NCBI RefSeq assembly: GCF_963678225.1
Contig: NZ_OY782764.1
Location: 2,733,001 to 2,797,000 of the forward strand
Direction of reading: 5' to 3'
Length of the DNA stretch: 64,000 bases
Origin: an uncultured Cohaesibacter sp.
Lineage (GTDB): Bacteria; Pseudomonadota; Alphaproteobacteria; Rhizobiales; Cohaesibacteraceae
The notes beneath the pieces are model-generated. The model searched no databases. It saw nothing but the letters and a program-made list of their open reading frames with translations, and was not told the DNA's origin. The position numbers and the translations under genes are program-made. Of this stretch, positions 1-64,000 are shown piece by piece (position 1 is the stretch's first letter; each line of letters opens with the position of its first letter).

Positions 1-414
1 CTGCAAATGGAAATGCGAACGGAAGGCGAAGTTTATATCTTGCGTCACAAGGAATTTGAAACCGCGCTTGGTATGAGTACCGAGTTTGCCCTGTCCGTCA
101 TTCCAGTTGTTGAGCATCTGCTCAGAAAGTCCATCGAACTGATAGAGGACATGGTCTTTCATAGCGTCAAGTTCAGGCTTGTGCGGATGGTGGTCGATCG
201 CGTCGATAAATCCGGGCGCCCGACTGCGCGCGGAATTTCGGTTCAGATGCAGTCGAATGGTGAAGAAATCGCGATGCGCCTTGGTGTGACCCGACAAACG
301 GTTTCAACTGCCATCGCAGGACTGATCCGCGACGGTTATGTTGAAAGGCTTGGCTCAAAAGAGTTCCTCGTCAGGGATCTTGGCAAGCTCAAAGCCCTTC
401 TGGACAAGAAATAG
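1..414 (+). CDS. Crp/Fnr-family transcriptional regulator, C-terminal part (5' truncated by window edge)
   Basis: The frame is open to the first base of the window, so the N-terminal part of the cyclic-nucleotide-like sensor domain is missing. What remains is the end of the sensor domain, a long dimerisation helix (around VIPVVEHLLRKSIEL) and a winged helix-turn-helix with the recognition segment GEEIAMRLGVTRQTVSTAIAGL, which is typical of Crp/Fnr proteins. The cysteines that would bind a 4Fe-4S cluster in Fnr would lie upstream or near the N-terminus, so Fnr cannot be distinguished from other members. It lies 182 bp upstream of hypB in the same direction. In rhizobia an Fnr-type regulator accompanies hyp genes, so control of hydrogenase maturation is a reasonable inference. 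Confidence 0.85.
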   Translation: MQMEMRTEGEVYILRHKEFETALGMSTEFALSVIPVVEHLLRKSIELIEDMVFHSVKFRLVRMVVDRVDKSGRPTARGISVQMQSNGEEIAMRLGVTRQTVSTAIAGLIRDGYVERLGSKEFLVRDLGKLKALLDKK

Positions 415-499
415 ATACCTCTTTCTCAAGCCTTCTCGAAAAATCTCGAAAAGACTTCTGGCGAGACCTAAAAGCCTGTTGTGACATCGGCCTTGATTG

Positions 500-515
500 T
501 TGACCGATCTGTCAA
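500..515. promoter_or_regulatory. Inverted repeat TTGAC-N6-GTCAA upstream of hypB
   Basis: A perfect 5+5 inverted repeat with a 6 bp spacer lies about 80 bp before the hypB start. The arm sequence resembles Fnr half-sites (TTGAT) but the spacer is 6 bp, as in Crp sites, rather than the 4 bp of Fnr boxes. With the Crp/Fnr gene just upstream, it is a candidate operator for that protein. This is inference from position and symmetry. Confidence 0.4.
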
Positions 516-596
516 GGCAGGGCATGCGACATGACGAAACTGCCTCCGTGCGCCCTTTCGCTCGCGGCGCAGGTTCAGCTTTGAAAGGATATGAAT

Positions 597-1457
597 ATGT
601 GTGGCACCTGTGGCTGTTCCGATCCGAACTCTGCGGTTTCAATGATTGATCCTGAAACTGGTGAAGCGTCCCTTCTGCGGTCAGATCATGATCACCATCA
701 TCACGACCATACCCATCACCACCATCATCATGCGCACAATGCTCATGGTCACAGTCATCATCATGACCACGACCATAGTCATGAACACAGCGGACGTATC
801 ATTTCTGTGGAGCAGGCAATTCTGGCGGAAAATGATCGTCTGGCCCAGCGCAATCGCGGCTGGTTTGAAGGGCGCGGTGTGCTTGCGCTCAATCTGGTTA
901 GTTCACCCGGAGCGGGAAAGACGACATTGCTAGAAAAGACCATCGAGACCTTATCCCCCACTGTGGAACTGACAGTGATCGAAGGCGACCAGATGACAAC
1001 CAATGACGCTGACAGGATACGCGCAGCCGGAGCCAGCGCCCTGCAAATCAATACAGGGGCCGGCTGTCATCTGGAGGCAGACATGATAGCCGCCGCGACG
1101 AAAAAACTAAATCCTGCACCGGGTTCGATCGTGATGATCGAAAATGTCGGCAATCTGGTATGTCCTGCCATGTTCGATCTGGGGGAGCATATGAAGATCG
1201 CGATTGTTTCAACAACCGAGGGCGACGATAAACCGGTGAAATATCCCTACATGTTCAGTGCCTCAGAAGTGGTGATTGTCAACAAGATCGATCTTGCGCC
1301 TTACGTGGATTTTGATGAAGAGCGGATTTCCGCAAATATCCGCAAAGTCAATCCGCAGGCCCGTATCTTTATGCTGTCGGCTCGCACAGGAGAGGGAATG
1401 GCTGAGTGGATCGATTTTCTCAAAGAATTGAAAAGGGACATGTCTGTAGCTGGTTAG
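597..1457 (+). CDS. hypB: Hydrogenase nickel incorporation GTPase HypB
   Basis: HypB stores and delivers nickel to the large subunit of [NiFe]-hydrogenases in a GTP-dependent step. The protein begins with the high-affinity metal motif MCGTCGC, followed by a histidine-rich stretch (22 His in 34 residues, about residues 31-64) that should bind several Ni ions. Next comes the G domain, with P-loop SSPGAGKTT near residue 103, the metal-site pair Cys-His in GAGCHLE, and the guanine motif NKID. I chose the ATG at 597, because AAAGGA is 7-8 bases upstream and the product then starts like other HypB proteins. An ATG at 591 sits almost on top of the ribosome binding site. It is the first gene of the hypBFCDE operon. 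No hypA is visible in the window. Confidence 0.97.
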   Translation: MCGTCGCSDPNSAVSMIDPETGEASLLRSDHDHHHHDHTHHHHHHAHNAHGHSHHHDHDHSHEHSGRIISVEQAILAENDRLAQRNRGWFEGRGVLALNLVSSPGAGKTTLLEKTIETLSPTVELTVIEGDQMTTNDADRIRAAGASALQINTGAGCHLEADMIAAATKKLNPAPGSIVMIENVGNLVCPAMFDLGEHMKIAIVSTTEGDDKPVKYPYMFSASEVVIVNKIDLAPYVDFDEERISANIRKVNPQARIFMLSARTGEGMAEWIDFLKELKRDMSVAG

Positions 1458-1505
1458 GCTTGGGCCCTGGAGCTCTTGCTATGAGGTGTTGGAGGAAGGC
1501 TGGTT

Positions 1506-3827
1506 ATGTTGGCACTATCGCTCATCATTCGCGGTCAGGTGCAGGGGGTGGGGTTTCGGCCCACCGTCTGGCGCTTGGCGCGTGAGTATGGCTTGACGGG
1601 CGATGTTAAGAATACAGGCGAAGGCGTAGAGGTTCGGGTTTGGGGGGAGATGGCTGAAAGGTTCGAGGCCATTCTCAAGGCCAATCTGCCCGGGCTTGCA
1701 CGGATCGACAGCATTGCTCGGCATTCTCTGTCGGGAGCCGCTCCTCAAAGCTTTGAAATCGTGAACAGTCAGGAGGGAAGCGTAACGCAGTTGGCGGTTA
1801 CGCCAGACATGGCAACCTGTCCGGATTGCCTCGATGAAATCCAGGATCCCTTTGATCGTCGCTATCGCTATCCTTTCAACAATTGCACCAACTGCGGACC
1901 GCGTTTCACCATTGTTCAATCCGGCCCCTATGATCGGGCCAGAACCACCATGGCGCCCTTTGTCATGTGCGAGGATTGTGCGGGCGAATTCGCAAACCCC
2001 GCCGACCGACGCTTTCATGCCCAGCCTGTAGCCTGCCCACACTGTGGCCCGACGGTCTGGATCGAAGATTTGAAAAGCGGAGCGCGGGTCGAAGCCGATG
2101 ATAGCCCTCGGTTGCTGGCTGATCTGATTCTTGCGGGTCATGTCGTAGCCATCCGTGGACTTGGTGGCGTGCATCTGGCCTGTGACGCGACCAATGCCAA
2201 AACGGTCGAAGCGTTGCGTATACGCAAGAGACGCAAGGCCAAGGCCTTTGCGATGATGGCACGGGATCTGAAGGTCATTGGGCGGTATGTGGCTATTTCC
2301 ACTGTGGAAGCAGCGGTGCTCACCAGCCCGGCTGCGCCTATTTTGTTGCTCTACGGACAAGGGGAAACATTGCCGGAGGCCGTGGCTCCCGGTCTTTCAC
2401 GCCTTGGTTTCATGTTGCCCCATACGCCCCTGCATCATCTGATGTTCGAGTATCTGGATCGGCCTCTTATCATGACTTCGGGGAATATCTCGGGGCATCC
2501 CCAATGCACAACCAATGAGGAGATCCGCGACAAGCTTTCGGCTATTGCCGACTTCGCCCTGATGCATGATCGGGAGATCGCGAACCGGATTGACGACAGT
2601 GTGGTGGCGGTAGACTTGGGTGAGGCGCGCATTCTGCGCAGGGCACGGGGATATGCGCCGCAGGCCATAACTCTGCCGGATGATTTTCCTCAGGAACCTT
2701 GCATTTTGGCGATGGGGTCGGAACTGAAAAACACTTTCTGTCTCACTCAAAAAGGGCAGGCAATCCTCAGTCAGCATATGGGCGATCTGGAAGATGCGGC
2801 CACCAACGAAGAGCAGAGGCACAATCTAGCTCTGTTCAGCGCCCTTTTTCACCATCATGCGGAGCACCTTATTGTTGATGCGCATCCTGATTATCTTTCC
2901 ACCCGATTTGGCTATGAGATTGCTAAAGGACGGCCCGTTGCGGAGGTGCAGCATCATCATGCGCACATTGCGTCCTGTATGGCCGAGAATGGGGTAAGAC
3001 TGGCAGATGGACCAATTTTGGGGCTGGCTCTGGATGGCTCTGGCTTGGGATATGATGGCACCATATGGGGGGGCGAATTTCTTCTGGCCGATTACCAAAG
3101 CTATCGACGTCTGGCTCACATCAAACCGGTGCCTTTGCCTGGTGGAGCAGCGGCTGTGCGCGAACCCTGGCGCAATGCGTATGCGCATGTGGTTTCCAGC
3201 ATGGGCTGGCCTCAATTTGCTGACCGCTTTGGCAATCTTGATTTGGTGGAGCGCTTTGGTGCGCAACCGTTGGCTACGCTGGATGCAATGATGCGCGAGG
3301 GCATCAACGCACCATTGAGTTCCTCTTGTGGACGCCTGTTTGATGCGGCAGCAGCTCTTTGCGGCGTTGCATGGGGGCGGCAGAGCTTTGAGGGCGAGGC
3401 GGCCATGCTGTTTGAAGCGGTAATCGATCGCCAATGTTTGAAAGCCGAGGAGAGGGCAGCCTACCCATTTGTCGTTCGGGCGGGAAGCCCTTTGCAGCTT
3501 GATCCTGCTCCAGCGCTAGAGGCTATGCTTGAAGATAGACTGAAAGGCGCTTCTTCGGGATTGCTGTCAGCGCGTTTTCATCTTGGGTTGGCTGAAGCTT
3601 TGGCAAGGCTGACATTGATATTGGCGCATCAGCAGAGGATCAATATCGTCGCTTTGTCCGGTGGCTGCTTCCAGAATGCGACACTGTTTGCTCTTTTGCA
3701 TGATCGTCTGGCAAATGAGGGGCTTCATATTCTGAGCCACAGCAAGGTGCCTTGTAATGATGGGGGATTGTCTTTGGGGCAGGCCGCTATTGGTTTGGCA
3801 CGTGGCCTGAACCTGATGAGTGGGTGA
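1506..3827 (+). CDS. hypF: Carbamoyltransferase HypF
   Basis: HypF converts carbamoyl phosphate to carbamoyl-AMP and transfers the carbamoyl group to the C-terminal cysteine of HypE, the first step in making the CN ligands of the NiFe centre. All domains are present in the 773 residues: an acylphosphatase domain (about 1-90, with GQVQGVGFRP), two zinc-finger-like CxxC pairs (about 105-185), a YrdC/Sua5 domain (about 200-390), and a Kae1-like carbamoyltransferase domain with the metal-binding HHHAHIASCMAENG. Length is normal for the family. A GGAGG lies about 10 bases before the ATG. It follows hypB by 48 bp. Confidence 0.97.
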   Translation: MLALSLIIRGQVQGVGFRPTVWRLAREYGLTGDVKNTGEGVEVRVWGEMAERFEAILKANLPGLARIDSIARHSLSGAAPQSFEIVNSQEGSVTQLAVTPDMATCPDCLDEIQDPFDRRYRYPFNNCTNCGPRFTIVQSGPYDRARTTMAPFVMCEDCAGEFANPADRRFHAQPVACPHCGPTVWIEDLKSGARVEADDSPRLLADLILAGHVVAIRGLGGVHLACDATNAKTVEALRIRKRRKAKAFAMMARDLKVIGRYVAISTVEAAVLTSPAAPILLLYGQGETLPEAVAPGLSRLGFMLPHTPLHHLMFEYLDRPLIMTSGNISGHPQCTTNEEIRDKLSAIADFALMHDREIANRIDDSVVAVDLGEARILRRARGYAPQAITLPDDFPQEPCILAMGSELKNTFCLTQKGQAILSQHMGDLEDAATNEEQRHNLALFSALFHHHAEHLIVDAHPDYLSTRFGYEIAKGRPVAEVQHHHAHIASCMAENGVRLADGPILGLALDGSGLGYDGTIWGGEFLLADYQSYRRLAHIKPVPLPGGAAAVREPWRNAYAHVVSSMGWPQFADRFGNLDLVERFGAQPLATLDAMMREGINAPLSSSCGRLFDAAAALCGVAWGRQSFEGEAAMLFEAVIDRQCLKAEERAAYPFVVRAGSPLQLDPAPALEAMLEDRLKGASSGLLSARFHLGLAEALARLTLILAHQQRINIVALSGGCFQNATLFALLHDRLANEGLHILSHSKVPCNDGGLSLGQAAIGLARGLNLMSG

Positions 3828-3888
3828 AAGTTGGCTTCAGTCTTGCGCTGGTCTGGCGAGACTGACTTGAGAGAAGAAAGGGTGCGAG

Positions 3889-4203
3889 ATGTGTTTGGGA
3901 ATTCCTGGACAGATCGTTGGGATCACTGATCCAGAACGAAAACTGGCGATGGTGGATATTTCCGGCGTACGCCGCGAGGTCAATGTCACTTGCGTAGCGA
4001 TGAACAACGCTCTGGAAGATCTTGTTGGTCAATGGACGCTCATCCATGTGGGGTTCGCCATGAGCCTGATTGACGAAGCAGAGGCCGCCCTGACCCTCAA
4101 GGCTCTGCATGAGCTGGATGAGGTTTCCGACACGCTGGAAAGCATTGAAGAAACAAAGACCATGCTGGGGGCGGAAACTCAGTCGGGGCAGGGACCTTCG
4201 TAA
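3889..4203 (+). CDS. hypC: Hydrogenase assembly chaperone HypC
   Basis: Small (104 residue) HypC/HybG-family chaperone that binds iron with HypD and escorts the Fe(CN)2CO precursor to the hydrogenase large subunit. The N-terminal signature MCLGIPGQ is intact, including the essential Cys2, and is followed by the OB-fold-like segment MVDISGVRREV. The C-terminal extension (ESIEETKTMLG...) is somewhat longer than in short homologues. The stop codon overlaps the hypD start by one base (TAATG), implying translational coupling. Confidence 0.97.
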   Translation: MCLGIPGQIVGITDPERKLAMVDISGVRREVNVTCVAMNNALEDLVGQWTLIHVGFAMSLIDEAEAALTLKALHELDEVSDTLESIEETKTMLGAETQSGQGPS

Positions 4204-5342
4204 TGAAATATGTGACTGAATTTCGCGATCCCACAGCAGCAAAGAGCCTTCTTGGCGCGATCAGCAAAACCATTGACCAGATTGGGGCTACGGCAGAAGA
4301 ACCTGTGCGCCTGATGGAAATCTGTGGCGGACACACCCATGCAATTTTCCGCTATGGGCTGGATCGTCTCACCCCTCAAGGGCTGGAATTCATTCACGGG
4401 CCGGGCTGCCCAGTCTGTGTGCTGCCCATGAAAAGGGTGGATGAATGCGTGGAGATCGCCATGAAGCCGGGAGTGATCTTTACCACCTTTGGTGATGCCA
4501 TGCGGGTGCCCGGACGCAAGAAATCGCTTCTTGATGCGAAATCTGAAGGGGCAGATGTGCGCATGGTCTATTCCCCACTCGATGCGCTGGAATTGGCGCG
4601 GACCAATCCTGATCGGGAAGTCGTGTTTTTCGGTCTCGGTTTTGAGACGACGACGCCGTCTACAGCCTTGACAATTTTGCAGGCGGCGGAGGAAGGGATC
4701 TCCAATTTTTCACTTTTTTGCAATCATATAACAGTGACCCCGCCTCTCAGGCTGTTGCTGGAAGATCCGGAAATGAAGCTTGATGGCTTTATCGGGCCTG
4801 GACATGTTTCCATGGTTATTGGCACTCGTCCGTATGACTTTATTGCGCGTGATTATGGCAAGCCGTTGGTCGTGGCCGGGTTCGAGCCGCTTGATCTCTT
4901 GCAGTCGATACTTATGGTGCTCAGGCAGCTGGCCGAAGGGCGTGCCGAAATCGAAAACCAATACGCACGGATCGTGCCTGCGGAAGGCAATCCGGCCTCT
5001 TTGGCTGCGATTTCACAAGTCTATGAACCGCGTCCGACCTTTGAGTGGCGCGGTCTTGGTGAAATTGACAGGTCCGGCCTGCGCATTCGCAAGGCTTATG
5101 CCTCCTATGACGCAGAGCGTAAATTCGACGTCGGCTATGGATCGTCCAAACCGCATCAACCGGATATGGAGAGCTTTGCCTGTGGTGCGGTGATGATGGG
5201 GCGAATGAAGCCTTTCGTTTGTCCGGAATTTGGCAAAGGCTGTACGCCGGAACATCCTCTTGGGGCGCTGATGGTTTCATCTGAAGGGGCTTGTGCAGCC
5301 TATTATCAATATGCCGATACGAGGCCGGAGGGTGTAGAATGA
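4203..5342 (+). CDS. hypD: Hydrogenase maturation factor HypD
   Basis: HypD is the iron-sulfur scaffold on which the Fe(CN)2CO group is assembled with HypC and HypE. Family motifs are visible: MEICGGHTHAIFRYGL near residue 40, GPGCPVCVLP near residue 65, and the C-terminal cysteine cluster (CGAVMMGRMKPFVCP, GKGCTPEHPLG, SEGACAAYY) that binds the 4Fe-4S cluster. The length of 379 residues is normal. It overlaps hypC by one base and hypE by four bases (ATGA). Confidence 0.97.
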   Translation: MKYVTEFRDPTAAKSLLGAISKTIDQIGATAEEPVRLMEICGGHTHAIFRYGLDRLTPQGLEFIHGPGCPVCVLPMKRVDECVEIAMKPGVIFTTFGDAMRVPGRKKSLLDAKSEGADVRMVYSPLDALELARTNPDREVVFFGLGFETTTPSTALTILQAAEEGISNFSLFCNHITVTPPLRLLLEDPEMKLDGFIGPGHVSMVIGTRPYDFIARDYGKPLVVAGFEPLDLLQSILMVLRQLAEGRAEIENQYARIVPAEGNPASLAAISQVYEPRPTFEWRGLGEIDRSGLRIRKAYASYDAERKFDVGYGSSKPHQPDMESFACGAVMMGRMKPFVCPEFGKGCTPEHPLGALMVSSEGACAAYYQYADTRPEGVE

Positions 5343-6373
5343 ATGAGATGAGCAAGCTTACTGCGGGGCGGATATCTCTTGCGCATGGTGGCGGCGGCAA
5401 GGCCATGCATGATCTGATCAACCAGATTTTTACGGCACGCTTCAAGCCGCAAAGCCGAGAGGATCAGGCCCGCCTTAAGCATCCGGCATTGTTAGAGCCG
5501 GGCGCGCAACTGGCCTTTACCACTGACAGCTTTGTTGTTTCTCCGTTGGAATTTCCCGGTGGTGATATCGGCAAGATCTCGGTGTGCGGTACGGTCAACG
5601 ATCTAGCCGTGGGAGGAGCTCAACCTCTCTGGTTATCGGCTGGCTTTATCCTTGAGGAAGGCTTTGATATTGCGACCTTGATGCGCATCGTTGAGAGCAT
5701 GGTCTGCACCGCTGAAGAAGCCGGGGTATCAATCGTTACGGGTGATACCAAGGTGGTCGACAAAGGCAAAGGGGACGGTGTTTTTATTAATACGTCAGGG
5801 GTTGGTGTGATCCCTCCGGGAAGGGAATTGCTTGCTTCTTCAGTCAAGGCGGGTGACGTGGCCATTGTCAATCATCGGCTTGGCGACCATGGCGCTGCGA
5901 TTTTGGCAGCGCGGGGCGATCTTGCCCTATCGGCTTCCATTGCCAGTGATTGCCAACCACTCAATGGCCTCATGGAAGCGGTGCTACGGGTTGCTCCTCA
6001 TGTTAGGGCGGCGCGAGACGCGACCAGAGGTGGGCTTGCTTCATCTCTTAATGAAATCGCTCAAGAGGCTGGTGTAGGGATCGAGATCGAGGAAAAACTT
6101 TTGCCGATTCATTCTGAGGTGCGTGGTGTTTCCGAAATTCTCGGGCTTGACCCTCTTTATCTGGCCAACGAGGGCACCTTGGTTCTGTTTGTGCCCGAAG
6201 CTGAAGCCGAAGCCGCGCTAGGTGCAATGAAAGCTACATCTGCGGGACATCAATCGGCGATCATAGGACGTGCCGTGGAGGACCATCCGAAACGCGTCAT
6301 CATGCAAACGTTGTTTGGGGGCGGGCGGATTGTTGATATGCTGGTTGGAGAACAACTGCCACGCATTTGTTGA
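5339..6373 (+). CDS. hypE: Carbamoyl dehydratase HypE
   Basis: HypE dehydrates the S-carbamoyl group received from HypF to a thiocyanate, which is passed to HypCD as cyanide. The protein (344 residues) has the PurM/AIRS fold signatures: LAHGGGGKAMHDLI near the N-terminus, TTDSFVVSP, and the DATRGGLASSLNEIA region. It ends in the canonical PRIC, whose terminal Cys carries the carbamoyl group. The frame is open further upstream, but the ATG at 5339 overlapping the hypD stop gives the normal N-terminus. It is the last gene of the operon. Confidence 0.96.
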   Translation: MNEMSKLTAGRISLAHGGGGKAMHDLINQIFTARFKPQSREDQARLKHPALLEPGAQLAFTTDSFVVSPLEFPGGDIGKISVCGTVNDLAVGGAQPLWLSAGFILEEGFDIATLMRIVESMVCTAEEAGVSIVTGDTKVVDKGKGDGVFINTSGVGVIPPGRELLASSVKAGDVAIVNHRLGDHGAAILAARGDLALSASIASDCQPLNGLMEAVLRVAPHVRAARDATRGGLASSLNEIAQEAGVGIEIEEKLLPIHSEVRGVSEILGLDPLYLANEGTLVLFVPEAEAEAALGAMKATSAGHQSAIIGRAVEDHPKRVIMQTLFGGGRIVDMLVGEQLPRIC

Positions 6374-7326
6374 GGCTATATACCAGATTTGCTCCATAGA
6401 ATAACCGTTAACTGTAGATGCGGATAAAACCAATCGTCATTCCAAATGCTTCGGCAGGGGGCGCACGATTAGTTTATGGAATGTGCGCCCCGTTAGCGCG
6501 TATTGGGCCAAATAGGTTGATTTTCTAAGAGATAGATTTTGTCTCATTGTAACCCAATAGGGAAGGTATGAGGTGAACATCAGGTAATGGGCTCAGTTCT
6601 TGAGGGAAGATCGTCAAAGACATGAAGCATTCTCGTGGTATTACATATCAAACAGGAGACACAGGGCAAAACTGAATGGTGGCATAAAACCTTGAAAAAC
6701 CGGTTTTTACTTGAAAATATCACACCTGCTTACGTCTACTTTGGCCGAGACTAAGCCATTCTGAACCAAAGAGAAATCATCAAACAAAACGCTCACAACA
6801 AGGCGCTTGCTTCACCGCAAAACAGCCGCATAATATCCGTAACCAGATGAGAAGAACTCTCTCTTATGTTTGAACCCGCTTGGTTCCAATATCTTTGATG
6901 ACAAATAAGCTTACTAGTGGCTGCTCATTTGATGCGGCGCAGGCGTTGCATTGTACGATGCCGTCATTGGCCTTACGTATGCTGTCTTTATAACAGTTAA
7001 AGCCTTCTTTCTTTTGTACAGTTTTCATTGAGCCCTCGCTTTGCATTATCTCGAAACCCCATCATTTTCCGACCTCCGCAAACGGTCTCTCCAACTGGCC
7101 TGATCTGGCCGAAGAACGGCTTATGCCTCGATTGCTTAGGCCGCAATGGTTCGGATTGGCTTTCTTCCCCTGTCGGCGAGCCGACATTCCTCGCGAAACA
7201 ACAAAGCCACGCCTCTCCATCCTCCGCTGTGCTTCGGTCGCAAGGATGCGGCAGCAATCGTCTTCGGCCTTTTGATCGCCATCGAGACCGCATGGTGCGG
7301 GATCGGAAACAAAATGGAGATTTAAA
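6374..7326. other. Long intergenic region without a supported gene
   Basis: About 950 bp between hypE and the DUF736 gene. Open frames here are short, overlap on both strands and show no family resemblance. The left part is AT-rich. The right part (about 7070-7320) is richer in G+C and resembles leader DNA of the accessory module. No intact tRNA gene or matching att copy is seen. The transition from core to accessory DNA may lie here, or the sequence may be decayed island DNA. Confidence 0.5.
6458..6491. terminator. Hairpin downstream of hypE, possible terminator
   Basis: A 9 bp perfect stem (GGGGCGCAC / GTGCGCCCC) with a 16-base loop lies 85 bp after hypE. There is no T-run after it, so it may be a Rho-assisted end or an mRNA-stabilising structure rather than a classical terminator. 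Confidence 0.35.
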
Positions 7327-7653
7327 ATGGCTACCATCGGCACCTTCAAGAAGAACGGCACCAACGAATATACCGGTGAAATCGTCACTCTCAGCGTCCA
7401 GGCAAAAGGCGTCCGCATCATCCCCGACATTCGCGCAACTGCTGAAAACGCTCCCAGCCACCGTGTCCTAGTCGGCCGTGCCGAAATCGGGGCTGCCTGG
7501 TCCAAGCGATCCAGCGAAGGTCGTGACTATCTTGGCCTCAAACTGGATGATCCCAGCTTCACAGCTCCGATCTATGCCAACCTCTTCGACGATGAAGATG
7601 GTGAGAGCTACATCCTGATCTGGTCCCGTCCCAATGGGCACCGTAGCGAATGA
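7327..7653 (+). CDS. DUF736 domain protein
   Basis: The 108-residue product begins MATIGTFKKNGTNEYTGEI and contains VLVGRAEIGAAWSKRS and YLGLKLDDPSFTAPIYANL, the conserved pattern of DUF736. The family has no established biochemical function. Its genes are common on plasmids, integrative elements and islands of alphaproteobacteria, often near conjugation or replication genes. Here it stands alone, preceded by a purine-rich site (TGGAGA) and followed by a strong terminator, so it appears to be a single-gene transcript. It supports a mobile origin for this stretch. Confidence 0.85.
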   Translation: MATIGTFKKNGTNEYTGEIVTLSVQAKGVRIIPDIRATAENAPSHRVLVGRAEIGAAWSKRSSEGRDYLGLKLDDPSFTAPIYANLFDDEDGESYILIWSRPNGHRSE

Positions 7654-7660
7654 AATCGCA

Positions 7661-7688
7661 AAGGCTCCGGCAATCGCCGGAGCCTTCT
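7661..7688. terminator. Bidirectional terminator between DUF736 and hipA
   Basis: An 11 bp perfect GC-rich stem (AAGGCTCCGGC / GCCGGAGCCTT) with a 4-base loop sits in the 35 bp between the convergent DUF736 and hipA genes. Short pyrimidine tails on both strands suggest it serves both. Confidence 0.8.
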
Positions 7689-8945
7689 TCATGCCTTCTC
7701 GAGTTGGTCCCTCACAAGCTTGACGCGCGTGCCAATGATCTTCCTGACGGTCTTAAGGGCCGGATGAAACAGGTCTTCGGCTTGCAGCTCGACGAGCAGA
7801 GCATCGGCTTCTTCTTCAATCCTGTTGGCCATTGTCGCTAGTTCGGTGCGGAGCACTCTCTGTGCAGCCTTGGTTTGCGAGGTGAGCGCGTACCATTGTT
7901 CAAGCGTGATTGTGTCAGCAAGACCACGGCCGCCAATCTGCATGGCTAGCTTCTTGGTGAGACGTGGATAGGCCGCAGTGCAGACCACGTCATAGAGGGG
8001 GGCCAGATCCGGTGTGCTGGCGTGATAGAGCAAAGAGAAATTCTTGGCATGGGCATCTGCGTTTCCGACCATATAATGAAACATCACCATGCGCTGGAAC
8101 GCGAGCCTGTCAGCGGCAGGGCGACGCGTGTGTTTCTGGATCAAGCCTGCAGACTGTGCAATCCCTGGTCCGCCTTCTTCTTCATATTTGAGTTCGGGCG
8201 GCACGCTGAGAGCCTGACAGAAGTCTTCCTGATGCAGCTTGGCAATGGAGCCGTCCGCTTGCTGAATGCGGTCATAGCGCTCCACTAGAATGAAGTCAGT
8301 GTTTCCTGCTGACGATTTGATGACATGTGGAGCCTGAAGCCCGACGCGGTTTGCGAGGCGCATGCAGAAGAGTTCATTCTCAACCGTACCGTCCAGCCCT
8401 TCAATGAAGGGCTTGAGGATATGGGTTGTCGGCTTGCCGGCTCTGGGGAGCGAGATTTGACCGTCCATCACGCACACCGCCAGCTTGTCCTGTGCTCCGG
8501 CAAGAGACAGGCGCACACCTTCCTCACCACCGAGCAAGGGGCGATCCCGCAACAGATCAAGGATCTGGCTCAGGCGCTTCTCGTCCAGTGGTTCAATATC
8601 CTGAGAGTTGAAATCCGGGGGAGCAGATCCCTGTGGCAAGAGCGAGAGGGCACCAGCACATTCACCACCGATGATTTCCAGTAGCCCAAAGGCATTTTGC
8701 TGCGAGACACCAAGAGCGGCAGCGAGTCTTTTGCGCGCGCGCTCATCTGGTAGCAGTCCGGAAAAGAAAGGTCGGGCTACCGCATCAGGGCAGGGGACCT
8801 CTTGCAGGGGCATTGAGACTGAAAGAGCGGCTCCGTTGGAAGACAGGTAGTCAGGATCATAGAAGAAGCAGAGTTGCCCATCATCCATCTGAATTAGGGA
8901 ACCTGCCAAACTCTCGCGCAAATAGACATCAAGAGAGCGGCTCAT
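7689..8945 (-). CDS. hipA: HipA-family serine/threonine kinase (type II toxin)
   Basis: A 418-residue HipA-like kinase. In characterised members the kinase phosphorylates a tRNA synthetase and slows growth until neutralised by HipB; the target of this protein is unknown. The N-terminal subdomain (about 1-105) is followed by the glycine-rich SLAGAQDKLAV (about 147-157) and the catalytic loop GNADAHAKN (294-302), in which Asp297 and Asn302 match the active-site residues. The DFG-like LYDVV has Asp319 as metal ligand. All key residues are present, so the kinase should be active. Length is close to E. coli HipA (440). It overlaps the upstream antitoxin gene by four bases (ATGA). Confidence 0.93.
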   Translation of the reverse strand: MSRSLDVYLRESLAGSLIQMDDGQLCFFYDPDYLSSNGAALSVSMPLQEVPCPDAVARPFFSGLLPDERARKRLAAALGVSQQNAFGLLEIIGGECAGALSLLPQGSAPPDFNSQDIEPLDEKRLSQILDLLRDRPLLGGEEGVRLSLAGAQDKLAVCVMDGQISLPRAGKPTTHILKPFIEGLDGTVENELFCMRLANRVGLQAPHVIKSSAGNTDFILVERYDRIQQADGSIAKLHQEDFCQALSVPPELKYEEEGGPGIAQSAGLIQKHTRRPAADRLAFQRMVMFHYMVGNADAHAKNFSLLYHASTPDLAPLYDVVCTAAYPRLTKKLAMQIGGRGLADTITLEQWYALTSQTKAAQRVLRTELATMANRIEEEADALLVELQAEDLFHPALKTVRKIIGTRVKLVRDQLEKA

Positions 8946-9166
8946 GCTTCATTGTCCCGGTTGTTGACCGTGAAGGTAAGGCCAAGGGTCTGCATAACTG
9001 TGAGAGCCAGTCCCACTTGGCAACTCTCCTTGCCATGCTCCAGCTCACGCACAAAGCGCACGCCTACCCCCGATAGGGCTGCCAGTTGTTCCTGTGTCAG
9101 CGCCTGCCGTTTGCGCTCTTCCCGAATGAGCGCTCCAAGATCTTGAGAATTATCGATGTTGGCCAT
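8942..9166 (-). CDS. hipB: HipB-family antitoxin, XRE-type DNA-binding protein
   Basis: A small (74 residue) Cro/CI-type helix-turn-helix protein: LGALIREERKRQALTQEQLAALSGVGVRFVRELEHGK covers the whole HTH. HipB proteins bind and inhibit HipA and repress their own operon through palindromic operators. I start at the ATG at 9166, since AAGGGA lies 5 bases upstream. An in-frame ATG at 9172 abuts the same purine run and is unlikely. The gene precedes and overlaps hipA, the usual antitoxin-first order. Three matching palindromes lie just upstream. Confidence 0.92.
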   Translation of the reverse strand: MANIDNSQDLGALIREERKRQALTQEQLAALSGVGVRFVRELEHGKESCQVGLALTVMQTLGLTFTVNNRDNEA

Positions 9167-9171
9167 GATCA

Positions 9172-9283
9172 TCCCTTTCGGGACGAATTTAGCACAACTC
9201 AGTTAAAAATGCACGAAAAAGACCCGAACGGGACGAACGGTGCCATAGGAATGATGATGTGGCTGAAAACATCCCGAACGGGA
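9172..9283. promoter_or_regulatory. Three palindromic hipBA operators spaced exactly 50 bp
   Basis: The 12 bp palindrome TCCC-GAAC-GGGA occurs at 9272-9283, as ACCCGAACGGGA at 9222-9233, and as TCCCTTTCGGGA at 9172-9183. All three are followed by GACGAA or GATGAT-type sequence. The start-to-start spacing is 50 bp each time, close to five helical turns, which suits cooperative binding of HipB dimers or DNA bending. The first copy ends just before the hipB start codon, so binding would also cover the translation start region. Confidence 0.75.
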
Positions 9284-9378
9284 TGATTGATGGGGAGCGT
9301 CTCTGTTCAAGCTGTCTCGCAAATATATCTGGAGATGTCTGGTCCGAGCATGCTCTTCAAAAGCTCGGAATCTAGGCG

Positions 9379-10605
9379 TCAATCTGAGGTCATCATTTGA
9401 TAGATCCTAGCAGCAACTTTGTCAGCTGCAGCAATCAGGACTGCATCCAGATGATGGATATAGCGGCTTGTGACAGTCGCGGCAGAATGGCCAAGCATTG
9501 CTGCGATGGTCAATTCAGAATAGCCAAGGTCTCCGGCCGTTGAGGCGAAAGAGTGCCTCAAAGTGTGTGGGCTCACGTCTGTGAAACCTGCTCGTTTCTT
9601 GATGCGCATCCAACCACCGGGCAATCCGCCGAAAATCTGACCTGTTCGGGCAGGTGTCAGGACATAAGGCCAGTCTTCTTCGCGTTCAATAGCTTCTATG
9701 TGGTCTAGCAAAGCCCGTCCTGCAGGCCGAACGGATGACCCTTCCTTACTGTCCAGTAGCCTTAGGCAGCCTTCATTCGATTGTACTTCATCCCACTTCA
9801 GGTTCGTGATCTCACCAGAACGGCAACCGCTCAATGCCAGGAGCCAGATGCAGTCGATTAGTTGATGGAGCTCACCTTCGGCCTTTGCTTCTTCGAGGGC
9901 TTTTCCGAGTGATCTATATTCCGAGGGTGACAGGCGGCGAGTTCTAATCTTGTCTGCTGGACGCTTGACGCCAATTGATGGGCTGACATCGATAATGCCT
10001 TCCGAAACTGCGAAAGCTAGGATGCCTCCGAGCAAGCCGGCAGACCGAGAGGCAGCACCGGGTCCTCCTTTGACAATTGACTTGCCTCGAGGTTTTTGTG
10101 TTCTGGCTGTTCGAACCGTTCTCCCTGCTACCACTTCTCGGATGAAACGATTGATGTCTGGTTTGGTGAGATCGGACACCCTCTTTGAACCGAGTAGGGG
10201 AATGATATGGTTGGCTATATGCCCTCGGTCTGTGCTGAGAGTGCTTTCTTTCTTGGGACGATTGCTTTTTCCCATGATCAGCCCTTTGTCGGCAGCTTCA
10301 AGATAAGCCTCGCAAAGCTCCTTGACCGTCATGGTTTTTCTTCTCTGAACTGCTCGATCCTCTACAGGGTCCTCTCCTGTTGTCACTATAGCGAGCTTGC
10401 GTGCTTCTTCGGCTGTGATGGTTCCGTGACGCCCTATTGTCATACGCCTGCGACGGTTGTGCGTATTGCGATAGTCGACAAAATAGGTGCGGGTGCCGCT
10501 GGGCATGATGAAGACCCCAAATCCTTTGAGATCGCTGCACCAGACGGTGTACTGAGAGGCTTTAGGTTTTGCCGCGTCGACGACGGACTTGGTCAGTCTA
10601 GGCAT
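9379..10605 (-). CDS. int: Tyrosine-type site-specific integrase (island/prophage type)
   Basis: A 408-residue integrase of the P4-like/DUF4102-containing group. The N-terminal domain (about 1-90, LKGFGVFIMPSGTRTYFVDYRN) is the arm-binding type, followed by a core-binding SAM-like domain (about 92-205) and the catalytic domain. The catalytic residues are all visible: Arg262 (SGCRSGE), His347 and Arg350 (HTLRH), His373 (LGHS) and nucleophile Tyr382 (SRYIHH). A GGAGG stands 8 bases before the ATG. It is transcribed away from a tRNA-Pro 3' fragment 180 bp to its right, the usual arrangement for integrases that use a tRNA 3' end as attB. Confidence 0.95.
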   Translation of the reverse strand: MPRLTKSVVDAAKPKASQYTVWCSDLKGFGVFIMPSGTRTYFVDYRNTHNRRRRMTIGRHGTITAEEARKLAIVTTGEDPVEDRAVQRRKTMTVKELCEAYLEAADKGLIMGKSNRPKKESTLSTDRGHIANHIIPLLGSKRVSDLTKPDINRFIREVVAGRTVRTARTQKPRGKSIVKGGPGAASRSAGLLGGILAFAVSEGIIDVSPSIGVKRPADKIRTRRLSPSEYRSLGKALEEAKAEGELHQLIDCIWLLALSGCRSGEITNLKWDEVQSNEGCLRLLDSKEGSSVRPAGRALLDHIEAIEREEDWPYVLTPARTGQIFGGLPGGWMRIKKRAGFTDVSPHTLRHSFASTAGDLGYSELTIAAMLGHSAATVTSRYIHHLDAVLIAAADKVAARIYQMMTSD

Positions 10606-10617
10606 GGGTTCTAACCT

Positions 10618-10640
10618 CCAAAAAACTCACCAAAAACTCA
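10618..10640. repeat. Tandem direct repeat between int and the att fragment
   Basis: Two adjacent copies of CCAAAAA(A)CTCA lie just upstream of the integrase start. Short direct repeats in this position often serve as arm-type integrase or excisionase sites, and they would also overlap the int promoter. The role is inferred from position only. Confidence 0.4.
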
Positions 10641-10785
10641 CCACGAAATGGAAAGCTGTAGCGAAGGTTAGGATATCTTCGGGTTAACTGAAGTCAATAA
10701 AGATAAAGTCATTTCAGATGGTTAGGCGGAAATTTCGCATTCTTAGGACACTGTGGCGAAGCGTCGAAAAGACCCTTTGGGGTTA

Positions 10786-10830
10786 TTCGGGAGGCAGGGG
10801 CCGGAGGTTCGAATCCTCTCACTCCGACCA
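10786..10830 (+). other. 3' fragment of tRNA-Pro, probable attachment site (att)
   Basis: From the anticodon-loop-like TTCGGGA (10786-10792) through a T-arm with TTCGAAT loop to ACTCCGACCA (ending 10830), the sequence reads like the 3' half of an alphaproteobacterial tRNA-Pro with CGG anticodon. The acceptor partner CGGAGTG is absent at the expected position near 10754, so it is not an intact tRNA gene. With the integrase next to it, it is best read as the duplicated att core left by integration at a tRNA-Pro gene. Confidence 0.7.
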
Positions 10831-10980
10831 ACCTTTTCAATAGGTTAGGTCTTTCCCGTTTTTCCCTCGCCCATGAAACGGCCTAAAGCGCTATGTTGGA
10901 TTAACGCTTTTACCCTTCCCATGCACTGACCGCTGACTCCTGAAAATCAGGATGATCATGACGATAGATAAGCTGAACTG

Positions 10981-11160
10981 ACTCTAGCGACGTTGCGAAA
11001 CAACCAGTTCCAAGCTTGGATGAAAAGCTCGGGCTATGAGAGTGCCGGTATGTGTCGCATAGACAACGTGCTGAGCAGGTATGCTGCGGTCCAGTGCTGT
11101 ATGGGCTTTGTGGTTCTGCCTTGCTATCTAGCTGATGCAGCTCCGGACCTTACGGATCTC
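10981..11160 (+). pseudogene. Remnant of a LysR-type regulator C-terminal domain
   Basis: The + frame encodes RIDNVLSRYAAVQCCMGFVVLPCYLADAAPDL, which closely follows the end of the LysR substrate-binding domain (the stretch usually reading like AAVRAGLGIALLPCFLGDADPDL). A stop lies just upstream (10969-10971), there is no HTH region, and the frame beyond about 11160 loses resemblance and runs into the opposite-strand LysR gene. I read it as a truncated relic next to the integration site. Confidence 0.5.
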
Positions 11161-11164
11161 TATA

Positions 11165-12034
11165 TCATGCAGGATGTGCGCACTGCTGTGTCAGGCAGGC
11201 AATCTGTCTGGCGAGTGCCAGCACTGCGTGGGAGGGAGCTTGGTTCCGCTTGCGCAGAACTGTAGCAACACGCGGGGGCTTTGCAAATCTGCCTTGGATG
11301 ATCTCCAGATCATCCGTGATCTGTCGCCTGCCGACGAGAGATATACCGAGGCCCGATCTGAGGGACGACATGATGCCTGACACGCTCGCGCATTTAAGGA
11401 CGATCGATAAGCCATGTGGCGGTTGCGGCGCAGTCTCCATGGCCCATCGGCGATAGAAGCATCGGTTATCGAAGGCGAGAAACGGGATCGGCCGATCAAA
11501 GTCAAGAATAAGATCGCGCGACTTTGCCCAGACGAGGTCGTCCTCGGACAGCAGGATATCATCGCGGCGACACTCATCGGAAAATAGCTGAAAGACCCCG
11601 ACATCCAGAACGCCCCGATGCAACTGTTCGGCAATGACCAGACTTTGGGCAACATCGGTGTAGACGGAGACATCAGGCTGAAGTCTTGCGAAACGTCCAA
11701 GGACTGGCACCAGCGTCCCGTGAGACATTTCCTCGGTTATTCCAAGCCGCACCACCCCGCTCAGCACTTCTGTGCCTAAGCTGGTGATGGCCTCATCGTT
11801 GAGGGAGAGAATCCGGCGAGCGTATGTCAACAGCTGTTCGCCTTCCTCGGTGAAAACGGGCTGTCCGCTTTGACGTGTGAGAAGTTGGCAGCCAAGCCCT
11901 TTTTCCAACCGACGGATCTTGTGTGATACGGCGGATTGGGACAGCGCCAGCTGACGCGCCGCGCGAGATACGCCTCCATGGTCCCTGATCGCACATAGCG
12001 CCTGCAACGCACCAATATCCAGTTTCGACATCAT
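11165..12034 (-). CDS. LysR-family transcriptional regulator
   Basis: A 289-residue LysR protein with an N-terminal winged HTH (GGVSRAARQLALSQSAVSHKIRRLEKGLGCQLLTR, about residues 20-55) and a substrate-binding domain from about residue 90. Inducer and targets are unknown. It is divergent from the alpha/beta hydrolase gene at 12133, with an 11 bp inverted repeat between them, so autoregulation and activation of the hydrolase are likely. Two consecutive ATGs (12034, 12031) open the frame. Confidence 0.9.
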   Translation of the reverse strand: MMSKLDIGALQALCAIRDHGGVSRAARQLALSQSAVSHKIRRLEKGLGCQLLTRQSGQPVFTEEGEQLLTYARRILSLNDEAITSLGTEVLSGVVRLGITEEMSHGTLVPVLGRFARLQPDVSVYTDVAQSLVIAEQLHRGVLDVGVFQLFSDECRRDDILLSEDDLVWAKSRDLILDFDRPIPFLAFDNRCFYRRWAMETAPQPPHGLSIVLKCASVSGIMSSLRSGLGISLVGRRQITDDLEIIQGRFAKPPRVATVLRKRNQAPSHAVLALARQIACLTQQCAHPA

Positions 12035-12037
12035 AAT

Positions 12038-12094
12038 GAAATGATGACAGATTTAGATTGTCTGTTCAAATTAATTCATTTTCGTCATCATTTC
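12038..12094. promoter_or_regulatory. 11 bp inverted repeat between LysR gene and hydrolase
   Basis: GAAATGATGAC (12038-12048) and GTCATCATTTC (12084-12094) form a perfect 11 bp inverted repeat with a 35 bp spacer in the divergent promoter region. This spread fits a LysR tetramer binding two half-sites. The left arm sits 4 bp before the LysR start codon. Confidence 0.6.
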
Positions 12095-12132
12095 ACATCT
12101 CCTATCTTGGGGGCCGACAAGGGAGATATACC

Positions 12133-12945
12133 ATGCTTGAATTGCCTCAGACATCACTCATCGAAGGAAACCGCATTCGATGGGGCGTGACTGGTGACGG
12201 CCCGCCGCTAGTCGCCATTCACGGAACACCCTTTTCCTCGCAGGTCTGGCGCAGGATCATTCCCCTGTTGGCTGATAGGAGACGTATCTACTATTTTGAT
12301 CTTGCGGGCTATGGACAATCGGAGATGCACGAAAGGCAGGATGTTTCGCTTGGTGTGCAAAACAGGGTGCTTGCTGCCCTGTTCGCCGAATGGGAGCTGG
12401 ATCGCCCGGATGTTCTGGCGCATGACTTCGGTGGCGCGACAGCCCTTCGCGCCTATTATCTCAACGACCTGCAATATGGCTCCTTGACGCTGTTTGATGT
12501 AGTCGCCCAAGCTCCGTGGGGGTCGCCTTTCGTGCGTCATGTCTGCCAGCACGAAGCCGCGTTCGCTGGCATGCCGGACAGCATGCACCGGGCGCTTTTG
12601 GAGAGTTATATAGAGGGCTCCACGCATGCGCCAATGTCTCGAGAAGCGTTGGACATCTACAGTGCCCCATGGATAGGTCCCGTCGGACAACCTGCCTTCT
12701 ATCGCCAGATTGCTCAGATGGATCAGAAATTCACAGACGAAGTCGAACTGCTTTATCAACCCATGGATTGTCCGGTCACTGTTTTATGGGGGCGGGAAGA
12801 TCAATGGCTTCCATCTACGCAAGGCAGATCCCTAGCAAAGAAACTCTCGGATACCGCTTGCACCATCGTGGAAGGGGCAGGGCATCTTATGCAGGAAGAT
12901 CGGCCAGAAGCTATCGTGGCATCTGTTCTCAAGCAGGCCTATTAA
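12133..12945 (+). CDS. Alpha/beta hydrolase (haloalkane dehalogenase / epoxide hydrolase type)
   Basis: A 270-residue alpha/beta-fold hydrolase. The oxyanion motif HGTPFSSQVWRRI is near the N-terminus, and the nucleophile elbow reads LAHDFGGATALR, placing Asp rather than Ser at the nucleophile position as in haloalkane or haloacetate dehalogenases and epoxide hydrolases. LWGREDQWLP and the late GAGHLMQEDRPEA supply the acid and catalytic His. The frame is open from 12058, but the ATG at 12133 has GGGAGA upstream and gives the usual N-terminus. Substrate is not predictable. It is probably controlled by the divergent LysR. Confidence 0.85.
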   Translation: MLELPQTSLIEGNRIRWGVTGDGPPLVAIHGTPFSSQVWRRIIPLLADRRRIYYFDLAGYGQSEMHERQDVSLGVQNRVLAALFAEWELDRPDVLAHDFGGATALRAYYLNDLQYGSLTLFDVVAQAPWGSPFVRHVCQHEAAFAGMPDSMHRALLESYIEGSTHAPMSREALDIYSAPWIGPVGQPAFYRQIAQMDQKFTDEVELLYQPMDCPVTVLWGREDQWLPSTQGRSLAKKLSDTACTIVEGAGHLMQEDRPEAIVASVLKQAY

Positions 12946-13031
12946 CAAGGACAATGCACGGGATTCTCATAGAATATATCTCCATCCTGCTGTCGCTGCG
13001 TGATGCGTAACAGCATGATCCTGGAGACTCC

Positions 13032-13931
13032 CTATTGAGAAGCGGGCTTTCTGGCAATCAGCCCGCCGCAGATAATCATGCACAGTCCCAGAAGCGCGAG
13101 GCCAGACAGCAAATCACCAAAGAGCAGGGCTGACAAAACAACCCCAAACCCCGTCCCCCAATAGCCGATCTGACTGAAAATAACAGGGCCGGCAATCTTT
13201 TGAAGTTGGAAGTTGAGCACATATAGCAGGGCCAATATGGCGATCATTCCTATGGTCCACCCCCAATCGGAGTATGAGGTCAAACGCCATTGGGTCACGT
13301 CTTCGAACATGGGGGCCATCACCAAGATAATCAGACAGGAGGCCAGCAAGGTTGCACATGCAAAAGCTTGCGCCGAAGTGCCTTCCGGCCAGAAGCGCGT
13401 GCGTACAATGTTTCCCAATGCAGCAAAAGCGGGAATAAGGAGACCGAGCAAAATCCAAAGCGTCTGTTCCGTGTCGATCAATGTCAGCTGTTGCTGTACA
13501 AGAGCAATCATGCCGACAAAACCGATCAGAATACCGATTGCGCGGCGAACAAACATCCGTTCAACGCCCAAACCGGCGGCAAAAGACATCGTAAGAATTG
13601 GCGAGAGTGAGTAGACCGTCGAGGTGTAGGCCGGCCCGACGCGATCAACAACTGCATAAGACAGAACAGTCGGTGCAGCAAAGCTGATCAATGCAAGCGA
13701 CGTATAAAGGGCAAGATGTCTGCGTGTTGTTGGAATCTTCTCGCTATGGATACGAACCAAAAGAAAGAGAAGAATTGCCGCACCGAAATTACCGGAAAGC
13801 CCCAACTGAAATGGCAATAGTCCCGCAGAAAGAGCCGCCTTGGCGATCATGATTTTTGAGGCAAAGGTGAAGCTGCTGCAAATGAGCAGCAGCATTGGTG
13901 TCACGATCATCGCTTTCAGTATCCGACTCAT
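13032..13931 (-). CDS. EamA/DMT-family transporter
   Basis: A drug/metabolite-type permease of 299 residues with about ten hydrophobic helices in two repeated halves, such as MIVTPMLLLICSSFTFA, LGLSGNFGAAILLFLLV and VLSALLFGDLLSGLALLGLCMIICGGLIA. DMT proteins export or exchange small metabolites, and the substrate is not evident. The frame continues upstream to 14006, but that would run through the operator. The ATG at 13931 has GGAGAG just before it. It is divergent from a MarR gene, the usual arrangement for a repressor and its efflux pump. Confidence 0.88.
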   Translation of the reverse strand: MSRILKAMIVTPMLLLICSSFTFASKIMIAKAALSAGLLPFQLGLSGNFGAAILLFLLVRIHSEKIPTTRRHLALYTSLALISFAAPTVLSYAVVDRVGPAYTSTVYSLSPILTMSFAAGLGVERMFVRRAIGILIGFVGMIALVQQQLTLIDTEQTLWILLGLLIPAFAALGNIVRTRFWPEGTSAQAFACATLLASCLIILVMAPMFEDVTQWRLTSYSDWGWTIGMIAILALLYVLNFQLQKIAGPVIFSQIGYWGTGFGVVLSALLFGDLLSGLALLGLCMIICGGLIARKPASQ

Positions 13932-13946
13932 AGGCTCTCCATTTAT

Positions 13947-13984
13947 CTTTACATAAAGATAAATTATTTTACCTTTATGTAAAG
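13947..13984. promoter_or_regulatory. Twin palindromic operators for the MarR-family regulator
   Basis: CTTTACATAAAG (13947-13958) and its exact reverse complement CTTTATGTAAAG (13973-13984) stand 26 bp apart centre to centre. Each is itself a near-palindrome (CTTTA-N2-TAAAG). They fill the space between the DMT transporter and MarR start codons, so one or two MarR dimers could repress both genes. Confidence 0.7.
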
Positions 13985-13992
13985 ATAATGTT

Positions 13993-14508
13993 ATGCTCAT
14001 CACCATGATGAAACATTCTGATGCTGATCACGTGGATGGTGCGCGCCTTCAATGGGAAACGTTGAGGCCGGACATTGATACCACTCCGATGGAAATCCTG
14101 GGCAGGATCAATCGAATTGCCCTTCTGACTGCGCCTGCCATTGTGTCTGTTATGGCTGAGTATGATTTGGATCGGGGGGAGTTTGATGTGTTGGCAACCC
14201 TGCGCCGATCCGGAGCTCCTTTTGCTCTGAGGCCAACAGAGCTTTGCTCTTCCCTTCTGCTCACGTCGGGGGGGCTAAGCAATCGATTGCGACGCATGGA
14301 AAGGAAGGGGTTGGTAACACGCACTCAAAATGAAGAGGACGGGCGTAGCCAGCTCATCACGATTAGTCCCAAAGGCTTGAATTTGGTCGACCAGGTCTTC
14401 ACTCACGATATGAAGGTGGAAGCCGGTTTGCTTTCCAAACTTGATGAAAAACATCGTAGTCAGTTGGCGGAGGCCCTGAAGGCTCTATGTCTGACCCTTG
14501 AGCAATGA
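13993..14508 (+). CDS. MarR-family transcriptional regulator
   Basis: A 171-residue winged-helix regulator. The MarR core is clear: LTAPAIVSVMAEYDLDRGEFDVLATLRRSG, then recognition region LLLTSGGLSNRLRRMERKGLVTRTQNEEDGRSQLITIS, then a C-terminal dimerisation helix. Such proteins usually repress a neighbouring efflux or degradative gene until a small aromatic or lipophilic ligand binds. In-frame ATGs at 13993, 14005 and 14008 are all possible starts. It is divergent from the DMT transporter, and a dehalogenase gene follows 82 bp downstream on the same strand. Confidence 0.92.
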   Translation: MLITMMKHSDADHVDGARLQWETLRPDIDTTPMEILGRINRIALLTAPAIVSVMAEYDLDRGEFDVLATLRRSGAPFALRPTELCSSLLLTSGGLSNRLRRMERKGLVTRTQNEEDGRSQLITISPKGLNLVDQVFTHDMKVEAGLLSKLDEKHRSQLAEALKALCLTLEQ

Positions 14509-14590
14509 GTGTCAGAAACATCCAAGCCTCTTGCTACAATGCCTCTTGATCTGCGGCTCGAACCACAGAAACAGAAAGGACCAACAGGAG

Positions 14591-15301
14591 ATGAACCAAG
14601 CTTTCATTTTTGATGTTTTCGGAACTCTCGTAGATTGGCGAACAGGCGTGGCCGAGCAAGTCAAGTATGCCTTCACAAAGCGGGAAATCGTGGTTGATCC
14701 CTTCCGTTTTGCCGATCATTGGAGAAGTCTCTACGGCCCCGCCATGGATGAGGTTCGGTCCGGAACAAGAGAATATGTGCCCCTGGATCTGTTGCACAGG
14801 GAAAATCTCGATAGAACTCTTTCGTCCTTCGGACTCGACCATGCCCTTGATGCAAGCGCTCGCGATGCTCTGAACCGTGCGTGGGAACAGCTACCCGCTT
14901 GGCCTGATGTTCATGAGGGAATGTTGCGCCTGCGGCCCTTGGGGTTTCTTGCCCCATGTTCCAATGCATCGGTTGCTCTCTCAATACGGCTTGCCCGATT
15001 TGCTGGCCTGAATTGGGACATGATTGCCGGAGCTGACCTTGCTCAAGATTACAAGCCAAAACAATCTGTTTATCTCAATTCCGCCAAGGCACTCGGTCTT
15101 GCTCCGGAGACGGTGACCATGGTCGCCGCACATAATGACGATCTTGCCGCCGCCCAACAGGCAGGCTTGCGCACAGCCTTCATCCCAAGGGTGCGAGAAC
15201 ATGGTGAGGGGCAAACGGTTGATCTCAAAGCTGAAGGCAATTGGGATTATTTTGCGGATGATCTGATAGATCTCGCAAGGCAGGTTGAAGCACAAACTTG
15301 A
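14591..15301 (+). CDS. Haloacid dehalogenase, type II (HAD superfamily)
   Basis: A 236-residue HAD enzyme resembling L-2-haloacid dehalogenases, which hydrolyse 2-haloalkanoic acids through an aspartyl ester. Motif I is FDVFGTLVDWRTG with the nucleophilic Asp near residue 8. Motif II is in PCSNAS, the motif III lysine in DYKPKQSVYL, and motif IV in VAAHNDDLAAAQQAGL. The start at 14591 follows AACAGGAG. Many HAD type II proteins have unknown natural substrates, so true dehalogenase activity is not certain. Confidence 0.85.
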   Translation: MNQAFIFDVFGTLVDWRTGVAEQVKYAFTKREIVVDPFRFADHWRSLYGPAMDEVRSGTREYVPLDLLHRENLDRTLSSFGLDHALDASARDALNRAWEQLPAWPDVHEGMLRLRPLGFLAPCSNASVALSIRLARFAGLNWDMIAGADLAQDYKPKQSVYLNSAKALGLAPETVTMVAAHNDDLAAAQQAGLRTAFIPRVREHGEGQTVDLKAEGNWDYFADDLIDLARQVEAQT

Positions 15302-15370
15302 AGTATGCCCTCTCTTTCCCGCAATGGCCAAGTTGTGGCCGAGTGGCAATGAAATTGGAAAGGACCAACT

Positions 15371-15940
15371 GTGGCAGATAACGGTACCAAATGGACCATG
15401 CGACCATTCCGGCGCTCTGACACCCAACAGGTCGTCAACCTTTTTAAACAGGTCAACAGATTGCTGGCACCACCTGAAATGGAAGCTGCTTTCCAAGCAT
15501 ATATCCAGCGATCCCTCGATGAAGAAATCGAACGTATTGAAGACTACTATTCCGAGCACGATGGGCTATTCCACGTCGCTGAATCAGAAGGTTGCCTGTG
15601 CGGAATGTTCGGACTTGAGAGGTCTGGCTCCGACGCCATGGAGCTTCGTCGCATGTATGTTGCGCCTCAAGTGCGAGGACTGGGGCTTGGTCGTTCGCTC
15701 TTGGCTAGAGCCGAGATGCTGACTATTGAGGCTGGCCGAACGCGACTTGTACTCAGCACGTCAGAAATCCAAAAGGCTGCGCTGGCACTGTATCGCTCGT
15801 CTGGCTACATTGTATCGGCCGAGAAAACGGCACAAACAGGATCCTTGAAGACGGTAGGGGGCGGACTCCGGCGATTTTACTTCGAGAAGGACCTGACTGT
15901 TTCGTCCCAACACCTTCAGAGCAATTCCAACGCCCCATAG
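15371..15940 (+). CDS. GNAT-family N-acetyltransferase
   Basis: A 189-residue GCN5-related acetyltransferase. The acetyl-CoA binding motif RRMYVAPQVRGLGLGRSLLARAEMLTIEAG is intact, followed by the beta-strand/helix TRLVLSTSEIQKAALALYRSSGYI. The acceptor substrate is unknown. It starts with GTG at 15371, with GGAAAGGA about 8 bases upstream. The last 15 or so residues (SSQHLQSNSNAP) lie beyond the fold. It lies 69 bp after the dehalogenase and could share its transcript. Confidence 0.88.
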   Translation: MADNGTKWTMRPFRRSDTQQVVNLFKQVNRLLAPPEMEAAFQAYIQRSLDEEIERIEDYYSEHDGLFHVAESEGCLCGMFGLERSGSDAMELRRMYVAPQVRGLGLGRSLLARAEMLTIEAGRTRLVLSTSEIQKAALALYRSSGYIVSAEKTAQTGSLKTVGGGLRRFYFEKDLTVSSQHLQSNSNAP

Positions 15941-16136
15941 AGCCCGCCCCTATGATAGCTCGTATTGATGGTTGGAGTAGTCATGAAACCGGGAGGGAAG
16001 GTCATCGTCGGAATGCGCGCCAGATAGCTGGCTTTGTGACCCAAGGCGCCATCACATTTTTTGCATGGTTTAATGACGACTAAGCCGATGGGATTTGTTA
16101 CAATAAGGCAGATCACTCTGAGCAGAATGGACCAAT

Positions 16137-16580
16137 ATGATATCGCAAAAAGCACAATATGCCTTCAGGGCGCTGCTCGCGCTGGCGCGGCTGGATGATG
16201 ACGAAGTCTCCATGATCTCCGATATTGCCTCCTCTCAGAATATCCCGAAAAAGTTTCTCGAGCAGATCCTGCTGGACCTTAAACGCCACGGCATCGTTCA
16301 GAGCCGCCGCGGGAAAATGGGGGGCTATCTGCTTCTCAAAGAAGCGAATGAGATCACCTTTGGCGAGGTCCTTCGTATCATAGATGGACCGATCGCACCG
16401 CTGCCATGCCTGAGCAAGATGGCCTATCGAAAATGCGATGGCTGCGATGATGAAGAGGCCTGTGAAATCCGCAAAGTTTTTGCCAAAGTAGCTGATGCTA
16501 CGCGCAATATTCTCGACAATACGACAATTTCAGACGCAATTTCTGACCCTGAGAAGGCTGATATCCCATTGATCTCATGA
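16137..16580 (+). CDS. Rrf2-family transcriptional regulator (sulfur-type)
   Basis: A 147-residue Rrf2 protein with HTH (ISQKAQYAFRALLALARL ... IPKKFLEQILLDLKRHGIVQSRRGKMGGYLL). The cysteines in CLSKMAYRKCDGCDDEEACEIR could bind an Fe-S cluster or respond to thiol state. Many cysteine-bearing Rrf2 proteins control Fe-S, nitric oxide or sulfur-assimilation genes. It sits directly upstream of the sulfate transporter operon in the same orientation, which makes control of sulfate uptake the most economical guess. Confidence 0.9.
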   Translation: MISQKAQYAFRALLALARLDDDEVSMISDIASSQNIPKKFLEQILLDLKRHGIVQSRRGKMGGYLLLKEANEITFGEVLRIIDGPIAPLPCLSKMAYRKCDGCDDEEACEIRKVFAKVADATRNILDNTTISDAISDPEKADIPLIS

Positions 16581-16668
16581 GATAAATTGGTGTGCTTCAT
16601 AAATTTCTTGACTAACACTACTAAATCGATAGAGATTAAGGATATTGATCATGTTCAGGGAGGTTTCC

Positions 16669-17685
16669 ATGACTCGATATCGAAGTATCACCGCGGCTGC
16701 CGTTATGGCGATCGCCATAGGGTTTGCTGCACCGGTAGCCGCAGCGGATTTCACACTCCTCAATGTGAGCTATGATCCGACGAGGGAATTGTACAAGGAG
16801 TATAATCAGCTGTTCATCGACAGCTGGAATGCAAAAACCGGAGACAAGGTGACCATTCGCATGTCCCATGGGGGCTCCGGAAAGCAGGCCCGCTCCGTTA
16901 TCGACGGGCTAGAAGCTGATGTCGTCACCCTGGCTCTGGAAGCCGACATCAATGCGATTGCCGAGAAGACCGGCAAAATTTCCGCGGCGTGGCGTGAACG
17001 GCTTCCCAACAACAGCGCGCCCTACACCTCAACCATCGTCTTTCTCGTGCGCAAGGGTAATCCCAAGGGCATTTCAGATTGGGCCGATCTGGTGCGTGAT
17101 GGCGTTGAGGTGATTACGCCCAATCCGAAAACATCTGGCGGTGCCCGCTGGAACTTCCTTGCCGCATGGGCCTGGGCACAAAAGGCTTACAAGGGCGATG
17201 AGCCCAGCGTACGGCAGTATGTCAGCGATCTGTTCCGGCATGTGCCGATACTGGATACCGGCGCACGCGGCGCTACGACCACCTTTGTTCGCCGCGGTAT
17301 TGGCGATGTGCTGCTGGCTTGGGAGAATGAAGCGTTTCTGGCTCTTGATGAGCTGGGCGAGGGCGCATTTGAAATTGTCGTTCCGTCCGTTTCCATCAAG
17401 GCCGAGCCTCCGGTTGCTTTGGTCGATGGCAATGTCGAACATAAGGGCACGACCGAGATTGCCACCGCCTATCTTAAGGGCCTTTACAGCGAGGATGGCC
17501 AGCGTCTAGCTGCCCGCCACTATTATCGCCCTTATCAGCCAGAATTGGCTGACCCGCAGGACATGAAGCGCTTCCCTGATCTCACACTGGTCACCGTTGA
17601 TGATTTCGGTGGCTGGAAGAAAGCGCAGCCGACCTTCTTTGCCGATGGTGGCATTTTCGATCAGATCTACAAGCCGGAGCGCTAA
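16669..17685 (+). CDS. sbp: Sulfate ABC transporter, periplasmic substrate-binding protein
   Basis: Periplasmic sulfate/thiosulfate receptor of 338 residues. A signal peptide (about 1-25, ending APVAAA) precedes [20 protein letters not shown], followed by the sulfate-pocket stretch [29 protein letters not shown], both diagnostic of Sbp/CysP. Sbp and CysP cannot be separated on sequence inspection alone. The ATG at 16669 has AGGGAGG upstream, while an earlier ATG at 16645 lacks one. A possible -35 (TTGACT, 16608) lies in the gap after the Rrf2 gene. It is the first gene of the sbp-cysTWA operon. Confidence 0.95.
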
Positions 17686-17686
17686 C

Positions 17687-18544
17687 ATGACTGCTACTGT
17701 GCAAAGCAGTAGATGGCACTTCCGCGAGCCGGGTGTGATCCCGGGCTTCGGGCTGACATTTGGCTTCGCGGTCTGCTATCTCTCACTGGTCATTCTGATC
17801 CCGCTGTCGGGACTGGTCTGGCACTCGTCCAACCTTGGTTGGGACGCCTTCTGGGCTTTGGCGAGCGATCCGCGCACGATCGCTGCTCTTAAAATCAGCT
17901 TCGGTAGTGCCGTGCTGGCTGCCCTGATCAATACGGTCTTCGGCCTTGTCGTGGCTTGGGTCCTCGTGCGCTACCGCTTTCCGGGACGACGTATTGTCGA
18001 TGCTGTGGTTGATCTGCCCTTTGCGCTGCCCACAGCTGTCGCCGGGATTGCCCTTGCAACGCTCTATGCACCCAACGGCATGATCGGCGCATGGCTGGCA
18101 GATTTCGGCTTCAAGGTTGCCTTCACCCCCGCAGGGATCGTGGTCGCGCTCGTCTTCATTGGTCTGCCTTTCATCGTCCGCACCGTCCAGCCTGTGCTGG
18201 AAGAGGTCGACCGGGAGATAGAAGAAGCGGCTGCGACCTTGGGCGCATCGCGCCTTGATATTGTGAGGCGCGTACTCCTGCCCGGATTGCTCCCGGCGAT
18301 CCTGACCGGTTTTGCCATGGCCATGGCACGCGGCATTGGCGAATATGGCTCGGTCATCTTCATTGCAGGCAACATACCCTATGTCTCTGAAATCGCGCCT
18401 CTTCTGATCGTCATTCGGCTGGAGGAGTTCAACTATGCCGCAGCAACCGCTGTCGGCGTGGTGATGCTATCCATTTCATTCCTCATGCTTTTGATCATCA
18501 ATCTGATCCAGGCATGGAGCAGGGGGAGGTTCGGCCATGGCTGA
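17687..18544 (+). CDS. cysT: Sulfate ABC transporter permease CysT (CysU)
   Basis: Inner-membrane permease of 285 residues with about six helices and the EAA loop ([30 protein letters not shown]) that docks on CysA. The conserved ends [27 protein letters not shown] are typical of CysT. The ATG lies one base after the sbp stop. The open frame extends upstream into sbp, but that part encodes a shadow of sbp. The 3' end overlaps cysW by 8 bases. Confidence 0.95.
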
Positions 18545-19373
18545 TCAAACCATTTCCATCCAGTCAGCGACAGCCGAAACGCCATTGGTCAGTCTCGTGC
18601 TCATGGCCATTGCCTTCCTCTTTCTGGCACTGTTTCTGTTCCTGCCGCTGGTTGTTGTGGTCTCAGAAGCGTTTCGCAATGGCGTAGGGGCTTGGTTTCA
18701 GGCCATTCTCGACCCTGATGCATTGGCCGCCATTCGGTTGACGTTGCTGGTTGCTGCGATTTCTGTTCCGCTTAACATGGTCTTCGGTGTCGCGGCCGCA
18801 TGGGCCATCGCCAAGTTCGAGTTTCGCGGCAAGGCCTTTCTCATCACGCTCATCGACTTGCCCTTCTCTGTTTCTCCGGTCATCTCCGGGCTGGTTTATG
18901 TGCTTCTGTTCGGCTCGGGCAGCGTGCTCGGGCCATGGTTGAAGGGCTGGGGGATCGAAATACTCTTTGCGGTGCCGGGCATCACTCTGGCCACGATTTT
19001 TGTGACCTTTCCCTTTGTCGCACGAGAGTTGATCCCACTGATGCAGGATCAGGGATCGGCCGACGAGGAAGCCGCGCTCAGCCTTGGGGCAAGTGGTTGG
19101 CAGACCTTCCTGCATGTCACTCTGCCCAACATCCGTTGGGGGCTTCTTTATGGCGTGCTGCTCTGTAACGCCCGCGCCATGGGAGAATTCGGGGCAGTCT
19201 CCGTCGTGTCTGGCCACATTCGCGGCCTCACAGACACCATGCCGCTGCATATCGAGATTCTCTACAACGAATATAACTTTGCCGCCGCCTTTGCCGTAGC
19301 CTCGCTGCTGGTGGGGCTGGCTCTTGTCACCCTTGTTCTCAAAACCGCAATCGAGCGTCGCTATGCCGATTGA
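18537..19373 (+). CDS. cysW: Sulfate ABC transporter permease CysW
   Basis: Second permease subunit (278 residues, about six helices) with EAA loop [31 protein letters not shown] and the CysW-type segment [45 protein letters not shown]. It pairs with CysT to form the channel. The start overlaps the cysT end, implying coupling. Confidence 0.95.
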
Positions 19374-19413
19374 TCACCAAGTGCCTCTAGGCAATTTCAA
19401 TGGGAGGTCTGTC

Positions 19414-20553
19414 ATGGATCTTGGCATTCAAAATGTAAGTAAGGCGTTTGGCGCCACCGCTGCTCTCAGGGACATTTCCCTCGCGATTCATGCCGGGGAA
19501 CTGATCGCACTGCTCGGTCCTTCAGGATCAGGAAAAACAACGCTCCTGCGCCTGATTGCCGGGCTGGAATCGCCCACCGCCGGTCAGGTTTTCTTCGGCG
19601 ACGAAGAGGCTTCCGGCAAACCAATCCAGCAGCGGCAGGTCGGCTTTGTCTTCCAGCATTATGCCCTTTTCAGGCATATGACGGTGTTGGAAAATGTGAG
19701 CTTCGGACTATCGGTCAGGCCACGCGAAAGCAGACCACCCAAACGGGAGATCGAGATGCGCGCCATGGATCTCATCAATATGGTTCAGCTTACCGGTCTT
19801 GAAAGGCGCTATCCTGCCCAGCTTTCCGGCGGGCAACGCCAGCGTGTGGCTTTGGCACGAGCCATGGCGATTGAACCCAAGGTTTTGCTTCTGGATGAAC
19901 CCTTTGGCGCGCTTGATGCCCAGGTACGCAAGGATCTGCGCCACTGGCTGCGCGAAATCCATGATCGCACAGGGCACACCACTGTGTTCGTCACCCACGA
20001 TCAGGAAGAGGCTCTGGAACTGGCCGATAGGGTCGTCGTCATGAATGAGGGGCAGATCGAGCAGGTTGGCTCCCCTGACGAGGTATATGATCATCCCGCT
20101 GCACCATTTGTGCATCGCTTTATCGGGGAGGCATCCGAACTGCCCGTGCATCTGGGGCAGGGGCAGATCTGGCTCGGAGGGCAGCCCACAGGTCTTGCCA
20201 GTGATCAGATCGGGGCTGCGCTTCTCTTTTTCCGTCCGCATCAGATTGAACTCGTCGATGACGGGAGCCCATGCCTTGTTGGCAAAATCATTGCGAGCCG
20301 CCGCATGGCAGGCACACGCAGGCTGGATCTGCTCGTGGGATCAGGTGGCCATCATGTGGAGGTGGATGTGCCAATAGAGCATCCCGCCGGACAACAGGAC
20401 ATGCTCACATTCCGTCCCAAAGTCTGGACGCTCTTCCCCGAGAATGAGGACGAGGCAGGGGCGAGGAGAAAGGAGGCCCGCGAGGCTCGGGTGGTCTATC
20501 CGCGCAACCGGTCCGCAGGACCACTGCGACAGTATGAACCATCCTGTTCCTAG
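19414..20553 (+). CDS. cysA: Sulfate ABC transporter ATP-binding protein CysA
   Basis: ATPase of the sulfate importer (379 residues). Walker A is [13 protein letters not shown] near residue 38, the Q-loop is [13 protein letters not shown], the signature is [16 protein letters not shown], Walker B is [12 protein letters not shown], and the switch His is in VTHDQEE. After about residue 240 a TOBE-like regulatory domain follows. The C-terminal tail is rich in Arg and Glu and longer than needed for the fold. The ATG at 19414, with GGGAGG 8 bases upstream, gives the normal CysA start. A frame-internal ATG at 19363 overlaps cysW but has a poorer context. Confidence 0.95.
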
Positions 20554-20586
20554 TGCTCGCAAGATCTTGTCTTATCGACTATGCTT

Positions 20587-20603
20587 GATGGGCATTGCCC
20601 ATC
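20587..20603. other. Compact hairpin between cysA and the SLC13 gene
   Basis: GATGGGC-ATT-GCCCATC forms a perfect 7 bp stem with a 3-base loop, 33 bp after cysA. It lacks a T-run, so it is more likely an intercistronic RNA structure than a terminator. It contains an in-frame TTG (20595), which makes that codon an unlikely start. Confidence 0.4.
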
Positions 20604-20633
20604 GGGCAAATCACTTGTGAAAGTAACAAGCTG

Positions 20634-22400
20634 GTGACGATAGATCAGATCCTTATCCTCGGGCTCCTTGTTTCGATGCTCGTGGTTTTCGCGCGTGACT
20701 GGTTCAGGGTTGAAGTTGTCGCGCTGGTCGGTTTGGCAATTGGAATAGTGCTGCATCTGGTGCCCTTTGATCGGGCCTTTTCCGGTCTGGCCAATCCAGC
20801 CGTTATAACGGTGCTGGAAATCCTGCTCATCGTGGAAGTGCTAAAGACCAGCCATTTGCTGGACGGTGTGGCGGCATTCCTGAGTGAGAGGTTGAAGCGA
20901 CCGCATACCATCATGCTGGTGCTGTGCGGGGTGGGCGCCCTGCTTTCAACTGTCATGAACAATATTGGCGCTTTTTCTCTAATGTTGCCCATGGTCTTTG
21001 TGCTGAGCCAACGCCATCATATTCCCCAACGGCTTCTGATGATGCCCTTGTCTTTTGCCACCCTGATGGGGGGCATGTGCACAGTGGTCGGTACGCCGCC
21101 CAATCTGGTTGTCAGCGAAGCTCTGCTAAATAGCCAGATCAATCAGACCGGGACATTTCGCTTTCTTGACTTTCTGCCAACTGGGGTGGCTATCACCATA
21201 GTGGGGCTGGGTCTGCTTGTCTGGTGGGCACCGCGCATTCTTAAAAGCGATAGGCAAGAAGACGAGGGCGAGGAGCCAATTGGACACCGCATGGTAACGG
21301 AGGTCTTTTGCCCTATCGCCGGTAAAGAGAGCTGGACGGTAGAGACCGTCGAAGCCATGATCGAGGGGCAGATAGACAGCGTCTTGCGAGAAGAGCGCAG
21401 GCTCTTTCCCCTTCGGGCCGAAACGGGGCTCAAACCAGATGACCGTCTGTTGGTCGAAGCGGACGAGGGTTTGCTGAAAGAGGCCTTTGCTAGAGGAAGC
21501 TTGACGCCAGCGCGTTCATCGTTGGCTCGCTCCACAACAGGAGGGGCCGATCAGGTGCAAGCGCAGGCGGCAATCATGCCTTTCAGCATTCTGCAAGGGT
21601 CGGCTATTGCCAATATTGGTGAATTTTCGGAGCAGGCGATCCGCGTCATCGGGGTTGCGACCCAGTCTCCACGGGTCGAGGGCTCGTTAGATGAATTCAG
21701 ACTGTCGGTGGGTGATATTCTGCATCTTGAAGGGCAGGCGGAGGCTGTGCAAGACGCGATCACCAACACCGGTCTCGTCTCGGTTGTCTCCAGCGGGGGA
21801 CTCTTTTCCGCAAGAAAACACACCCTTTGGACATCGGTCATCTTCCTTTGTGGGCTGTTGGCTGCCGCCTTTGCCGATGTGCCGCCTGAAATCGCATATG
21901 GTATGGTGCTGGTCTGTTATCTGGTTGGCGGTATGCTCGATATGCGGGAAGCGCTCAAGCGGCTGAATTGGCCTATCATTTTGCTGCTGATGGCCATGCT
22001 GCCCTTGGGGGAGGCCGTTGCGACGACGGGCGCAGCAGAAACCATTGCCAAGACCATTGTCGCGTGTCTGCCGGTGGCCAATGCTGTGCTGATCACAGTC
22101 ATCATGATGGCGCTGGCGGTCTGTATCACGCCCTTTGTCAACAATGCGACCACGGCGGTGGTGCTTGTGCCCATAGCCATTGAGCTTGCCCATTCAGCAG
22201 ACCTGCCGCCGGCGCTTTTGCTGATGGCAGTCGCAATTGGGGCCTCTTGTGATTTCCTCACGCCCTTCGGACATCACAACAATTTGCTGGCCTATGCGCT
22301 TGGCCCCTATCGTTTCAGGGAATTTTTCCTCGTCGGATGGCCCGTAACGCTGACAACAATTGGCGTTGGCTCTGCTGTCTGTCTCGCCGTCTGGAGTTGA
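20634..22400 (+). CDS. SLC13/DASS-family permease with TrkA-C (RCK_C) domains, probable sulfate uptake
   Basis: A polytopic inner-membrane protein of about 588 residues. An N-terminal block of helices ends with the motif NNIGAFSLMLPMVFVLSQRH and GTPPNLVVSEALL. A soluble middle (about residues 210-400) with two TrkA-C-like segments (for example SVLREERRLFPLRAETGLKPDDRLLVEADEG) follows. A second helical block contains NNATTAVVLVPIAIELA. The paired NN-x-AT/S motifs are typical of divalent anion:Na+ symporters; the bacterial group with RCK_C inserts includes sulfate permeases. Its position after cysA supports sulfate. Start is uncertain: GTG at 20634 is preferred over the TTG at 20595. Confidence 0.8.
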   Translation: MTIDQILILGLLVSMLVVFARDWFRVEVVALVGLAIGIVLHLVPFDRAFSGLANPAVITVLEILLIVEVLKTSHLLDGVAAFLSERLKRPHTIMLVLCGVGALLSTVMNNIGAFSLMLPMVFVLSQRHHIPQRLLMMPLSFATLMGGMCTVVGTPPNLVVSEALLNSQINQTGTFRFLDFLPTGVAITIVGLGLLVWWAPRILKSDRQEDEGEEPIGHRMVTEVFCPIAGKESWTVETVEAMIEGQIDSVLREERRLFPLRAETGLKPDDRLLVEADEGLLKEAFARGSLTPARSSLARSTTGGADQVQAQAAIMPFSILQGSAIANIGEFSEQAIRVIGVATQSPRVEGSLDEFRLSVGDILHLEGQAEAVQDAITNTGLVSVVSSGGLFSARKHTLWTSVIFLCGLLAAAFADVPPEIAYGMVLVCYLVGGMLDMREALKRLNWPIILLLMAMLPLGEAVATTGAAETIAKTIVACLPVANAVLITVIMMALAVCITPFVNNATTAVVLVPIAIELAHSADLPPALLLMAVAIGASCDFLTPFGHHNNLLAYALGPYRFREFFLVGWPVTLTTIGVGSAVCLAVWS

Positions 22401-22452
22401 TGCCATAGGCGAAACCAGTCGCTAAAATGGCCCTGTCTTCGGGCAAAGAAAA

Positions 22453-22494
22453 AAGACCGGCAGAGCATTTTCTAATACATGCCTTGCCGGTCTT
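22453..22494. terminator. Terminator between the SLC13 gene and tkt
   Basis: AAGACCGGCA / TGCCGGTCTT forms a 10 bp stem with a 22-base loop. It has an A-run on its left flank and a T-rich right flank, consistent with termination from both sides between the convergent genes. Confidence 0.7.
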
Positions 22495-22538
22495 AACTTT
22501 GTGGTGCCAATCCGCCTACAAGGGGGCTAACTCATGCC

Positions 22539-24542
22539 TTACAGGGCGCCCTCAACCGCCTTGACGACGGCATCGGCTGTAAAGCCGAAATGAGCGATGA
22601 CGTCATCGGCTAGGCCGGAGGCGCCGAAGCTGTTCATGCCCATGATGATGCCATTGCGCCCAACGAAGCGTTCCCAGCCGATGGTTGAGGCTGCTTCGAT
22701 AGCCAATTGCACGCTCTCTTCAGAACCAAGGACAGATTGCTTATAGGCCTTATCCTGCTTTTCAAACTGCGCCCAGTTGGGCAGGGAAACCACAGCCGTA
22801 GGAATGCCTTTTGCTTCGAGCAGCTTTTGGGCATCGACCGCGATATGGAGTTCTGAGCCCGTGGCATAAAGGATTGCCTTGCGCTCTGCTGAAGCTTCCT
22901 TGAGCACATAGCCGCCGCGAGCGGAAAGATTCTCTTCGGCACTGGTGCGCACGACAGGCAGCGGGTTGCGCGACAGGCACATGACCGAAGGGGTGTGTTG
23001 TGCCTTAAGAGCCAGTTCCCAGCATTCCATGGCCTCGACCATGTCACCGGGGCGGAACACATTCAGATTGGGCATCGCGCGCAATCCGGGCAGATGTTCT
23101 ACTGGCTGATGGGTCGGGCCGTCTTCACCAACCGTGATGCAATCATGGGTCATGACATAGATGACCCGCTGTTCCATCATGGCAGAAAGGCGCACGGCGG
23201 GACGGGCATAATCGATGAAGCAAAGGAAGGTGCCGCCAAAGGGAATGAGGCCGCCATGCACCGCCATGCCATTCATCATGGCCGCCATGGCGTGTTCGCG
23301 GATGCCGAAGGGAACATACCGACCGCCCCAGTAGCCAGCGGCGATCGGGCGGGCCTTCTCAGCCCAGGTAAGGGTGGACCCTGCCAGATCGGCCGAACCG
23401 CCAACCAGTTCAGGCATCATGTCAAACAGAGCATTCAGCACTTTGCCAGAAGCCATGCGGGTTGCAATGGGCTTTTCTTCAAGAGCATTCTTGCGCAGGT
23501 CTGCCAGTTTGGCGAGGGCTTCCGCTGGCAGGTCTCCGGACATGCGCCGCTCGAATTCGGAGCGAGCGCTCTCTGGTGCAGCATCAAGGCGACCCTGCCA
23601 GGACTGATGATCTTGCTTGCCACGCGCACCAGCAGTCCGCCAGTCATCAAGCACGGTCTGCGGGATTTCGAATGCGGCATAGGGCCATGTCAGCAGATTT
23701 TGCATGGCTTTGCGGTCTTCTGCTCCGATGGCACCGAAGTGGGCGGCAGGTTTACCCTGTTTGGCAATAGAGCCGCGACCAATGATCGTGCGACAGGCGA
23801 TCATGGATGGGCGCGGGTCTGACTTGGCGTCCAGAATGGCCTGCTCGATGGCGTCCGTGTCATGGCCATCGATTGACTGCACATGCCAGCCAGCTGCCGT
23901 GAAGCGAGCGATCTGGTCTTCCGATGTTGCGTGCGTGGTCTGGCCATCGATGGTCACCTTGTTGTCGTCAAACAGCATGACCAGCTTGCCCAGCCCCATA
24001 TGGGCGGCAAAGGTGATAGCCTCCTGAGCGATGCCCTCCATCAGGCAGCCATCGCCAGCCATGACGTAGGTATAGTGATCAACGATCGTATCGCCATAGT
24101 CGGCGTTAAGCGTGCGTTCGGCAAGAGCCATGCCAACCGCGTTGGCTACGCCTTGTCCAAGTGGACCTGTGGTGACCTCGATGCCGCGCAGTTGCTCATA
24201 TTCGGGATGCCCTGCGGTTTTGGCGCCGAGTTTGCGGAAATCCTTGATGTCATCAAGGGTAATGTCTGGGGAACCGGTGAGCCACAAAAGGGCATACATG
24301 AGCATGGACCCATGCCCAGCTGAAAGAACAAAGCGGTCACGATCGGGCCATTCCGGGTCGGCTGCATCATATTTCAGGATGCGGTCGAACAGAACGGCGG
24401 CTACATCTGCCATTCCCATTGGCATGCCGGGATGGCCGGACTGGGCAACTTCCACGGCGTCGACGGTCAGAAAGCGCAGGGCGCTGGCCATATCATGCAA
24501 GCGCCTGTCGGTCGGCTCAATGGGGGTGATGAGGGTAGTCAT
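22539..24542 (-). CDS. tkt: Transketolase
   Basis: Thiamine-diphosphate enzyme of the pentose phosphate pathway, transferring two-carbon ketol units. The 667 residues match the usual length (E. coli 663). Visible landmarks: SGHPGMPMGMADVAAVLF and SAGHGSMLMYALLWLTG (substrate and ThDP contacts), GDGCLMEGIAQEA (ThDP GDG motif), FGIREHAMAAMMNGMA with the catalytic Glu, and THDCITVGEDGPTHQPVE. GGAG precedes the ATG by 7 bases. It lies 134 bp downstream of the TRAP permease gene on the same strand and may be co-transcribed, or have its own promoter. Housekeeping versus pathway-specific paralogue cannot be decided here. Confidence 0.97.
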   Translation of the reverse strand: MTTLITPIEPTDRRLHDMASALRFLTVDAVEVAQSGHPGMPMGMADVAAVLFDRILKYDAADPEWPDRDRFVLSAGHGSMLMYALLWLTGSPDITLDDIKDFRKLGAKTAGHPEYEQLRGIEVTTGPLGQGVANAVGMALAERTLNADYGDTIVDHYTYVMAGDGCLMEGIAQEAITFAAHMGLGKLVMLFDDNKVTIDGQTTHATSEDQIARFTAAGWHVQSIDGHDTDAIEQAILDAKSDPRPSMIACRTIIGRGSIAKQGKPAAHFGAIGAEDRKAMQNLLTWPYAAFEIPQTVLDDWRTAGARGKQDHQSWQGRLDAAPESARSEFERRMSGDLPAEALAKLADLRKNALEEKPIATRMASGKVLNALFDMMPELVGGSADLAGSTLTWAEKARPIAAGYWGGRYVPFGIREHAMAAMMNGMAVHGGLIPFGGTFLCFIDYARPAVRLSAMMEQRVIYVMTHDCITVGEDGPTHQPVEHLPGLRAMPNLNVFRPGDMVEAMECWELALKAQHTPSVMCLSRNPLPVVRTSAEENLSARGGYVLKEASAERKAILYATGSELHIAVDAQKLLEAKGIPTAVVSLPNWAQFEKQDKAYKQSVLGSEESVQLAIEAASTIGWERFVGRNGIIMGMNSFGASGLADDVIAHFGFTADAVVKAVEGAL

Positions 24543-24676
24543 GTCTTACTCCATGATAAAAAAGGCCGAGTTTGAGCTTGCCTGCACTTGAGGGAGTTGC
24601 AGACATGCTGGAAAAACTCAGGTTGGGGCCGCCTCTGGACTGCGAGGATCAGAGGCAGCGGGCTTTGGGAATGGAC

Positions 24677-25972
24677 TTACATAAGGCCAGCGAGACGCGG
24701 CAGATACAGCACCAGATCAGGGAAGAGACTGATCAGGGCCAGAACGCCGATTGAGATGAACAGGAAGGGCAGGATCTCGCGGGATATTGCCCCTATTCGG
24801 GTCTCGTTGGATGTAATGGCCGCGCCTGCAAACAGACATAAGCCATAGGGGGGCGTCATCAGGCCGATCATCAGATTGAAGACCATGATGACACCGAAGT
24901 GGATCGGATTGATACCCACGGCGGTGGCGATTGGCGTGAGGATTGGGCCGAGAATGAGAATGGCCGGTGCAGCGTCCATGAACATGCCCCACATCAGCAG
25001 GAAGACGTTGATGACAAGCAGAACCATCAGCGGGTCAACTGCATTCATGCGAATCCAGTCTGCGGCGATCTGCGGCAGATGGGCAACGGCCAGAATCCAG
25101 CCGAAAATGCCCGCGGTGCCGATGAGGAAGAAGATCGCAGCTGAATCTCGGGCCACCTTGGCGCCAATGACCAGCAGCTCTTTCGGGCCGACATTGCGAT
25201 AGAGGAAGAAACCGAGCAGCAACGCATAGCCCACCGCGACAGAGGCCGCTTCTGTGGGCGTAAAGATACCGGACAGAATGCCCCCCATCAGAATAACGGG
25301 CATCAACAGGGCCGGGATCGAGGATTTGCAGATCTTGATGACTTCCTCGAGCATGTATTTGCCATGCGAAGAGCGATAGCCCCGGCGGCTGGCGATGAGC
25401 CAGACAACCAGCATCTGTGCCAGACCCAGCAAGACGCCGGGTAGGGCCCCACCAACCAGTAAAGCCCCGGTGGAAACCTGTGCCACTGAGGCAAAGATGA
25501 CCATGGGGATGGAAGGAGGAATGATGGGGCCCTGTACGGAGGAAGCCACGGTAACCGCAGCGGAGAAGCCCTCAGAATAGCCATTTTTCTTCATGGCGGG
25601 AATGAGAACCGAGCCCAGACCCGCCACGTCTGCCAGCGCCGAGCCGGAGCATCCACCAAACAGCATAGAAGCAACCACATTCACCTGCGCCAGCCCACCT
25701 CGCATGCGCCCGACAAGCAGGTTGGCCAGAGACACGATGTTATCGGTGATGCGGCAAGCGGACATGACATGCCCTGCCATGACGAACAGAGGCACTGCCA
25801 GCAAAACAAAGCTGTCAATCGAGGTGAAAAACTGATGAATGACCGTCCGCATGGATTGCTCGGAAACCATGAAATAAACCAGCGAAGCGATGCCGGTTGT
25901 AAAGCTCAGAGGCACGCCCAGAATGGCAAGTAGGCCAAAAACCACCAACATGAGGGAAAAGGCGAAGGTCAT
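24677..25972 (-). CDS. dctM: TRAP transporter large permease (DctM type)
   Basis: The 12-helix ion-coupled subunit of a tripartite periplasmic transporter, 431 residues. Typical segments include VPLFVMAGHVMSA near residue 60, MLFGGCSGSALADVAGLGSVLIPAMKKNGYS, and the closing NPIHFGVIMVFNLMIGLMTPPYGLCLF. It carries the Na+-driven flux with the DctQ partner. The start overlaps the dctQ stop by 4 bases (ATGA). Confidence 0.95.
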   Translation of the reverse strand: MTFAFSLMLVVFGLLAILGVPLSFTTGIASLVYFMVSEQSMRTVIHQFFTSIDSFVLLAVPLFVMAGHVMSACRITDNIVSLANLLVGRMRGGLAQVNVVASMLFGGCSGSALADVAGLGSVLIPAMKKNGYSEGFSAAVTVASSVQGPIIPPSIPMVIFASVAQVSTGALLVGGALPGVLLGLAQMLVVWLIASRRGYRSSHGKYMLEEVIKICKSSIPALLMPVILMGGILSGIFTPTEAASVAVGYALLLGFFLYRNVGPKELLVIGAKVARDSAAIFFLIGTAGIFGWILAVAHLPQIAADWIRMNAVDPLMVLLVINVFLLMWGMFMDAAPAILILGPILTPIATAVGINPIHFGVIMVFNLMIGLMTPPYGLCLFAGAAITSNETRIGAISREILPFLFISIGVLALISLFPDLVLYLPRLAGLM

Positions 25973-26529
25973 TTTTGTGTCTCCGAAATGGGATCATCGT
26001 CACTGACGAGAAATTCCGGTTCGAGAATCCAGCTCCTGTGAAAGAAGAGGATATTGATCGAATCCAGGATCAGGTAGAGCAGAACGAAGCAGGCACCGAA
26101 TGGAATGGCCAGAAACGGCCAGAAGAAGGATATCTGAAGGCCCGGCGTCATCATCCATTCATTGGCGAGGGCATAGCCCCAGCCGATATAGATCAGATAG
26201 ATAAAGAAGACCGCCACGGGCAGGCGCAGAACAAAGTCATACCATATGGCATGTTTGCGTGGGATCATCGCGATGACAATCATCAGGCGAGGGTGGGCAT
26301 AGTGCCTGTAGGCAGTCGCCGCTCCGACGCTGGTCACATAAATCATCAGATATTTGGCAGCTTCTTCGGCCCAATAGAGCGGCATAGCGAGAAAATAGCG
26401 CATGCACACCTGCAGCAGCAGCACGAAGAAAATACCGAAAACCAATAGGGCGAGAAAGGCATTCAGAACCATATTGACGGCATCTAACGTCTTCTCGATC
26501 TTGTTTGGGGACGTAGTGGGGTTTTGCAT
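25969..26529 (-). CDS. dctQ: TRAP transporter small permease (DctQ type)
   Basis: A 186-residue membrane protein with four predicted helices: ALLVFGIFFVLLLQVCMRYF, KYLMIYVTSVGAATAYR, PVAVFFIYLIYIGWGYAL and FLAIPFGACFVLLYLIL. It includes the DctQ pattern around RYFLAMPLYWAEEAAKYLMI. I use the ATG at 26529. An upstream start at 26547 would add six residues without a clear ribosome site. It lies between dctP (70 bp gap) and dctM (overlap). Confidence 0.93.
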   Translation of the reverse strand: MQNPTTSPNKIEKTLDAVNMVLNAFLALLVFGIFFVLLLQVCMRYFLAMPLYWAEEAAKYLMIYVTSVGAATAYRHYAHPRLMIVIAMIPRKHAIWYDFVLRLPVAVFFIYLIYIGWGYALANEWMMTPGLQISFFWPFLAIPFGACFVLLYLILDSINILFFHRSWILEPEFLVSDDDPISETQK

Positions 26530-26599
26530 TTCCAGTCCTCGGACCATAGGAAAAAGCAGGCGGGAAGCGCCTTGATGCTCCCCGCCATGGGTTAGCGGA

Positions 26600-27646
26600 T
26601 CAGTAAACCAATTCCTGATAGCTATCCTGAATGCGTGCGATTTCGTCCTGAACCATCTTCAGAACTTCTGCACCGCCATCAACATTCTTTTCAAACCAGG
26701 CAAAGGCCGCTGGCTGGAATGCCTTTTTGAACTCTTCGATCTCGGCAGCTGTCGGCTGGTAGATTTCAACGCCGTGATCCTGAAGCCATTTGCCATCGAT
26801 GATGTCCTTGAGCGGAGCAAGGGCTTCAGCTCCGGCCTGCGCTTCGTTGCCAGCCTTCATGATGGCAACCTGAATGTCTTTTGGTAGGCTGTTGAACCAT
26901 TCGACGTTGAAAGTGACGGCGCCAACCAGATGAACATGCTTGTCCAGAGTGATATATTTCTGCACTTCGTGGAAGTTCATCGCACGGATGGTTGCCAGCG
27001 GATTTTCCTGCCCATCAACAACGCCGGTCTGCAGGGACGTATAAACTTCGAGCCAGGGCACCGGAGTTGCCTGTGCGCCAGCTGCATTGAACATTTCGAT
27101 ATGTGGGCGAACCTGCATGGTGCGCAGTTTGACACCCTTGAGATCTGCTACAGTGTGAACTGGCTTTTTAGCAGTCGAAATCTGACGATAGGCCTGCGGG
27201 CTGAAGAACAGGATACCGACGCCGGTTTTCTCTTCCAGCTCTTTGAGTATCTTTTTCATCACAGGGTTTTCGCGGGTATAGAGCTTTTGCGCCACGGCCA
27301 TGTCAGGCATGACATAGGGCAGGTCTGTGAAGGTGATCTTCGGGAACAGGTTGGACATCACGCCCATGGCCAGTTCGCTGCCCTGCAATTCACCGGATTT
27401 CACCTGTTGCAGGCCGGAGAGCTGATCGCCCAGCTGCCCGTCCGGGAAAACCTGAACATCCACTTTCCCGTCTGTATAGAGTTCGACCTTCTGTTCGAAA
27501 ATCGCCAGAGATGCTGATGCCGGCAGAGCCATAGGATCGGCCGGTGTGCCGCTGGCAATCTTCATGACATAGTCAGCTGCGAAAGCTGCATTGGCACTCA
27601 TGGCGAGTGCCATGGCTGTGCATGTAACAAGAGCCTTGAATTTCAT
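26600..27646 (-). CDS. dctP: TRAP transporter substrate-binding protein (DctP type)
   Basis: Periplasmic receptor of 348 residues with a signal peptide ending SANAAFA. The mature part begins DYVMKIASGTPADPMALPAS, and the stretch GVKLRTMQVRPHIEMFNAAGAQATPVPWLEVYTSLQTGVVDGQENP contains the conserved Arg that binds a ligand carboxylate in most DctP proteins. GGGAGG precedes the ATG at 27646. The neighbouring inositol-type genes suggest a sugar, polyol or sugar-acid ligand; the conserved Arg favours an acid. Confidence 0.94.
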   Translation of the reverse strand: MKFKALVTCTAMALAMSANAAFAADYVMKIASGTPADPMALPASASLAIFEQKVELYTDGKVDVQVFPDGQLGDQLSGLQQVKSGELQGSELAMGVMSNLFPKITFTDLPYVMPDMAVAQKLYTRENPVMKKILKELEEKTGVGILFFSPQAYRQISTAKKPVHTVADLKGVKLRTMQVRPHIEMFNAAGAQATPVPWLEVYTSLQTGVVDGQENPLATIRAMNFHEVQKYITLDKHVHLVGAVTFNVEWFNSLPKDIQVAIMKAGNEAQAGAEALAPLKDIIDGKWLQDHGVEIYQPTAAEIEEFKKAFQPAAFAWFEKNVDGGAEVLKMVQDEIARIQDSYQELVY

Positions 27647-27711
27647 GTAAACCTCCCTGTGCCCAACCCTCCCGTCGGGCACGATTGCATCAAGGGGATG
27701 CATTCTAATAC

Positions 27712-27738
27712 GATAGAAAATGGAACATATATTCTATC
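27712..27738. promoter_or_regulatory. Inverted repeat upstream of dctP, candidate RpiR site
   Basis: GATAGAA (27712-27718) and TTCTATC (27732-27738) face each other in the promoter region of the TRAP operon, 66 bp before dctP. The core ATAGAA...TTCTAT recurs upstream of iolC, which suggests one regulator, presumably the RpiR protein between them. Confidence 0.5.
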
Positions 27739-27774
27739 TGGGAGCAATATGAAATCTTTGATCTTAAACTAAAG

Positions 27775-28614
27775 TCATATGTTCTCTTTCACAACTGACG
27801 CAGGATTCAGCCGTGTTCCCACGGAGACCGAAAGTGCAGCGGCCAGACAGAACGTTGCCGAATATGTGCGGAAACCGCCGACATCTTCTTCAACCACCTC
27901 AAGGCTGACATCGGCAAGTCCGGACAAGGGACTGAGCGGCGTATCCGTGATTGCGACAATCTTGGCCCCATCGCCTTTAGCCTTTTCAGCCACTTGCACG
28001 ACTTCAGGCGTGTAAGGCTCGAAGGAGATGAGCAACAGGACTTCGTTAGGGCGGAAACGGCCGGGGATCTTTATGGAGCCGACATCACTGTGAAGGATGA
28101 CACGATGGTCAAATTGTCCCAGAACATAGGCAAGATAACTGGCTACCGGGAATGCCCGCTTTTGCCCGATGACATGCATTTCAGGCATGGAACAAATGAT
28201 TTCTGTTGCTTTTTCAATGGATTGAGGATCCATTTTGCTCATAAGACGTTCAATGGAGGCAATGGATGAATCGCAGAAATCTACGAAGAGAAGGTCTGTT
28301 TCCGTCTCCCCACGCTGGCGTAGAGTGTTGATCCGGTAGCGATAGGGCGGGCGCTGTTGGGTAGCCTGACGCCGGAACAGTTGCTGCAAATCGGAATATC
28401 CCTGCATGCCCATAGCCTGAGCAAAGCGAATGAAGGCGGAAGGGGCAATGCCGGATTCCTGGGACGCTTGGGCGACGGTCAGAAAAGCCATGGCATCGCC
28501 CTTGCGCAAGACAAAGCTCGCGCAATCCTGCAATCGTTTCGGCAAACCATCCTTGATTGCCGAGATTTTTTTCTCAAACTCTGCGACGGAAGTTGGGCTG
28601 GAGGAGTCGGTCAT
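27775..28614 (-). CDS. RpiR-family regulator of the TRAP/iol locus
   Basis: A 279-residue regulator with an N-terminal HTH_6 domain (VAQASQESGIAPSAFIRFAQAMGMQGYSDLQQLFR) and a C-terminal SIS phosphosugar-binding domain (about 130-265, EVLLLISFEPYTPEVVQVAEKAKGDGAKIVAITDTPLSPL). RpiR proteins typically sense phosphorylated sugars. Rhizobial IolR is of this family and controls myo-inositol genes. Located between the TRAP operon and iolC and facing away from iolC, it probably controls both. Confidence 0.92.
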   Translation of the reverse strand: MTDSSSPTSVAEFEKKISAIKDGLPKRLQDCASFVLRKGDAMAFLTVAQASQESGIAPSAFIRFAQAMGMQGYSDLQQLFRRQATQQRPPYRYRINTLRQRGETETDLLFVDFCDSSIASIERLMSKMDPQSIEKATEIICSMPEMHVIGQKRAFPVASYLAYVLGQFDHRVILHSDVGSIKIPGRFRPNEVLLLISFEPYTPEVVQVAEKAKGDGAKIVAITDTPLSPLSGLADVSLEVVEEDVGGFRTYSATFCLAAALSVSVGTRLNPASVVKENI

Positions 28615-28693
28615 CGCATCTTGCTTTCATCTTGAGTGAATAGGCTTGCATTCTTGGAATTGTTCGACACTATAGAAGCTGTTTCATTTTTGG

Positions 28694-28755
28694 AATAGAA
28701 ATTTCATTCTATTTGAGACACCCTGTTCAAAGTTTGATACATTCTGTTTATAGAA
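28694..28755. promoter_or_regulatory. Candidate RpiR operators upstream of iolC
   Basis: AATAGAA-N6-TTCTATT (28694-28713) is a perfect 7 bp inverted repeat, and TTCT-N6-AGAA (28742-28755) follows about 30 bp later. Both share the ATAGAA/TTCTAT theme with the site before dctP. The surrounding ~200 bp is very AT-rich and forms the promoter region between the RpiR gene and iolC. Confidence 0.5.
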
Positions 28756-28847
28756 CAAAAATTTCTAAAATTTCTCTTTTAGAATTTATATTTCATTGCT
28801 AGGCTCAGGTCAACTCGTCCACAACGGGAGGACACAATAGGTGAGCG

Positions 28848-30779
28848 ATGCAAAAGACACTTGATCTAATAACAATTGGACGCAGCTCGGTGGATCTGTA
28901 CGGAAGTCAGGTCGGCGGTAGACTGGAAGATATGCGGTCCTTTGAGAAATATATCGGAGGGAGCCCCACCAACATGGCCGCAGGTACGGCCAAGCTAGGC
29001 GTTCGCTCTGCGGTTATTACCCGGGTGGGTGACGAGCATATGGGACGCTTCATAAGGGAGGAGTTGCAGTCTCTGGGCGTCGATACGCGCGGTGTGAAAA
29101 CCGATCCGGAGCGTTTGACGGCACTGGCTATTCTCGGCATCAGGGATAAGGAGCAGTTTCCCCTTATCTTTTATCGCGAGAATTGTGCCGACATGGCTTT
29201 GTGCGAAGAAGATATTGATCCGGATTTCATCGCTGAGGCGCGCTGTGTCACCGTGACCGGCACCCATTTGAGCCATCCTCGCACCAAGGCGGCGGTGCTC
29301 AAGGCGCTGAGGCTTGCGAAAGAAAATGGAGCCAAAACGGCGCTGGATATTGACTACCGCCCCAATCTCTGGGGGCTTTCCGGGCATGGAGATGGGGAAA
29401 ACCGCTTTATCGCTTCCGAAGAGGTCACGCGTCAGCTTCAGGAAACCCTGTCCCTGTTCGATCTGATTGTTGGCACAGAAGAAGAATTCCATATTGCGGG
29501 CGGAACGACAGTCACGCTCGATGCCCTCAAGATTGTGCGCGAGGTGAGCGAAGCGACCCTTGTGTGCAAACGAGGCCCCATGGGTGCAACTGCCTTTACC
29601 GGCTCCATTCCCGACGCGCTCGATGATGGTGAGTCAGGCCCCGGATTTCCCATCGAAGTATTCAATGTGCTCGGCGCAGGGGATGGCTTCATGTCCGGGC
29701 TCTTGAAGGGGTGGCTTGATGGTACGGACTGGGTCACGGCTCTGACCTACGCCAACGCTTGTGGCGCCTTTGCCGTCAGTCGCCATGGCTGCACGCCTGC
29801 TTATCCTTCCTGGGAAGAATTACAATTCTTCTTGCAACGCGGCGTCAAGACGCCCGCCTTGCGCAAGGACAATGAGCTGGAGCAAATTCACTGGTCGACC
29901 AATCGCCACAAGGCCTGGCCGGATGTGCGGATTTTCGCTTTTGATCATCGTATCCAGCTTGAGCGCATGTGCGATGAGCTTGATGTGCCACGGGAGCATA
30001 TTGGTGCTTTCAAGAAGCTCTGCCTTGAGGCGACCATGCAGGTTTCCGAAGGGCGAGATGGCTATGGCATCCTGTGTGACAATCGGGTCGGGCAGGAAGC
30101 GCTGCATGCCGCAGCTGACAAGGGGCTTTGGATCGGACGTCCGGTTGAGTTTCCGGCATCCTGTCCACTTGCCTTCGAAGAGGAACTTGGTCCTGATTGT
30201 GGTGGCCTCAAGGAATGGCCCCAGAACCATATCGTCAAGGTGCTCTGCTACTGTCATCCGGATGATGAGATAGCCTTGCGCGATCAGCAGGAAGCCACAT
30301 TGCTGAAACTGGCTGCTGCAGCGCGCAACAACCGGCTTGATCTGCTGGTCGAACTGATTACCTCTCCGGTCGGCCCTGTCGATGATATGTCGGCAGCCAA
30401 GCTGATCAATCGTCTTTATGAAATCGGTATCTATCCGGATTGGTGGAAGCTTGAACCCATGAAGACCGATGCAGCCTGGCGGAATGCCTGTCAGGCGGTT
30501 GATGAGCATGATCCTCATTGTCGCGGCATCGTAGTCTTGGGATTGGCGTCGGACATGGACGCTCTTGGCCCGGCTCTCCGGATTGCCGCAGCCCATCCGC
30601 TGGTCAAGGGATTTGCCGTCGGGCGCACCATCATGAATGCAACGGCGCTGCAATGGTTTGGAGGCGAAGTGGATGACGCAACGGCGGTACGCCAGCTGAC
30701 AGACAATTATCAAGCCCTTTGTACCCTATGGGATGAAGCTCGTTCTTCTGCCCTGAGGGCCAAGAATATCGCTAGTTAG
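28848..30779 (+). CDS. iolC: 5-dehydro-2-deoxygluconokinase IolC with C-terminal DUF2090 domain
   Basis: The N-terminal half (about 1-325) is a PfkB-family sugar kinase: IGGSPTNMAAGTAKLG near residue 37 and the catalytic NVLGAGDGFMSGLLKGW near residue 275, with Asp as base. It phosphorylates 5-dehydro-2-deoxygluconate in inositol catabolism. The second half (about 330-640) is a DUF2090 domain with an aldolase-like pattern (IFAFDHRIQLERMCDEL), a fusion typical of proteobacterial IolC. The DUF2090 part might replace the separate aldolase IolJ, but that is inference. Translation is coupled to iolB by a 10 bp gap. Confidence 0.92.
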   Translation: MQKTLDLITIGRSSVDLYGSQVGGRLEDMRSFEKYIGGSPTNMAAGTAKLGVRSAVITRVGDEHMGRFIREELQSLGVDTRGVKTDPERLTALAILGIRDKEQFPLIFYRENCADMALCEEDIDPDFIAEARCVTVTGTHLSHPRTKAAVLKALRLAKENGAKTALDIDYRPNLWGLSGHGDGENRFIASEEVTRQLQETLSLFDLIVGTEEEFHIAGGTTVTLDALKIVREVSEATLVCKRGPMGATAFTGSIPDALDDGESGPGFPIEVFNVLGAGDGFMSGLLKGWLDGTDWVTALTYANACGAFAVSRHGCTPAYPSWEELQFFLQRGVKTPALRKDNELEQIHWSTNRHKAWPDVRIFAFDHRIQLERMCDELDVPREHIGAFKKLCLEATMQVSEGRDGYGILCDNRVGQEALHAAADKGLWIGRPVEFPASCPLAFEEELGPDCGGLKEWPQNHIVKVLCYCHPDDEIALRDQQEATLLKLAAAARNNRLDLLVELITSPVGPVDDMSAAKLINRLYEIGIYPDWWKLEPMKTDAAWRNACQAVDEHDPHCRGIVVLGLASDMDALGPALRIAAAHPLVKGFAVGRTIMNATALQWFGGEVDDATAVRQLTDNYQALCTLWDEARSSALRAKNIAS

Positions 30780-30789
30780 GAGGAATGGA

Positions 30790-31593
30790 ATGTCTTATGA
30801 TTTGCATCGCAAGCCGCAGGGAGAGAGCGGCAAGATACATGATATCACGCCGGAAAGCGCTGGCTGGACCTATGTTGGCTTCGGTCTCTATGACTTGAAG
30901 CCGGGAGACACAGCGGCTGAAGCGACGGGGGATCGTGAAGTGATCCTTGTCATGCTGGAAGGCTATGCTGAAATTTCTGGCGCCGGGCAGGACTTCGGCA
31001 AGATCGGTAGCCGTGATAGTGTATTCGAACCGGTTGCCCCGCAGTCGGTCTATATCCCGAATGACAGTGACTGGTCGCTGGTTGCCGTGACCGATTGCAA
31101 GGTTGCTGTTTGTTCGGCTCCAGGCATGGGCGGCCATAAGGCACAGCTACTGGAAGCGCCAGAACGGGTGACAAAAGGCAAGGGAGCCAACACCCGACAT
31201 ATCTTCCCGATTGCCATGGAAGATTATGATGTTGCCGACAGTCTGCTCGTGACCGAATGCGTCACGCCTTCTGGCCACTGGTCTTCTTATCCGCCGCATC
31301 GTCATGATAGCGACAATTTCCCGTCCATCACGCATCTGGAAGAAAGCTATTATCATCGCCTGAACCCGGCCAAGGGCTATGCACACCAGCGCGTTTACAA
31401 TGATAGTGGCTCTATGGACGAGACCTTCACGGTGCATGATGGCGAAGTGGTTCTGGTGCCCGAAGGCTACCATCCCTGCGGAGCGCCTTACGGCTATGAC
31501 CTTTATTATCTCAATGTGATGGCTGGGCCTCTGCGCAAATGGCGTTTCCAGAACCATCCCGATCATGACTGGATCGCACAACGCGACGCCTGA
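30790..31593 (+). CDS. iolB: 5-deoxy-glucuronate isomerase IolB
   Basis: A 267-residue double-cupin isomerase converting 5-deoxyglucuronate to 5-dehydro-2-deoxygluconate, the substrate of IolC. Metal ligands are visible in PPHRHDSDNFPSITHLEESYYHRLNPAKGYAHQRVYND and in the later EGYHPCGAPYGYDLYYLNVMAGP. AGGAGG lies 5 bases before the ATG. It is the last gene of the iolCB unit. iolD, iolE, iolG and iolA are not in the window. Confidence 0.95.
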   Translation: MSYDLHRKPQGESGKIHDITPESAGWTYVGFGLYDLKPGDTAAEATGDREVILVMLEGYAEISGAGQDFGKIGSRDSVFEPVAPQSVYIPNDSDWSLVAVTDCKVAVCSAPGMGGHKAQLLEAPERVTKGKGANTRHIFPIAMEDYDVADSLLVTECVTPSGHWSSYPPHRHDSDNFPSITHLEESYYHRLNPAKGYAHQRVYNDSGSMDETFTVHDGEVVLVPEGYHPCGAPYGYDLYYLNVMAGPLRKWRFQNHPDHDWIAQRDA

Positions 31594-31612
31594 TCCGTCT
31601 TATTTAGAGTTC

Positions 31613-31644
31613 ATGTGGCGCGGCCCTTTTGAGTCGCGTCACAT
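31613..31644. terminator. Hairpin between iolB and the TSUP gene
   Basis: ATGTGGCGCG / CGCGTCACAT forms a 10 bp stem with one G-T pair, between two convergent genes. The T-run is poor, so its strength as a terminator is uncertain. Confidence 0.45.
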
Positions 31645-31699
31645 TGCTTTGTGTGAGACCGAAGGAAGAACGTCTGTCGAATGACAACTTATGCTGCGC

Positions 31700-32449
31700 C
31701 TATCCCAAGAGAGGCATAAGCTCCAGAAGGCCGCGCACAAACAGGATACAGGAGAGCGCAAACAACATGATCTGGATGACGCGCATATAGATCGCCTGAG
31801 GCAAGATTTGGGTCAGGTAGCGCCCAACCAATGTGCCGATAATACCCGTTGCGGCCAGTGCCAGAATGAGCTTCCAGTTAAGACCATCCAACTGTCCTAT
31901 GGCATAATAAGCGGGTAGTTTCACCAGATTGCCGACAGCAAAGGCAATAGCGATGGTGCCCGCAAATTGCAGCTTGGGCAGTTTCTGCGGCAGCAGATAG
32001 GCCTGCGATGGTGGCGCTCCGGAATGGGTGATGAAACTGGCGATGCCTGTAAGTGTTCCCCAAAAGATACCGGGAAGAATTTTGGCCTCAACCTTTTCCT
32101 GCTGTCCACGCTTCAACCATGCTCTGGCGCAATGCCAGAGGCCGATGCTGCCGGTAAAGACCAGCAACGCCGCTTCAGGAGTGTAAGGGGTGATGATGGT
32201 TGCGATGGCGATGCCAAACAGAAGCGACGGCGTCAGAATATAGAGATTTCGCCGCGAAAAATCTCTCCGGTAAAGCCACACCCCAATCCAGTCTGTAACA
32301 ATATAGACCGGCAACAGCGTTGCGGCGGCTTTAACAGGGCTCATCATGAGAGCCAACATCGGCACGGCAATGGCTGCAGCGGACGCCAATCCCCCTTTGG
32401 ACAGGCCAACAACGAAGGCCGCTATGAGCAATAGAATAGAGTCGGTCAT
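31700..32449 (-). CDS. TSUP/TauE-SafE family membrane permease
   Basis: A polytopic protein of about 249 residues with the TSUP hallmark GLSKGGLASAAAIAVPMLAL near the N-terminus and a second, repeated half containing GTLTGIASFITHSGAPPSQAYLLPQKL. Members export or import sulfite, sulfonates and small organosulfur anions. The substrate is not clear here. The open frame continues to 32557, but the added residues are not membrane-like and no ribosome site is visible at either start, so the start is provisional. Confidence 0.82.
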   Translation of the reverse strand: MTDSILLLIAAFVVGLSKGGLASAAAIAVPMLALMMSPVKAAATLLPVYIVTDWIGVWLYRRDFSRRNLYILTPSLLFGIAIATIITPYTPEAALLVFTGSIGLWHCARAWLKRGQQEKVEAKILPGIFWGTLTGIASFITHSGAPPSQAYLLPQKLPKLQFAGTIAIAFAVGNLVKLPAYYAIGQLDGLNWKLILALAATGIIGTLVGRYLTQILPQAIYMRVIQIMLFALSCILFVRGLLELMPLLG

Positions 32450-32740
32450 GGCAAAGGAAGATCTGGAAAGGTGTGAAGTGATTGTGTCTCGTAGCCTCAT
32501 GCCAAATACTGGTAGACCAGAGCCTGCAAAATGCAGCAAGGCTCGCCACAAGGTCAATGCAGCTTGAGGACATCGGGGCTTCTTCTCCTTTTAAACTGCG
32601 AACGGGGGCATGTCTTCATCGGATCTCTTAAAAGGGGCTGTTTTGGGCCGCCTTTCCACTTGCACCGCGCGGTATTCATGACAATCTTTGCCTATACGTT
32701 TCGTTTATGAAGGGGCATGGCCCTTCATAAAAAGATATTT

Positions 32741-33199
32741 TTATAAAAGGCCAGCCAGCCAACGCCTGACGATTGTCGCCTCTTCATCAGAAACGCCTGA
32801 AAGCAGATCCTTCTCGAGCGCATATACGCGGTCCTTTGCGGCGCGCAGCACTTCATGGCCAAGTGCAGTGAGCTCTATATGCTGCTTTCTGCCATGAACC
32901 GCATGGGGGCTGCGCGTGATCAACCCCGATTTCGACAGGTTGCTCACAATCACGCTCATGGTCTGCGGCGTGAGGAAGGCCAATCGCGCCAGATCTGCAC
33001 TGGAATGCTCCGGATAGGCTTCCAGCATGACCAATGCCGAGAATTGCGGTTGGGTTAGTGGCAGATTGGCAAGGGCGCTTTCCACCCGATAGCGATAAGC
33101 GTTCGCTGCCTGCCTGAGCAGATAGCCCAGATAGCCGCTGTCACCGCGCTTGCCTTCTCCTACTTCGGGCAGGGGAGTTTGTTTTGGACTCTTGATCAT
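32741..33199 (-). CDS. MarR-family transcriptional regulator
   Basis: A 152-residue MarR protein: LTQPQFSALVMLEAYPEHSSADLARLAFLTPQTMSVIVSNLSKSGLITRSPHAVHGRKQHIELTALG covers the winged helix. It is divergent from the AhpD-like gene. The only ATG in frame near the N-terminus (33199) lies inside one arm of a perfect 14 bp inverted repeat, and no ribosome binding site precedes it. The gene may be translated from a leaderless mRNA, or bound repressor may cover its start. Confidence 0.9.
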   Translation of the reverse strand: MIKSPKQTPLPEVGEGKRGDSGYLGYLLRQAANAYRYRVESALANLPLTQPQFSALVMLEAYPEHSSADLARLAFLTPQTMSVIVSNLSKSGLITRSPHAVHGRKQHIELTALGHEVLRAAKDRVYALEKDLLSGVSDEEATIVRRWLAGLL

Positions 33200-33237
33200 T
33201 ATAAGAACTCTGATATTAATGTTAGAGTTCTTATAAT
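33198..33237. promoter_or_regulatory. 14 bp perfect inverted repeat, MarR operator
   Basis: ATTATAAGAACTCT (33198-33211) and AGAGTTCTTATAAT (33224-33237) are exact reverse complements with a 12 bp spacer. The site overlaps the marR start codon and lies about 30 bp before the AhpD-like gene, so a bound MarR dimer or pair of dimers would shut both promoters. Confidence 0.75.
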
Positions 33238-33265
33238 ATTACCCAGCCAGACCAAAGGTGACAAG

Positions 33266-33748
33266 ATGAATGCACTCTCTGCTCCAACAGATTTCGCTTT
33301 TTCCTATATAGACTTTCAAAGGCAGGCGCCTGCGGCTCATGATGCCCTGATTGCCATGAGCAAGTCAGTGGATGCATCCGGCCTTGAAAAGTCTCTCACG
33401 GAGCTTGCCAAGATCCGCATTTCACAGATGAATGGCTGTGGCTTCTGCACAGAGCTTCATTTGCGAACAGCTCGGCAGATAGGAGTGAGTGAAGACAAGC
33501 TGGATCTTCTTGCTGTCTGGCGAGATTCTGCTGTGTATGATGAGCGTGAACGCGCAGGCCTATTCTGGGCCGAGCATGTCACACTGTCTCCTGTTGCCCC
33601 GGTGCCAGAGGCCGAGATGGGCGCCATCAGGGCGGTTTTTAGCGACGGAGAACTTGTTCAGCTCACGATTGCTATTGCAAATATCAACGCCTGGAACCGC
33701 ATCGCTGGTGCCTTGCATTTTTCAGCTGCTAAACTATCCCGCGAATAG
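33266..33748 (+). CDS. AhpD-like/carboxymuconolactone decarboxylase family protein
   Basis: A 160-residue alkylhydroperoxidase-like protein. The active-site pattern reads MNGCGFCTELHLRTAR, with the C-x2-C and x3-H spacing of AhpD proteins that reduce peroxides by a thiol relay. Many relatives are poorly characterised, so antioxidant activity is likely but not certain. The ATG at 33266 follows AAAGGTGA. It is probably derepressed together with the next gene when the divergent MarR releases its operator. Confidence 0.88.
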   Translation: MNALSAPTDFAFSYIDFQRQAPAAHDALIAMSKSVDASGLEKSLTELAKIRISQMNGCGFCTELHLRTARQIGVSEDKLDLLAVWRDSAVYDERERAGLFWAEHVTLSPVAPVPEAEMGAIRAVFSDGELVQLTIAIANINAWNRIAGALHFSAAKLSRE

Positions 33749-33767
33749 ATCATAGGAGGGATTGGTA

Positions 33768-34652
33768 ATGGTGCAGAAAGAAAGTATCGGATTTATCGGG
33801 CTCGGAACCATGGGGACGCCAATGGCGCTCAAGCTGCTTGAAGCGGGAACACGCCTCATCGTTTGGAATCGGACGCCAACACGCTGCCATCCATTAAGCG
33901 ATGCGGGTGCCAGTGTTGCCTCTGATGTTCAAGACGTGTTTGCCCAATGCCAGACTTTGCTGTTGATGCTTGCCGATGAAGCTGCAATCGATGCTGTCTT
34001 GTCGCGAAACACAACCCAATTCGCCTCTTTGGTTGCAGGAAAGACCATTGTTTCCTTGGGAACAGTGCCTGCCGACTATTCTGCATTGCTATCCAGAGAC
34101 GTTTGCGAGGCGAGCGGGCGATATGTCGAGGCTCCTGTTTCCGGGTCCAGAAAACCAGCCGAACAGGGACACCTTGTCGGCCTGCTGGCCGGTATGAGCG
34201 AAGACCTGAAAACGGTTCGATCGCTCCTGTCCCCATGTTGCAAGGATATTTTTGAATGTGGTGAGGTGCCGCGGGCTCTCAACATGAAGATCGCGGTGAA
34301 CAGCTATTTGATCACGCTGGTCACCGGCTTGGTCGAAGCGTGGAATCTGGCAGAACAGAATAATCTTGATATGGCGTTATTCACCAATATTCTCAATGCG
34401 GGACCCATGGCAAGCGAGGTTTCCAAAGTCAAGCTTGCCAAGCTGCTTGCCGGAGATTTCTCCCGACAGGCCGGCATCGCCGATGTCTTTAAGAACTGCC
34501 GCCTTGTGGTCGAAAATGCCAACTCTGCCGAGGCCCCATCACCTCTAATGGATATATGTTTGAAGCTATATCAAGAAACGGACCATATGGCGCTGGAAGA
34601 AGATGACATGATCGCCGTATTGGGAGCTATAAACAGACAGGTGCAGTCATAA
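33768..34652 (+). CDS. NAD(P)-dependent beta-hydroxyacid dehydrogenase-like protein (HIBADH/6PGDH family)
   Basis: A 294-residue oxidoreductase. The Rossmann motif IGFIGLGTMGTPMALKLLEAG is at the N-terminus, the substrate loop APVSGSRKPAEQGHLVGLLAG around residue 120, and the catalytic Lys region NMKIAVNSYLITLVTGLVEAW around residue 170. These mark the 3-hydroxyisobutyrate dehydrogenase / glyoxylate reductase / imine reductase-type superfamily. The substrate is not predictable. AGGAGG lies 8 bases before the ATG at 33768. It forms an operon with the AhpD-like gene. Confidence 0.88.
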   Translation: MVQKESIGFIGLGTMGTPMALKLLEAGTRLIVWNRTPTRCHPLSDAGASVASDVQDVFAQCQTLLLMLADEAAIDAVLSRNTTQFASLVAGKTIVSLGTVPADYSALLSRDVCEASGRYVEAPVSGSRKPAEQGHLVGLLAGMSEDLKTVRSLLSPCCKDIFECGEVPRALNMKIAVNSYLITLVTGLVEAWNLAEQNNLDMALFTNILNAGPMASEVSKVKLAKLLAGDFSRQAGIADVFKNCRLVVENANSAEAPSPLMDICLKLYQETDHMALEEDDMIAVLGAINRQVQS

Positions 34653-34699
34653 GATGTGAAAAGGGGCTTTGGTAGTGGCCAAAACCCCTCGTATTTTGC

Positions 34700-35707
34700 T
34701 TAGTGGCGCCCGCGGAATGGCTCTGTTTTGAGCCAGTCGAACATCTGAGCAATCGTGGTCGGTATATTACGCATTGTTACACCCAGACTATCCCTTCGCG
34801 TAAAGTCAAAGCGTGTCGGCTCTTCGGGCTCGCCCTCTAGAGGCTTGGGTATGGCCGATGCTGGTGCATGCTTGGCAAATTCGGCGTAGAGATCCCGCCA
34901 TGGCCAACTGTCATAAACCGCGAAGTAGCGTCCAGAAGCATCCGGTTTCTCATAGGCGGCCAAAAACAGCGCGGCAACATCTTCGATATGGCTAAGGGAC
35001 ATGGAGCCCGCCGGAGTTTCCTTGTGCAAGACCTGCTCGCCCTTGTTAAGGCCGACAATGAGGTGATGACTATCCCCCTCCAGATGCTGAGGCAGGATGA
35101 CGGGGCCAAGCATCATGGTTGGAATGATGATGCTGAGACGCATCCCGTGGGCATCGCAAAAGTCCTTGGCGGCAGTTTCCATGACGATTTTTTCTGCCGC
35201 TGTGAATTTGCCCGCACTCATCTGAAACTCTGCATCAGAAACGGCATTCTCTTCGGTTTTGATAGCAACCGGCTCCGGCGGATTGGTGCTCGACGTGGAG
35301 GAGCAGAGAATGACTGTCTTTATGTCTTTTCTCGCTGCTGCCTCAAGCACATTAAGGCAGCCATCTTTAACAGGCTTAACAATCTCGTCATAGCCTCTTT
35401 GCCTGTCCAGATCTTTGGCTGGCGTGCCGTCTCTCCCCTTGTAGATGGGGGGGAAGCAGGCAATGAAAACAGCATCTGCATCTTCAAGGGCGGCGTCAAA
35501 GCTTTCGCTTTGTGCCGTATCGGCAGAAAACAGCGTCAACCTCTCCGCCGCGCCCGGTAGCGTCATCAGATAAGGGCGTTTGCTTTCGTCATTGGCATCG
35601 CGCATGGTACCATTGACGCGATAACCCTTGGCCAGAGCTGCCTTGACGATATTTGAGCCGACAAGGCCGCTCGCTCCTGCCACGCAAAGCGTTTTGGGAT
35701 TGTTCAT
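34700..35707 (-). CDS. NAD(P)-dependent epimerase/NmrA-like extended SDR protein
   Basis: A 335-residue extended SDR with N-terminal Rossmann motif CVAGASGLVGSNIVKAAL. Later segments (VILCSSTSSTNPPEP; IIIPTMMLGPVILPQHLEGD) resemble dihydroflavonol reductase-like proteins. At the usual catalytic YxxxK position the sequence reads MSAGK, with Met in place of Tyr, so it may be a sensor-like (NmrA-type) or altered enzyme rather than a standard reductase. The ATG at 35707 has AAGGAGA upstream. An upstream in-frame start at 35779 lacks support. It is convergent with the HIBADH-like gene. Confidence 0.82.
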   Translation of the reverse strand: MNNPKTLCVAGASGLVGSNIVKAALAKGYRVNGTMRDANDESKRPYLMTLPGAAERLTLFSADTAQSESFDAALEDADAVFIACFPPIYKGRDGTPAKDLDRQRGYDEIVKPVKDGCLNVLEAAARKDIKTVILCSSTSSTNPPEPVAIKTEENAVSDAEFQMSAGKFTAAEKIVMETAAKDFCDAHGMRLSIIIPTMMLGPVILPQHLEGDSHHLIVGLNKGEQVLHKETPAGSMSLSHIEDVAALFLAAYEKPDASGRYFAVYDSWPWRDLYAEFAKHAPASAIPKPLEGEPEEPTRFDFTRRDSLGVTMRNIPTTIAQMFDWLKTEPFRGRH

Positions 35708-35872
35708 TGTCTTCTCCTTCCCCTGATCTTGTGTCTGAGCTTTTGCCAAGGCCAAAGCATCAGACGAGTGTTTATGCATAGCCTATAGCAAGAGTGGCAA
35801 CCGTCAACCGGCATGATGTCGCCATGCGCGAGACGGCTGCTTGCCTTTTTAAATGAATGAGTTCGAGCCTGT

Positions 35873-36580
35873 TCAGGCCGTTCTCGGTGGCTCGCTGAGG
35901 CGATCTGCCAGCATTCTTTGATAACGCTTCAGGTCATCCGGCCCGGCTCCTGCCGCACCAAGAAAAGCCAGCGGTTCAGAAAAGGTCATGCCGGTATAGC
36001 GGGCGCTGGCCTGAAGAGGCGTGAGCACTTGCTCGATCGTAAAGCCAAGGCGGCCGTCCGGCTGATAGGCATCCGGCCCACCTGCCGTCGTAGTAACCAC
36101 CAGCAGTTCCACACCTCGAAGCTCTGAAGGGGCACCGATCCACCAGATTTCGTTCATATAGGCCTTGAGCATCGGGGTGAGATTGAACCAGTGAATGGGA
36201 AACATCATCACGATCCGGCCAACCTGCTGATACAGCTTGCGTTCAGCGGTCCGGTCAAAGCTCCACATGTCATCACCATGGATGCTTTCCAGATTCTTGA
36301 AGATGGAACCCTCTGCCTGTTCAGCAACTTCCCAAAGGGCCTTGTTGACCAAGGACCGCTCAGGATAGGGGTGGGAGGCCAAAATCAACGTGTGCTCATC
36401 GCCACGGATCACGGGCCCCTTGGCCTGTGTCTGCGCTTGGGCTTTCTCGCTGGTGGCGATTGAGGTAAAGGCAGAGCCAAGCGCAAGCCCGGCTCCGGCT
36501 TTCACCAAAGTGCGGCGATCAAGACTGTTGGGGCTGGCTTGGTCGGAAGGGGGCGTCGGCGTATCACTTTTGCGTGGCAT
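35873..36580 (-). CDS. Flavodoxin-like NAD(P)H:quinone oxidoreductase with a Tat-type leader
   Basis: From about residue 60 of 235 the protein is a flavodoxin-fold reductase (HTLILASHPYPERSLVNKALWEVAE ... GRIVMMFPIHWFNLTPMLKAYMNEIWW), the KefF/MdaB group that binds FMN or FAD and reduces quinones. It is preceded by a proline-rich head and DRRTLVKAGAGLALGSAFTSIA, a twin-arginine-like signal. That would send it folded to the periplasm, where NAD(P)H is scarce, which is odd for this family. AAAGGAG precedes the ATG at 36580. It appears to be a single gene. Confidence 0.8.
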   Translation of the reverse strand: MPRKSDTPTPPSDQASPNSLDRRTLVKAGAGLALGSAFTSIATSEKAQAQTQAKGPVIRGDEHTLILASHPYPERSLVNKALWEVAEQAEGSIFKNLESIHGDDMWSFDRTAERKLYQQVGRIVMMFPIHWFNLTPMLKAYMNEIWWIGAPSELRGVELLVVTTTAGGPDAYQPDGRLGFTIEQVLTPLQASARYTGMTFSEPLAFLGAAGAGPDDLKRYQRMLADRLSEPPRTA

Positions 36581-36761
36581 GGGCGCTCCTTTCTCAGGGC
36601 TGGCTGCTAGGATATCACTTGAGAACCAGCCGACAGACCAACATGGCCTCAAGCTCCGGCTTCAGATCCTCCTATATAGAGATATTCCCTGCGCCAGCCG
36701 TAACTAGATCAGCGAAGCCGCTGACAGTCATGAGCCAGGATCATAAAAGCTTGAGATGCGG

Positions 36762-37427
36762 TTAGCTGCTTGACAGGGTCTTCAAAAGGCTGATGCGCTG
36801 CATGCGGCCCCGCCTGACATGACGGCGGGCAGCCTCTTCAGCCGCCGTCGTATTGCCATCCTCGATAGCCTGATAGATTTCCTCATGGTCCTGCAGTGAC
36901 CATGTATTGTAATCGTAGCGCCCTTGCGTCGTGCCCCGGATCATGCCTGCCGAAACCAGAAGAATTTCGGCGCTGCGTAGCAAATAGCGGTTGCTGGCAA
37001 TTTTGTATACGCAACGGTGAAAGCGGTCGTTGATATCCAGGAAATCGGTCTCATCGGTGGCGCCTCGGCGCTGTTCATCCAGAATGCTGCGCAATTCGAT
37101 GAGATCCTTGGTGTTGGCCTTTTTCGCCGCCAGCTTGGCCGCAAGACATTCCACGGCCTCGCGCATGTCGTAAATTTCCTCTGCGCGTTCGATATCAATC
37201 TCAGCCACAACGATTCGGCCACTTTCCACCGTGGTCAGAAATCCCTCATTCAGCAGGCGGCGAATGGCCTCCCGTGCAGGGGTTCTGCTGACCTGGAACC
37301 GGTCGCAGATATCAGCCTCACTGACGCGTTGGCCTGAAGTGAATGCTCCATCTCGCAGCAATTCGCGCATTTTTGCATACACTTGATCGCTTAATGGAAG
37401 GTCCGCAATGTCCTGCTGAATTGGCAT
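36762..37427 (-). CDS. GntR-family regulator, FCD subgroup
   Basis: A 221-residue regulator with N-terminal winged HTH (LSDQVYAKMRELLRDGAFTSGQRVSEADICDRFQVSRTPAREAIRRLLNEGFL) and an all-helical FCD ligand domain (metal-binding His and Asp in FLDINDRFHRCVYKIASN). FCD regulators usually sense organic acids or sugar acids. It is divergent from the D-hydroxyacid dehydrogenase gene, with two TTGTAT-type sites between them, so it most likely controls the downstream catabolic and TTT transporter operon. Confidence 0.93.
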   Translation of the reverse strand: MPIQQDIADLPLSDQVYAKMRELLRDGAFTSGQRVSEADICDRFQVSRTPAREAIRRLLNEGFLTTVESGRIVVAEIDIERAEEIYDMREAVECLAAKLAAKKANTKDLIELRSILDEQRRGATDETDFLDINDRFHRCVYKIASNRYLLRSAEILLVSAGMIRGTTQGRYDYNTWSLQDHEEIYQAIEDGNTTAAEEAARRHVRRGRMQRISLLKTLSSS

Positions 37428-37497
37428 GACGAGAAAACTCCTACAATTTCAGTCGGATATTAGATATAGCCTGACACTCTGAGATTGTAAATGTATT

Positions 37498-37531
37498 TTG
37501 TATTTGACATTATCATAATATTTGTATACGA
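37498..37531. promoter_or_regulatory. Two candidate GntR operators in the divergent promoter
   Basis: TTGTATACGA (37522-37531) fits the FadR/GntR consensus TNGTNNNACNA, and TTGTATTTGA (37498-37507) is a weaker copy 24 bp to the left. Both lie in the AT-rich gap between the GntR gene and the dehydrogenase. Confidence 0.55.
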
Positions 37532-37552
37532 AAAAAGCAATTAAGTTATTAA

Positions 37553-38572
37553 ATGGATACAGTAGCAATGAGCTCTGAAATGCAAAAAATATTGGTCACG
37601 CGCAGCCGCATTGACAGCTCTGCTGTGGACCTGCTCAAGGAAAACGGCTTTGAATGCGTGTTTTCTCCTCCCTATGCCAAGCCTGAAGAAGTGGTTGAAA
37701 CGGCGAAAAGCAACAATGTATGCGCGATCATGGTGTCTCAGGGCAAGATTACGGATGCCGTGATCAAGGCCTCTGGTTCCGTCAAGGTCATCGCCAAGCA
37801 TGGCAGCGGCGTGAACAATATCAATCTGGCCGCCGCCGAAAAACTCGGTATTCCTGTATACAGAGCCGCCGGAGCCAATGCGCGGGCCGTGGCCGAGCAC
37901 GCCATTTCACTCATCATAGCGCTACGCAAGTCATTGCCTTATCTTGATGAAGCAACCAAGGGCGGTAACTGGCTCAAGGGGTCTTTCATCGGCAAGGACT
38001 TTGCCGATACCAAACTGGGCCTCATTGGCTTTGGTGCTATTGGCCGCGAAGTGGCTGGTATGGCCATGGCGCTGGGCATGAAAGTCTCCGCATTTGATCC
38101 GGCTTTGTTGGCCAATGGCGGTGCGGCATGCCCGGAAGGCGTGGAAGCGGTCGCCGATATGGATGCCATTGCCACCAAGTGCGATGTCATCTCTCTGCAT
38201 TGTCCACTGGTTCCTGCCACCAAGCATCTGGTCAATCGAGCCTTTCTGGAAAAGATGCCATCCCACGGTGCCATCGTGAACACCGCTCGGGGCGGCATGA
38301 TCGACGAAGACGCGCTGGCCGAAGCGCTGGAGAAAGGCGTCATTGCAGGAGCTGGCGTGGATAGCTTCGAGCAGGAGCCTCCTGCTGCTGACTCCAAGCT
38401 TTTCAAGGCTCCCAATCTTATCGTGACCCCCCATGCTGCCGGTCTCACCCCCGGAGCCGAACGCAACATGGCGACGATGGCTGCTCGTTTCATTATTGAC
38501 CATTTTGAAGGTCGGGAAATAAATCCCGCCTTTCTGGCAACTTCCGCCGCGCTCGGCGGTCTGCAAGAATAG
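37553..38572 (+). CDS. D-2-hydroxyacid dehydrogenase (phosphoglycerate dehydrogenase-like)
   Basis: A 339-residue NAD-dependent D-isomer-specific dehydrogenase. The nucleotide motif is LGLIGFGAIGREVAGMAMALG. The catalytic trio is visible as Arg in VNTARGGMIDEDAL, Glu in VDSFEQEPP and His in VTPHAAGLTPGAERNM. It lacks the ACT domain of biosynthetic SerA and so is probably catabolic, oxidising an imported hydroxyacid to a keto acid. Starts at 37553 and 37568 are both possible. It leads an operon with the RraA-like and tct genes. Confidence 0.9.
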   Translation: MDTVAMSSEMQKILVTRSRIDSSAVDLLKENGFECVFSPPYAKPEEVVETAKSNNVCAIMVSQGKITDAVIKASGSVKVIAKHGSGVNNINLAAAEKLGIPVYRAAGANARAVAEHAISLIIALRKSLPYLDEATKGGNWLKGSFIGKDFADTKLGLIGFGAIGREVAGMAMALGMKVSAFDPALLANGGAACPEGVEAVADMDAIATKCDVISLHCPLVPATKHLVNRAFLEKMPSHGAIVNTARGGMIDEDALAEALEKGVIAGAGVDSFEQEPPAADSKLFKAPNLIVTPHAAGLTPGAERNMATMAARFIIDHFEGREINPAFLATSAALGGLQE

Positions 38573-38580
38573 GAGAAAAC

Positions 38581-39258
38581 ATGGCTGAAGGTTTCAGAAT
38601 CAAGGAAAGTTGGGACCGGGTAAATCCGGATCTGATCGCCCGCGCTGCCAAACTGCCTGTATCCAACATTAGTGACGTCATGAACCGCCACACAGGGGCT
38701 CCTGCCAGCATGCGCCCCCGGCATCGTCAAGGCGTCCTCGCTGGCCCGGCCCTGACGGTCAGTGTTCGTCCAGGAGACAATCTGATGCTGCACAAAGCCC
38801 TCGTTATGGCGCAGCCGGGTGATGTAATCGTCGTAGACGCCGGTGGCGCTCTGGACAATGCCATCATGGGTGAGCTGATGCTTGCGCGCGGTGTCGTTTC
38901 CAAGATTGCCGGTGTGGCTATCTGGGGAGCAATCCGTGACCTCGACAGCATCTGCAAGCAGGATGTACCCGTTTTCTCGAGCGGCATCAGCCATCGTGGC
39001 CCTTACAAGGATGGTCCGGGAGAAATCGGATTTCCCATTGCACTTGGCAATATGACCGTCAATCCGGGCGATTTGATTGTCGGTGATTGGGACGGTCTTG
39101 TCTGCCTGCCCAAGGATAGCGCCGCAGAAATTCTCGACCGTGCTGACAAGAAGCACGCAGGCGAAGAACGTCAATATCAGACGACCATTGAAGGCAAATA
39201 TAATGGTGACTGGATTGATAAAAACCTCAAGGAGCTTGGGTGCGAATTCATCGCATAG
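38581..39258 (+). CDS. RraA-like protein, probable 4-hydroxy-4-methyl-2-oxoglutarate / CHA aldolase family
   Basis: A 225-residue RraA/HMG-aldolase-family protein with GDVIVVDAGGALDNAIMGELMLARGV and the metal-site segment VAIWGAIRDLDSI, in which Arg-Asp are the substrate and metal ligands. Enzymatic members split 4-hydroxy-4-methyl-2-oxoglutarate or 4-carboxy-4-hydroxy-2-oxoadipate, or decarboxylate oxaloacetate; others inhibit RNase E. Being 8 bp after a dehydrogenase that yields keto acids, an aldolase or decarboxylase role is favoured. AGGAG lies 5 bases before the ATG. Confidence 0.88.
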   Translation: MAEGFRIKESWDRVNPDLIARAAKLPVSNISDVMNRHTGAPASMRPRHRQGVLAGPALTVSVRPGDNLMLHKALVMAQPGDVIVVDAGGALDNAIMGELMLARGVVSKIAGVAIWGAIRDLDSICKQDVPVFSSGISHRGPYKDGPGEIGFPIALGNMTVNPGDLIVGDWDGLVCLPKDSAAEILDRADKKHAGEERQYQTTIEGKYNGDWIDKNLKELGCEFIA

Positions 39259-39321
39259 TGCCCCAAGGTTTCAATAACCCCGCAAACTATTTCATCGATA
39301 TATCAGGGAGGAACCTAATCG

Positions 39322-40287
39322 ATGTTTTTCAAACCCTTAAAAACAGCCGTTGTTTTCTCGGCACTTGTTGCTGCCGCAGTTCTGCCTGTCAAGGCCGAGG
39401 ACTTCCCGACCCGAGGTCTCGAATTCATCGCTGGTTATGGCCCCGGTGGCGGGCATGATACCATGCTGCGGTCCATGGCCAAGGTCATTCGCGATACCAA
39501 TCTCATTGACGCATCCATCAATGTCGTGAACAAACCTGGTGGTGGGGGAGCCACATCTCTTGGCTATCTCGCCAGCCACGAAGGAGATGGCCATTATCTC
39601 ATGGCAGCCACCTCATCCTTCATCACCACGCCTTTGACGGCAGATGTTGGTCTGAACTACAAGGATTTCACTCCGATCGCTCGTTTGGGTATCGACCCGA
39701 CCTTGCTGGTTGTTCCTGCGTCCTCCGACATCAAGACCCTTGATGACATCAAAAATGCTGGCCGTGTGCTCAACGTTGCTGGTGGTGGTCGTGGCCAGAT
39801 CGAACATATTGCAACGATCATGGTATCCGACGCTCTTGGCGTGAAACTGAACTTCGTGCCATTCCAGGGCGATGGTGAAGTCGCCAGTGCGCTGCTTGGT
39901 CGTCAGGTCGATTTCGCCATGATCAACCCGGGTGCCGTATCCGAGTTTATCAAGAGCGGTCGCATGAATGCCATTGCCATCTCCACCGAGCATCGCGCAG
40001 ACATGTTCCCGGATGTTCCGACCTTCAAGGAGCAGGGCTATGATGTGGTCGCCTCGGTCTTCCGTGGAGTGGTTGCTGCCAAGAATATTCCGTTAGAAGC
40101 CAAGGCTTATCTGTCTGAAATGATAGAACGTCTGCAGGAAACTCCGGAATGGACCGAACAGTATCTCAAACCAAACGGGATCATTCCTGGTTATCTCGAT
40201 GCGGATGCTTTTGCTGCCTATCTGGAAAAGACCAACAGCGTCTATGAAACCAACCTGTCCAATCTTGGTCTCCTGAAAAAGAACTGA
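39322..40287 (+). CDS. tctC: Tripartite tricarboxylate transporter substrate-binding protein (Bug/TctC family)
   Basis: Periplasmic receptor of 321 residues: signal peptide ending VLPVKAED, then FIAGYGPGGGHDTMLRSMAKVI, and the ligand-loop region ATSSFITTPLTADVGLNYKDFTPIARLG, all typical of TctC/Bug proteins. Ligands of the family are mostly carboxylates. GGGAGG lies upstream of the ATG. The stop overlaps the tctB start by one base. Confidence 0.94.
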   Translation: MFFKPLKTAVVFSALVAAAVLPVKAEDFPTRGLEFIAGYGPGGGHDTMLRSMAKVIRDTNLIDASINVVNKPGGGGATSLGYLASHEGDGHYLMAATSSFITTPLTADVGLNYKDFTPIARLGIDPTLLVVPASSDIKTLDDIKNAGRVLNVAGGGRGQIEHIATIMVSDALGVKLNFVPFQGDGEVASALLGRQVDFAMINPGAVSEFIKSGRMNAIAISTEHRADMFPDVPTFKEQGYDVVASVFRGVVAAKNIPLEAKAYLSEMIERLQETPEWTEQYLKPNGIIPGYLDADAFAAYLEKTNSVYETNLSNLGLLKKN

Positions 40288-40751
40288 TGGGCACCATGAA
40301 AACTGCAGAAATTACATTTCTGGCAATTCTGGCGGCTTTTGCCGCCAGTCTTGCGATCGGTTCGCTCGATCTCAAATATGCCGACGAATTCTCCTTCGGC
40401 CCCGGTTTTGTGCCGTTGAATGTTGGTGTGCTGATCGTCATCTGCTGCGCTTTGCAGGCTCTGCGGAGCCTTGCCAAAAGCCGGAAGGAAGCGGCTGAAT
40501 CTGGAGACAGGCAAGAACATGAGGACACGTCCCCCAATATCGCCGGTCTTCTGATCACCACGGCCATCATAGTTCTTGGTGTTGCTGCCATGGCGCTTGG
40601 CTCTGTGCTCGCACCCATCTTTGCCATTATCTTCCTGCTGTCCTGGCGCGTCGCGCACCATCCGATCACATCGTCACTATTTGTCGGCGCCACCACGACC
40701 GCCGCCATCTATGTCATCTTTGCCATTTGGCTGAATCTGCCGGTGCTTTGA
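40287..40751 (+). CDS. tctB: Tripartite tricarboxylate transporter small membrane subunit (TctB)
   Basis: A 154-residue four-helix protein (FLAILAAFAASLAIGSLDL; FVPLNVGVLIVICCALQAL; IAGLLITTAIIVLGVAAMALGSVLAPIFAIIFLLSW; ATTTAAIYVIFAIWLNLPVL), matching TctB in size and topology. A polar loop lies between helices two and three. It starts on the tctC stop (TGATG); an alternative ATG is three codons on. Confidence 0.92.
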   Translation: MGTMKTAEITFLAILAAFAASLAIGSLDLKYADEFSFGPGFVPLNVGVLIVICCALQALRSLAKSRKEAAESGDRQEHEDTSPNIAGLLITTAIIVLGVAAMALGSVLAPIFAIIFLLSWRVAHHPITSSLFVGATTTAAIYVIFAIWLNLPVL

Positions 40752-40782
40752 GCCGCAGCAAACAATTCACGGGACGAAACGC

Positions 40783-42297
40783 ATGCTGGATTCGTTATCT
40801 CACCTGATGGTGGCGTTCAATCAGGTCGCCACGCCGGAAAACCTGCTGCTCATCTTTGTGGCAGGCTTGATCGGCACGCTTGTTGGTGCCTTGCCGGGCC
40901 TCGGGCCATCGGCGGGTATTGCCCTCATGATGCCATTGACCTTCGGCATGAGCCCGATCTCGGGCCTTTCCCTGCTGACAGGCGTTTATATGGGCACCAT
41001 GTATGGCGGGCGCTTGACCGCCATTCTCATCAACACCCCAGGCGACGCCCCCGCCATTGTGACGGCCATGGAAGGCTATCCCATGATGCAACGGGGAAAA
41101 GGCGGACAAGCGCTCGGCATCTCGGCCATTGCCTCCTTTGTCGGCGGCATTTTTGGTCTGCTGATGCTGATCTTCTTTGCGCCGATCATCGCCGAATATG
41201 CCATCTTCCTTGGCCCTCCGGAATATTTCATGCTGATGCTGCTCGGCCTGAGCATGATCATCGTGCTGGCCGGCTCCGATCCGCTCAAGGCACTGATCGC
41301 CACGCTGGTCGGGGTTCTGCTCAGCACCATCGGCAGTGATTATGTCTCGGGCAATGTGCGCTTTGCCGTTGTACCTGAACTGATCGAAGGGGTGGACTTC
41401 GTTGCTGTCATCATTGGCCTGTTCGGTATCGGCGAAGTGCTGGTCAATGTCGAAGAACGCATTCGCCTGAATATGGGCAAGCCCAAATTCAAATTCAGCG
41501 AATTCATTCCCGGACTGGCTGAACTGCGCCATATCAGCTTGCCCACCCTGCGTGGCTCGGTGATCGGTACCGGCATCGGCGTGTTGCCCGGCGCGGGCGC
41601 GACCATCGCAACCTTCATCGCCTATATCACGGAGAAAAAGCTCTCCAAACAGCCTGAGAATTTTGGCAAAGGGGCGTCCGAAGGTCTGGCCAGCCCTGAA
41701 GCGGCCAACAATGCGGCTGTTCCCGGCTCGCTGATCCCTCTTCTGACTCTTGGTATTCCGGGCTCAGGCGGCACGGCCATCATGCTGGGGGCGTTGATCA
41801 TGTTCGGCCTCAACCCCGGTCCGATGCTGATGATCCAGTCAGCCGATATTGTCTGGGGCACCATCGCGGGTCTGACCATTGCCAACCTGTTCCTGCTGGG
41901 CTCGAACATTCTGCTGATCCCGGTCTTTGTGAACGCTCTGCGTCTTATTCAGAACCATCTGAACGCCATCGTTGTCGCCTTCTGTCTGGTGGGGGCCTTC
42001 TCCATCAACTATGGCACCTTCGATGTCTGGGTAACCGTGGTGTTCGGGGTCATCGGCTATCTGATGAAGCGCGCCAACTATCCAACCGGCCCGTTCATTC
42101 TGGCTCTGGTGTTGGCTCCGCTGGCCGAGAATTATCTGCGTCAGTCCATCATGTTGGGGCAGGGGTCTTGGGGTATCTTCGTGCAAAAGCCGCTCACGAT
42201 GACCTTTACCATTCTGGTGCTCGGGGTCGTTCTGTTCGGTCTCGCCAAGGCGCCAATCACCAGCTATGTCAACAAACGGCGCAATCAGGCAGCATAA
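40783..42297 (+). CDS. tctA: Tripartite tricarboxylate transporter large permease (TctA)
   Basis: The 12-helix channel subunit, 504 residues. The family hallmarks are intact: GTLVGALPGLGPSAGIALMMPLTFGMSP near residue 35, MYGGRLTAILINTPGDAPAIVTAMEGYPM, and the second-half repeat GTGIGVLPGAGATIATFIAYITEKKLSK with AANNAAVPGSLIPLLTLGIPGSGGTAIML. It completes the tctCBA transporter and is followed by a clear terminator. Confidence 0.96.
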   Translation: MLDSLSHLMVAFNQVATPENLLLIFVAGLIGTLVGALPGLGPSAGIALMMPLTFGMSPISGLSLLTGVYMGTMYGGRLTAILINTPGDAPAIVTAMEGYPMMQRGKGGQALGISAIASFVGGIFGLLMLIFFAPIIAEYAIFLGPPEYFMLMLLGLSMIIVLAGSDPLKALIATLVGVLLSTIGSDYVSGNVRFAVVPELIEGVDFVAVIIGLFGIGEVLVNVEERIRLNMGKPKFKFSEFIPGLAELRHISLPTLRGSVIGTGIGVLPGAGATIATFIAYITEKKLSKQPENFGKGASEGLASPEAANNAAVPGSLIPLLTLGIPGSGGTAIMLGALIMFGLNPGPMLMIQSADIVWGTIAGLTIANLFLLGSNILLIPVFVNALRLIQNHLNAIVVAFCLVGAFSINYGTFDVWVTVVFGVIGYLMKRANYPTGPFILALVLAPLAENYLRQSIMLGQGSWGIFVQKPLTMTFTILVLGVVLFGLAKAPITSYVNKRRNQAA

Positions 42298-42322
42298 AGA
42301 CCACCTGTCTTGCAGAAGCACG

Positions 42323-42356
42323 AAATGGCCAGCTCATCGGGTTGGCCATTTTTTAT
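42323..42356 (+). terminator. Rho-independent terminator after tctA
   Basis: AAATGGCCA / TGGCCATTT form a 9 bp stem with an 11-base loop, overlapping a run of six T, about 26 bp after the tctA stop. Confidence 0.88.
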
Positions 42357-42434
42357 TGGGGCGGCAAATTTTACGGGCTTGGTAAAAAGCTTGCTCCGGT
42401 TTCTTTGCTCTTGGGCTGGGCTGCGTCGTTCGCA

Positions 42435-43415
42435 CTAGCCGCCCGTTGCCGCCATGGCCCTGTCAACGGGTGCTGACGTTTCATTGAAATTATGCTGCCA
42501 CGGCTTGAGAGCGATGGATTGGCGGATCAGTTCCATCAACCCGTCATCCGAGATGCCCTCGCGCAAAGGGGCCTTGAGATCTACCGAATGGCTGTTGCCA
42601 AGGCACATGTAGAGGGTGCCGTTCGCTCCGAGCCGCACTCTGTTGCAGGAGGCGCAGAAATGGCGGGACAGGGGCGTGATGAGGCCGATTTTTGTTTGCG
42701 TGCCGACGATGCGCAAGTAACGGGCAGGACCGCCGCCAGAGGCAATGTCATCCACCAGTGTGAAATGCTGCTCCAGTTGTTGCCGCACCACTTCGAGCGG
42801 CACATAGCGCGACACGGCGTCGCTTCCACCAGCCCCCATGGGCATGGTTTCGATATAGCGCAAGGTGAAGCCTTGCGCCGCGCACCAGCGAGCCATGGCG
42901 ACCACTTCGTCGTCATTGATGCCCTTCATCACCAGCATGTTGATCTTGATGGGGGAAAAACCAACCGCGCGCGCTTTTTCAAGCCCTCGCAACACCTTGG
43001 CGAGATCGCCCCCATGGGTGATGCGCGAAAAACGCTCGGCATCAAGGCTATCGAGCGACACATTCAGCCGACTGACACCCGCCTCGAACAGGGCGTCTGC
43101 CTGGCGCTCAAGCAACAACGCATTCGTTGTCATGGAAAGATCGTCAATGCCGGGCAGGGCATGAAGCCGCGCAGCCAAACCCGCAACGCCTTTGCGCACC
43201 AGCGGTTCGCCCCCCGTAAGGCGCACCCGATGCACCCCCAGTTTGGCAAATGCTGCCATGATCCGCTCGATTTCATCAAGCCCAAGGCGACTGCTCGAGG
43301 GCGCAAAATTTGAACTGCCAGCAGGTAGGCAATAGAAACAACGCAGGTTGCACCGGTCCGTCAGGGACAGGCGGACATAGTCGATCTTGCGTCCATAGGG
43401 ATCGATAAAGGACAT
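42435..43415 (-). CDS. moaA: GTP 3',8-cyclase MoaA
   Basis: Radical SAM enzyme for the first step of molybdopterin synthesis (GTP to 3',8-cyclo-GTP). With the ATG at 43415 the protein has 326 residues. The radical SAM cluster motif is Cys22-x3-Cys26-x2-Cys29 (CNLRCFYC), followed by RLTGGEPLVRKGV. The second cluster is in HFCASCNRVRLGANGTLYMC, and the C-terminal Gly-Gly tail needed for catalysis is present. An open extension to 43508 reads through a terminator and ttrA end and is rejected. Placed after ttrA, it supplies cofactor to that molybdoenzyme. Confidence 0.96.
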   Translation of the reverse strand: MSFIDPYGRKIDYVRLSLTDRCNLRCFYCLPAGSSNFAPSSSRLGLDEIERIMAAFAKLGVHRVRLTGGEPLVRKGVAGLAARLHALPGIDDLSMTTNALLLERQADALFEAGVSRLNVSLDSLDAERFSRITHGGDLAKVLRGLEKARAVGFSPIKINMLVMKGINDDEVVAMARWCAAQGFTLRYIETMPMGAGGSDAVSRYVPLEVVRQQLEQHFTLVDDIASGGGPARYLRIVGTQTKIGLITPLSRHFCASCNRVRLGANGTLYMCLGNSHSVDLKAPLREGISDDGLMELIRQSIALKPWQHNFNETSAPVDRAMAATGG

Positions 43416-43447
43416 GGCGCTTTTCCTTTTTCTGCTTGGCAAAAGGG

Positions 43448-43479
43448 CAAAAAGGCTGCCGGAGAAGACTCCGACAGCC
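43448..43479 (-). terminator. Terminator/attenuator between ttrA and moaA
   Basis: On the minus strand GGCTGTCGGAG-TCTT-CTCCGGCAGCC forms an 11 bp stem with one mismatch, followed by TTTTTG. It lies in the 85 bp between ttrA and moaA, so moaA is reached by partial read-through or by its own promoter. Confidence 0.8.
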
Positions 43480-43500
43480 AAGGTTAAGGGAGGAGATGCA

Positions 43501-46500
43501 TCAAGCAAGTTTCTCGATTTTCGCAGGCAGCCCCTGACGCACGGCAGCCCCCGAGATCGGATCCACCCAGACGCCGGGCTTGGAGCGCGTCGGGTCGATC
43601 AGGCCCAGATCATTTTGCAACACGCCGCTTGCTTGCTTCGGATCTGCTGCCATGGTGACCCCGTCGACGGTAATGTCAGCGGCCCCGAAGCGGCGATGGC
43701 CAAAGCCATGCTCGATGGCAACCGTGCCCGACACCACCCCGTCGCGCACGACGGCCACGCTCTCGATGCTGCCACCCGGTGTGGTGAGGCGCACCCTGTC
43801 ACCGGTCGTGATGCCATGGCTTTCCGCCACATCGCGACCGATATTGAGTGTGTTGGTCGCAACGATCCTCAGAAGTGTCTTGGCCCCGACGGAGTAGGAA
43901 TTCTGCAATGGCGATTTGAAGCTGATCACCTTGATCGGCCAGTCGCTTTGCGGATAGACATCAGCCACCTTGCTGCCATCGGAAAACTCCGCTTCGCGCC
44001 ATGTGGGCACGCCGGGCGAGCGCTTGCCTGTCATGGCATTGCGCGCACTGCCGACCCCTTCGTTATAGACAAGCATCGGCTTGCCGAACGGATGCGCGCT
44101 TTGTTCGCCCTTGTAGCTCTTGTCCTTATTCTCGTAGCGTCCGCCCTTGGCATAGATTGCCGCCGCCTTGCGCCATTCATCCGGCTTGAGGGTTGCTTCC
44201 AGCTGATCGCGGATGCGATCAACGCCTGATACCATCAGGTCATCGTCGCTGGCGTCCGGCACGGACGAGCCGCCGACCGTTGCCACATTCACCGCACCTC
44301 GCAGATAGAAGTCTTCGGGCTGGTTGAGCGGATGCATGGTGCCGTCCTTATCAGGGATCGCCTCATCGCCAAAACCGGGCAGGCCCATGCGTTTTGCTGT
44401 TGCGATGAGGAACATGTCGACATCAATCGGCACGCCATCGGCTGTCCTGGCGACCTTCGGGTCGACCACCGGCCAGCGGGCCGTGGTGATCTTGGTGGGC
44501 ACGCCGTTCCATGGCTTCACGAAGCCCCAGCTTTCATACATCACCGTATCCGGCACGATATAGTCGGCCAGCGCCGTGCTCTCGTTGATGAAAGGATCAA
44601 TGGAGATGATCAGCGGCACCACCTTCGGGTCTTTCAGCTTGGGCACCAGATGCTCGATGCCCGCGATGCCATAGATCGGGTTGGCGTTGCGCAGGATGAG
44701 TGCCTCGATATTGTAGGGGTATCCATTGACCATAGAGGAGAACCATTCGGTCGCCAGCCCCGGCGCATTGGGATACCATGGCCCATCGGCAGGGAAGGCC
44801 TTGCCTGCAGCTTTTTTGGCCTTGAATTCGGAGGTCTTCTCGTAAGGCACATTGCGTCCCAGTGGCAGGCCCTTGGGCTTGACGCCGCCCTTCACCTTGG
44901 CCAGGTCATAGGCAGGGCCGTTGGTGTCCGGGTACCAGCCGCCCAACATGAGGGTGCCGCCCTTCCAGTTGAGATTGCCAATGAGCGTGTTGAGCATCAT
45001 CAGCGCAAAGGCATTGTAGAAGCCCGAGCCGCTCATCATGCCGCCATGGGTGTTGACCGCTGCCTTGCGGCCATGGCTGGTGAATTCATTGGCAAGGCCG
45101 GTGATGGTCTCGACCGGAATACCGCAGGCGGCAGAATAGTCTTCATAGCTTAGCCGCCCGGCTTCCTCGCGCAGCAAAGTGAGGCCGGTCTTCACCGCAA
45201 CAGGGCCATCCTTGCTCTCTACCGTACCATCAAAGAACAGCGGCGCAGGCTGATCGCCCACCGGCACGGGGCCATTCTCAGACGCAATCATGTAAGGATC
45301 GCTATCGTCATAGGCCTTGGCGCCTTCGGCCAGCTCCAGCCCCATGTCGGAGCCGCGCAGCAGCTTGCCCATGCGCGGATGGTCTTCATCTGCGATGACC
45401 AGATGGGTAGCATTGCTCCAGTTGGCTTCGCCTGCTGCCATTGCGGCTTTCTTGGAAGGTTGGGCCAGATAGTCCTTGTTGATGCGGTCATTCTCGAACA
45501 TCCAGCGGATCATGCCCATGGCAAGGGCGCCATCCGTACCCGGAACAATCGGCAACCAGCGAGACCGATCCCCGGACGGGCCGCTCTGGGCATGGTTGAG
45601 CACCGGATCGACCACAACATAATCAAGTTTGCCATCGCTGCGGGCTTCAGCCACCAAGGCGCCAATGCGCTTGAAGGGGTTACCCGCATTGCCCGGTGCT
45701 GTGCCGATGAAAATGATGAATTCGGCTTCCTCAAAATCCGGCTTGGCGTGTGGCATCTTCTTCACATCGCCAAACATTGCGCCCGAACCCGAACGATAGG
45801 AGCCACCGCAATAGGAGCCATGGCGAGCATAGTTGGTAGAACCATAGGCCTGTTTCAGCCAGCGCAGATTCATGTTGTCTCTGCCATCATTGACCGAACT
45901 GAGCATGACCACACCATTGGCGCGGGGGCCCAGCTCAGGCGCATCGGCCTTGATGGGGGTCTCCAGATCGCGGATTTCCCGCAGGCCTGCCACCTTGCCC
46001 TCGCCAAACAGATCGCCGCCCTCAACGACTTCCTCGACAAGCTGCTCAAAGCTGATGGTTTCCCATTGGCCGGAGCCACGCGGACCGACGCGCTTTAGGG
46101 GCTTGAGCACCCGACGCGGATTGTCGATCTGATCAAGCACAGCATTGCCGCGCCCGCAGGCCGTGGAGCGATGCAGCATGCCGTCGCCCGCGCCCGGTTG
46201 CCCAAGCGCAACAAGGCTTTCACGGACCGGTGTTTCATAAGGCAGAAACTCAGTGGTGCTGAGCGGATTATAGGGATTGCCCGTAACGCGCAGCACCTTG
46301 TTGTTCGCCTTGTCGACGCGCACCCGCACACCACACATGGTAGTGCAACCGATGCACATGGCGTAGCTTACCGCCTGATCGGGGTTGAGCTCGATGTCGC
46401 CATTGGCGGCCACCTTATATTCCGGCTCAGGGGCGTTGCCGGTCAAATGCTTGCGCGGCACCTTGCCGGACCATTTGCCTCGGGTGATCTTTTTCACCGG

Positions 46501-46578
46501 CTCGGCATAGCCTGCGGCGAACGCGCCCAGCGCTCCGATAGCGACGGCGCCCTTCAATATGTTGCGACGTGTTGACAT
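43501..46578 (-). CDS. ttrA: Tetrathionate reductase catalytic subunit A (molybdopterin enzyme)
   Basis: A 1025-residue periplasmic molybdoenzyme that reduces tetrathionate to thiosulfate. The N-terminus STRRNILKGAVAIGALGAFAAG is a twin-arginine signal. An N-terminal 4Fe-4S site is formed by Cys75, Cys78, Cys82 and Cys141. HGSYCGGSYRSGSG places Cys257 as the probable Mo ligand. A molybdopterin dinucleotide-binding domain closes the protein (TLNIGRDVAESHGITTGDRVRL). The size and the ttrB/ttrC neighbours favour TtrA over other DMSO reductase relatives; arsenate or selenate activity cannot be excluded by sequence reading. It lies 11 bp after ttrC. Confidence 0.9.
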   Translation of the reverse strand: MSTRRNILKGAVAIGALGAFAAGYAEPVKKITRGKWSGKVPRKHLTGNAPEPEYKVAANGDIELNPDQAVSYAMCIGCTTMCGVRVRVDKANNKVLRVTGNPYNPLSTTEFLPYETPVRESLVALGQPGAGDGMLHRSTACGRGNAVLDQIDNPRRVLKPLKRVGPRGSGQWETISFEQLVEEVVEGGDLFGEGKVAGLREIRDLETPIKADAPELGPRANGVVMLSSVNDGRDNMNLRWLKQAYGSTNYARHGSYCGGSYRSGSGAMFGDVKKMPHAKPDFEEAEFIIFIGTAPGNAGNPFKRIGALVAEARSDGKLDYVVVDPVLNHAQSGPSGDRSRWLPIVPGTDGALAMGMIRWMFENDRINKDYLAQPSKKAAMAAGEANWSNATHLVIADEDHPRMGKLLRGSDMGLELAEGAKAYDDSDPYMIASENGPVPVGDQPAPLFFDGTVESKDGPVAVKTGLTLLREEAGRLSYEDYSAACGIPVETITGLANEFTSHGRKAAVNTHGGMMSGSGFYNAFALMMLNTLIGNLNWKGGTLMLGGWYPDTNGPAYDLAKVKGGVKPKGLPLGRNVPYEKTSEFKAKKAAGKAFPADGPWYPNAPGLATEWFSSMVNGYPYNIEALILRNANPIYGIAGIEHLVPKLKDPKVVPLIISIDPFINESTALADYIVPDTVMYESWGFVKPWNGVPTKITTARWPVVDPKVARTADGVPIDVDMFLIATAKRMGLPGFGDEAIPDKDGTMHPLNQPEDFYLRGAVNVATVGGSSVPDASDDDLMVSGVDRIRDQLEATLKPDEWRKAAAIYAKGGRYENKDKSYKGEQSAHPFGKPMLVYNEGVGSARNAMTGKRSPGVPTWREAEFSDGSKVADVYPQSDWPIKVISFKSPLQNSYSVGAKTLLRIVATNTLNIGRDVAESHGITTGDRVRLTTPGGSIESVAVVRDGVVSGTVAIEHGFGHRRFGAADITVDGVTMAADPKQASGVLQNDLGLIDPTRSKPGVWVDPISGAAVRQGLPAKIEKLA

Positions 46579-46589
46579 GGGCTTTCTCC

Positions 46590-47705
46590 TCAGACAGTGC
46601 GAGCGGTTTGGGCGGAAGAGGGAGCTGACGTGTCGTCAGGCAGGTCTGCTTCGGCCCATGGCACAAAGGTGGTGTAAAGAATGAGCAGGAAGATCCAGAG
46701 CCCGAAGGTGCCGATCACTCCCATGAGGCCTTCGATACCGGTGGGCATCAGGGCGTCATAGAGGCCGGAGCCGACCTTCGGCACCGCCTGTCCGCCCATG
46801 AAGACCGTCCAGCGGAACATCCATGCAGCGTGAATGGCGATCAGCCCCGTGACCCAGCCCGAGCGAGCCGGTAACGCCAGCGCGATGACAAAGGGAATAA
46901 CGATGGCAGCGGCAGCCCAAAGAGCGATGCGCTGCCACACGGTGAAGCCGGCAACCGAGGCGAGCGCCTCAGTGTGGCTCTGGCTGATGCCTGAAAAGGC
47001 GACCGCGAACCATAGCGCGCCGATGATGGCGACCACGCCAAGAGCCAGCGCCAGCATGCGGTTCATCTTCGCTTCCACAATAGCGCCGGTGGCAAACAGG
47101 CGACCAAGAATGAGCATCACGCCAAGCGCCCCAACAGCACCGGTTGCTGCAAACTGGAAGGGGAGAAGTGGCGTGTGCCAAAGCGGACGGGAATAGACCA
47201 CGGCCACTTCCATGCCGGTATAGGTGAGAATGCCGAGTGCAGCGACGCCTGCGCCGATGCCGATGAGGCGGGCAAATCCATTGGCCGGGCTGCCGAAAGC
47301 GAGAAAGCGGAAGAGCCATGCAAAGCGCCAGTCATCCTGTCCCCAGCGATAGAAGGCAGGCCGGTTCACCGCCCATGCATAAAGCAGTAGCAAGGTGACA
47401 TAGGACGAGACGATCCAGGCGCCCCAAGCCATCCATGAGGTGGCGTGGGTATAGACGAAGAACTCCCAGAAGCGACCCGGCTGATGCAAATCGGCCAGCA
47501 GAGCAACAGGGCCGGAAATGCCGGTCGTCACGGCTGTGATCAGCGCCAGCCGGGCATGGGGCAGGGAGGAACCACGCCCGAAGACAAAGGCAGGGAAGGT
47601 GAGAAACAGGGCAGTCGTCGACATGCCGATGAGGAAGAAATATTGCACGGCCCAAGGCAGCCAGGCGGCTTCATGGACGGCACCAACAAGCTCATGAATT
47701 TGCAT
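46590..47705 (-). CDS. ttrC: Tetrathionate reductase membrane subunit C (NrfD family)
   Basis: A polytopic NrfD-type quinol-oxidising subunit of about 371 residues with nine or so helices (for example WAVQYFFLIGMSTTALFLTFPAFVFG, PVALLADLHQPGRFWEFFVYTHATSWMAWGAWIV). It passes electrons from quinol to TtrB and TtrA. The ATG at 47705 overlaps the ttrB stop (TGATG); a GTG one codon earlier would also work. Confidence 0.92.
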   Translation of the reverse strand: MQIHELVGAVHEAAWLPWAVQYFFLIGMSTTALFLTFPAFVFGRGSSLPHARLALITAVTTGISGPVALLADLHQPGRFWEFFVYTHATSWMAWGAWIVSSYVTLLLLYAWAVNRPAFYRWGQDDWRFAWLFRFLAFGSPANGFARLIGIGAGVAALGILTYTGMEVAVVYSRPLWHTPLLPFQFAATGAVGALGVMLILGRLFATGAIVEAKMNRMLALALGVVAIIGALWFAVAFSGISQSHTEALASVAGFTVWQRIALWAAAAIVIPFVIALALPARSGWVTGLIAIHAAWMFRWTVFMGGQAVPKVGSGLYDALMPTGIEGLMGVIGTFGLWIFLLILYTTFVPWAEADLPDDTSAPSSAQTARTV

Positions 47706-48469
47706 CACCGGCCCTCCTCGTGATGGTCAATATTGGTCGTGAGCGGAGGACGATAGGCGGCTTCACCAGCCACGCGCCCGTCGAGCGCCTCGTCCAGTCC
47801 GATATAATAGACATTGGGTGCGGTATGCATTTCCGGCCGCAGAACAGAGACTTCATGTTCTTTCAGCAACTTCGACACCGTGCTTTCGGGATCATTGAGA
47901 TCCCCGAAAATACGAGCGCCACCAACACAGGTTTCCACGCAGGCCGGAAGCAGCCCCGCTTCGGTGCGATGAATACAGAAGGTGCATTTGTCAGCGGTCT
48001 GGGTCTCGTGGTTGATGAAACGGGCATCATAGGGGCAGGCCTGAACGCAATAGGCGCAGCCTACGCAACGCGATGCATCCACCAGCACCTCGCCGGTGCC
48101 TTCCTTCTTGTAGGTCGCCTCGACCGGGCAGACCTCAACGCAGGGGGGCTCGTCGCAATGGTTGCACAGCCGTGGCAGCATCACCATCGCCGGATCGCGC
48201 CCTTCCTTGACGACTTCATAAACGGAGACATGGGTGCGGAACGAATCTTCCGGCACCGCATTCTCCATGATACAGGCCACTGTGCAGGCCTGACAGCCGA
48301 TGCATTTGCGCAAGTCAACGACCATGCCCCATTTGGGGCCGGTCGTCTGGGTGCCATCGGAGGCTGAACCGGTTGCAGCTGAGGCATTGTTGGCGCCAGC
48401 GACCGTTGCCGCCGCGCCAATGCTCACCTGTCCGATCGCTCCAAGAAATTGGCGACGAGAACTGTCCAT
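47705..48469 (-). CDS. ttrB: Tetrathionate reductase iron-sulfur subunit B
   Basis: A 254-residue electron-transfer protein with a twin-arginine signal (SSRRQFLGAIGQVSIGAAATVAG) and four ferredoxin-type cysteine clusters: CIGCQACTVAC, CNHCDEPPCVEVC, CVGCAYCVQAC and CTFCIHRTEAG, each expected to hold a 4Fe-4S centre. It links TtrC and TtrA. Start at 48469 follows AAAGGA; an ATG five codons upstream (48484) is less likely. First gene of ttrBCA, with the promoter in the 180 bp before it. Confidence 0.94.
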   Translation of the reverse strand: MDSSRRQFLGAIGQVSIGAAATVAGANNASAATGSASDGTQTTGPKWGMVVDLRKCIGCQACTVACIMENAVPEDSFRTHVSVYEVVKEGRDPAMVMLPRLCNHCDEPPCVEVCPVEATYKKEGTGEVLVDASRCVGCAYCVQACPYDARFINHETQTADKCTFCIHRTEAGLLPACVETCVGGARIFGDLNDPESTVSKLLKEHEVSVLRPEMHTAPNVYYIGLDEALDGRVAGEAAYRPPLTTNIDHHEEGR

Positions 48470-48652
48470 GGCTGGTCCTTTCACTCCGCCCCGCTTTCTG
48501 CTTGCCGACTGGTTCGGCTAACGATAGGGGCGTTGGGTCTCTCAAGGACCGTCCCCTTGCCCACCAGAAAGGCGACGCAAGAAGGGCGGCCGGTCTGTTA
48601 ACCAGCCTAGAGAGAGGAGCAAAAGGAGTGAATCAGGCCAAACCCAAGGCCC

Positions 48653-48670
48653 TTAGGGGGTAACCCCTAA
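48653..48670. promoter_or_regulatory. Palindrome TTAGGGG-N4-CCCCTAA at the ttrR end / ttrB promoter region
   Basis: A perfect 7 bp inverted repeat, overlapping the ttrR stop codon and about 185 bp upstream of ttrB. It could be an operator of a LuxR/FixJ-type response regulator such as TtrR, acting on ttrBCA. A weak hairpin at the ttrR end is the alternative. Confidence 0.4.
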
Positions 48671-49293
48671 ATCTTGTCCCAATTGACTGTGACAAGCTGC
48701 CGCACCAGATCGGCGGGCGTCGTGGCCTCCATCTTGGTCATCAGGTTATGGCGGTGAATTTCCACCGTCTTGAGGCTGATTCCAAAGTCTGCGGCAATCT
48801 GTTTGTTCTGCTTGCCGTCCATGATGGCGCGGGCGACATCCACCTCGCGGCCCGTCAGGCTTTCGATGCGGCCGGCAATGGCGGCCTTGAGGGCTTCATC
48901 CTCAGCGCGTGCGCGGGCTTCCTTGAGGGCATCATTGATGCGTTCCACCAGCGCCATGCCGTTGACGGGTTTCTCAAAAAAATCCAGAGCGCCCGACTGG
49001 ATGGCCCGCACGGCCATGGGGACATCCGCGTGGGCGGTGATGATGATGACGGGTAGGGCACAGGCGCGGCGCTTCAATTCATCCAGCAGTTCCAGACCGC
49101 TCATGCCGGGCATGCGCACATCAGCCAGAATGCAGCCAATGAGCGCCCCATCAAGCCGGTCGAGCAAGTCTAACGCAGAACTGTGGGTTTCGATGGTAAG
49201 ACCAAGGGAAGAGAGCATGAAGCCGAGCCCGTCGCGCACGGCCCGATCATCATCAACGATATGAATGATTCCATCCTCATTGATCGCATTCAT
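48667..49293 (-). CDS. ttrR: Response regulator TtrR (FixJ/NarL type)
   Basis: A 208-residue two-component regulator. The receiver has acidic pocket HIVDDDRAV and phospho-acceptor Asp58 (ILADVRMPG), with Lys in FFEKPVNG. The C-terminal LuxR-type HTH is LTGREVDVARAIMDGKQNKQIAADFGISLKTVEIHRHNLM. It is the expected activator of ttrBCA in response to tetrathionate sensed by TtrS, with whose gene it overlaps by 4 bases. Confidence 0.93.
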   Translation of the reverse strand: MNAINEDGIIHIVDDDRAVRDGLGFMLSSLGLTIETHSSALDLLDRLDGALIGCILADVRMPGMSGLELLDELKRRACALPVIIITAHADVPMAVRAIQSGALDFFEKPVNGMALVERINDALKEARARAEDEALKAAIAGRIESLTGREVDVARAIMDGKQNKQIAADFGISLKTVEIHRHNLMTKMEATTPADLVRQLVTVNWDKI

Positions 49294-51071
49294 TCAGTCT
49301 CTCCTGCAGGCAGCCAGATGGCCACTTCAAGTCCCGGTCCGTCCGATGGGGAAAAGGCGCGCATGGAGCCGCCATGGGCTTCGACAATTGATCGGCTCAG
49401 CGCCAGCCCCAGCCCGATCCCCTCGGTCTTGGTTGTATAGAAGGCTTCGGCGAAATGGCCAAGATCTTCTTCATCCATACCGTGGCCAAAATCGCGCACG
49501 CTGAGCAATATGCCCCGCCCACCTTCTTCCTTCTCGCGCACCGTGAGGATAGCCTCGCGACGCTCCGCTGCCTTCTCGTTCATTGCGTCGATGGCATTTT
49601 GCACCAGATTGAGCACCACTTGCTGGATCTGGATGGGGTCGATACGCAGCGCAGGCAGGCCGGGAGCCAGATCGAGGATCACGCGCACCCCGGCGCGGTT
49701 GGCAGAAGCTGCGTAAACGGCGGCGCAATCGGCGACAAGTTCGGGCACGGTTATGGTAACGGGCTTGGATTCCTTCTTGCGCACGAAAGCCCGGATGCGC
49801 TTGACGACTTCCGCTGCGCGCTGCGCCTGTTGGGCGATTTCGGTGGATGCCAGCTCCATGTCGGCGCTGCTGAACCGATCAGCCTTGATGCGCAGCAGGC
49901 ACCCTTGCGCATAGTTGGAAATCGCCGCCAGCGGCTGGTTCAGCTCATGAGCAATGGAGGAGGCCATCTCCCCCAGAATGGAGAGGCGAGCGACATGTTC
50001 CAACTCGCGCTGATGTTGCCGGTCGGCCTCTTCGGCACGTTTACGCTCGGCCATTTCCTGCTTCAGCTTTACGTTGGTTTCCTTGAGGTCGCGGGTGCGC
50101 TTGCGCACTAGGCTCTCGATGCGCACCGAATAGATGGCCCAGAAAATCAGGGCACCCGCCAGAATGATCAGCCAGTCGCGATAATCCTCGATAAAGTCGG
50201 AAAGAGAAATCGGACCGGTGCGGGCATAGGGGCCGATCTGCAATTGCCGCAAGACGTCATGCACCGATTGATAATCCAGCGGCACCGTCCAGAGATTGCC
50301 CTCCTGAATGCTGAGGAGTGTCACGGCCACTTGCTTGGCAAAGGCGGCATCGGTCTTGGGTGTTTTGGCAAAGGGCCAGTTGGGGTAGATTGGACTGGAA
50401 ATGGCGCAGTCGGTCGGCATGTCGTGGCGGAGCGCAAAACCATGCAGCGCGCCGTAGCGGGTTGGATTTTGCTTCTGCAACAGCTCCAACGTGCAGGTGC
50501 GCATCACCGCTGCGTCGGCCTTGCCATCCAGCACTGCTTCAGCCACATTCTGCATGGGATAGCCGGTCTGGACCAACTCGACACGGCGAGGGAGCGTCGG
50601 ATCCTGCTTGTGCATTTCCGCCCAGATAACCTGAAAGCCACCAAAGGCTTCGGTGGTCATCACCGCCAGCTTCTTGCCCACCAGATCTTCCATGCTTTCA
50701 AAGTCACCGGATGTGACCAGCGTGGAGGCCACTGGCTGGTCTTCCTCAGCAGTGGCGATGCGGCTGATATGATGCCGGAATTCCAGCTCAGCATAATTGC
50801 CCGGGTTGGTGAGCACGAAATCCAGCTCGCCAGCCGTCAGCGCCGCGTCAAGACCATCAATGTCCAGAGCCACCAACTCGAAGCGCACATCGGGAAAGGC
50901 GGCGCTCAGGCTGTCCGCCGTCTGTGCCCAGTGGGTAAGGGAATGTTCAGCCCCCAGATAGTCCAGCACGCCGATCCGCTTGACTGTTTCGGCCAAGGCG
51001 GGGTGAACCCAGCATAAAAGGCCGCCCAGCAGCGCAAAGAGCCGGATGGGACGGGAAAAATAGCTTTTCAT
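49290..51071 (-). CDS. ttrS: Tetrathionate sensor histidine kinase TtrS
   Basis: A 593-residue membrane kinase: signal peptide (about 1-27), PhnD-like periplasmic binding domain (about 30-280), one membrane helix (about 299-316, LIILAGALIFWAIYSV), a coiled coil (about 320-355), the HisKA phospho-acceptor His375 in SSIAHELNQPLAAISNY, and a HATPase domain (VLNLVQNAIDAM). The PhnD-like sensor architecture is that of known TtrS proteins. It is first in the ttrSR unit, upstream of ttrBCA. Confidence 0.93.
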   Translation of the reverse strand: MKSYFSRPIRLFALLGGLLCWVHPALAETVKRIGVLDYLGAEHSLTHWAQTADSLSAAFPDVRFELVALDIDGLDAALTAGELDFVLTNPGNYAELEFRHHISRIATAEEDQPVASTLVTSGDFESMEDLVGKKLAVMTTEAFGGFQVIWAEMHKQDPTLPRRVELVQTGYPMQNVAEAVLDGKADAAVMRTCTLELLQKQNPTRYGALHGFALRHDMPTDCAISSPIYPNWPFAKTPKTDAAFAKQVAVTLLSIQEGNLWTVPLDYQSVHDVLRQLQIGPYARTGPISLSDFIEDYRDWLIILAGALIFWAIYSVRIESLVRKRTRDLKETNVKLKQEMAERKRAEEADRQHQRELEHVARLSILGEMASSIAHELNQPLAAISNYAQGCLLRIKADRFSSADMELASTEIAQQAQRAAEVVKRIRAFVRKKESKPVTITVPELVADCAAVYAASANRAGVRVILDLAPGLPALRIDPIQIQQVVLNLVQNAIDAMNEKAAERREAILTVREKEEGGRGILLSVRDFGHGMDEEDLGHFAEAFYTTKTEGIGLGLALSRSIVEAHGGSMRAFSPSDGPGLEVAIWLPAGETE

Positions 51072-51263
51072 GATAGTGGTTGGCCGCCCTCAATCCTGTT
51101 TCCTGAATCCACGTCCGAAACGTGGTCGGTGAAACGATAATGTTTTTGACCGCATTTTCATAGCCGTTTGCAAGGGGAGTATATGGCATGAAGAGGGGCT
51201 ACCTCAACGGGCGAGCAGGGGAGCCAATCCACAGACACTCCGGCCTCAAGGTTGACTAAAAAG

Positions 51264-51294
51264 AAAGGCGCCTGAAACGATCAGGCGCCTTTTT
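51264..51294. terminator. Strong bidirectional terminator after the cytochrome subunit gene
   Basis: AAAGGCGCCTGA-N5-TCAGGCGCCTTT is a perfect 12 bp stem with T-rich sequence on both sides. It lies 28 bp past the end of the gluconate dehydrogenase-type operon and separates it from ttrS. Confidence 0.92.
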
Positions 51295-51321
51295 ATTGTC
51301 GGCCAGTTGGTTAAGGCAGCA

Positions 51322-52662
51322 TCAGTGGCGTACGGCCTTGACCGCATCCGCAGTTACCGCACCGGCATCATTGCCCCAACCCTTGCGCAGGAAGGTGGCG
51401 AGGGCTGCAACATCCTCATCGCTCAAGCGCTCGGCAAAGCCGGGCATCTTCAGCTTTTCAGGACGCTTTGCCGTTGAGGGCATTTCCGCACCATAGAGGA
51501 TGGTCTCGATAAGGCCCGTGGTCTGATCAGAGGTGACGAGCGAGTTATCACTCATCGCCGGAAAGACTTCTGCCGCCCCTTTGCCGTTGGTCATGTGACA
51601 GGCCGCGCAATTGTCCATATAGAGCATTTCGCCTTCATCAAGGCCGATGCCCTTGGCCAACTTGAGCGAAGTAGCATCCGTGGCTTTGTCGATCTGACGC
51701 GGAGCGCTGAGGCTCTGGTCAGGTACAGACGGAGCCGGCTGCCGCTCGCCTTTGACGATGTGATGCAGATAAGCAACCATCGCCTCGGCGTCCTCGTCGG
51801 TCATATATTGCAGGGAATCCTTGACTGCCAGCGCCATTTCACCGGCAACCGCCGTGTGAGCATTGCGTCCGGTGGTCAGGTAGGCTTTGAGGTCGGCGGC
51901 AGACCATCTCTGTGCAGCAGAGCTGGCGCTGCGCAGGTCTGGCGCTTCCCAGCCACCAATCACGCCGCCGGAAAGGAAGCCGTCATCCTGAGCCGTCTTG
52001 CCACCCTCGGCCATGATCAGGTTGCGTGGGCTGTGACAGGAGGCACAATGGCCCGGACCCTGCACCAGATAGGCCCCGCGAGCCAACTGCTCATCAGAGG
52101 CGATGGCGTCTGTTTCAGGCTTGAAGCCGGAGGAGCCAAGGGCTACCCAGTTCCACAGGCGAATGCCCCAACGCTGGTTGAACGGGAAGGCAAGCGCCGT
52201 CTCTTCCACCTTGTTGTTCACCGCAGGCACCTCATTCATGAAGTAATCATACATGGCGCGAATGTCGGTTTCGCTGAGGTTGCGATAATTCTCGTACGGC
52301 ATGGCCGGATAGAGATGCTCGCCACCCGGAGCAATGCCGTCCACCAAGGCGGCGCGGAAGTCGTCCAGTGACCAGTTGCCGATGCCTGTCTCTTTATCAG
52401 GCGTTATGTTGGTTGCCCAGATGGTGCCCATCGGGCTTTCGATGGCGCGGCCACCGGCAAAGGGCTCGCCACCCTCAGCGGTGTGACAGGCGGCACAGTC
52501 GGCCATGCGCATGGCATATTCGCCCTGTCCGGGCGCAGGCTTCCAGTCCGCGGAAAGCGGTTCGCTGGGTTTGGTCAGTTGCGGCGGCACGAAGATAATG
52601 GCCAGAAGCACGATCACGCCAAGGCAAACCAGCCCCGCCAGAATACGAAGGTAAGTTTTCAT
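51322..52662 (-). CDS. Triheme cytochrome c subunit of an FAD-dependent dehydrogenase
   Basis: A 446-residue cytochrome c with an N-terminal membrane anchor (ILAGLVCLGVIVLLAIIFV) and three CxxCH heme sites: Cys56-His60 (CAACH), Cys206-His210 (CASCH) and Cys352-His356 (CAACH). This matches the membrane subunit of gluconate, 2-ketogluconate, sorbitol and alcohol dehydrogenases that passes electrons from the flavoprotein to ubiquinone. It is the last gene of the operon, 11 bp after the GMC subunit. Confidence 0.9.
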   Translation of the reverse strand: MKTYLRILAGLVCLGVIVLLAIIFVPPQLTKPSEPLSADWKPAPGQGEYAMRMADCAACHTAEGGEPFAGGRAIESPMGTIWATNITPDKETGIGNWSLDDFRAALVDGIAPGGEHLYPAMPYENYRNLSETDIRAMYDYFMNEVPAVNNKVEETALAFPFNQRWGIRLWNWVALGSSGFKPETDAIASDEQLARGAYLVQGPGHCASCHSPRNLIMAEGGKTAQDDGFLSGGVIGGWEAPDLRSASSAAQRWSAADLKAYLTTGRNAHTAVAGEMALAVKDSLQYMTDEDAEAMVAYLHHIVKGERQPAPSVPDQSLSAPRQIDKATDATSLKLAKGIGLDEGEMLYMDNCAACHMTNGKGAAEVFPAMSDNSLVTSDQTTGLIETILYGAEMPSTAKRPEKLKMPGFAERLSDEDVAALATFLRKGWGNDAGAVTADAVKAVRH

Positions 52663-52673
52663 CTTTCAGTCCC

Positions 52674-54446
52674 TCACATCAACGGGCGTGGATTTTTGAG
52701 ATAATCCTTGCGGATGGCATCCGCAGCCCAATAGGCCAGCGCGCCGAGCGGACCGGTCGGATTATATTGCGTGTTCTGCGGATAGGCGGATGCGCCCATG
52801 ACGAACACATTGTGGCAATCCCAGCTCTGCAGATAGCGGTTGATGACAGAGGTTTTCGGATCAGTCCCCATGATTGCGCCGCCCACATTATGGGTCGACT
52901 GATAAGGCCGCACGTCATATTGCGAACCATCATGCTTGTAGCCCGAGGCCATCTTGTCCGGATTCATGGACTTTGCGACTTCCTCGATCTTGCCCTTCAT
53001 GAACTGGGTCATCTTGATGTCATTGTCCTTCCAGTTGAAGGTCATGCGCATCAAGGGGCGACCGTGGCGGTCGGTATAGGTCGGGTCTAGATCAAGATAG
53101 CAATCCCGGTAGGACATGTTGGAGCCATGAGAACCGATGGACATCTTGCTGGCGTACCACTGGCCAGCCGCTTCCTTCCAGCCTTGTCCCCATGAGGGCG
53201 TGCCCGGAGGCGTGGACATTTGCTGAATTGGGCGTCCACCCGTATGCCCGCCGGTGATATAGCTGCCGCCAATAAAACCTTCCTTAGCGAAATCGATCTG
53301 GCTGATCGAGAAGTCGTCAATCGACATGCCGACCGAGCCGGTGCCGATGAACGGGTTGAAATTCTTGTCCTTGAAGAACAGGGCTGTACCACCGGTCATC
53401 TGGTAGGAATAGTTCCGCCCTACAACGCCTTCGCCTGTTGCCGGATCATAAGGCTGACCAATGCCGGAAAGCAGCAACAGATGCACATTGTTGAGGGAGT
53501 AAGTGCATACAAGCACCAGATCTGCAGGCTGGAACACCTCGTCACCGGTCTTCTCGTCGAAATAGGTGACGCCCGTGGCGGTTTTGCCATCGGCTGCCTT
53601 TTCGATCTTGAGCACCTCGGCATGGGTCTTGTAGCTGAAATTCGGCTTTTGCTTCAGTGCATCCAGAATACAGGTCTGTGGCGATGCCTTGGAATAGTTA
53701 AGGCACCCGAAACGTTCGCAGAAACCGCAATAATTGCAAGGGCCAAGCTGCATGCCATATTCGTTGGTGTAGGCGCGGCTGGCGTTGGCTGCCGGACGCG
53801 GGAAGGGATGATAACCGAACTTGCGTGCCGCATCGGCGAAGAGTTCCGCATCATAGGTATTATCGAGCGGTGGATTGGGATAATCCCGCGCGCGAGGCGC
53901 TTCAAACGGGTTACCGCCTTCCTGAATCTCGCCATTGATGTTGCCGGCCTTGCCCGAGATGCCCATCATATATTCGAGGCGATCATAATGGGGTTCCAGC
54001 TCTTCCTGCGTGACACCCCAGTCTTGTATCTGCATGCCTTCAGGAATGATGTCGGCGCCGAAGGTTTCCTCGACATAGGATTTCAGCCGCAACTCGACAT
54101 CCTGCGTGCGCCATGTGTGGCCATTCCAGTGAATGCCAGCTCCGCCAACTCCATCGCCAGGCAGGAAAGAGCCCAGATGCCGATAGGGAAGAGCCGTCTG
54201 CTCTGCATTATGGCGCACGGTCAATGTCATCTTGGCAGGCTTCTGCATGAAGCCGTAGCGAATGCCATATTTCAATTCATCAATCACGCCCGGATATTGA
54301 AAATCCGGCACAGTGTTGCGATCTTCGCCACGCTCAAGGGCGAGGATTTCAAGCCCTTCCTGTGCCAGTTCCATGCCGAGAATGGAGCCGGTCCAGCCCA
54401 GGCCGAGGATCACGACATCTTTTTTAGGATCTGTTCTTGTAGCCAT
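52674..54446 (-). CDS. GMC-family FAD-dependent dehydrogenase subunit (gluconate 2-dehydrogenase type)
   Basis: A 590-residue GMC flavoprotein: FAD motif VVILGLGWTGSILGMELAQEGLEILALERG at the N-terminus, and the GMC stretch LPGDGVGGAGIHWNGHTWRTQDVELR. A cysteine-rich CNYCGFCERFGC follows, which in related dehydrogenases binds a 3Fe-4S cluster. The C-terminal catalytic region is HNVGGAIMGTDPKTSVINRYLQSWDCHNVFVMGASAYP. It has no signal of its own and is likely exported with the Tat-bearing small subunit. The sugar or sugar-acid substrate is undetermined. Confidence 0.92.
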   Translation of the reverse strand: MATRTDPKKDVVILGLGWTGSILGMELAQEGLEILALERGEDRNTVPDFQYPGVIDELKYGIRYGFMQKPAKMTLTVRHNAEQTALPYRHLGSFLPGDGVGGAGIHWNGHTWRTQDVELRLKSYVEETFGADIIPEGMQIQDWGVTQEELEPHYDRLEYMMGISGKAGNINGEIQEGGNPFEAPRARDYPNPPLDNTYDAELFADAARKFGYHPFPRPAANASRAYTNEYGMQLGPCNYCGFCERFGCLNYSKASPQTCILDALKQKPNFSYKTHAEVLKIEKAADGKTATGVTYFDEKTGDEVFQPADLVLVCTYSLNNVHLLLLSGIGQPYDPATGEGVVGRNYSYQMTGGTALFFKDKNFNPFIGTGSVGMSIDDFSISQIDFAKEGFIGGSYITGGHTGGRPIQQMSTPPGTPSWGQGWKEAAGQWYASKMSIGSHGSNMSYRDCYLDLDPTYTDRHGRPLMRMTFNWKDNDIKMTQFMKGKIEEVAKSMNPDKMASGYKHDGSQYDVRPYQSTHNVGGAIMGTDPKTSVINRYLQSWDCHNVFVMGASAYPQNTQYNPTGPLGALAYWAADAIRKDYLKNPRPLM

Positions 54447-54449
54447 GGA

Positions 54450-55151
54450 TCACGCCCTTTCGCCGGAAATGGATAGTGCAGGCAGCGGATAGGTCTGATT
54501 ATGTCTGGTAACCCATTCAGTGTAGGCTGCGCGCGCACCCGGGAAGCCGATATAGGCCCAAGCCTTCAGCTGGTAATTCCCGCCATATTTCGGATCGGCA
54601 AAATAGCCTTCTTTGGTGTTTTGAAGCAGGAACGAGAAGAAATCGCGAAGCTCGGGAGCAAGGGCGACGTCACCCTTTTGCAGCGATGTCAGAGCCTTGT
54701 CCTTTGTGGCCGCCTCGAGATTTTCAAAGACATCGCCATGTGTGGTCTGGCACCATTCCTGAAAGGCTGGAATGGCCTGCCGGTAGATCTGGGCCGGTGT
54801 CAGTGGAGATTGGAACCCCAAAAGCGGATCCGCATCGGGCTGATGCGGTCCTGCCATATACCAGTCGGAGGCGTCACCAAAGCTACCTGCCATCTGCAGG
54901 TCGATGAAGACCGGAACGCGGGTTTCCAGCGCTCCCGGTCCATCGCCTTCAGCCGGGATCAACCGGTCGCAGGCAGCCATGACGAAACGCCATTCGTCGG
55001 CGTTGAAATAAACAGGCTCATACTCTTCCAAAGGCGGTAGTTCGCCCTGCGCATAGGAAAGAGACGGGTTCATCAGGGTTGCATAAGCGGCGCTGGCCGC
55101 AGAGCCCATGAGAAACCCTCGACGCGAAACGCGCCCTGGAATATCGGTCAC
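54450..55151 (-). CDS. Gluconate 2-dehydrogenase subunit 3 family protein (Tat-exported small subunit)
   Basis: A 233-residue protein with the twin-arginine signal SRRGFLMGSAASAAYA, followed by the subunit-3 pattern YFNADEWRFVMAACDRLIPAEGDGPGALETRVPVFIDLQM. The small subunit carries the Tat signal that takes the folded GMC partner across the membrane. It begins with GTG at 55151, with AAGGAG 6 bases upstream, and is first in the operon, 3 bp before the GMC gene. Confidence 0.9.
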   Translation of the reverse strand: MTDIPGRVSRRGFLMGSAASAAYATLMNPSLSYAQGELPPLEEYEPVYFNADEWRFVMAACDRLIPAEGDGPGALETRVPVFIDLQMAGSFGDASDWYMAGPHQPDADPLLGFQSPLTPAQIYRQAIPAFQEWCQTTHGDVFENLEAATKDKALTSLQKGDVALAPELRDFFSFLLQNTKEGYFADPKYGGNYQLKAWAYIGFPGARAAYTEWVTRHNQTYPLPALSISGERA

Positions 55152-55520
55152 GAAAAACTCCTTAGGTCCAAATTGGGAGAAGAAATTACATTGATATATT
55201 TCAGTAGGTCAGGGCTCTGACTATAAGCCGATCACATGACAGCTCAACAGTTGCTGTAATTTTTCTAAAAAGAGTGCACCGGTGTCCAAGAGGCGCAAAA
55301 CAATGTTTGTGAATGATAATTTGTATAATTAAAACATGTGTTTATCTTGAATTGTGAGCTATTTTGGAAGAGTGGTTTTGTGCAGCTATGGTGTGAATGC
55401 AAGACTGCTTTGTCTTACGTGCTTAGCCCTATTGTAAAAAATGCCATATGCAATCACTGGTCAGGCCCAGATTGGCAATCGTTTGAAATGGTGAGTCGCC
55501 TCTTCTCCTTTTCCGGCTCG
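55152..55520. other. Promoter region of the dehydrogenase operon, no gene seen
   Basis: About 370 bp of AT-rich DNA between the dehydrogenase operon and the terminator of the glutamine-synthetase-like gene. A 74-codon open frame on the + strand (55338-55562) shows no recognisable family, crosses the terminator and has no ribosome site. No RNA gene or clear operator was recognised. Confidence 0.5.
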
Positions 55521-55559
55521 GGCAAAATAAAAGCCGCCAGACCGGAAGGCCTGACAGCT
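55521..55559 (-). terminator. Terminator of the glutamine-synthetase-like gene
   Basis: On the minus strand a 12 bp stem containing G-T pairs (AGCTGTCAGGCC / GGTCTGGCGGCT, loop TTCC) is followed by TTTATTTT, 28 bp after the stop codon. Confidence 0.75.
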
Positions 55560-55586
55560 TGAATTGGTTTAACAAGGTGCGCAGTA

Positions 55587-56900
55587 TCAGTAGACTGCAG
55601 CATAGGCTGCGCAGCGCTCTGCCGTATCCTTGCCATCCAGATAGGCAAGCTCGCCTTTCTTGTGGGCCAGATAGACATCGACAAACTGATCAGGAAACCA
55701 ACTGCGGACGGTCTCGTTAGCGTCAAGGCGCGCGAGAGCTGCCTCCAATGTTTCGGGCAGGCGCACATAGCCGCGCTCGGAAAGGGCGCTTTCGCTGAGA
55801 AGGGAAAGGTCTTCCTCCGTCACCTTCGGCATGGGCAACTGGTCCTTGATGCCTTGGGTGCCTGCGAAAAGAATGGCTGCAAGGGCAAGATGCGGCGAGG
55901 CGGAACAATCGGCTGCACGGAACTCGAAATTATATTGTCGCGCGATGCTCTCCGGATCGGTCGATGTGACCGGGCAGATACGCACTGAGGCTTCACGATC
56001 CCGGAAGCCGAGATTGTTGTAGGCCGCGCTCCAGCGATGAGGCGTCAAGCGCAAATAGGAGATATCCGAAGGGGCCGTGAAAGCCACGATGCTGTCGAGA
56101 TATTTGAGAACGCCCGCGATAAAGGAACCGGTTATCGGCGACATGCCAGCAACACCATTGGCATCATAGGTGGCCGGTTCGCCTGCCTCAGTCACAAAGC
56201 TCATATGAATATGCACGCCGTTGCCAACGGAGGCCGGGTCTTGAATCGGCGTGAAAGTCACCGCCTCGCCACAGCGTGCTGCCGTCATGCGGGTCACTTC
56301 GCGCAGGATGAGGGATTCATCGGCGGCACGATGATTTTGGCTCGGCCCGATGGTCACTTCATACTGGTCTGGCCCATATTCCTTCATGAAGGTATCGGGA
56401 TGCAAACCGGCCTGTTCAAGTGCAGCCATCAAGGTTTCGCCAAACTGGCGGCGGCGGGTGAAGCCATTCAGGCCATAGGGTTCGCCCTGTGGAGCTGCGC
56501 CGGCAAGAAACTGGAATTCATGCTCGAATGCAGCGATCAGTTCAACGCCGCCAGCCTCTTTCAGGCCAGCCAGTGCGGATTTGAGAATGGAGCGGGTGCA
56601 GCAGGCCCAGGGCTGGCCATCGAGATCGGTAATATCCCCCAGCATGAAGCGTTCAATGGGGCCGCCATCTTCAAAATCGAGCTCAACATTGGCATCCGCA
56701 TCGGGAATGAGCAACAGGTCGCCAAGCGAGCCGAATGGACTGTCGGCGATCGCGTCAAAACAGGTAATCTGCACGTTGGTCGGCGTCCAGCCGACACCGC
56801 GCTTCAGGCGCTTTTGCGTTTCCTTCAAGGGAAAGGCCTTGCCGCGGGATTTACCCGCAATGTCTGAGGTCAGGGCGAAGACGAGAGGATTGGTGATCAC
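55587..56900 (-). CDS. Glutamine synthetase-family ligase (type III/gamma-glutamyl-amine ligase-like)
   Basis: A 437-residue GS-fold enzyme, shorter than GlnA (about 470). It has the catalytic-domain patterns AFEHEFQFL (metal-binding Glu), NGVHIHMSF (ATP/ammonia site) and EFRAADCSASPHLALAAILFAGTQG. Such catabolic GS-like proteins join glutamate to an amine, as PuuA does. The frame extends to 56966, but the GTG at 56900 has GGAGA 6 bases upstream and lies 2 bp after the RpiR stop, giving tight coupling. Together with the divergent ABC transporter it points to uptake and glutamylation of an amine or amino compound. Confidence 0.88.
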   Translation of the reverse strand: MITNPLVFALTSDIAGKSRGKAFPLKETQKRLKRGVGWTPTNVQITCFDAIADSPFGSLGDLLLIPDADANVELDFEDGGPIERFMLGDITDLDGQPWACCTRSILKSALAGLKEAGGVELIAAFEHEFQFLAGAAPQGEPYGLNGFTRRRQFGETLMAALEQAGLHPDTFMKEYGPDQYEVTIGPSQNHRAADESLILREVTRMTAARCGEAVTFTPIQDPASVGNGVHIHMSFVTEAGEPATYDANGVAGMSPITGSFIAGVLKYLDSIVAFTAPSDISYLRLTPHRWSAAYNNLGFRDREASVRICPVTSTDPESIARQYNFEFRAADCSASPHLALAAILFAGTQGIKDQLPMPKVTEEDLSLLSESALSERGYVRLPETLEAALARLDANETVRSWFPDQFVDVYLAHKKGELAYLDGKDTAERCAAYAAVY

Positions 56901-56902
56901 TT

Positions 56903-57742
56903 TTATTCTCCAAAGTCTAATCGCATCGAATCCCAATGTTCGATGCGTTGCTTGGTTGTTTCCCAATGGGAGTCGGCGATGTTGGTCAGGGTCGCTTCAA
57001 TGACGGCAAAGGCACCCGAATAACTATCCCATAGAGTATCGGTATTGATGGGAATGGCCAAAATCTCGGACGCATTGCGCGAGACAGGCGACATCCAGCG
57101 GTCGGTAATGAGAACCACATGCGCCTTGCGCTCTTCGGCCGCCTTACGCGCCAAATGCGTCAGATTGGACTGGTAACGCCTGAAATCGGCGATCACGAGA
57201 ATGTCCTTGGCCCGCATGCGCAGTAGATATTCCGGCCACATTTCCGGATCTGAGGGTAGGTGATAGACCTTCTGGCGGATCTGGCGCAAATGGCGAGACA
57301 TATATTGCATGAGCGTATCACTCATCCGGCCGCCGATAAAATAGAGGGAGCGTTTCGTATCGGACAACATCTGGCAGATCCGATCAAACTGAGCCTCGGA
57401 AATAGACTGTGTGGATTCTTCCAGAATGCCGGACACACGATCAAGAAAGCTGGCCATATAGGCGCCATGCATGGGCTTGCTCATGGATTTGCGCTCGACC
57501 GGAGAGGTCTGGATCTGCTTGAGCTCGTCGATCAAATGACGTTGAAAGTCCTGAAAACTCTGGAACCCGATTTTGGCAACAAAGCGCGAAATGCTCGGTG
57601 CCGATGTCTGCGCCCGCTCTGCCAGCGCCTGAATAGGTTCCAGGCCAGCAAAGGGATAGTCCAGCAAAAGCGTTGTGCTCAGGCGTCTTTCCGTAGCGGT
57701 AAAGTCGGCGGAATGGGCCTCGATCTGATCGCGAACTGTCAT
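56903..57742 (-). CDS. RpiR-family transcriptional regulator
   Basis: A 279-residue protein with N-terminal HTH_6 (LFAG-type region LEPIQALAERAQTSAPSISRFVAKIGFQSFQDFQRHLIDEL) and SIS domain (about 120-260, YFIGGRMSDTLMQYMSRHLR, DILVIADFRRYQSNLTHLARKAAEERKAHVVLITD). The phosphosugar motif is modified (RMSDT, FRRYQ), so it may sense something other than a sugar phosphate. It is co-transcribed with the GS-like gene and divergent from the ABC transporter operon. Confidence 0.92.
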   Translation of the reverse strand: MTVRDQIEAHSADFTATERRLSTTLLLDYPFAGLEPIQALAERAQTSAPSISRFVAKIGFQSFQDFQRHLIDELKQIQTSPVERKSMSKPMHGAYMASFLDRVSGILEESTQSISEAQFDRICQMLSDTKRSLYFIGGRMSDTLMQYMSRHLRQIRQKVYHLPSDPEMWPEYLLRMRAKDILVIADFRRYQSNLTHLARKAAEERKAHVVLITDRWMSPVSRNASEILAIPINTDTLWDSYSGAFAVIEATLTNIADSHWETTKQRIEHWDSMRLDFGE

Positions 57743-57759
57743 GTCGTTCTCCCTTCAGA

Positions 57760-57834
57760 ACCATAATGCGAAATGAAATTAATTTGTCAAATACATTTTT
57801 TTTATTGACATTGAAATTCTGTTTTCATTATGGT
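57760..57834. promoter_or_regulatory. Divergent promoter/operator region of the RpiR-GS and ABC operons
   Basis: ACCATAATG (57760-57768) and CATTATGGT (57826-57834) are exact inverted copies. A sigma-70-like promoter for the + strand, TTGACA (57805-57810) with a 17 bp spacer to TTATGG (57828-57833), overlaps the right arm, so binding of the RpiR protein there would block transcription of the transporter operon. Confidence 0.6.
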
Positions 57835-57857
57835 CACTAGCAATTAGTTGGAGAATT

Positions 57858-59672
57858 ATGATGCTTGTCACCTCTGGTCGTCAGCTGTTTTATTCAGTTT
57901 TTGCCATACTCGCCCTCGCTTTGATCGCATCGGCAATTGCTTGGTATATTGGCCCGGCAAGCCAGCGCATTCTCGTTGTATTCTTTGTTTCGCTCATCGC
58001 GGTGGTTGCTCAGGGCGTCTATTGCGGTAACAGCGGTATCATGTCCTTCGGGCATCTTTCCTTCATGGCGATCGGGGCCTATGCCTCTTCGCTTCTGACG
58101 GTTCCCGCCATGATGAAAGCGGCAACCCTGCCAAAGCTGCCTCATTGGCTGGCCTCCACGGAGACGAGCCTCTTGCCCGCCATTCTGGCCGCGCTCGTCG
58201 TGGTGGCGCTGGTCGCAATCATCACCGGCGTGGTGGTCGGCAAGCTTCAGGGGGAGGCGGCAACCATCGCAACGCTTGGATTGTTGATCATCGTGCATGG
58301 CATCCTGATCGGCTGGCGGGATGTGACGCGCGGCTCTGGCTCCTTCTTCGGCGTGCCCCGCGAGACATCGATGTGGGTGGCCATGATCGGATGTGTCATC
58401 GCACTCATCATCGCGCGGCTCTACAGGGATTCCATATCGGGTCTCAAGCTGCGCGCCAGTCGTGAAAATGCCATTGCGGCGGCAGCGGTTGGTGTCAATA
58501 TCAAGCGTGAGCGGCTGGTCTCCTGGGTTATCAGCGCTGTGCTGATGGGCTTGTCCGGTGCCTTGATGGCGCATTTCCTCGGTGCCTTCAGTCCCAAGAA
58601 TTTCTATTTCGTTGATACCTTCCAGTATCTTGCCATGCTTATCGTTGGCGGCATGACCACCGTAACCGGCGCCATTTCCGGCGCGGTGGTGATCACCATT
58701 GTCACGGAAATCCTGCGCCATCTGGAAAGCGGCTTCTCGCTCGGCTTCATTGAGGTGCCTCAGGTCTTTGGCACGACACAAATCGGCATCGCGCTGCTCA
58801 TTCTGTTTGCCATGTTCCGCAAGGCCGATGGCCTGACCGGCCTCAAGGAATGGGAAGAGCGCTTCATCAAACCCAAACGTAAGATTCTCTCAGGCGCATC
58901 TCTGCAAGCAGCAGAGCCCGATGGCATCCTGACAGCGAAGGGCATGACTATGCGTTTTGGCGGGCTCGTTGCGGTCAACAATGTCGATTTCAAATTGATG
59001 CCCGGCGAAATCGTGGGCCTGATCGGGCCAAACGGTTCTGGCAAGACGACACTGCTCAACATGCTCTCCGGTGTTCTGAAACCAAGCGAAGGCACCTTCA
59101 AGATCGCGGATACGCTGCTCGATGGTGTGCCTTCGCACAAAGTCGCCGAACATGGCATCGCGCGGACCTTCCAGAATATCCGTCTGTTCAACCATTTGAG
59201 CGTTTTCCAGAATGTGCTGGTTGCGGCGCTATCCACTCGCGGGGGCAAGGATGCGGAAAGCCGTGCCCAGACAGCGCTGGAACGCATGGGCATGAGCAAA
59301 TTTGCCGAAATGGATGCGGGAACCCTGTCTTACGGTGATCAGCGTCGGGTGGAGATTGCCCGCGCGCTTGCCTGCCAGCCAAGCCTCTTGTTCCTCGATG
59401 AGCCAGCCGCAGGCATGAACCGCGAAGAGACCGATGCGCTGATGGAAATGCTGCGCGGTCTCACCAAGGATCTGGGTATCGGCATTCTGCTTGTCGACCA
59501 CGATCTGAAGCTGATCAACCAATTGTGCGACCGCATCGCCGTGCTCAATGAAGGCACACTGATTGCGGCGGGCACACCTGCTGAAATCCGGAAAAATCCC
59601 GCTGTCGTCGAGGCATATCTCGGTGCCAGCACGGATCAGAATGATGACCCTGAAGGCAATCAGGGCACATGA
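57858..59672 (+). CDS. Branched-chain-type ABC transporter, LivM permease-LivG ATPase fusion
   Basis: A 604-residue two-domain protein. Residues about 1-330 form a LivM-like permease (many helices; CGNSGIMSFGHLSFMAIGAYASSLLT; LIVGGMTTVTGAISGAVVI). Residues about 355-600 form a LivG-like ATPase with Walker [15 protein letters not shown], the LIV-type insert AEHGIARTFQNIRLFNHLSVFQNVLV, signature LSYGDQRRVEIARALA and Walker B LLFLDEPAAGMN. A natural fusion, as the frame is continuous with no stop between domains. First gene of the operon, with GGAGA before the ATG. Confidence 0.94.
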   Translation: MMLVTSGRQLFYSVFAILALALIASAIAWYIGPASQRILVVFFVSLIAVVAQGVYCGNSGIMSFGHLSFMAIGAYASSLLTVPAMMKAATLPKLPHWLASTETSLLPAILAALVVVALVAIITGVVVGKLQGEAATIATLGLLIIVHGILIGWRDVTRGSGSFFGVPRETSMWVAMIGCVIALIIARLYRDSISGLKLRASRENAIAAAAVGVNIKRERLVSWVISAVLMGLSGALMAHFLGAFSPKNFYFVDTFQYLAMLIVGGMTTVTGAISGAVVITIVTEILRHLESGFSLGFIEVPQVFGTTQIGIALLILFAMFRKADGLTGLKEWEERFIKPKRKILSGASLQAAEPDGILTAKGMTMRFGGLVAVNNVDFKLMPGEIVGLIGPNGSGKTTLLNMLSGVLKPSEGTFKIADTLLDGVPSHKVAEHGIARTFQNIRLFNHLSVFQNVLVAALSTRGGKDAESRAQTALERMGMSKFAEMDAGTLSYGDQRRVEIARALACQPSLLFLDEPAAGMNREETDALMEMLRGLTKDLGIGILLVDHDLKLINQLCDRIAVLNEGTLIAAGTPAEIRKNPAVVEAYLGASTDQNDDPEGNQGT

Positions 59673-59719
59673 AGACCTTCCAAGATAAACACTCACCACA
59701 CCAATTCCAGAGGATACCT

Positions 59720-60877
59720 ATGAAAAAGGCACTCTTTCTTACGAGCCTTCTTGCTCTGTCCGCTCTCAGCCAGCCGGTTCTGGCTGAAGATCTGAAAATC
59801 GGCCTCGCAACAGCCCAGACCGGTGGTCTGGCTCCCTATGATGCGCCGGTTATTGAAGGCGTTCACATCGCCGTCGATGAAATCAACGCTGCAGGCGGCA
59901 TTGATGGCAAATACAAGATCGACCTGATCGACAAGGATGTGCGCTCTGATGCCGCGCAGACCTCTATCGCAACTCAGGAACTGGTCGACCAGCAGGTGTC
60001 CGTTCTGGTGTTGCCATGCGATGCCGATCCGGCGCTGGCTGCCATTTCCATTGTCGCTGCTGCTGAAATTCCGGCTATCTCCACCTGCGCCTCTTCGCCA
60101 ACCCTTCCGCTGGTCGGTGGTGACTATATGTTCGCCAACTTCCCCGGCGACAACGTGCAGGCAACCGTTTCCGCTGAATGGGCATGGGGCGAAGGCTACA
60201 AGTCGGCCTACATCATCTATAGCCCGGATGCGCAATACACCACGCTGCCTCTCTACTTCAAGGAAGTGTTTGGCAAGCTGGGTGGTGACATTCTGGGCGA
60301 AGACACCTATTCCATTGGCCAGCAGGATTTCTCTGCGATTGCAACCCGCATCGCCGCGCTTGACCCTCAGCCGGATGTCATCATGACCGCCGCCTTCGAG
60401 CCAGACTTCCCGTCTCTTCTGAAGGCCCTGCGTGCGGCTGGCGTGAAAAGCCAGATGATCGGCTCTGATGGTATCGATAGCCCGACCACCTTCTCCCTTG
60501 GGGATGTTGTTGAAGGCACTGTCTTCACCACGGCAGGCTTTGCCACCGAAGGCAGCCCGATGGAAGCATTCAACAAGAAATACAAGGAAGTTACCGGCAA
60601 AGACAGTCAGACGGTCTTCAACGCTGTTGGCTATGACCTGATCAAGGTCATCGAAGCCGCAGTCAAGGAAGCCGGGTCCACCGATCCGAAGGCCTTGCGC
60701 GATGCGATTGCCAATCTTGAAAATGTTCAGGGTGCAACCAGCATGATCACATATAAGGGTACCAACGGCATGCCTGTGCGTCAGGTGTCTCTGGTGCGTG
60801 TCACCGGTGGCGACCGCGAATTGATCGGCCAGCCGAGCCCGACTGCTGATCTGGTTCCTGCACCTCGTATGCAGTAA
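59720..60877 (+). CDS. ABC transporter substrate-binding protein (LivK-type, Peripla_BP_6)
   Basis: A 385-residue periplasmic receptor with signal peptide MKKALFLTSLLALSALSQPVLA. The LivJ/K fold begins DLKIGLATAQTGGLAPYDAPVIEGVHIAVDEINAAGGIDGKYKIDL. Relatives bind amino acids, amides, urea or aromatic acids; the ligand here is unknown. The ATG at 59720 has AGAGGA upstream, 47 bp after the fused permease/ATPase gene. Confidence 0.93.
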   Translation: MKKALFLTSLLALSALSQPVLAEDLKIGLATAQTGGLAPYDAPVIEGVHIAVDEINAAGGIDGKYKIDLIDKDVRSDAAQTSIATQELVDQQVSVLVLPCDADPALAAISIVAAAEIPAISTCASSPTLPLVGGDYMFANFPGDNVQATVSAEWAWGEGYKSAYIIYSPDAQYTTLPLYFKEVFGKLGGDILGEDTYSIGQQDFSAIATRIAALDPQPDVIMTAAFEPDFPSLLKALRAAGVKSQMIGSDGIDSPTTFSLGDVVEGTVFTTAGFATEGSPMEAFNKKYKEVTGKDSQTVFNAVGYDLIKVIEAAVKEAGSTDPKALRDAIANLENVQGATSMITYKGTNGMPVRQVSLVRVTGGDRELIGQPSPTADLVPAPRMQ

Positions 60878-60896
60878 GTCAAGGAGCGTTGATCCA

Positions 60897-61610
60897 ATGG
60901 AACCGCTGTTGAAAGTATCCTCGCTGCATGTGCGGTATGGCGCTGTACAAGCGGTTCGCGGGGTCGACTTTGAAATCCGGGAAGGCGAGATTGTCGCCTT
61001 TCTGGGCGCCAATGGTGCGGGCAAGTCTTCCACGCTCAATGCCATTGCCGGGTTGGTGGAGGCCCATGCGGGTACCATCGAGTTTGCCGGACGGGACATT
61101 ACCGATCTGGCACCGGAAACACTGACCCCGTTGGGGCTGGCGCTTTCGCCCGAAGGTCGCCGCGTATTTCCTGCGCTGTCTGTCGCTGAAAATCTGTTGA
61201 TGGGTGCCTATAGCGTCAAGGACAAGACAAAGGTCAAAGATGCATGGGAGCGGGTCTATTCGCTCTTTCCCATTCTGCATGACCGCAAGGACCAGTTGGC
61301 CGGAACCCTTTCGGGTGGTCAGCAGCAAATGCTCGCGGTCGGGCGCGCTCTGATGAGTGGTCCGCGCCTGTTGTTGCTTGATGAGCCATCCCTCGGCCTT
61401 GCGCCGCTGATCGTCGAACAGGTGTTTGAACTGATCACCATCCTCAGAGACCAGAAGGTGACCATTGCGCTTGTCGAGCAGAATGTCGCCAAGAGCCTCG
61501 AGATCGCCGACCGTGGCTATATTCTGGCTGGCGGTCAGGTTGTCGGCGCGGGGGCTGCTTCGGATCTGATGTCCGAGGGCGGCCTTGAAGATACATTCCT
61601 TGGAGCATGA
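60897..61610 (+). CDS. ABC transporter ATP-binding protein (LivF type)
   Basis: A 237-residue ATPase: LLKVSSLHVRYGAVQAVRGVDFEIREGEIVAFLGANGAGKSSTLNAIAGLV, signature LSGGQQQMLAVGRALMSGPRLLLLDEPSLGLAPLIVEQVF, and the LivF C-terminal VTIALVEQNVAKSLEIADRGYIL. It partners the LivG half of the fused protein. AAGGAG precedes the ATG. Confidence 0.95.
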   Translation: MEPLLKVSSLHVRYGAVQAVRGVDFEIREGEIVAFLGANGAGKSSTLNAIAGLVEAHAGTIEFAGRDITDLAPETLTPLGLALSPEGRRVFPALSVAENLLMGAYSVKDKTKVKDAWERVYSLFPILHDRKDQLAGTLSGGQQQMLAVGRALMSGPRLLLLDEPSLGLAPLIVEQVFELITILRDQKVTIALVEQNVAKSLEIADRGYILAGGQVVGAGAASDLMSEGGLEDTFLGA

Positions 61611-61612
61611 CA

Positions 61613-62506
61613 ATGGAACTTTTGCTGCAACAAACTGTCAATGCCATCGCGCTGGGGGGCACTTATGCCCTGCTTGCACTGGGGCTGGCCGTTGTCTTCT
61701 CCATCATGGGGCTGATCAACTTTGCCCATGGCGAATTGATGACCATTGCGGGTTATGTGCTGATGTATTGCGGGTTGGCGGGGGTTCCCTTTGCTATTGC
61801 CGCAGCGCTGGCCATTGGTGCGGCCATGCTGGCCGCCGTGTTGATGGAAATGATCGCCTTCAGGCCTGTGCGCAACGCCTCGGGGGAGACCATGCTGGTC
61901 ACCTCTTTCGCGGTGTCCATGGTACTGCAAGTGCTGTTCCAGAACTTTATCGCCGCGCGGTCTCAGCCAGTGCTGCTGCCGCAGCTTCTCTCCGATAGCA
62001 TCAGCCTTTTCGGACTGGTCATCGGGGTGAACAAGATTGCCGCGATTGTGGCGACCATCGTCATGCTGGCTTTTCTCGACTGGTTCATGCGCAAGCAGAA
62101 ACACGGCATCGCCATGCGCGCTGCTGCGGAAGATTTTGCCGTCGCCCGGCTGATGGGCATTCGCGCCAACACGGTGATTTCTGCCGCCTTTGCGCTCTCT
62201 GGCCTGCTGGCCGGGGTGGCCGCTGTGCTCTGGGTTTCCCAGCGGGCGTCGGTTGATCCTCTGATGGGCTTTGCACCTGTGCTGAAGGCCTTCATCGCTG
62301 CCATTCTCGGCGGATTGGGCTCTCTGCGGGGTGCTGTAGCCGGTGGTTTCGTGCTCGGCTTCATCGAGATCTATCTGGCGGCCTTCCTGCCGTCTGACAT
62401 GCAGGAATTCCGAGAGCCGATCGGGCTGGGCATCGTCGTCTTCATCATGCTATTCCGTCCGAACGGACTAATCCCTGCCGCCAGCCTGAAGGCTGAGAAA
62501 GTGTAA
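61613..62506 (+). CDS. ABC transporter permease (LivH type)
   Basis: A 297-residue LivH permease: LLQQTVNAIALGGTYALLALGLAVVFSIMGLINFAHGELM at the N-terminus, the LGGLGSLRGAVAGGFVLGFIEIYLAAF loop, and ending FRPNGLIP. The ATG at 61613 has GGAG seven bases upstream. An overlapping ATG at 61607 is too close to that site. Confidence 0.94.
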   Translation: MELLLQQTVNAIALGGTYALLALGLAVVFSIMGLINFAHGELMTIAGYVLMYCGLAGVPFAIAAALAIGAAMLAAVLMEMIAFRPVRNASGETMLVTSFAVSMVLQVLFQNFIAARSQPVLLPQLLSDSISLFGLVIGVNKIAAIVATIVMLAFLDWFMRKQKHGIAMRAAAEDFAVARLMGIRANTVISAAFALSGLLAGVAAVLWVSQRASVDPLMGFAPVLKAFIAAILGGLGSLRGAVAGGFVLGFIEIYLAAFLPSDMQEFREPIGLGIVVFIMLFRPNGLIPAASLKAEKV

Positions 62507-62521
62507 TCAAGGTTCCCTTTC

Positions 62522-63274
62522 ATGACGCAATTGTTGCAAGCTGGCGATCCTTCGCCGTCCCTCATTCTCAATCCCGAAGGGACATGTCCCATCCTGTTAG
62601 CCTGCGAGCATGCCGGGCAGGGGATTCCCAAAGCTCTGGGCGATCTTGGCCTCAGCCGCGAGCAGCTGGACATGCATATTGGCTGGGACATCGGAGCCGC
62701 GGCGCTCACGCGTCTGCTCTCCGAGCGCCTCAATGCCACCGCCATTCTGCAGCATTACAGCCGTCTGGTCATCGACTGCAATCGCCCGCCCGAGGCACCG
62801 GATTCCGTGCCCGAAGTCAGCGATAAGGTGACCATCCCGGCCAATGTGGATGCGGATAACAAGCAGGCCCGCGTGGACGAGATTTTCACGCCCTATCAGG
62901 GGCAAGTGTCGCGCCTGCTTGATAGTGGCCGCTACAAGGCTGCGCTTTCCATTCACAGCTTTACACCCGTCATGCAGGGCGTGCCGCGCCCATGGGATAT
63001 CGGGTTTTTGTTTGGCACCCATGAAGACACATCACGCAGGCTTGCCGCCTTCCTTGAGAAGGCCTACCCTTGGATGACCATCGGTTTCAACGAGCCCTAT
63101 CAGGTGAGCGGCCTGTCTGATTGGTTCGTCCCCCGCCATGGGGAAGCAAGAGGCCTGCCGCATGCTCTTATCGAGGTGCGCAACGATCATATTTCAGACA
63201 AGGACGGTCAGGAAAAATGGGCCGATATTCTTGCTGCATCCTTTAGGCATTTTCTTGAAGAGGTTCCTGCATGA
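62522..63274 (+). CDS. N-formylglutamate amidohydrolase-family protein
   Basis: A 250-residue HutG-like (PF05013) zinc amidohydrolase with LLACEHAGQGIPKALGDLGL, HIGWDIGAAALTRLL, VIDCNRPPEAPDSVPEVSD and SIHSFTPVMQG, the usual metal and substrate motifs. Classic members hydrolyse N-formylglutamate in histidine degradation, but no hut gene is nearby. In this operon it more likely cleaves an N-acyl or N-formyl derivative of the imported compound. It lies 15 bp after livH and overlaps the next gene by 4 bases. Confidence 0.88.
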   Translation: MTQLLQAGDPSPSLILNPEGTCPILLACEHAGQGIPKALGDLGLSREQLDMHIGWDIGAAALTRLLSERLNATAILQHYSRLVIDCNRPPEAPDSVPEVSDKVTIPANVDADNKQARVDEIFTPYQGQVSRLLDSGRYKAALSIHSFTPVMQGVPRPWDIGFLFGTHEDTSRRLAAFLEKAYPWMTIGFNEPYQVSGLSDWFVPRHGEARGLPHALIEVRNDHISDKDGQEKWADILAASFRHFLEEVPA

Positions 63275-63906
63275 CTTTGACCCGTGACATACCCCTTGAT
63301 CCTTCCGTCTCTGCGCTGTTGTTTGTCGACGTGCAGAATTTCAGTTGCAGCCGCAAGGGCGGCGAGTTTGCCCATCTCAGCGAGCAGGAGCTGGAGGAGA
63401 AATGCGGCTGGTTCTTTGAAAAGGCCGAAACCGAAATCGTGCCCAACATGCAGGCTCTTCAGGCCAAGTGCCGCGAAAAGGGCATCGAGGTGATGTATAC
63501 CACCATCGAAAGCCTGACCTTTGACGGCCGGGATCGCTCGCTTGATTACAAAATTACCGGATTCAACGTGCCCAAGGGCTCTTGGGATGGCAAGGTGATC
63601 GACGAGATTGCGCCGCAGGGCGATGAAATCGTGCTGCCCAAAAGCTCGTCATCGGTCTTCGTGTCTACCCATATCGACTATATCTTGCGCAATCTGGGCG
63701 TCAAACAGCTGGTCATCTGCGGCATGCTGACAGACCAATGCGTGGAGAGCGCCATTCGTGATGCCTGCGATCTTGGCTATCTGGTGACCGAAGTGACCGA
63801 CGCCTGTCTGACGCTCACTCAAGAGCGTCATGACAATTCTCTCAAGGCGATCAAGGGCTACTGCAGACAGATCACGACAGCCCAGTTGCTTGAAGAACTG
63901 GGATAG
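63271..63906 (+). CDS. Isochorismatase-like cysteine hydrolase
   Basis: A 211-residue hydrolase with the catalytic triad positions of the family: Asp in LLFVDVQNFS near residue 20, Lys in LPKSSSSVF near residue 123, and Cys in CGMLTDQCVESAIRDACDLGY near residue 155. Relatives include nicotinamidase, N-carbamoylsarcosine amidase, ureidoacrylate and biuret hydrolases, so an amide C-N bond is the likely target. The start overlaps the amidohydrolase stop (ATGA). Last gene of the transporter operon, with a terminator 28 bp later. Confidence 0.9.
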   Translation: MTLTRDIPLDPSVSALLFVDVQNFSCSRKGGEFAHLSEQELEEKCGWFFEKAETEIVPNMQALQAKCREKGIEVMYTTIESLTFDGRDRSLDYKITGFNVPKGSWDGKVIDEIAPQGDEIVLPKSSSSVFVSTHIDYILRNLGVKQLVICGMLTDQCVESAIRDACDLGYLVTEVTDACLTLTQERHDNSLKAIKGYCRQITTAQLLEELG

Positions 63907-63933
63907 AGATAGCGTTCTCAGATCTGCAATGTG

Positions 63934-63957
63934 AAGGCCCCTCTGGGGCCTTTTCTT
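63934..63957 (+). terminator. Rho-independent terminator after the cysteine hydrolase
   Basis: AAGGCCCC-TCT-GGGGCCTT forms a perfect 8 bp GC-rich stem with a 3-base loop, followed by TTCTTTG. Confidence 0.88.
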
Positions 63958-64000
63958 TGCATGCGTCCTCTGATTATGCGACCCTCATACAAGAGAACTG

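Follow-up and report, generated by a model that had tools for sequence, protein, structure and literature searches.

A conserved Cohaesibacter gene cassette of a LIV-type importer, a GS-like ligase and two amidohydrolases, probably for uptake and breakdown of a nitrogen-rich compound

Results

A conserved cassette in two divergent units

In the current work, a 64,000 nt stretch of the genome of an uncultured Cohaesibacter sp. (contig NZ_OY782764.1; hereafter the window) was analysed, and the locus at positions 55587 to 63906 is a conserved cassette common to many genomes. It consists of two divergent units, one with genes for an RpiR regulator and a GS-like ligase (minus strand), the other with genes for a LIV importer, an FGase-family hydrolase and a cysteine hydrolase (plus strand). 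As judged from its sequence, the gene set probably imports a nitrogen-rich compound, which is then dismantled by one glutamate-attaching and two amide-cutting enzymes. The four-gene core of RpiR, ligase, FGase and cysteine hydrolase is widespread, yet uncharacterised.

All eight genes named in a preliminary description of this DNA were located by domain scans where it had placed them and in the families it had assigned. The minus strand carries the ligase gene (55587..56900; Gln-synt_C) and rpiR (56903..57742; SIS/HTH_6), separated by 2 nt if GTG 56900 is taken as the ligase start, and a terminator-like stem-loop (55531..55560, minus strand; 13 pairs of which 7 are G-C, T-rich tail; a consensus match only) is found just 3' of the ligase gene. 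The plus strand carries, in order, a LIV-type permease fused to an ATPase (57858..59672; BPD_transp_2 and ABC_tran), the periplasmic binding protein (59720..60877; Peripla_BP_6), a LivF-like ATPase (60897..61610; ABC_tran), a LivH-like permease (61607..62506; BPD_transp_2), the FGase-family amidohydrolase (62522..63274; PF05013) and the isochorismatase-family cysteine amidohydrolase (63271..63906). The genes of each unit were said to overlap or nearly so, which the measured distances bear out: 47 nt between the fusion and the receptor (with the receptor start at 59720), 19 nt between receptor and ATPase, a 4-nt overlap between ATPase and permease, 15 nt between permease and FGase, and a further 4-nt overlap between FGase and cysteine hydrolase.

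The conservation analysis suggested in the preliminary description was performed on a genus and a phylum sample, and the gene set is co-conserved across both. Within Cohaesibacter, the 9 of 18 genomes with a ligase gene are also those with an FGase gene, the two being 6-7 kb apart from start to start. A phylum-wide draw of 398 genomes yielded 23 with a match, being the genome of the window itself, 4 with weak matches (isochorismatases below 165 bits, with no GS or FGase gene near) and 18 with strong matches. The stretches fetched from the latter encode a GS-family protein in 18/18, an FGase in 15/18, an RpiR in 15/18 and all four core genes in 14/18 cases, so that the complete core occurs in 14 of the 398 genomes, the window's own aside. 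Some relative of the cysteine hydrolase, other isochorismatases included, is encoded by 344 stretches of the genome collection. Among 80 loci of named genomes found with the cysteine hydrolase, the ligase is present in 71, the FGase in 75 and RpiR in 64; all four core genes are present in 60, and all four together with the LIV importer in 51. In nine of the 80 no ligase over the threshold lies near the cysteine hydrolase, and the enzymes can therefore be apart.

The intergenic region

The region between the two units, whose coordinates (like those of the other intergenic regions compared) were delimited manually by the ends of the ORFs, contains two divergent promoter-like sites, both of which are consensus matches only. 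The site of the rpiR-ligase unit (57763..57790, minus strand) reads TTGACA, 16 nt, CATTAT, and that of the importer-hydrolase unit (57805..57834, plus strand) holds a TTGAC(A/T)TTGAAA element at 57805-57816. At no more than two mismatches, the element TTGACTTTGAAA occurs in 20 of 22 LIV-side intergenic regions, against 0.6 in shuffles, a count that is partly circular because the element was derived from these regions, several of which are near-copies; it also occurs in 7 of 12 FGase-side regions, against 0.29 in shuffles. In the window there are four matches at no more than one mismatch (0.61 expected), the one at 57805 alone being exact. RpiR would control both units from this shared region, where we infer its operator to lie. 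Palindromes in the intergenic regions were set aside: the best one occurs in 5 of 23 regions, three of them from Cohaesibacter (at most 2 in shuffles), and near-copies can explain this.

Importer and receptor

The LIV/HAAT importer is complete, with two permease domains, two ATPase domains and the Peripla_BP_6 receptor. The AlphaFold2 model of the receptor (pLDDT 86.5) has the receptors of Leu and other amino acids as its nearest solved folds, and the fold comparison places urea binders among the LIV-type receptors as well. The pocket was compared by eye with 4gnr and 4n0q at the positions that we take to correspond to Ser79, Thr102, Tyr202 and Glu226 of the Leu/Ile/Val-binding protein: the first holds Ala, with an invariant Asp (D103) right after it, and the others are Ser, Tyr/Phe and Asp, respectively. 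The pocket may thus fit a ligand that resembles an amino acid, with an unusual carboxylate side, an observation to which we attach little weight.

The GS-like ligase

GTG 56900, and not TTG 56966, is probably the start of the ligase: its relatives begin there, and the codon is closely preceded by a GGAG and by the stop codon of rpiR. The nearest solved structure is 4HPP, that of PA5508 (PauA7) of Pseudomonas aeruginosa. In an alignment mapped by eye, from which L162 was left out (its row is in a wrong frame), and with residue roles as given in the portions of the literature consulted, the metal, glutamate and ATP residues of GS are kept, while the position of the flap glutamate (E327) is occupied by W, a bulky non-polar replacement also present in PA5508. 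The flap motif reads RWSAAY in the window and HWSASY in the relative L153, versus FEAPVL, with the E kept, in a GlnA-like paralogue (L160). The protein scores far below the cut-offs of true GS models (TIGR00653, 178 vs 429 bits; TIGR03105, 144 vs 470; NF007006, 87 vs 845; NF041605, 22 vs 500). By fold, kept residues and flap replacement it would fit a gamma-glutamyl organic-amine synthetase of the PauA7/GoaS type. In the available parts of the published work, PA5508 glutamylates bulky amines, with bulky aromatic ones preferred, and is not induced by polyamines; as far as these extracts go, its properties therefore do not point to ornithine.

The FGase-family and cysteine hydrolases

All three enzymes, ligase, FGase and cysteine hydrolase, stay under the cut-off of every NCBIfam model. 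RutB (79 bits, cut-off 378) and biuret hydrolase (BiuH; 62 bits, cut-off 370) are the best-known proteins related to the cysteine hydrolase. Its D20, K124 and C157 are invariant among eight aligned sequences, and correspond to Asp-Lys-Cys, which we take to be the catalytic triad of isochorismatase-like amidases. In the cysteine-hydrolase tree, where L155 and L184 sit on long branches and may be misplaced, the sequences of L151-L154 join the alpha type C loci (97/97) and the window type forms a separate branch (94/99), all being inside one cassette group (95/86). In the FGase tree taken alone, the cassette FGases do not all fall in one clade with respect to other PF05013 sequences; L045 is represented there by a fragment that fills 16% of the columns and has a very long branch. 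The two trees take in 12 and 5 of the 19 'other' loci put forward.

Ornithine cyclodeaminase and other accessory genes

A new clue to the role of the cassette is that an ornithine cyclodeaminase (OCD; solved examples 1u7h and 1x7d) is encoded inside or beside some of its relatives, which would tie these to ornithine breakdown. In L078 the operon RpiR-GS-OCD-FGase-LIV carries the OCD gene (530 bits, cut-off 350) between those for GS and FGase with 4-nt overlaps on both sides, and L085 has a split OCD in the same place. Four of the 18 sampled genomes have OCD next to the cassette, which makes 4 of 12 over-cut-off copies, where by our own arithmetic about 0.05 would be expected; a copy in L151 scores 586 bits to 1u7h. 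Genome G253 was left out of this count: although it has OCD end fragments at the ends of contigs close to each of its two cassette copies, similar fragments occur on two other contigs. OCD is near only four of the 80 loci (L078, L085, L104 and L113), and in 7 of the 18 sampled genomes not one copy passes the cut-off. It is neither in nor beside the locus of the window; an OCD-family gene of the same genome lies some 1.8 Mb off (C2:1023760).

Five accessory families were counted around the 80 loci, 33 of which have none of them. Apart from OCD, a class III aminotransferase is present at 14, a kinase-M23-aminotransferase fusion at 12, FmdA at 17 and an ArgE/DapE-type M20 protein at 7. Domain scans covered 83 of 154 accessory ORFs (short, very long and some other ORFs being left out), and these 83 operon-linked proteins include three zinc-type alcohol dehydrogenases and two short-chain dehydrogenases. 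Neither aldehyde dehydrogenase (PF00171) nor iron alcohol dehydrogenase (PF00465) is among the top 25 of their 41 families, and as the families at the end of the 25 have one member each, at most one protein of each could lie beyond.

Discussion

Likeness to known systems

The locus had been called undescribed. This stands insofar as no publication on the gene set with a LIV importer was found among openly licensed PubMed Central papers; it has to be qualified in that the ligase is close to PA5508, the core resembles PA5506-PA5509, and the combination of a GS-like enzyme with an FGase was proposed earlier for ethanolamine. The four core genes of the cassette also form a unit in PA5506-PA5510 (the qapR operon). 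Its layout is taken from L151-L154, which belong to another class and carry a permease gene behind that of the FGase, since only PA5508 of this operon was compared by sequence; the ligase of L153 scores 632 bits to 4HPP. This type differs from that of the window in having an APC-type permease instead of the LIV importer, in being on one strand in the order RpiR-CysH-GS-FGase instead of in two divergent units, and in cysteine hydrolases that belong to a separate branch.

The gamma-glutamyl ethanolamine pathway (GlnA4/SCO1610-1615; Chromohalobacter salexigens) likewise combines a GS-like ligase with an FGase-family hydrolase, but according to the parts of the literature consulted it has two dehydrogenases in between and no cysteine hydrolase listed, the reverse of the window, where no Fe-ADH/aldehyde dehydrogenase pair adjoins the locus. 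PuuA of the Puu putrescine pathway also gamma-glutamylates an amine by means of a GS-like enzyme; however, the window ligase is far under the PuuA cut-off (NF045547, 240 vs 650 bits). The preliminary description had placed no hut, put, puu or hydantoin genes beside the locus, and none was seen, by eye and in domain scans of a subset of the frames, from about 51.3 kb of the window to about 10 kb past the locus.

A proposed route and its alternatives

The preliminary description had imagined import, glutamylation and two amide hydrolyses. Among the readings considered this is the best supported, by the families, the loss of the flap glutamate and co-conservation, all of it sequence-based. The cassette may thus be inducible and catabolic, performing these steps and feeding ornithine or proline metabolism in some relatives, a reading to which we give about equal chances of being right or wrong; its basis is the gene families, co-conservation, close spacing, flap-glutamate loss and the OCD linkage in relatives. 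In such a route the LIV-type importer would bring in an amino-acid-like compound bearing an amine and, as a second group, an amide or ureido function; a carbamoyl- or acyl-ornithine, citrulline for instance, is among several candidates. The GS-like enzyme would use ATP to couple glutamate, through its gamma-carboxyl, to the amine, the cysteine hydrolase would cut the amide or ureido bond, and the FGase-family hydrolase would take the glutamyl group off again to give glutamate and the free product, although it could deformylate instead; both the order of steps and the gamma-glutamyl intermediates are our suggestion. In some relatives the product would be ornithine, or one step away from it, and pass to OCD (yielding proline) or to a class III aminotransferase; in the genome of the window, enzymes of these types would act from elsewhere. 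The frequent FmdA (17/80) is left unexplained by this reading.

A stricter form, which we hold to be unlikely, is a redox-free ornithine route in which a gamma-glutamate tag protects an N-substituted ornithine (a carbamoyl- or acyl-ornithine, for example) while the cysteine hydrolase cuts the side-chain amide and the FGase then releases the product for OCD or transamination. If true, the alphaproteobacteria and the Pseudomonas-type operon would have this chemistry in common with only their transporters swapped, and the role of the latter operon would therefore be explained too.

Of similarly low probability is an ethanolamine- or putrescine-type route, in which a simple amine is glutamylated, oxidised by dehydrogenases encoded elsewhere and freed by the FGase as an amino acid, the cysteine hydrolase only making the amine from an imported amide. 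The removal of the glutamyl group by an FGase-family hydrolase (GlnA4/SCO1615-type pairing) has been proposed in the published work, as far as available, and the urea binders among LIV-type receptors, the class III aminotransferases, the kinase-aminotransferase fusions and the zinc-type alcohol dehydrogenases would all suit this route; it is countered by the lack of PF00171 and PF00465 among the 25 families, by the missing dehydrogenase pair next to the window locus, and by a cysteine hydrolase as constant as the ligase, though this hydrolase was the query with which the loci were sought.

It is still less probable that the cassette serves detoxification of the aromatic-amine or quinolone type, as may hold for PA5506-PA5509, with amines or signals removed or masked instead of being used as food. 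Loci of another class have the core gene set in common with the cassette, and a paper, by its title, reportedly ties PA5507 to the concentration of the Pseudomonas quinolone signal. Whereas the preference of PA5508 for bulky aromatic amines would agree with such a role, PA5508 and PA5510 are listed, in the consulted parts of the work, by a study on Crc, a catabolite regulator. That the operon encodes a LIV importer speaks for nutrient use, catabolism is suggested by the OCD beside the PA5506-type cassettes of L151 and L152, and window-type cysteine hydrolases branch apart from that type.

We consider equally doubtful a route without gamma-glutamyl intermediates, where the FGase removes N-formyl and the cysteine hydrolase carbamoyl groups and the ligase only scavenges the amine. 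The family name of the FGase, the formamidase-like FmdA and the relationship of the cysteine hydrolase to RutB and biuret hydrolase speak for it, but the window FGase scores 24 bits where the HutG model (TIGR02017) requires 278.75, the one FmdA scanned scores 130 where the formamidase model requires 500, and the ligase is present almost as often as the FGase (71/80 vs 75/80).

A histidine (hut)/formylglutamate reading is rejected because of this HutG score and since no adjoining hut gene was seen, as is a putrescine (puu) reading, given the PuuA score and no puuB, puuC or puuD seen adjoining. The isopropylamine pathway employs a kinase and a class III PLP enzyme; an amino-alcohol reading of this kind is not supported for the core of the cassette, the kinase fusion being present at 12/80 loci and absent beside the window locus.

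Should the link to ornithine hold, the catabolic route would give an operon that recurs in several Pseudomonas expression studies, as seen in the parts consulted, its first testable pathway, and would offer a receptor whose ligand a simple binding screen could find.

PxpABC genes, which would suggest a 5-oxoproline reading, sit past the end of the window; among the neighbour clusters common to at least four loci, part of which were scanned, Pxp was not recognised.

Conservation of the divergent gene set

Every gene listed in the preliminary description of the locus (55587..63906) was found in the window with the stated family, and its observation of a locus with divergent operons stands. The minus strand carries the RpiR regulator (56903-57742) and the GS-like ligase, both recognized by family match; the ligase most likely starts at the GTG at 56900, because its relatives start there and a GGAG precedes it. 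Family matches on the plus strand identify a LIV permease-ATPase fusion, a periplasmic receptor, a second ATPase, a second permease, an FGase-family (PF05013) hydrolase and an isochorismatase-family cysteine hydrolase. Consensus matches indicate a terminator-like stem of 13 pairs 3' of the ligase and divergent promoter-like sites at 57763-57790 (minus strand) and 57805-57834 (plus strand).

The gene set is a conserved cassette rather than a chance neighbourhood, and its co-conservation, which had been proposed as a check on the locus, was borne out by counts made within the genus, over one genome per species and across the phylum. FGase matches (at least 50% identity) were obtained in 9 of 18 Cohaesibacter genomes, the identical nine also containing ligase matches (E 1e-100 or better), with a start-to-start distance between the two genes of 6-7 kb in each. 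The genome holding the window (4.94 Mb, two contigs) encodes cassette proteins that share 98-100% identity with their Cohaesibacter marisflavi counterparts.

A scan for the cysteine hydrolase, using one genome per species, returned 344 relatives of any kind, and among the best 80 of these 344 loci, which lean towards the window type because they were picked by similarity to its cysteine hydrolase and some of which are cut by contig ends, the ligase was present in 71, the FGase in 75 and RpiR in 64, with all four core genes in 60 and all four plus LIV components in 51. When 398 genomes were drawn evenly across the phylum, 23 of them gave a cysteine-hydrolase match at E 1e-30 or better: the window's own genome, four having only weaker isochorismatases (<165 bits), near which neither ligase nor FGase was found, and 18 others. 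Within the stretches fetched from these 18, a GS-family gene was always present (in one case at only 281 bits), FGase and RpiR each in 15, and all four core genes in 14.

Plasmids also carry the cassette: in Sulfitobacter sp. D7 and Maritalea myrionectae it is arranged divergently as in the window, and in Paracoccus seriniphilus the ligase is separated from the rest. A contig whose title names the actinobacterium Nocardioides marinus holds a full window-type cassette (L101, positions 576-12098; proteins 52-82% identical to those of the window), which may stem from horizontal transfer or from an assembly that is contaminated or carries the wrong name.

Adjoining the window cassette, beyond the terminator-like stem, are minus-strand genes at 52674-55151 (with 51322-52662) for a GMC oxidoreductase, a gluconate 2-dehydrogenase subunit-3-like protein and a protein with three CxxCH motifs (by eye), which look like a three-subunit membrane dehydrogenase set. 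Approximately 5.5-8.2 kb past the window end, PxpA-, PxpB- and PxpC-like 5-oxoprolinase genes occur in the same genome (own-genome stretch L004, 15458-18186), PxpA being on the opposite strand; gamma-glutamyl amines can yield 5-oxoproline.

Relation to the PA5506-PA5510 operon

Of the solved structures, 4HPP (PA5508 of Pseudomonas aeruginosa) comes closest to the window ligase, with 331 bits, the next match scoring 111. Four loci of the phylum draw (L151-L154), from a class taken to be gammaproteobacterial, have the gene order RpiR-cysteine hydrolase-ligase-FGase, followed by an APC-type permease (in L151 and L152 detected solely by BLAST), and the ligase of L153 scores 632 bits against 4HPP. 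We take this layout to be that of PA5506-PA5510, PA5508 being the one gene of that operon compared by sequence. PA5506 is QapR, whose operon reportedly brings down the level of the Pseudomonas quinolone signal.

A tree of 40 cysteine hydrolases separates all 35 cassette members from five other isochorismatases (support 95/86); in it the four L151-L154 sequences fall with alphaproteobacterial loci that mostly share their gene order (97/97), and 25 LIV-type rows, the window included, form their own branch (94/99). Since the tree splits the LIV-type branch from that of L151-L154, the window cassette is, by sequence relationship, a sister variant of the PA5506-type operon and not a member of it: the four-gene core (RpiR, ligase, FGase, cysteine hydrolase) is common to both, whereas L151-L154 place it on one strand and have an APC-type permease in place of the LIV importer.

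Passages of published work report that PA5508 prefers bulky amines and is the sole paralogue without induction by polyamines (PMC6478659), that it glutamylates aromatic amines (PMC11335346), that PA5506-PA5509 were up in all but one plasmid-bearing PAO1 strain of one study (PMC6246594), that PA5507 and PA5509 were altered in an nrdR mutant (PMC4409342), and that a study of the Crc regulon lists PA5508 and PA5510 (PMC6235884).

Predicted chemistry of the core enzymes

Import, glutamylation and two amide hydrolyses, as imagined in the preliminary description, is still the reading that fits the parts best, though it is not new in every part: the ligase type, the logic of pairing ligase with FGase and the four-gene core were already known or had been observed earlier, and "undescribed-looking" is right only in part. 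Openly licensed papers yielded no description of this gene set together with a LIV importer. What is new is the LIV variant as a cassette that is conserved, its place as a sister of the PA5506-type operon, a shared upstream element and a link to ornithine cyclodeaminase (OCD).

The window ligase falls under the curated cut-offs of all five matching glutamine-synthetase-type models, PuuA included; in an alignment mapped by eye, using residue roles from passages of PMC5403932 and PMC6529630, it retains the metal, glutamate and ATP residues, and the flap glutamate is replaced by Trp as in PA5508. The FGase scores far under the HutG model (24 bits, cut-off 278.75), its sole solved match being the uncharacterised 2odf. 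The cysteine hydrolase best matches 3kl2, an unstudied isochorismatase, then RutB, with biuret hydrolase lower, and retains at the expected places Asp, Lys and Cys, the catalytic triad of isochorismatase-like hydrolases.

A ligase and an FGase acting as a glutamyl on/off pair would have a precedent, itself a proposal, in the pathway by which Streptomyces coelicolor and Chromohalobacter salexigens use ethanolamine, where passages of PMC6529630 and PMC9397018 assign the cutting of gamma-glutamyl-glycine to an FGase-family member. In that pathway two dehydrogenases oxidise the intermediate, whereas the constant partner in the window-type core is the cysteine hydrolase. In a set of 83 accessory proteins taken from putative shared operons, the commonest enzyme families were class III aminotransferase (14), FmdA (10) and M20 peptidase (6); zinc-type alcohol dehydrogenases numbered 3 and short-chain dehydrogenases 2, and no aldehyde dehydrogenase occurred among the 25 of 41 families shown. 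The core chemistry would thus be redox-free, made up of one ligation plus two hydrolyses of C-N bonds.

Other enzymes were seen beside the cassette. A short FmdA-type amidase is present in 17/80 loci (e.g. L071 2340-3278, L052 15248-16186), several of which carry it at the far end of their LIV genes; the one scanned was far under the formamidase model's cut-off. In 12/80 loci (e.g. L036 3333-6362, L101 9024-12098) the cassette is linked to a 1000-residue fusion (NCBIfam PRK06148, "hypothetical protein") that combines an APH-type kinase with an M23 peptidase domain and a class III aminotransferase. An FAD enzyme, with N-methyltryptophan oxidase as nearest model yet under its cut-off, is located near the cassette in L156 (5549-6715), L179, L183, L112, L035 and L051, and directly 5' of the fused LIV gene in the first three.

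Association with ornithine cyclodeaminase

OCD is present in 4 of the 80 loci (L078, L085, L104, L113). In L078, a Litoreibacter MAG, RpiR, GS, OCD, FGase and the LIV importer follow one another on one strand, with the cysteine hydrolase divergent, and the OCD gene, identified by model score (530 bits, cut-off 350), shares a 4-nt overlap with GS and another with FGase. This gene order recurs in L085 (Ruegeria faecimaris), where OCD is in two pieces. The copy in L151 scores 586 bits against the solved ornithine cyclodeaminase 1u7h. The 18 phylum-draw genomes hold 12 over-cut-off OCD copies in 11 genomes, and four of these copies (in G120, G179, G202 and G250) lie <10 kb from the cassette, against about 0.05 expected by chance (arithmetic from 21 cassette copies and ~96 Mb in total). 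Independent cases are few, perhaps three counting the Rhodobacterales pair, because G120 and G202 belong to one genus, G179 and G250 to another, and L104 and G250 are the same genome.

ArgE/DapE-type M20 enzymes, found in 7/80 loci, and the class III aminotransferases, which match acetylornithine-family and amino-acid-racemase models among others, all under cut-off, would fit an ornithine node but would suit others too. At least one of five accessory families occurs in 47/80 loci and none in 33/80. Neither OCD nor an aminotransferase lies beside the window cassette; its genome has an OCD-family gene elsewhere, and the relative L043 (C. haloalkalitolerans) has a class III aminotransferase 3' of the ligase.

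A shared element upstream of the importer

A 12-base element, TTGACTTTGAAA, precedes the importer in 20/22 divergent intergenic regions at up to 2 mismatches (shuffles 0.6), a count that is partly circular because the pattern was derived from those regions, several of them from near relatives; the window copy, with one mismatch, is at 57805-57816. In the FGase-first layout, whose 12 intergenic regions are independent of the discovery of the element, it occurs in 7/12 (shuffles 0.29, largest 3/12). The form TTGACWTTGAAA has 4 matches at up to 1 mismatch in the whole window against 0.61 expected; of these, the match at 57805 is exact. As it contains a -35-like TTGAC, the element may be a promoter, an operator or both.

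The element is absent upstream of rpiR in L151-L154 (best 4-5 mismatches). In that position L151, L152 and L154 have, by eye, GTAG-N6-CTAC-like palindromes with an A-rich run after them, and these could represent a candidate operator of the PA5506-type regulator.
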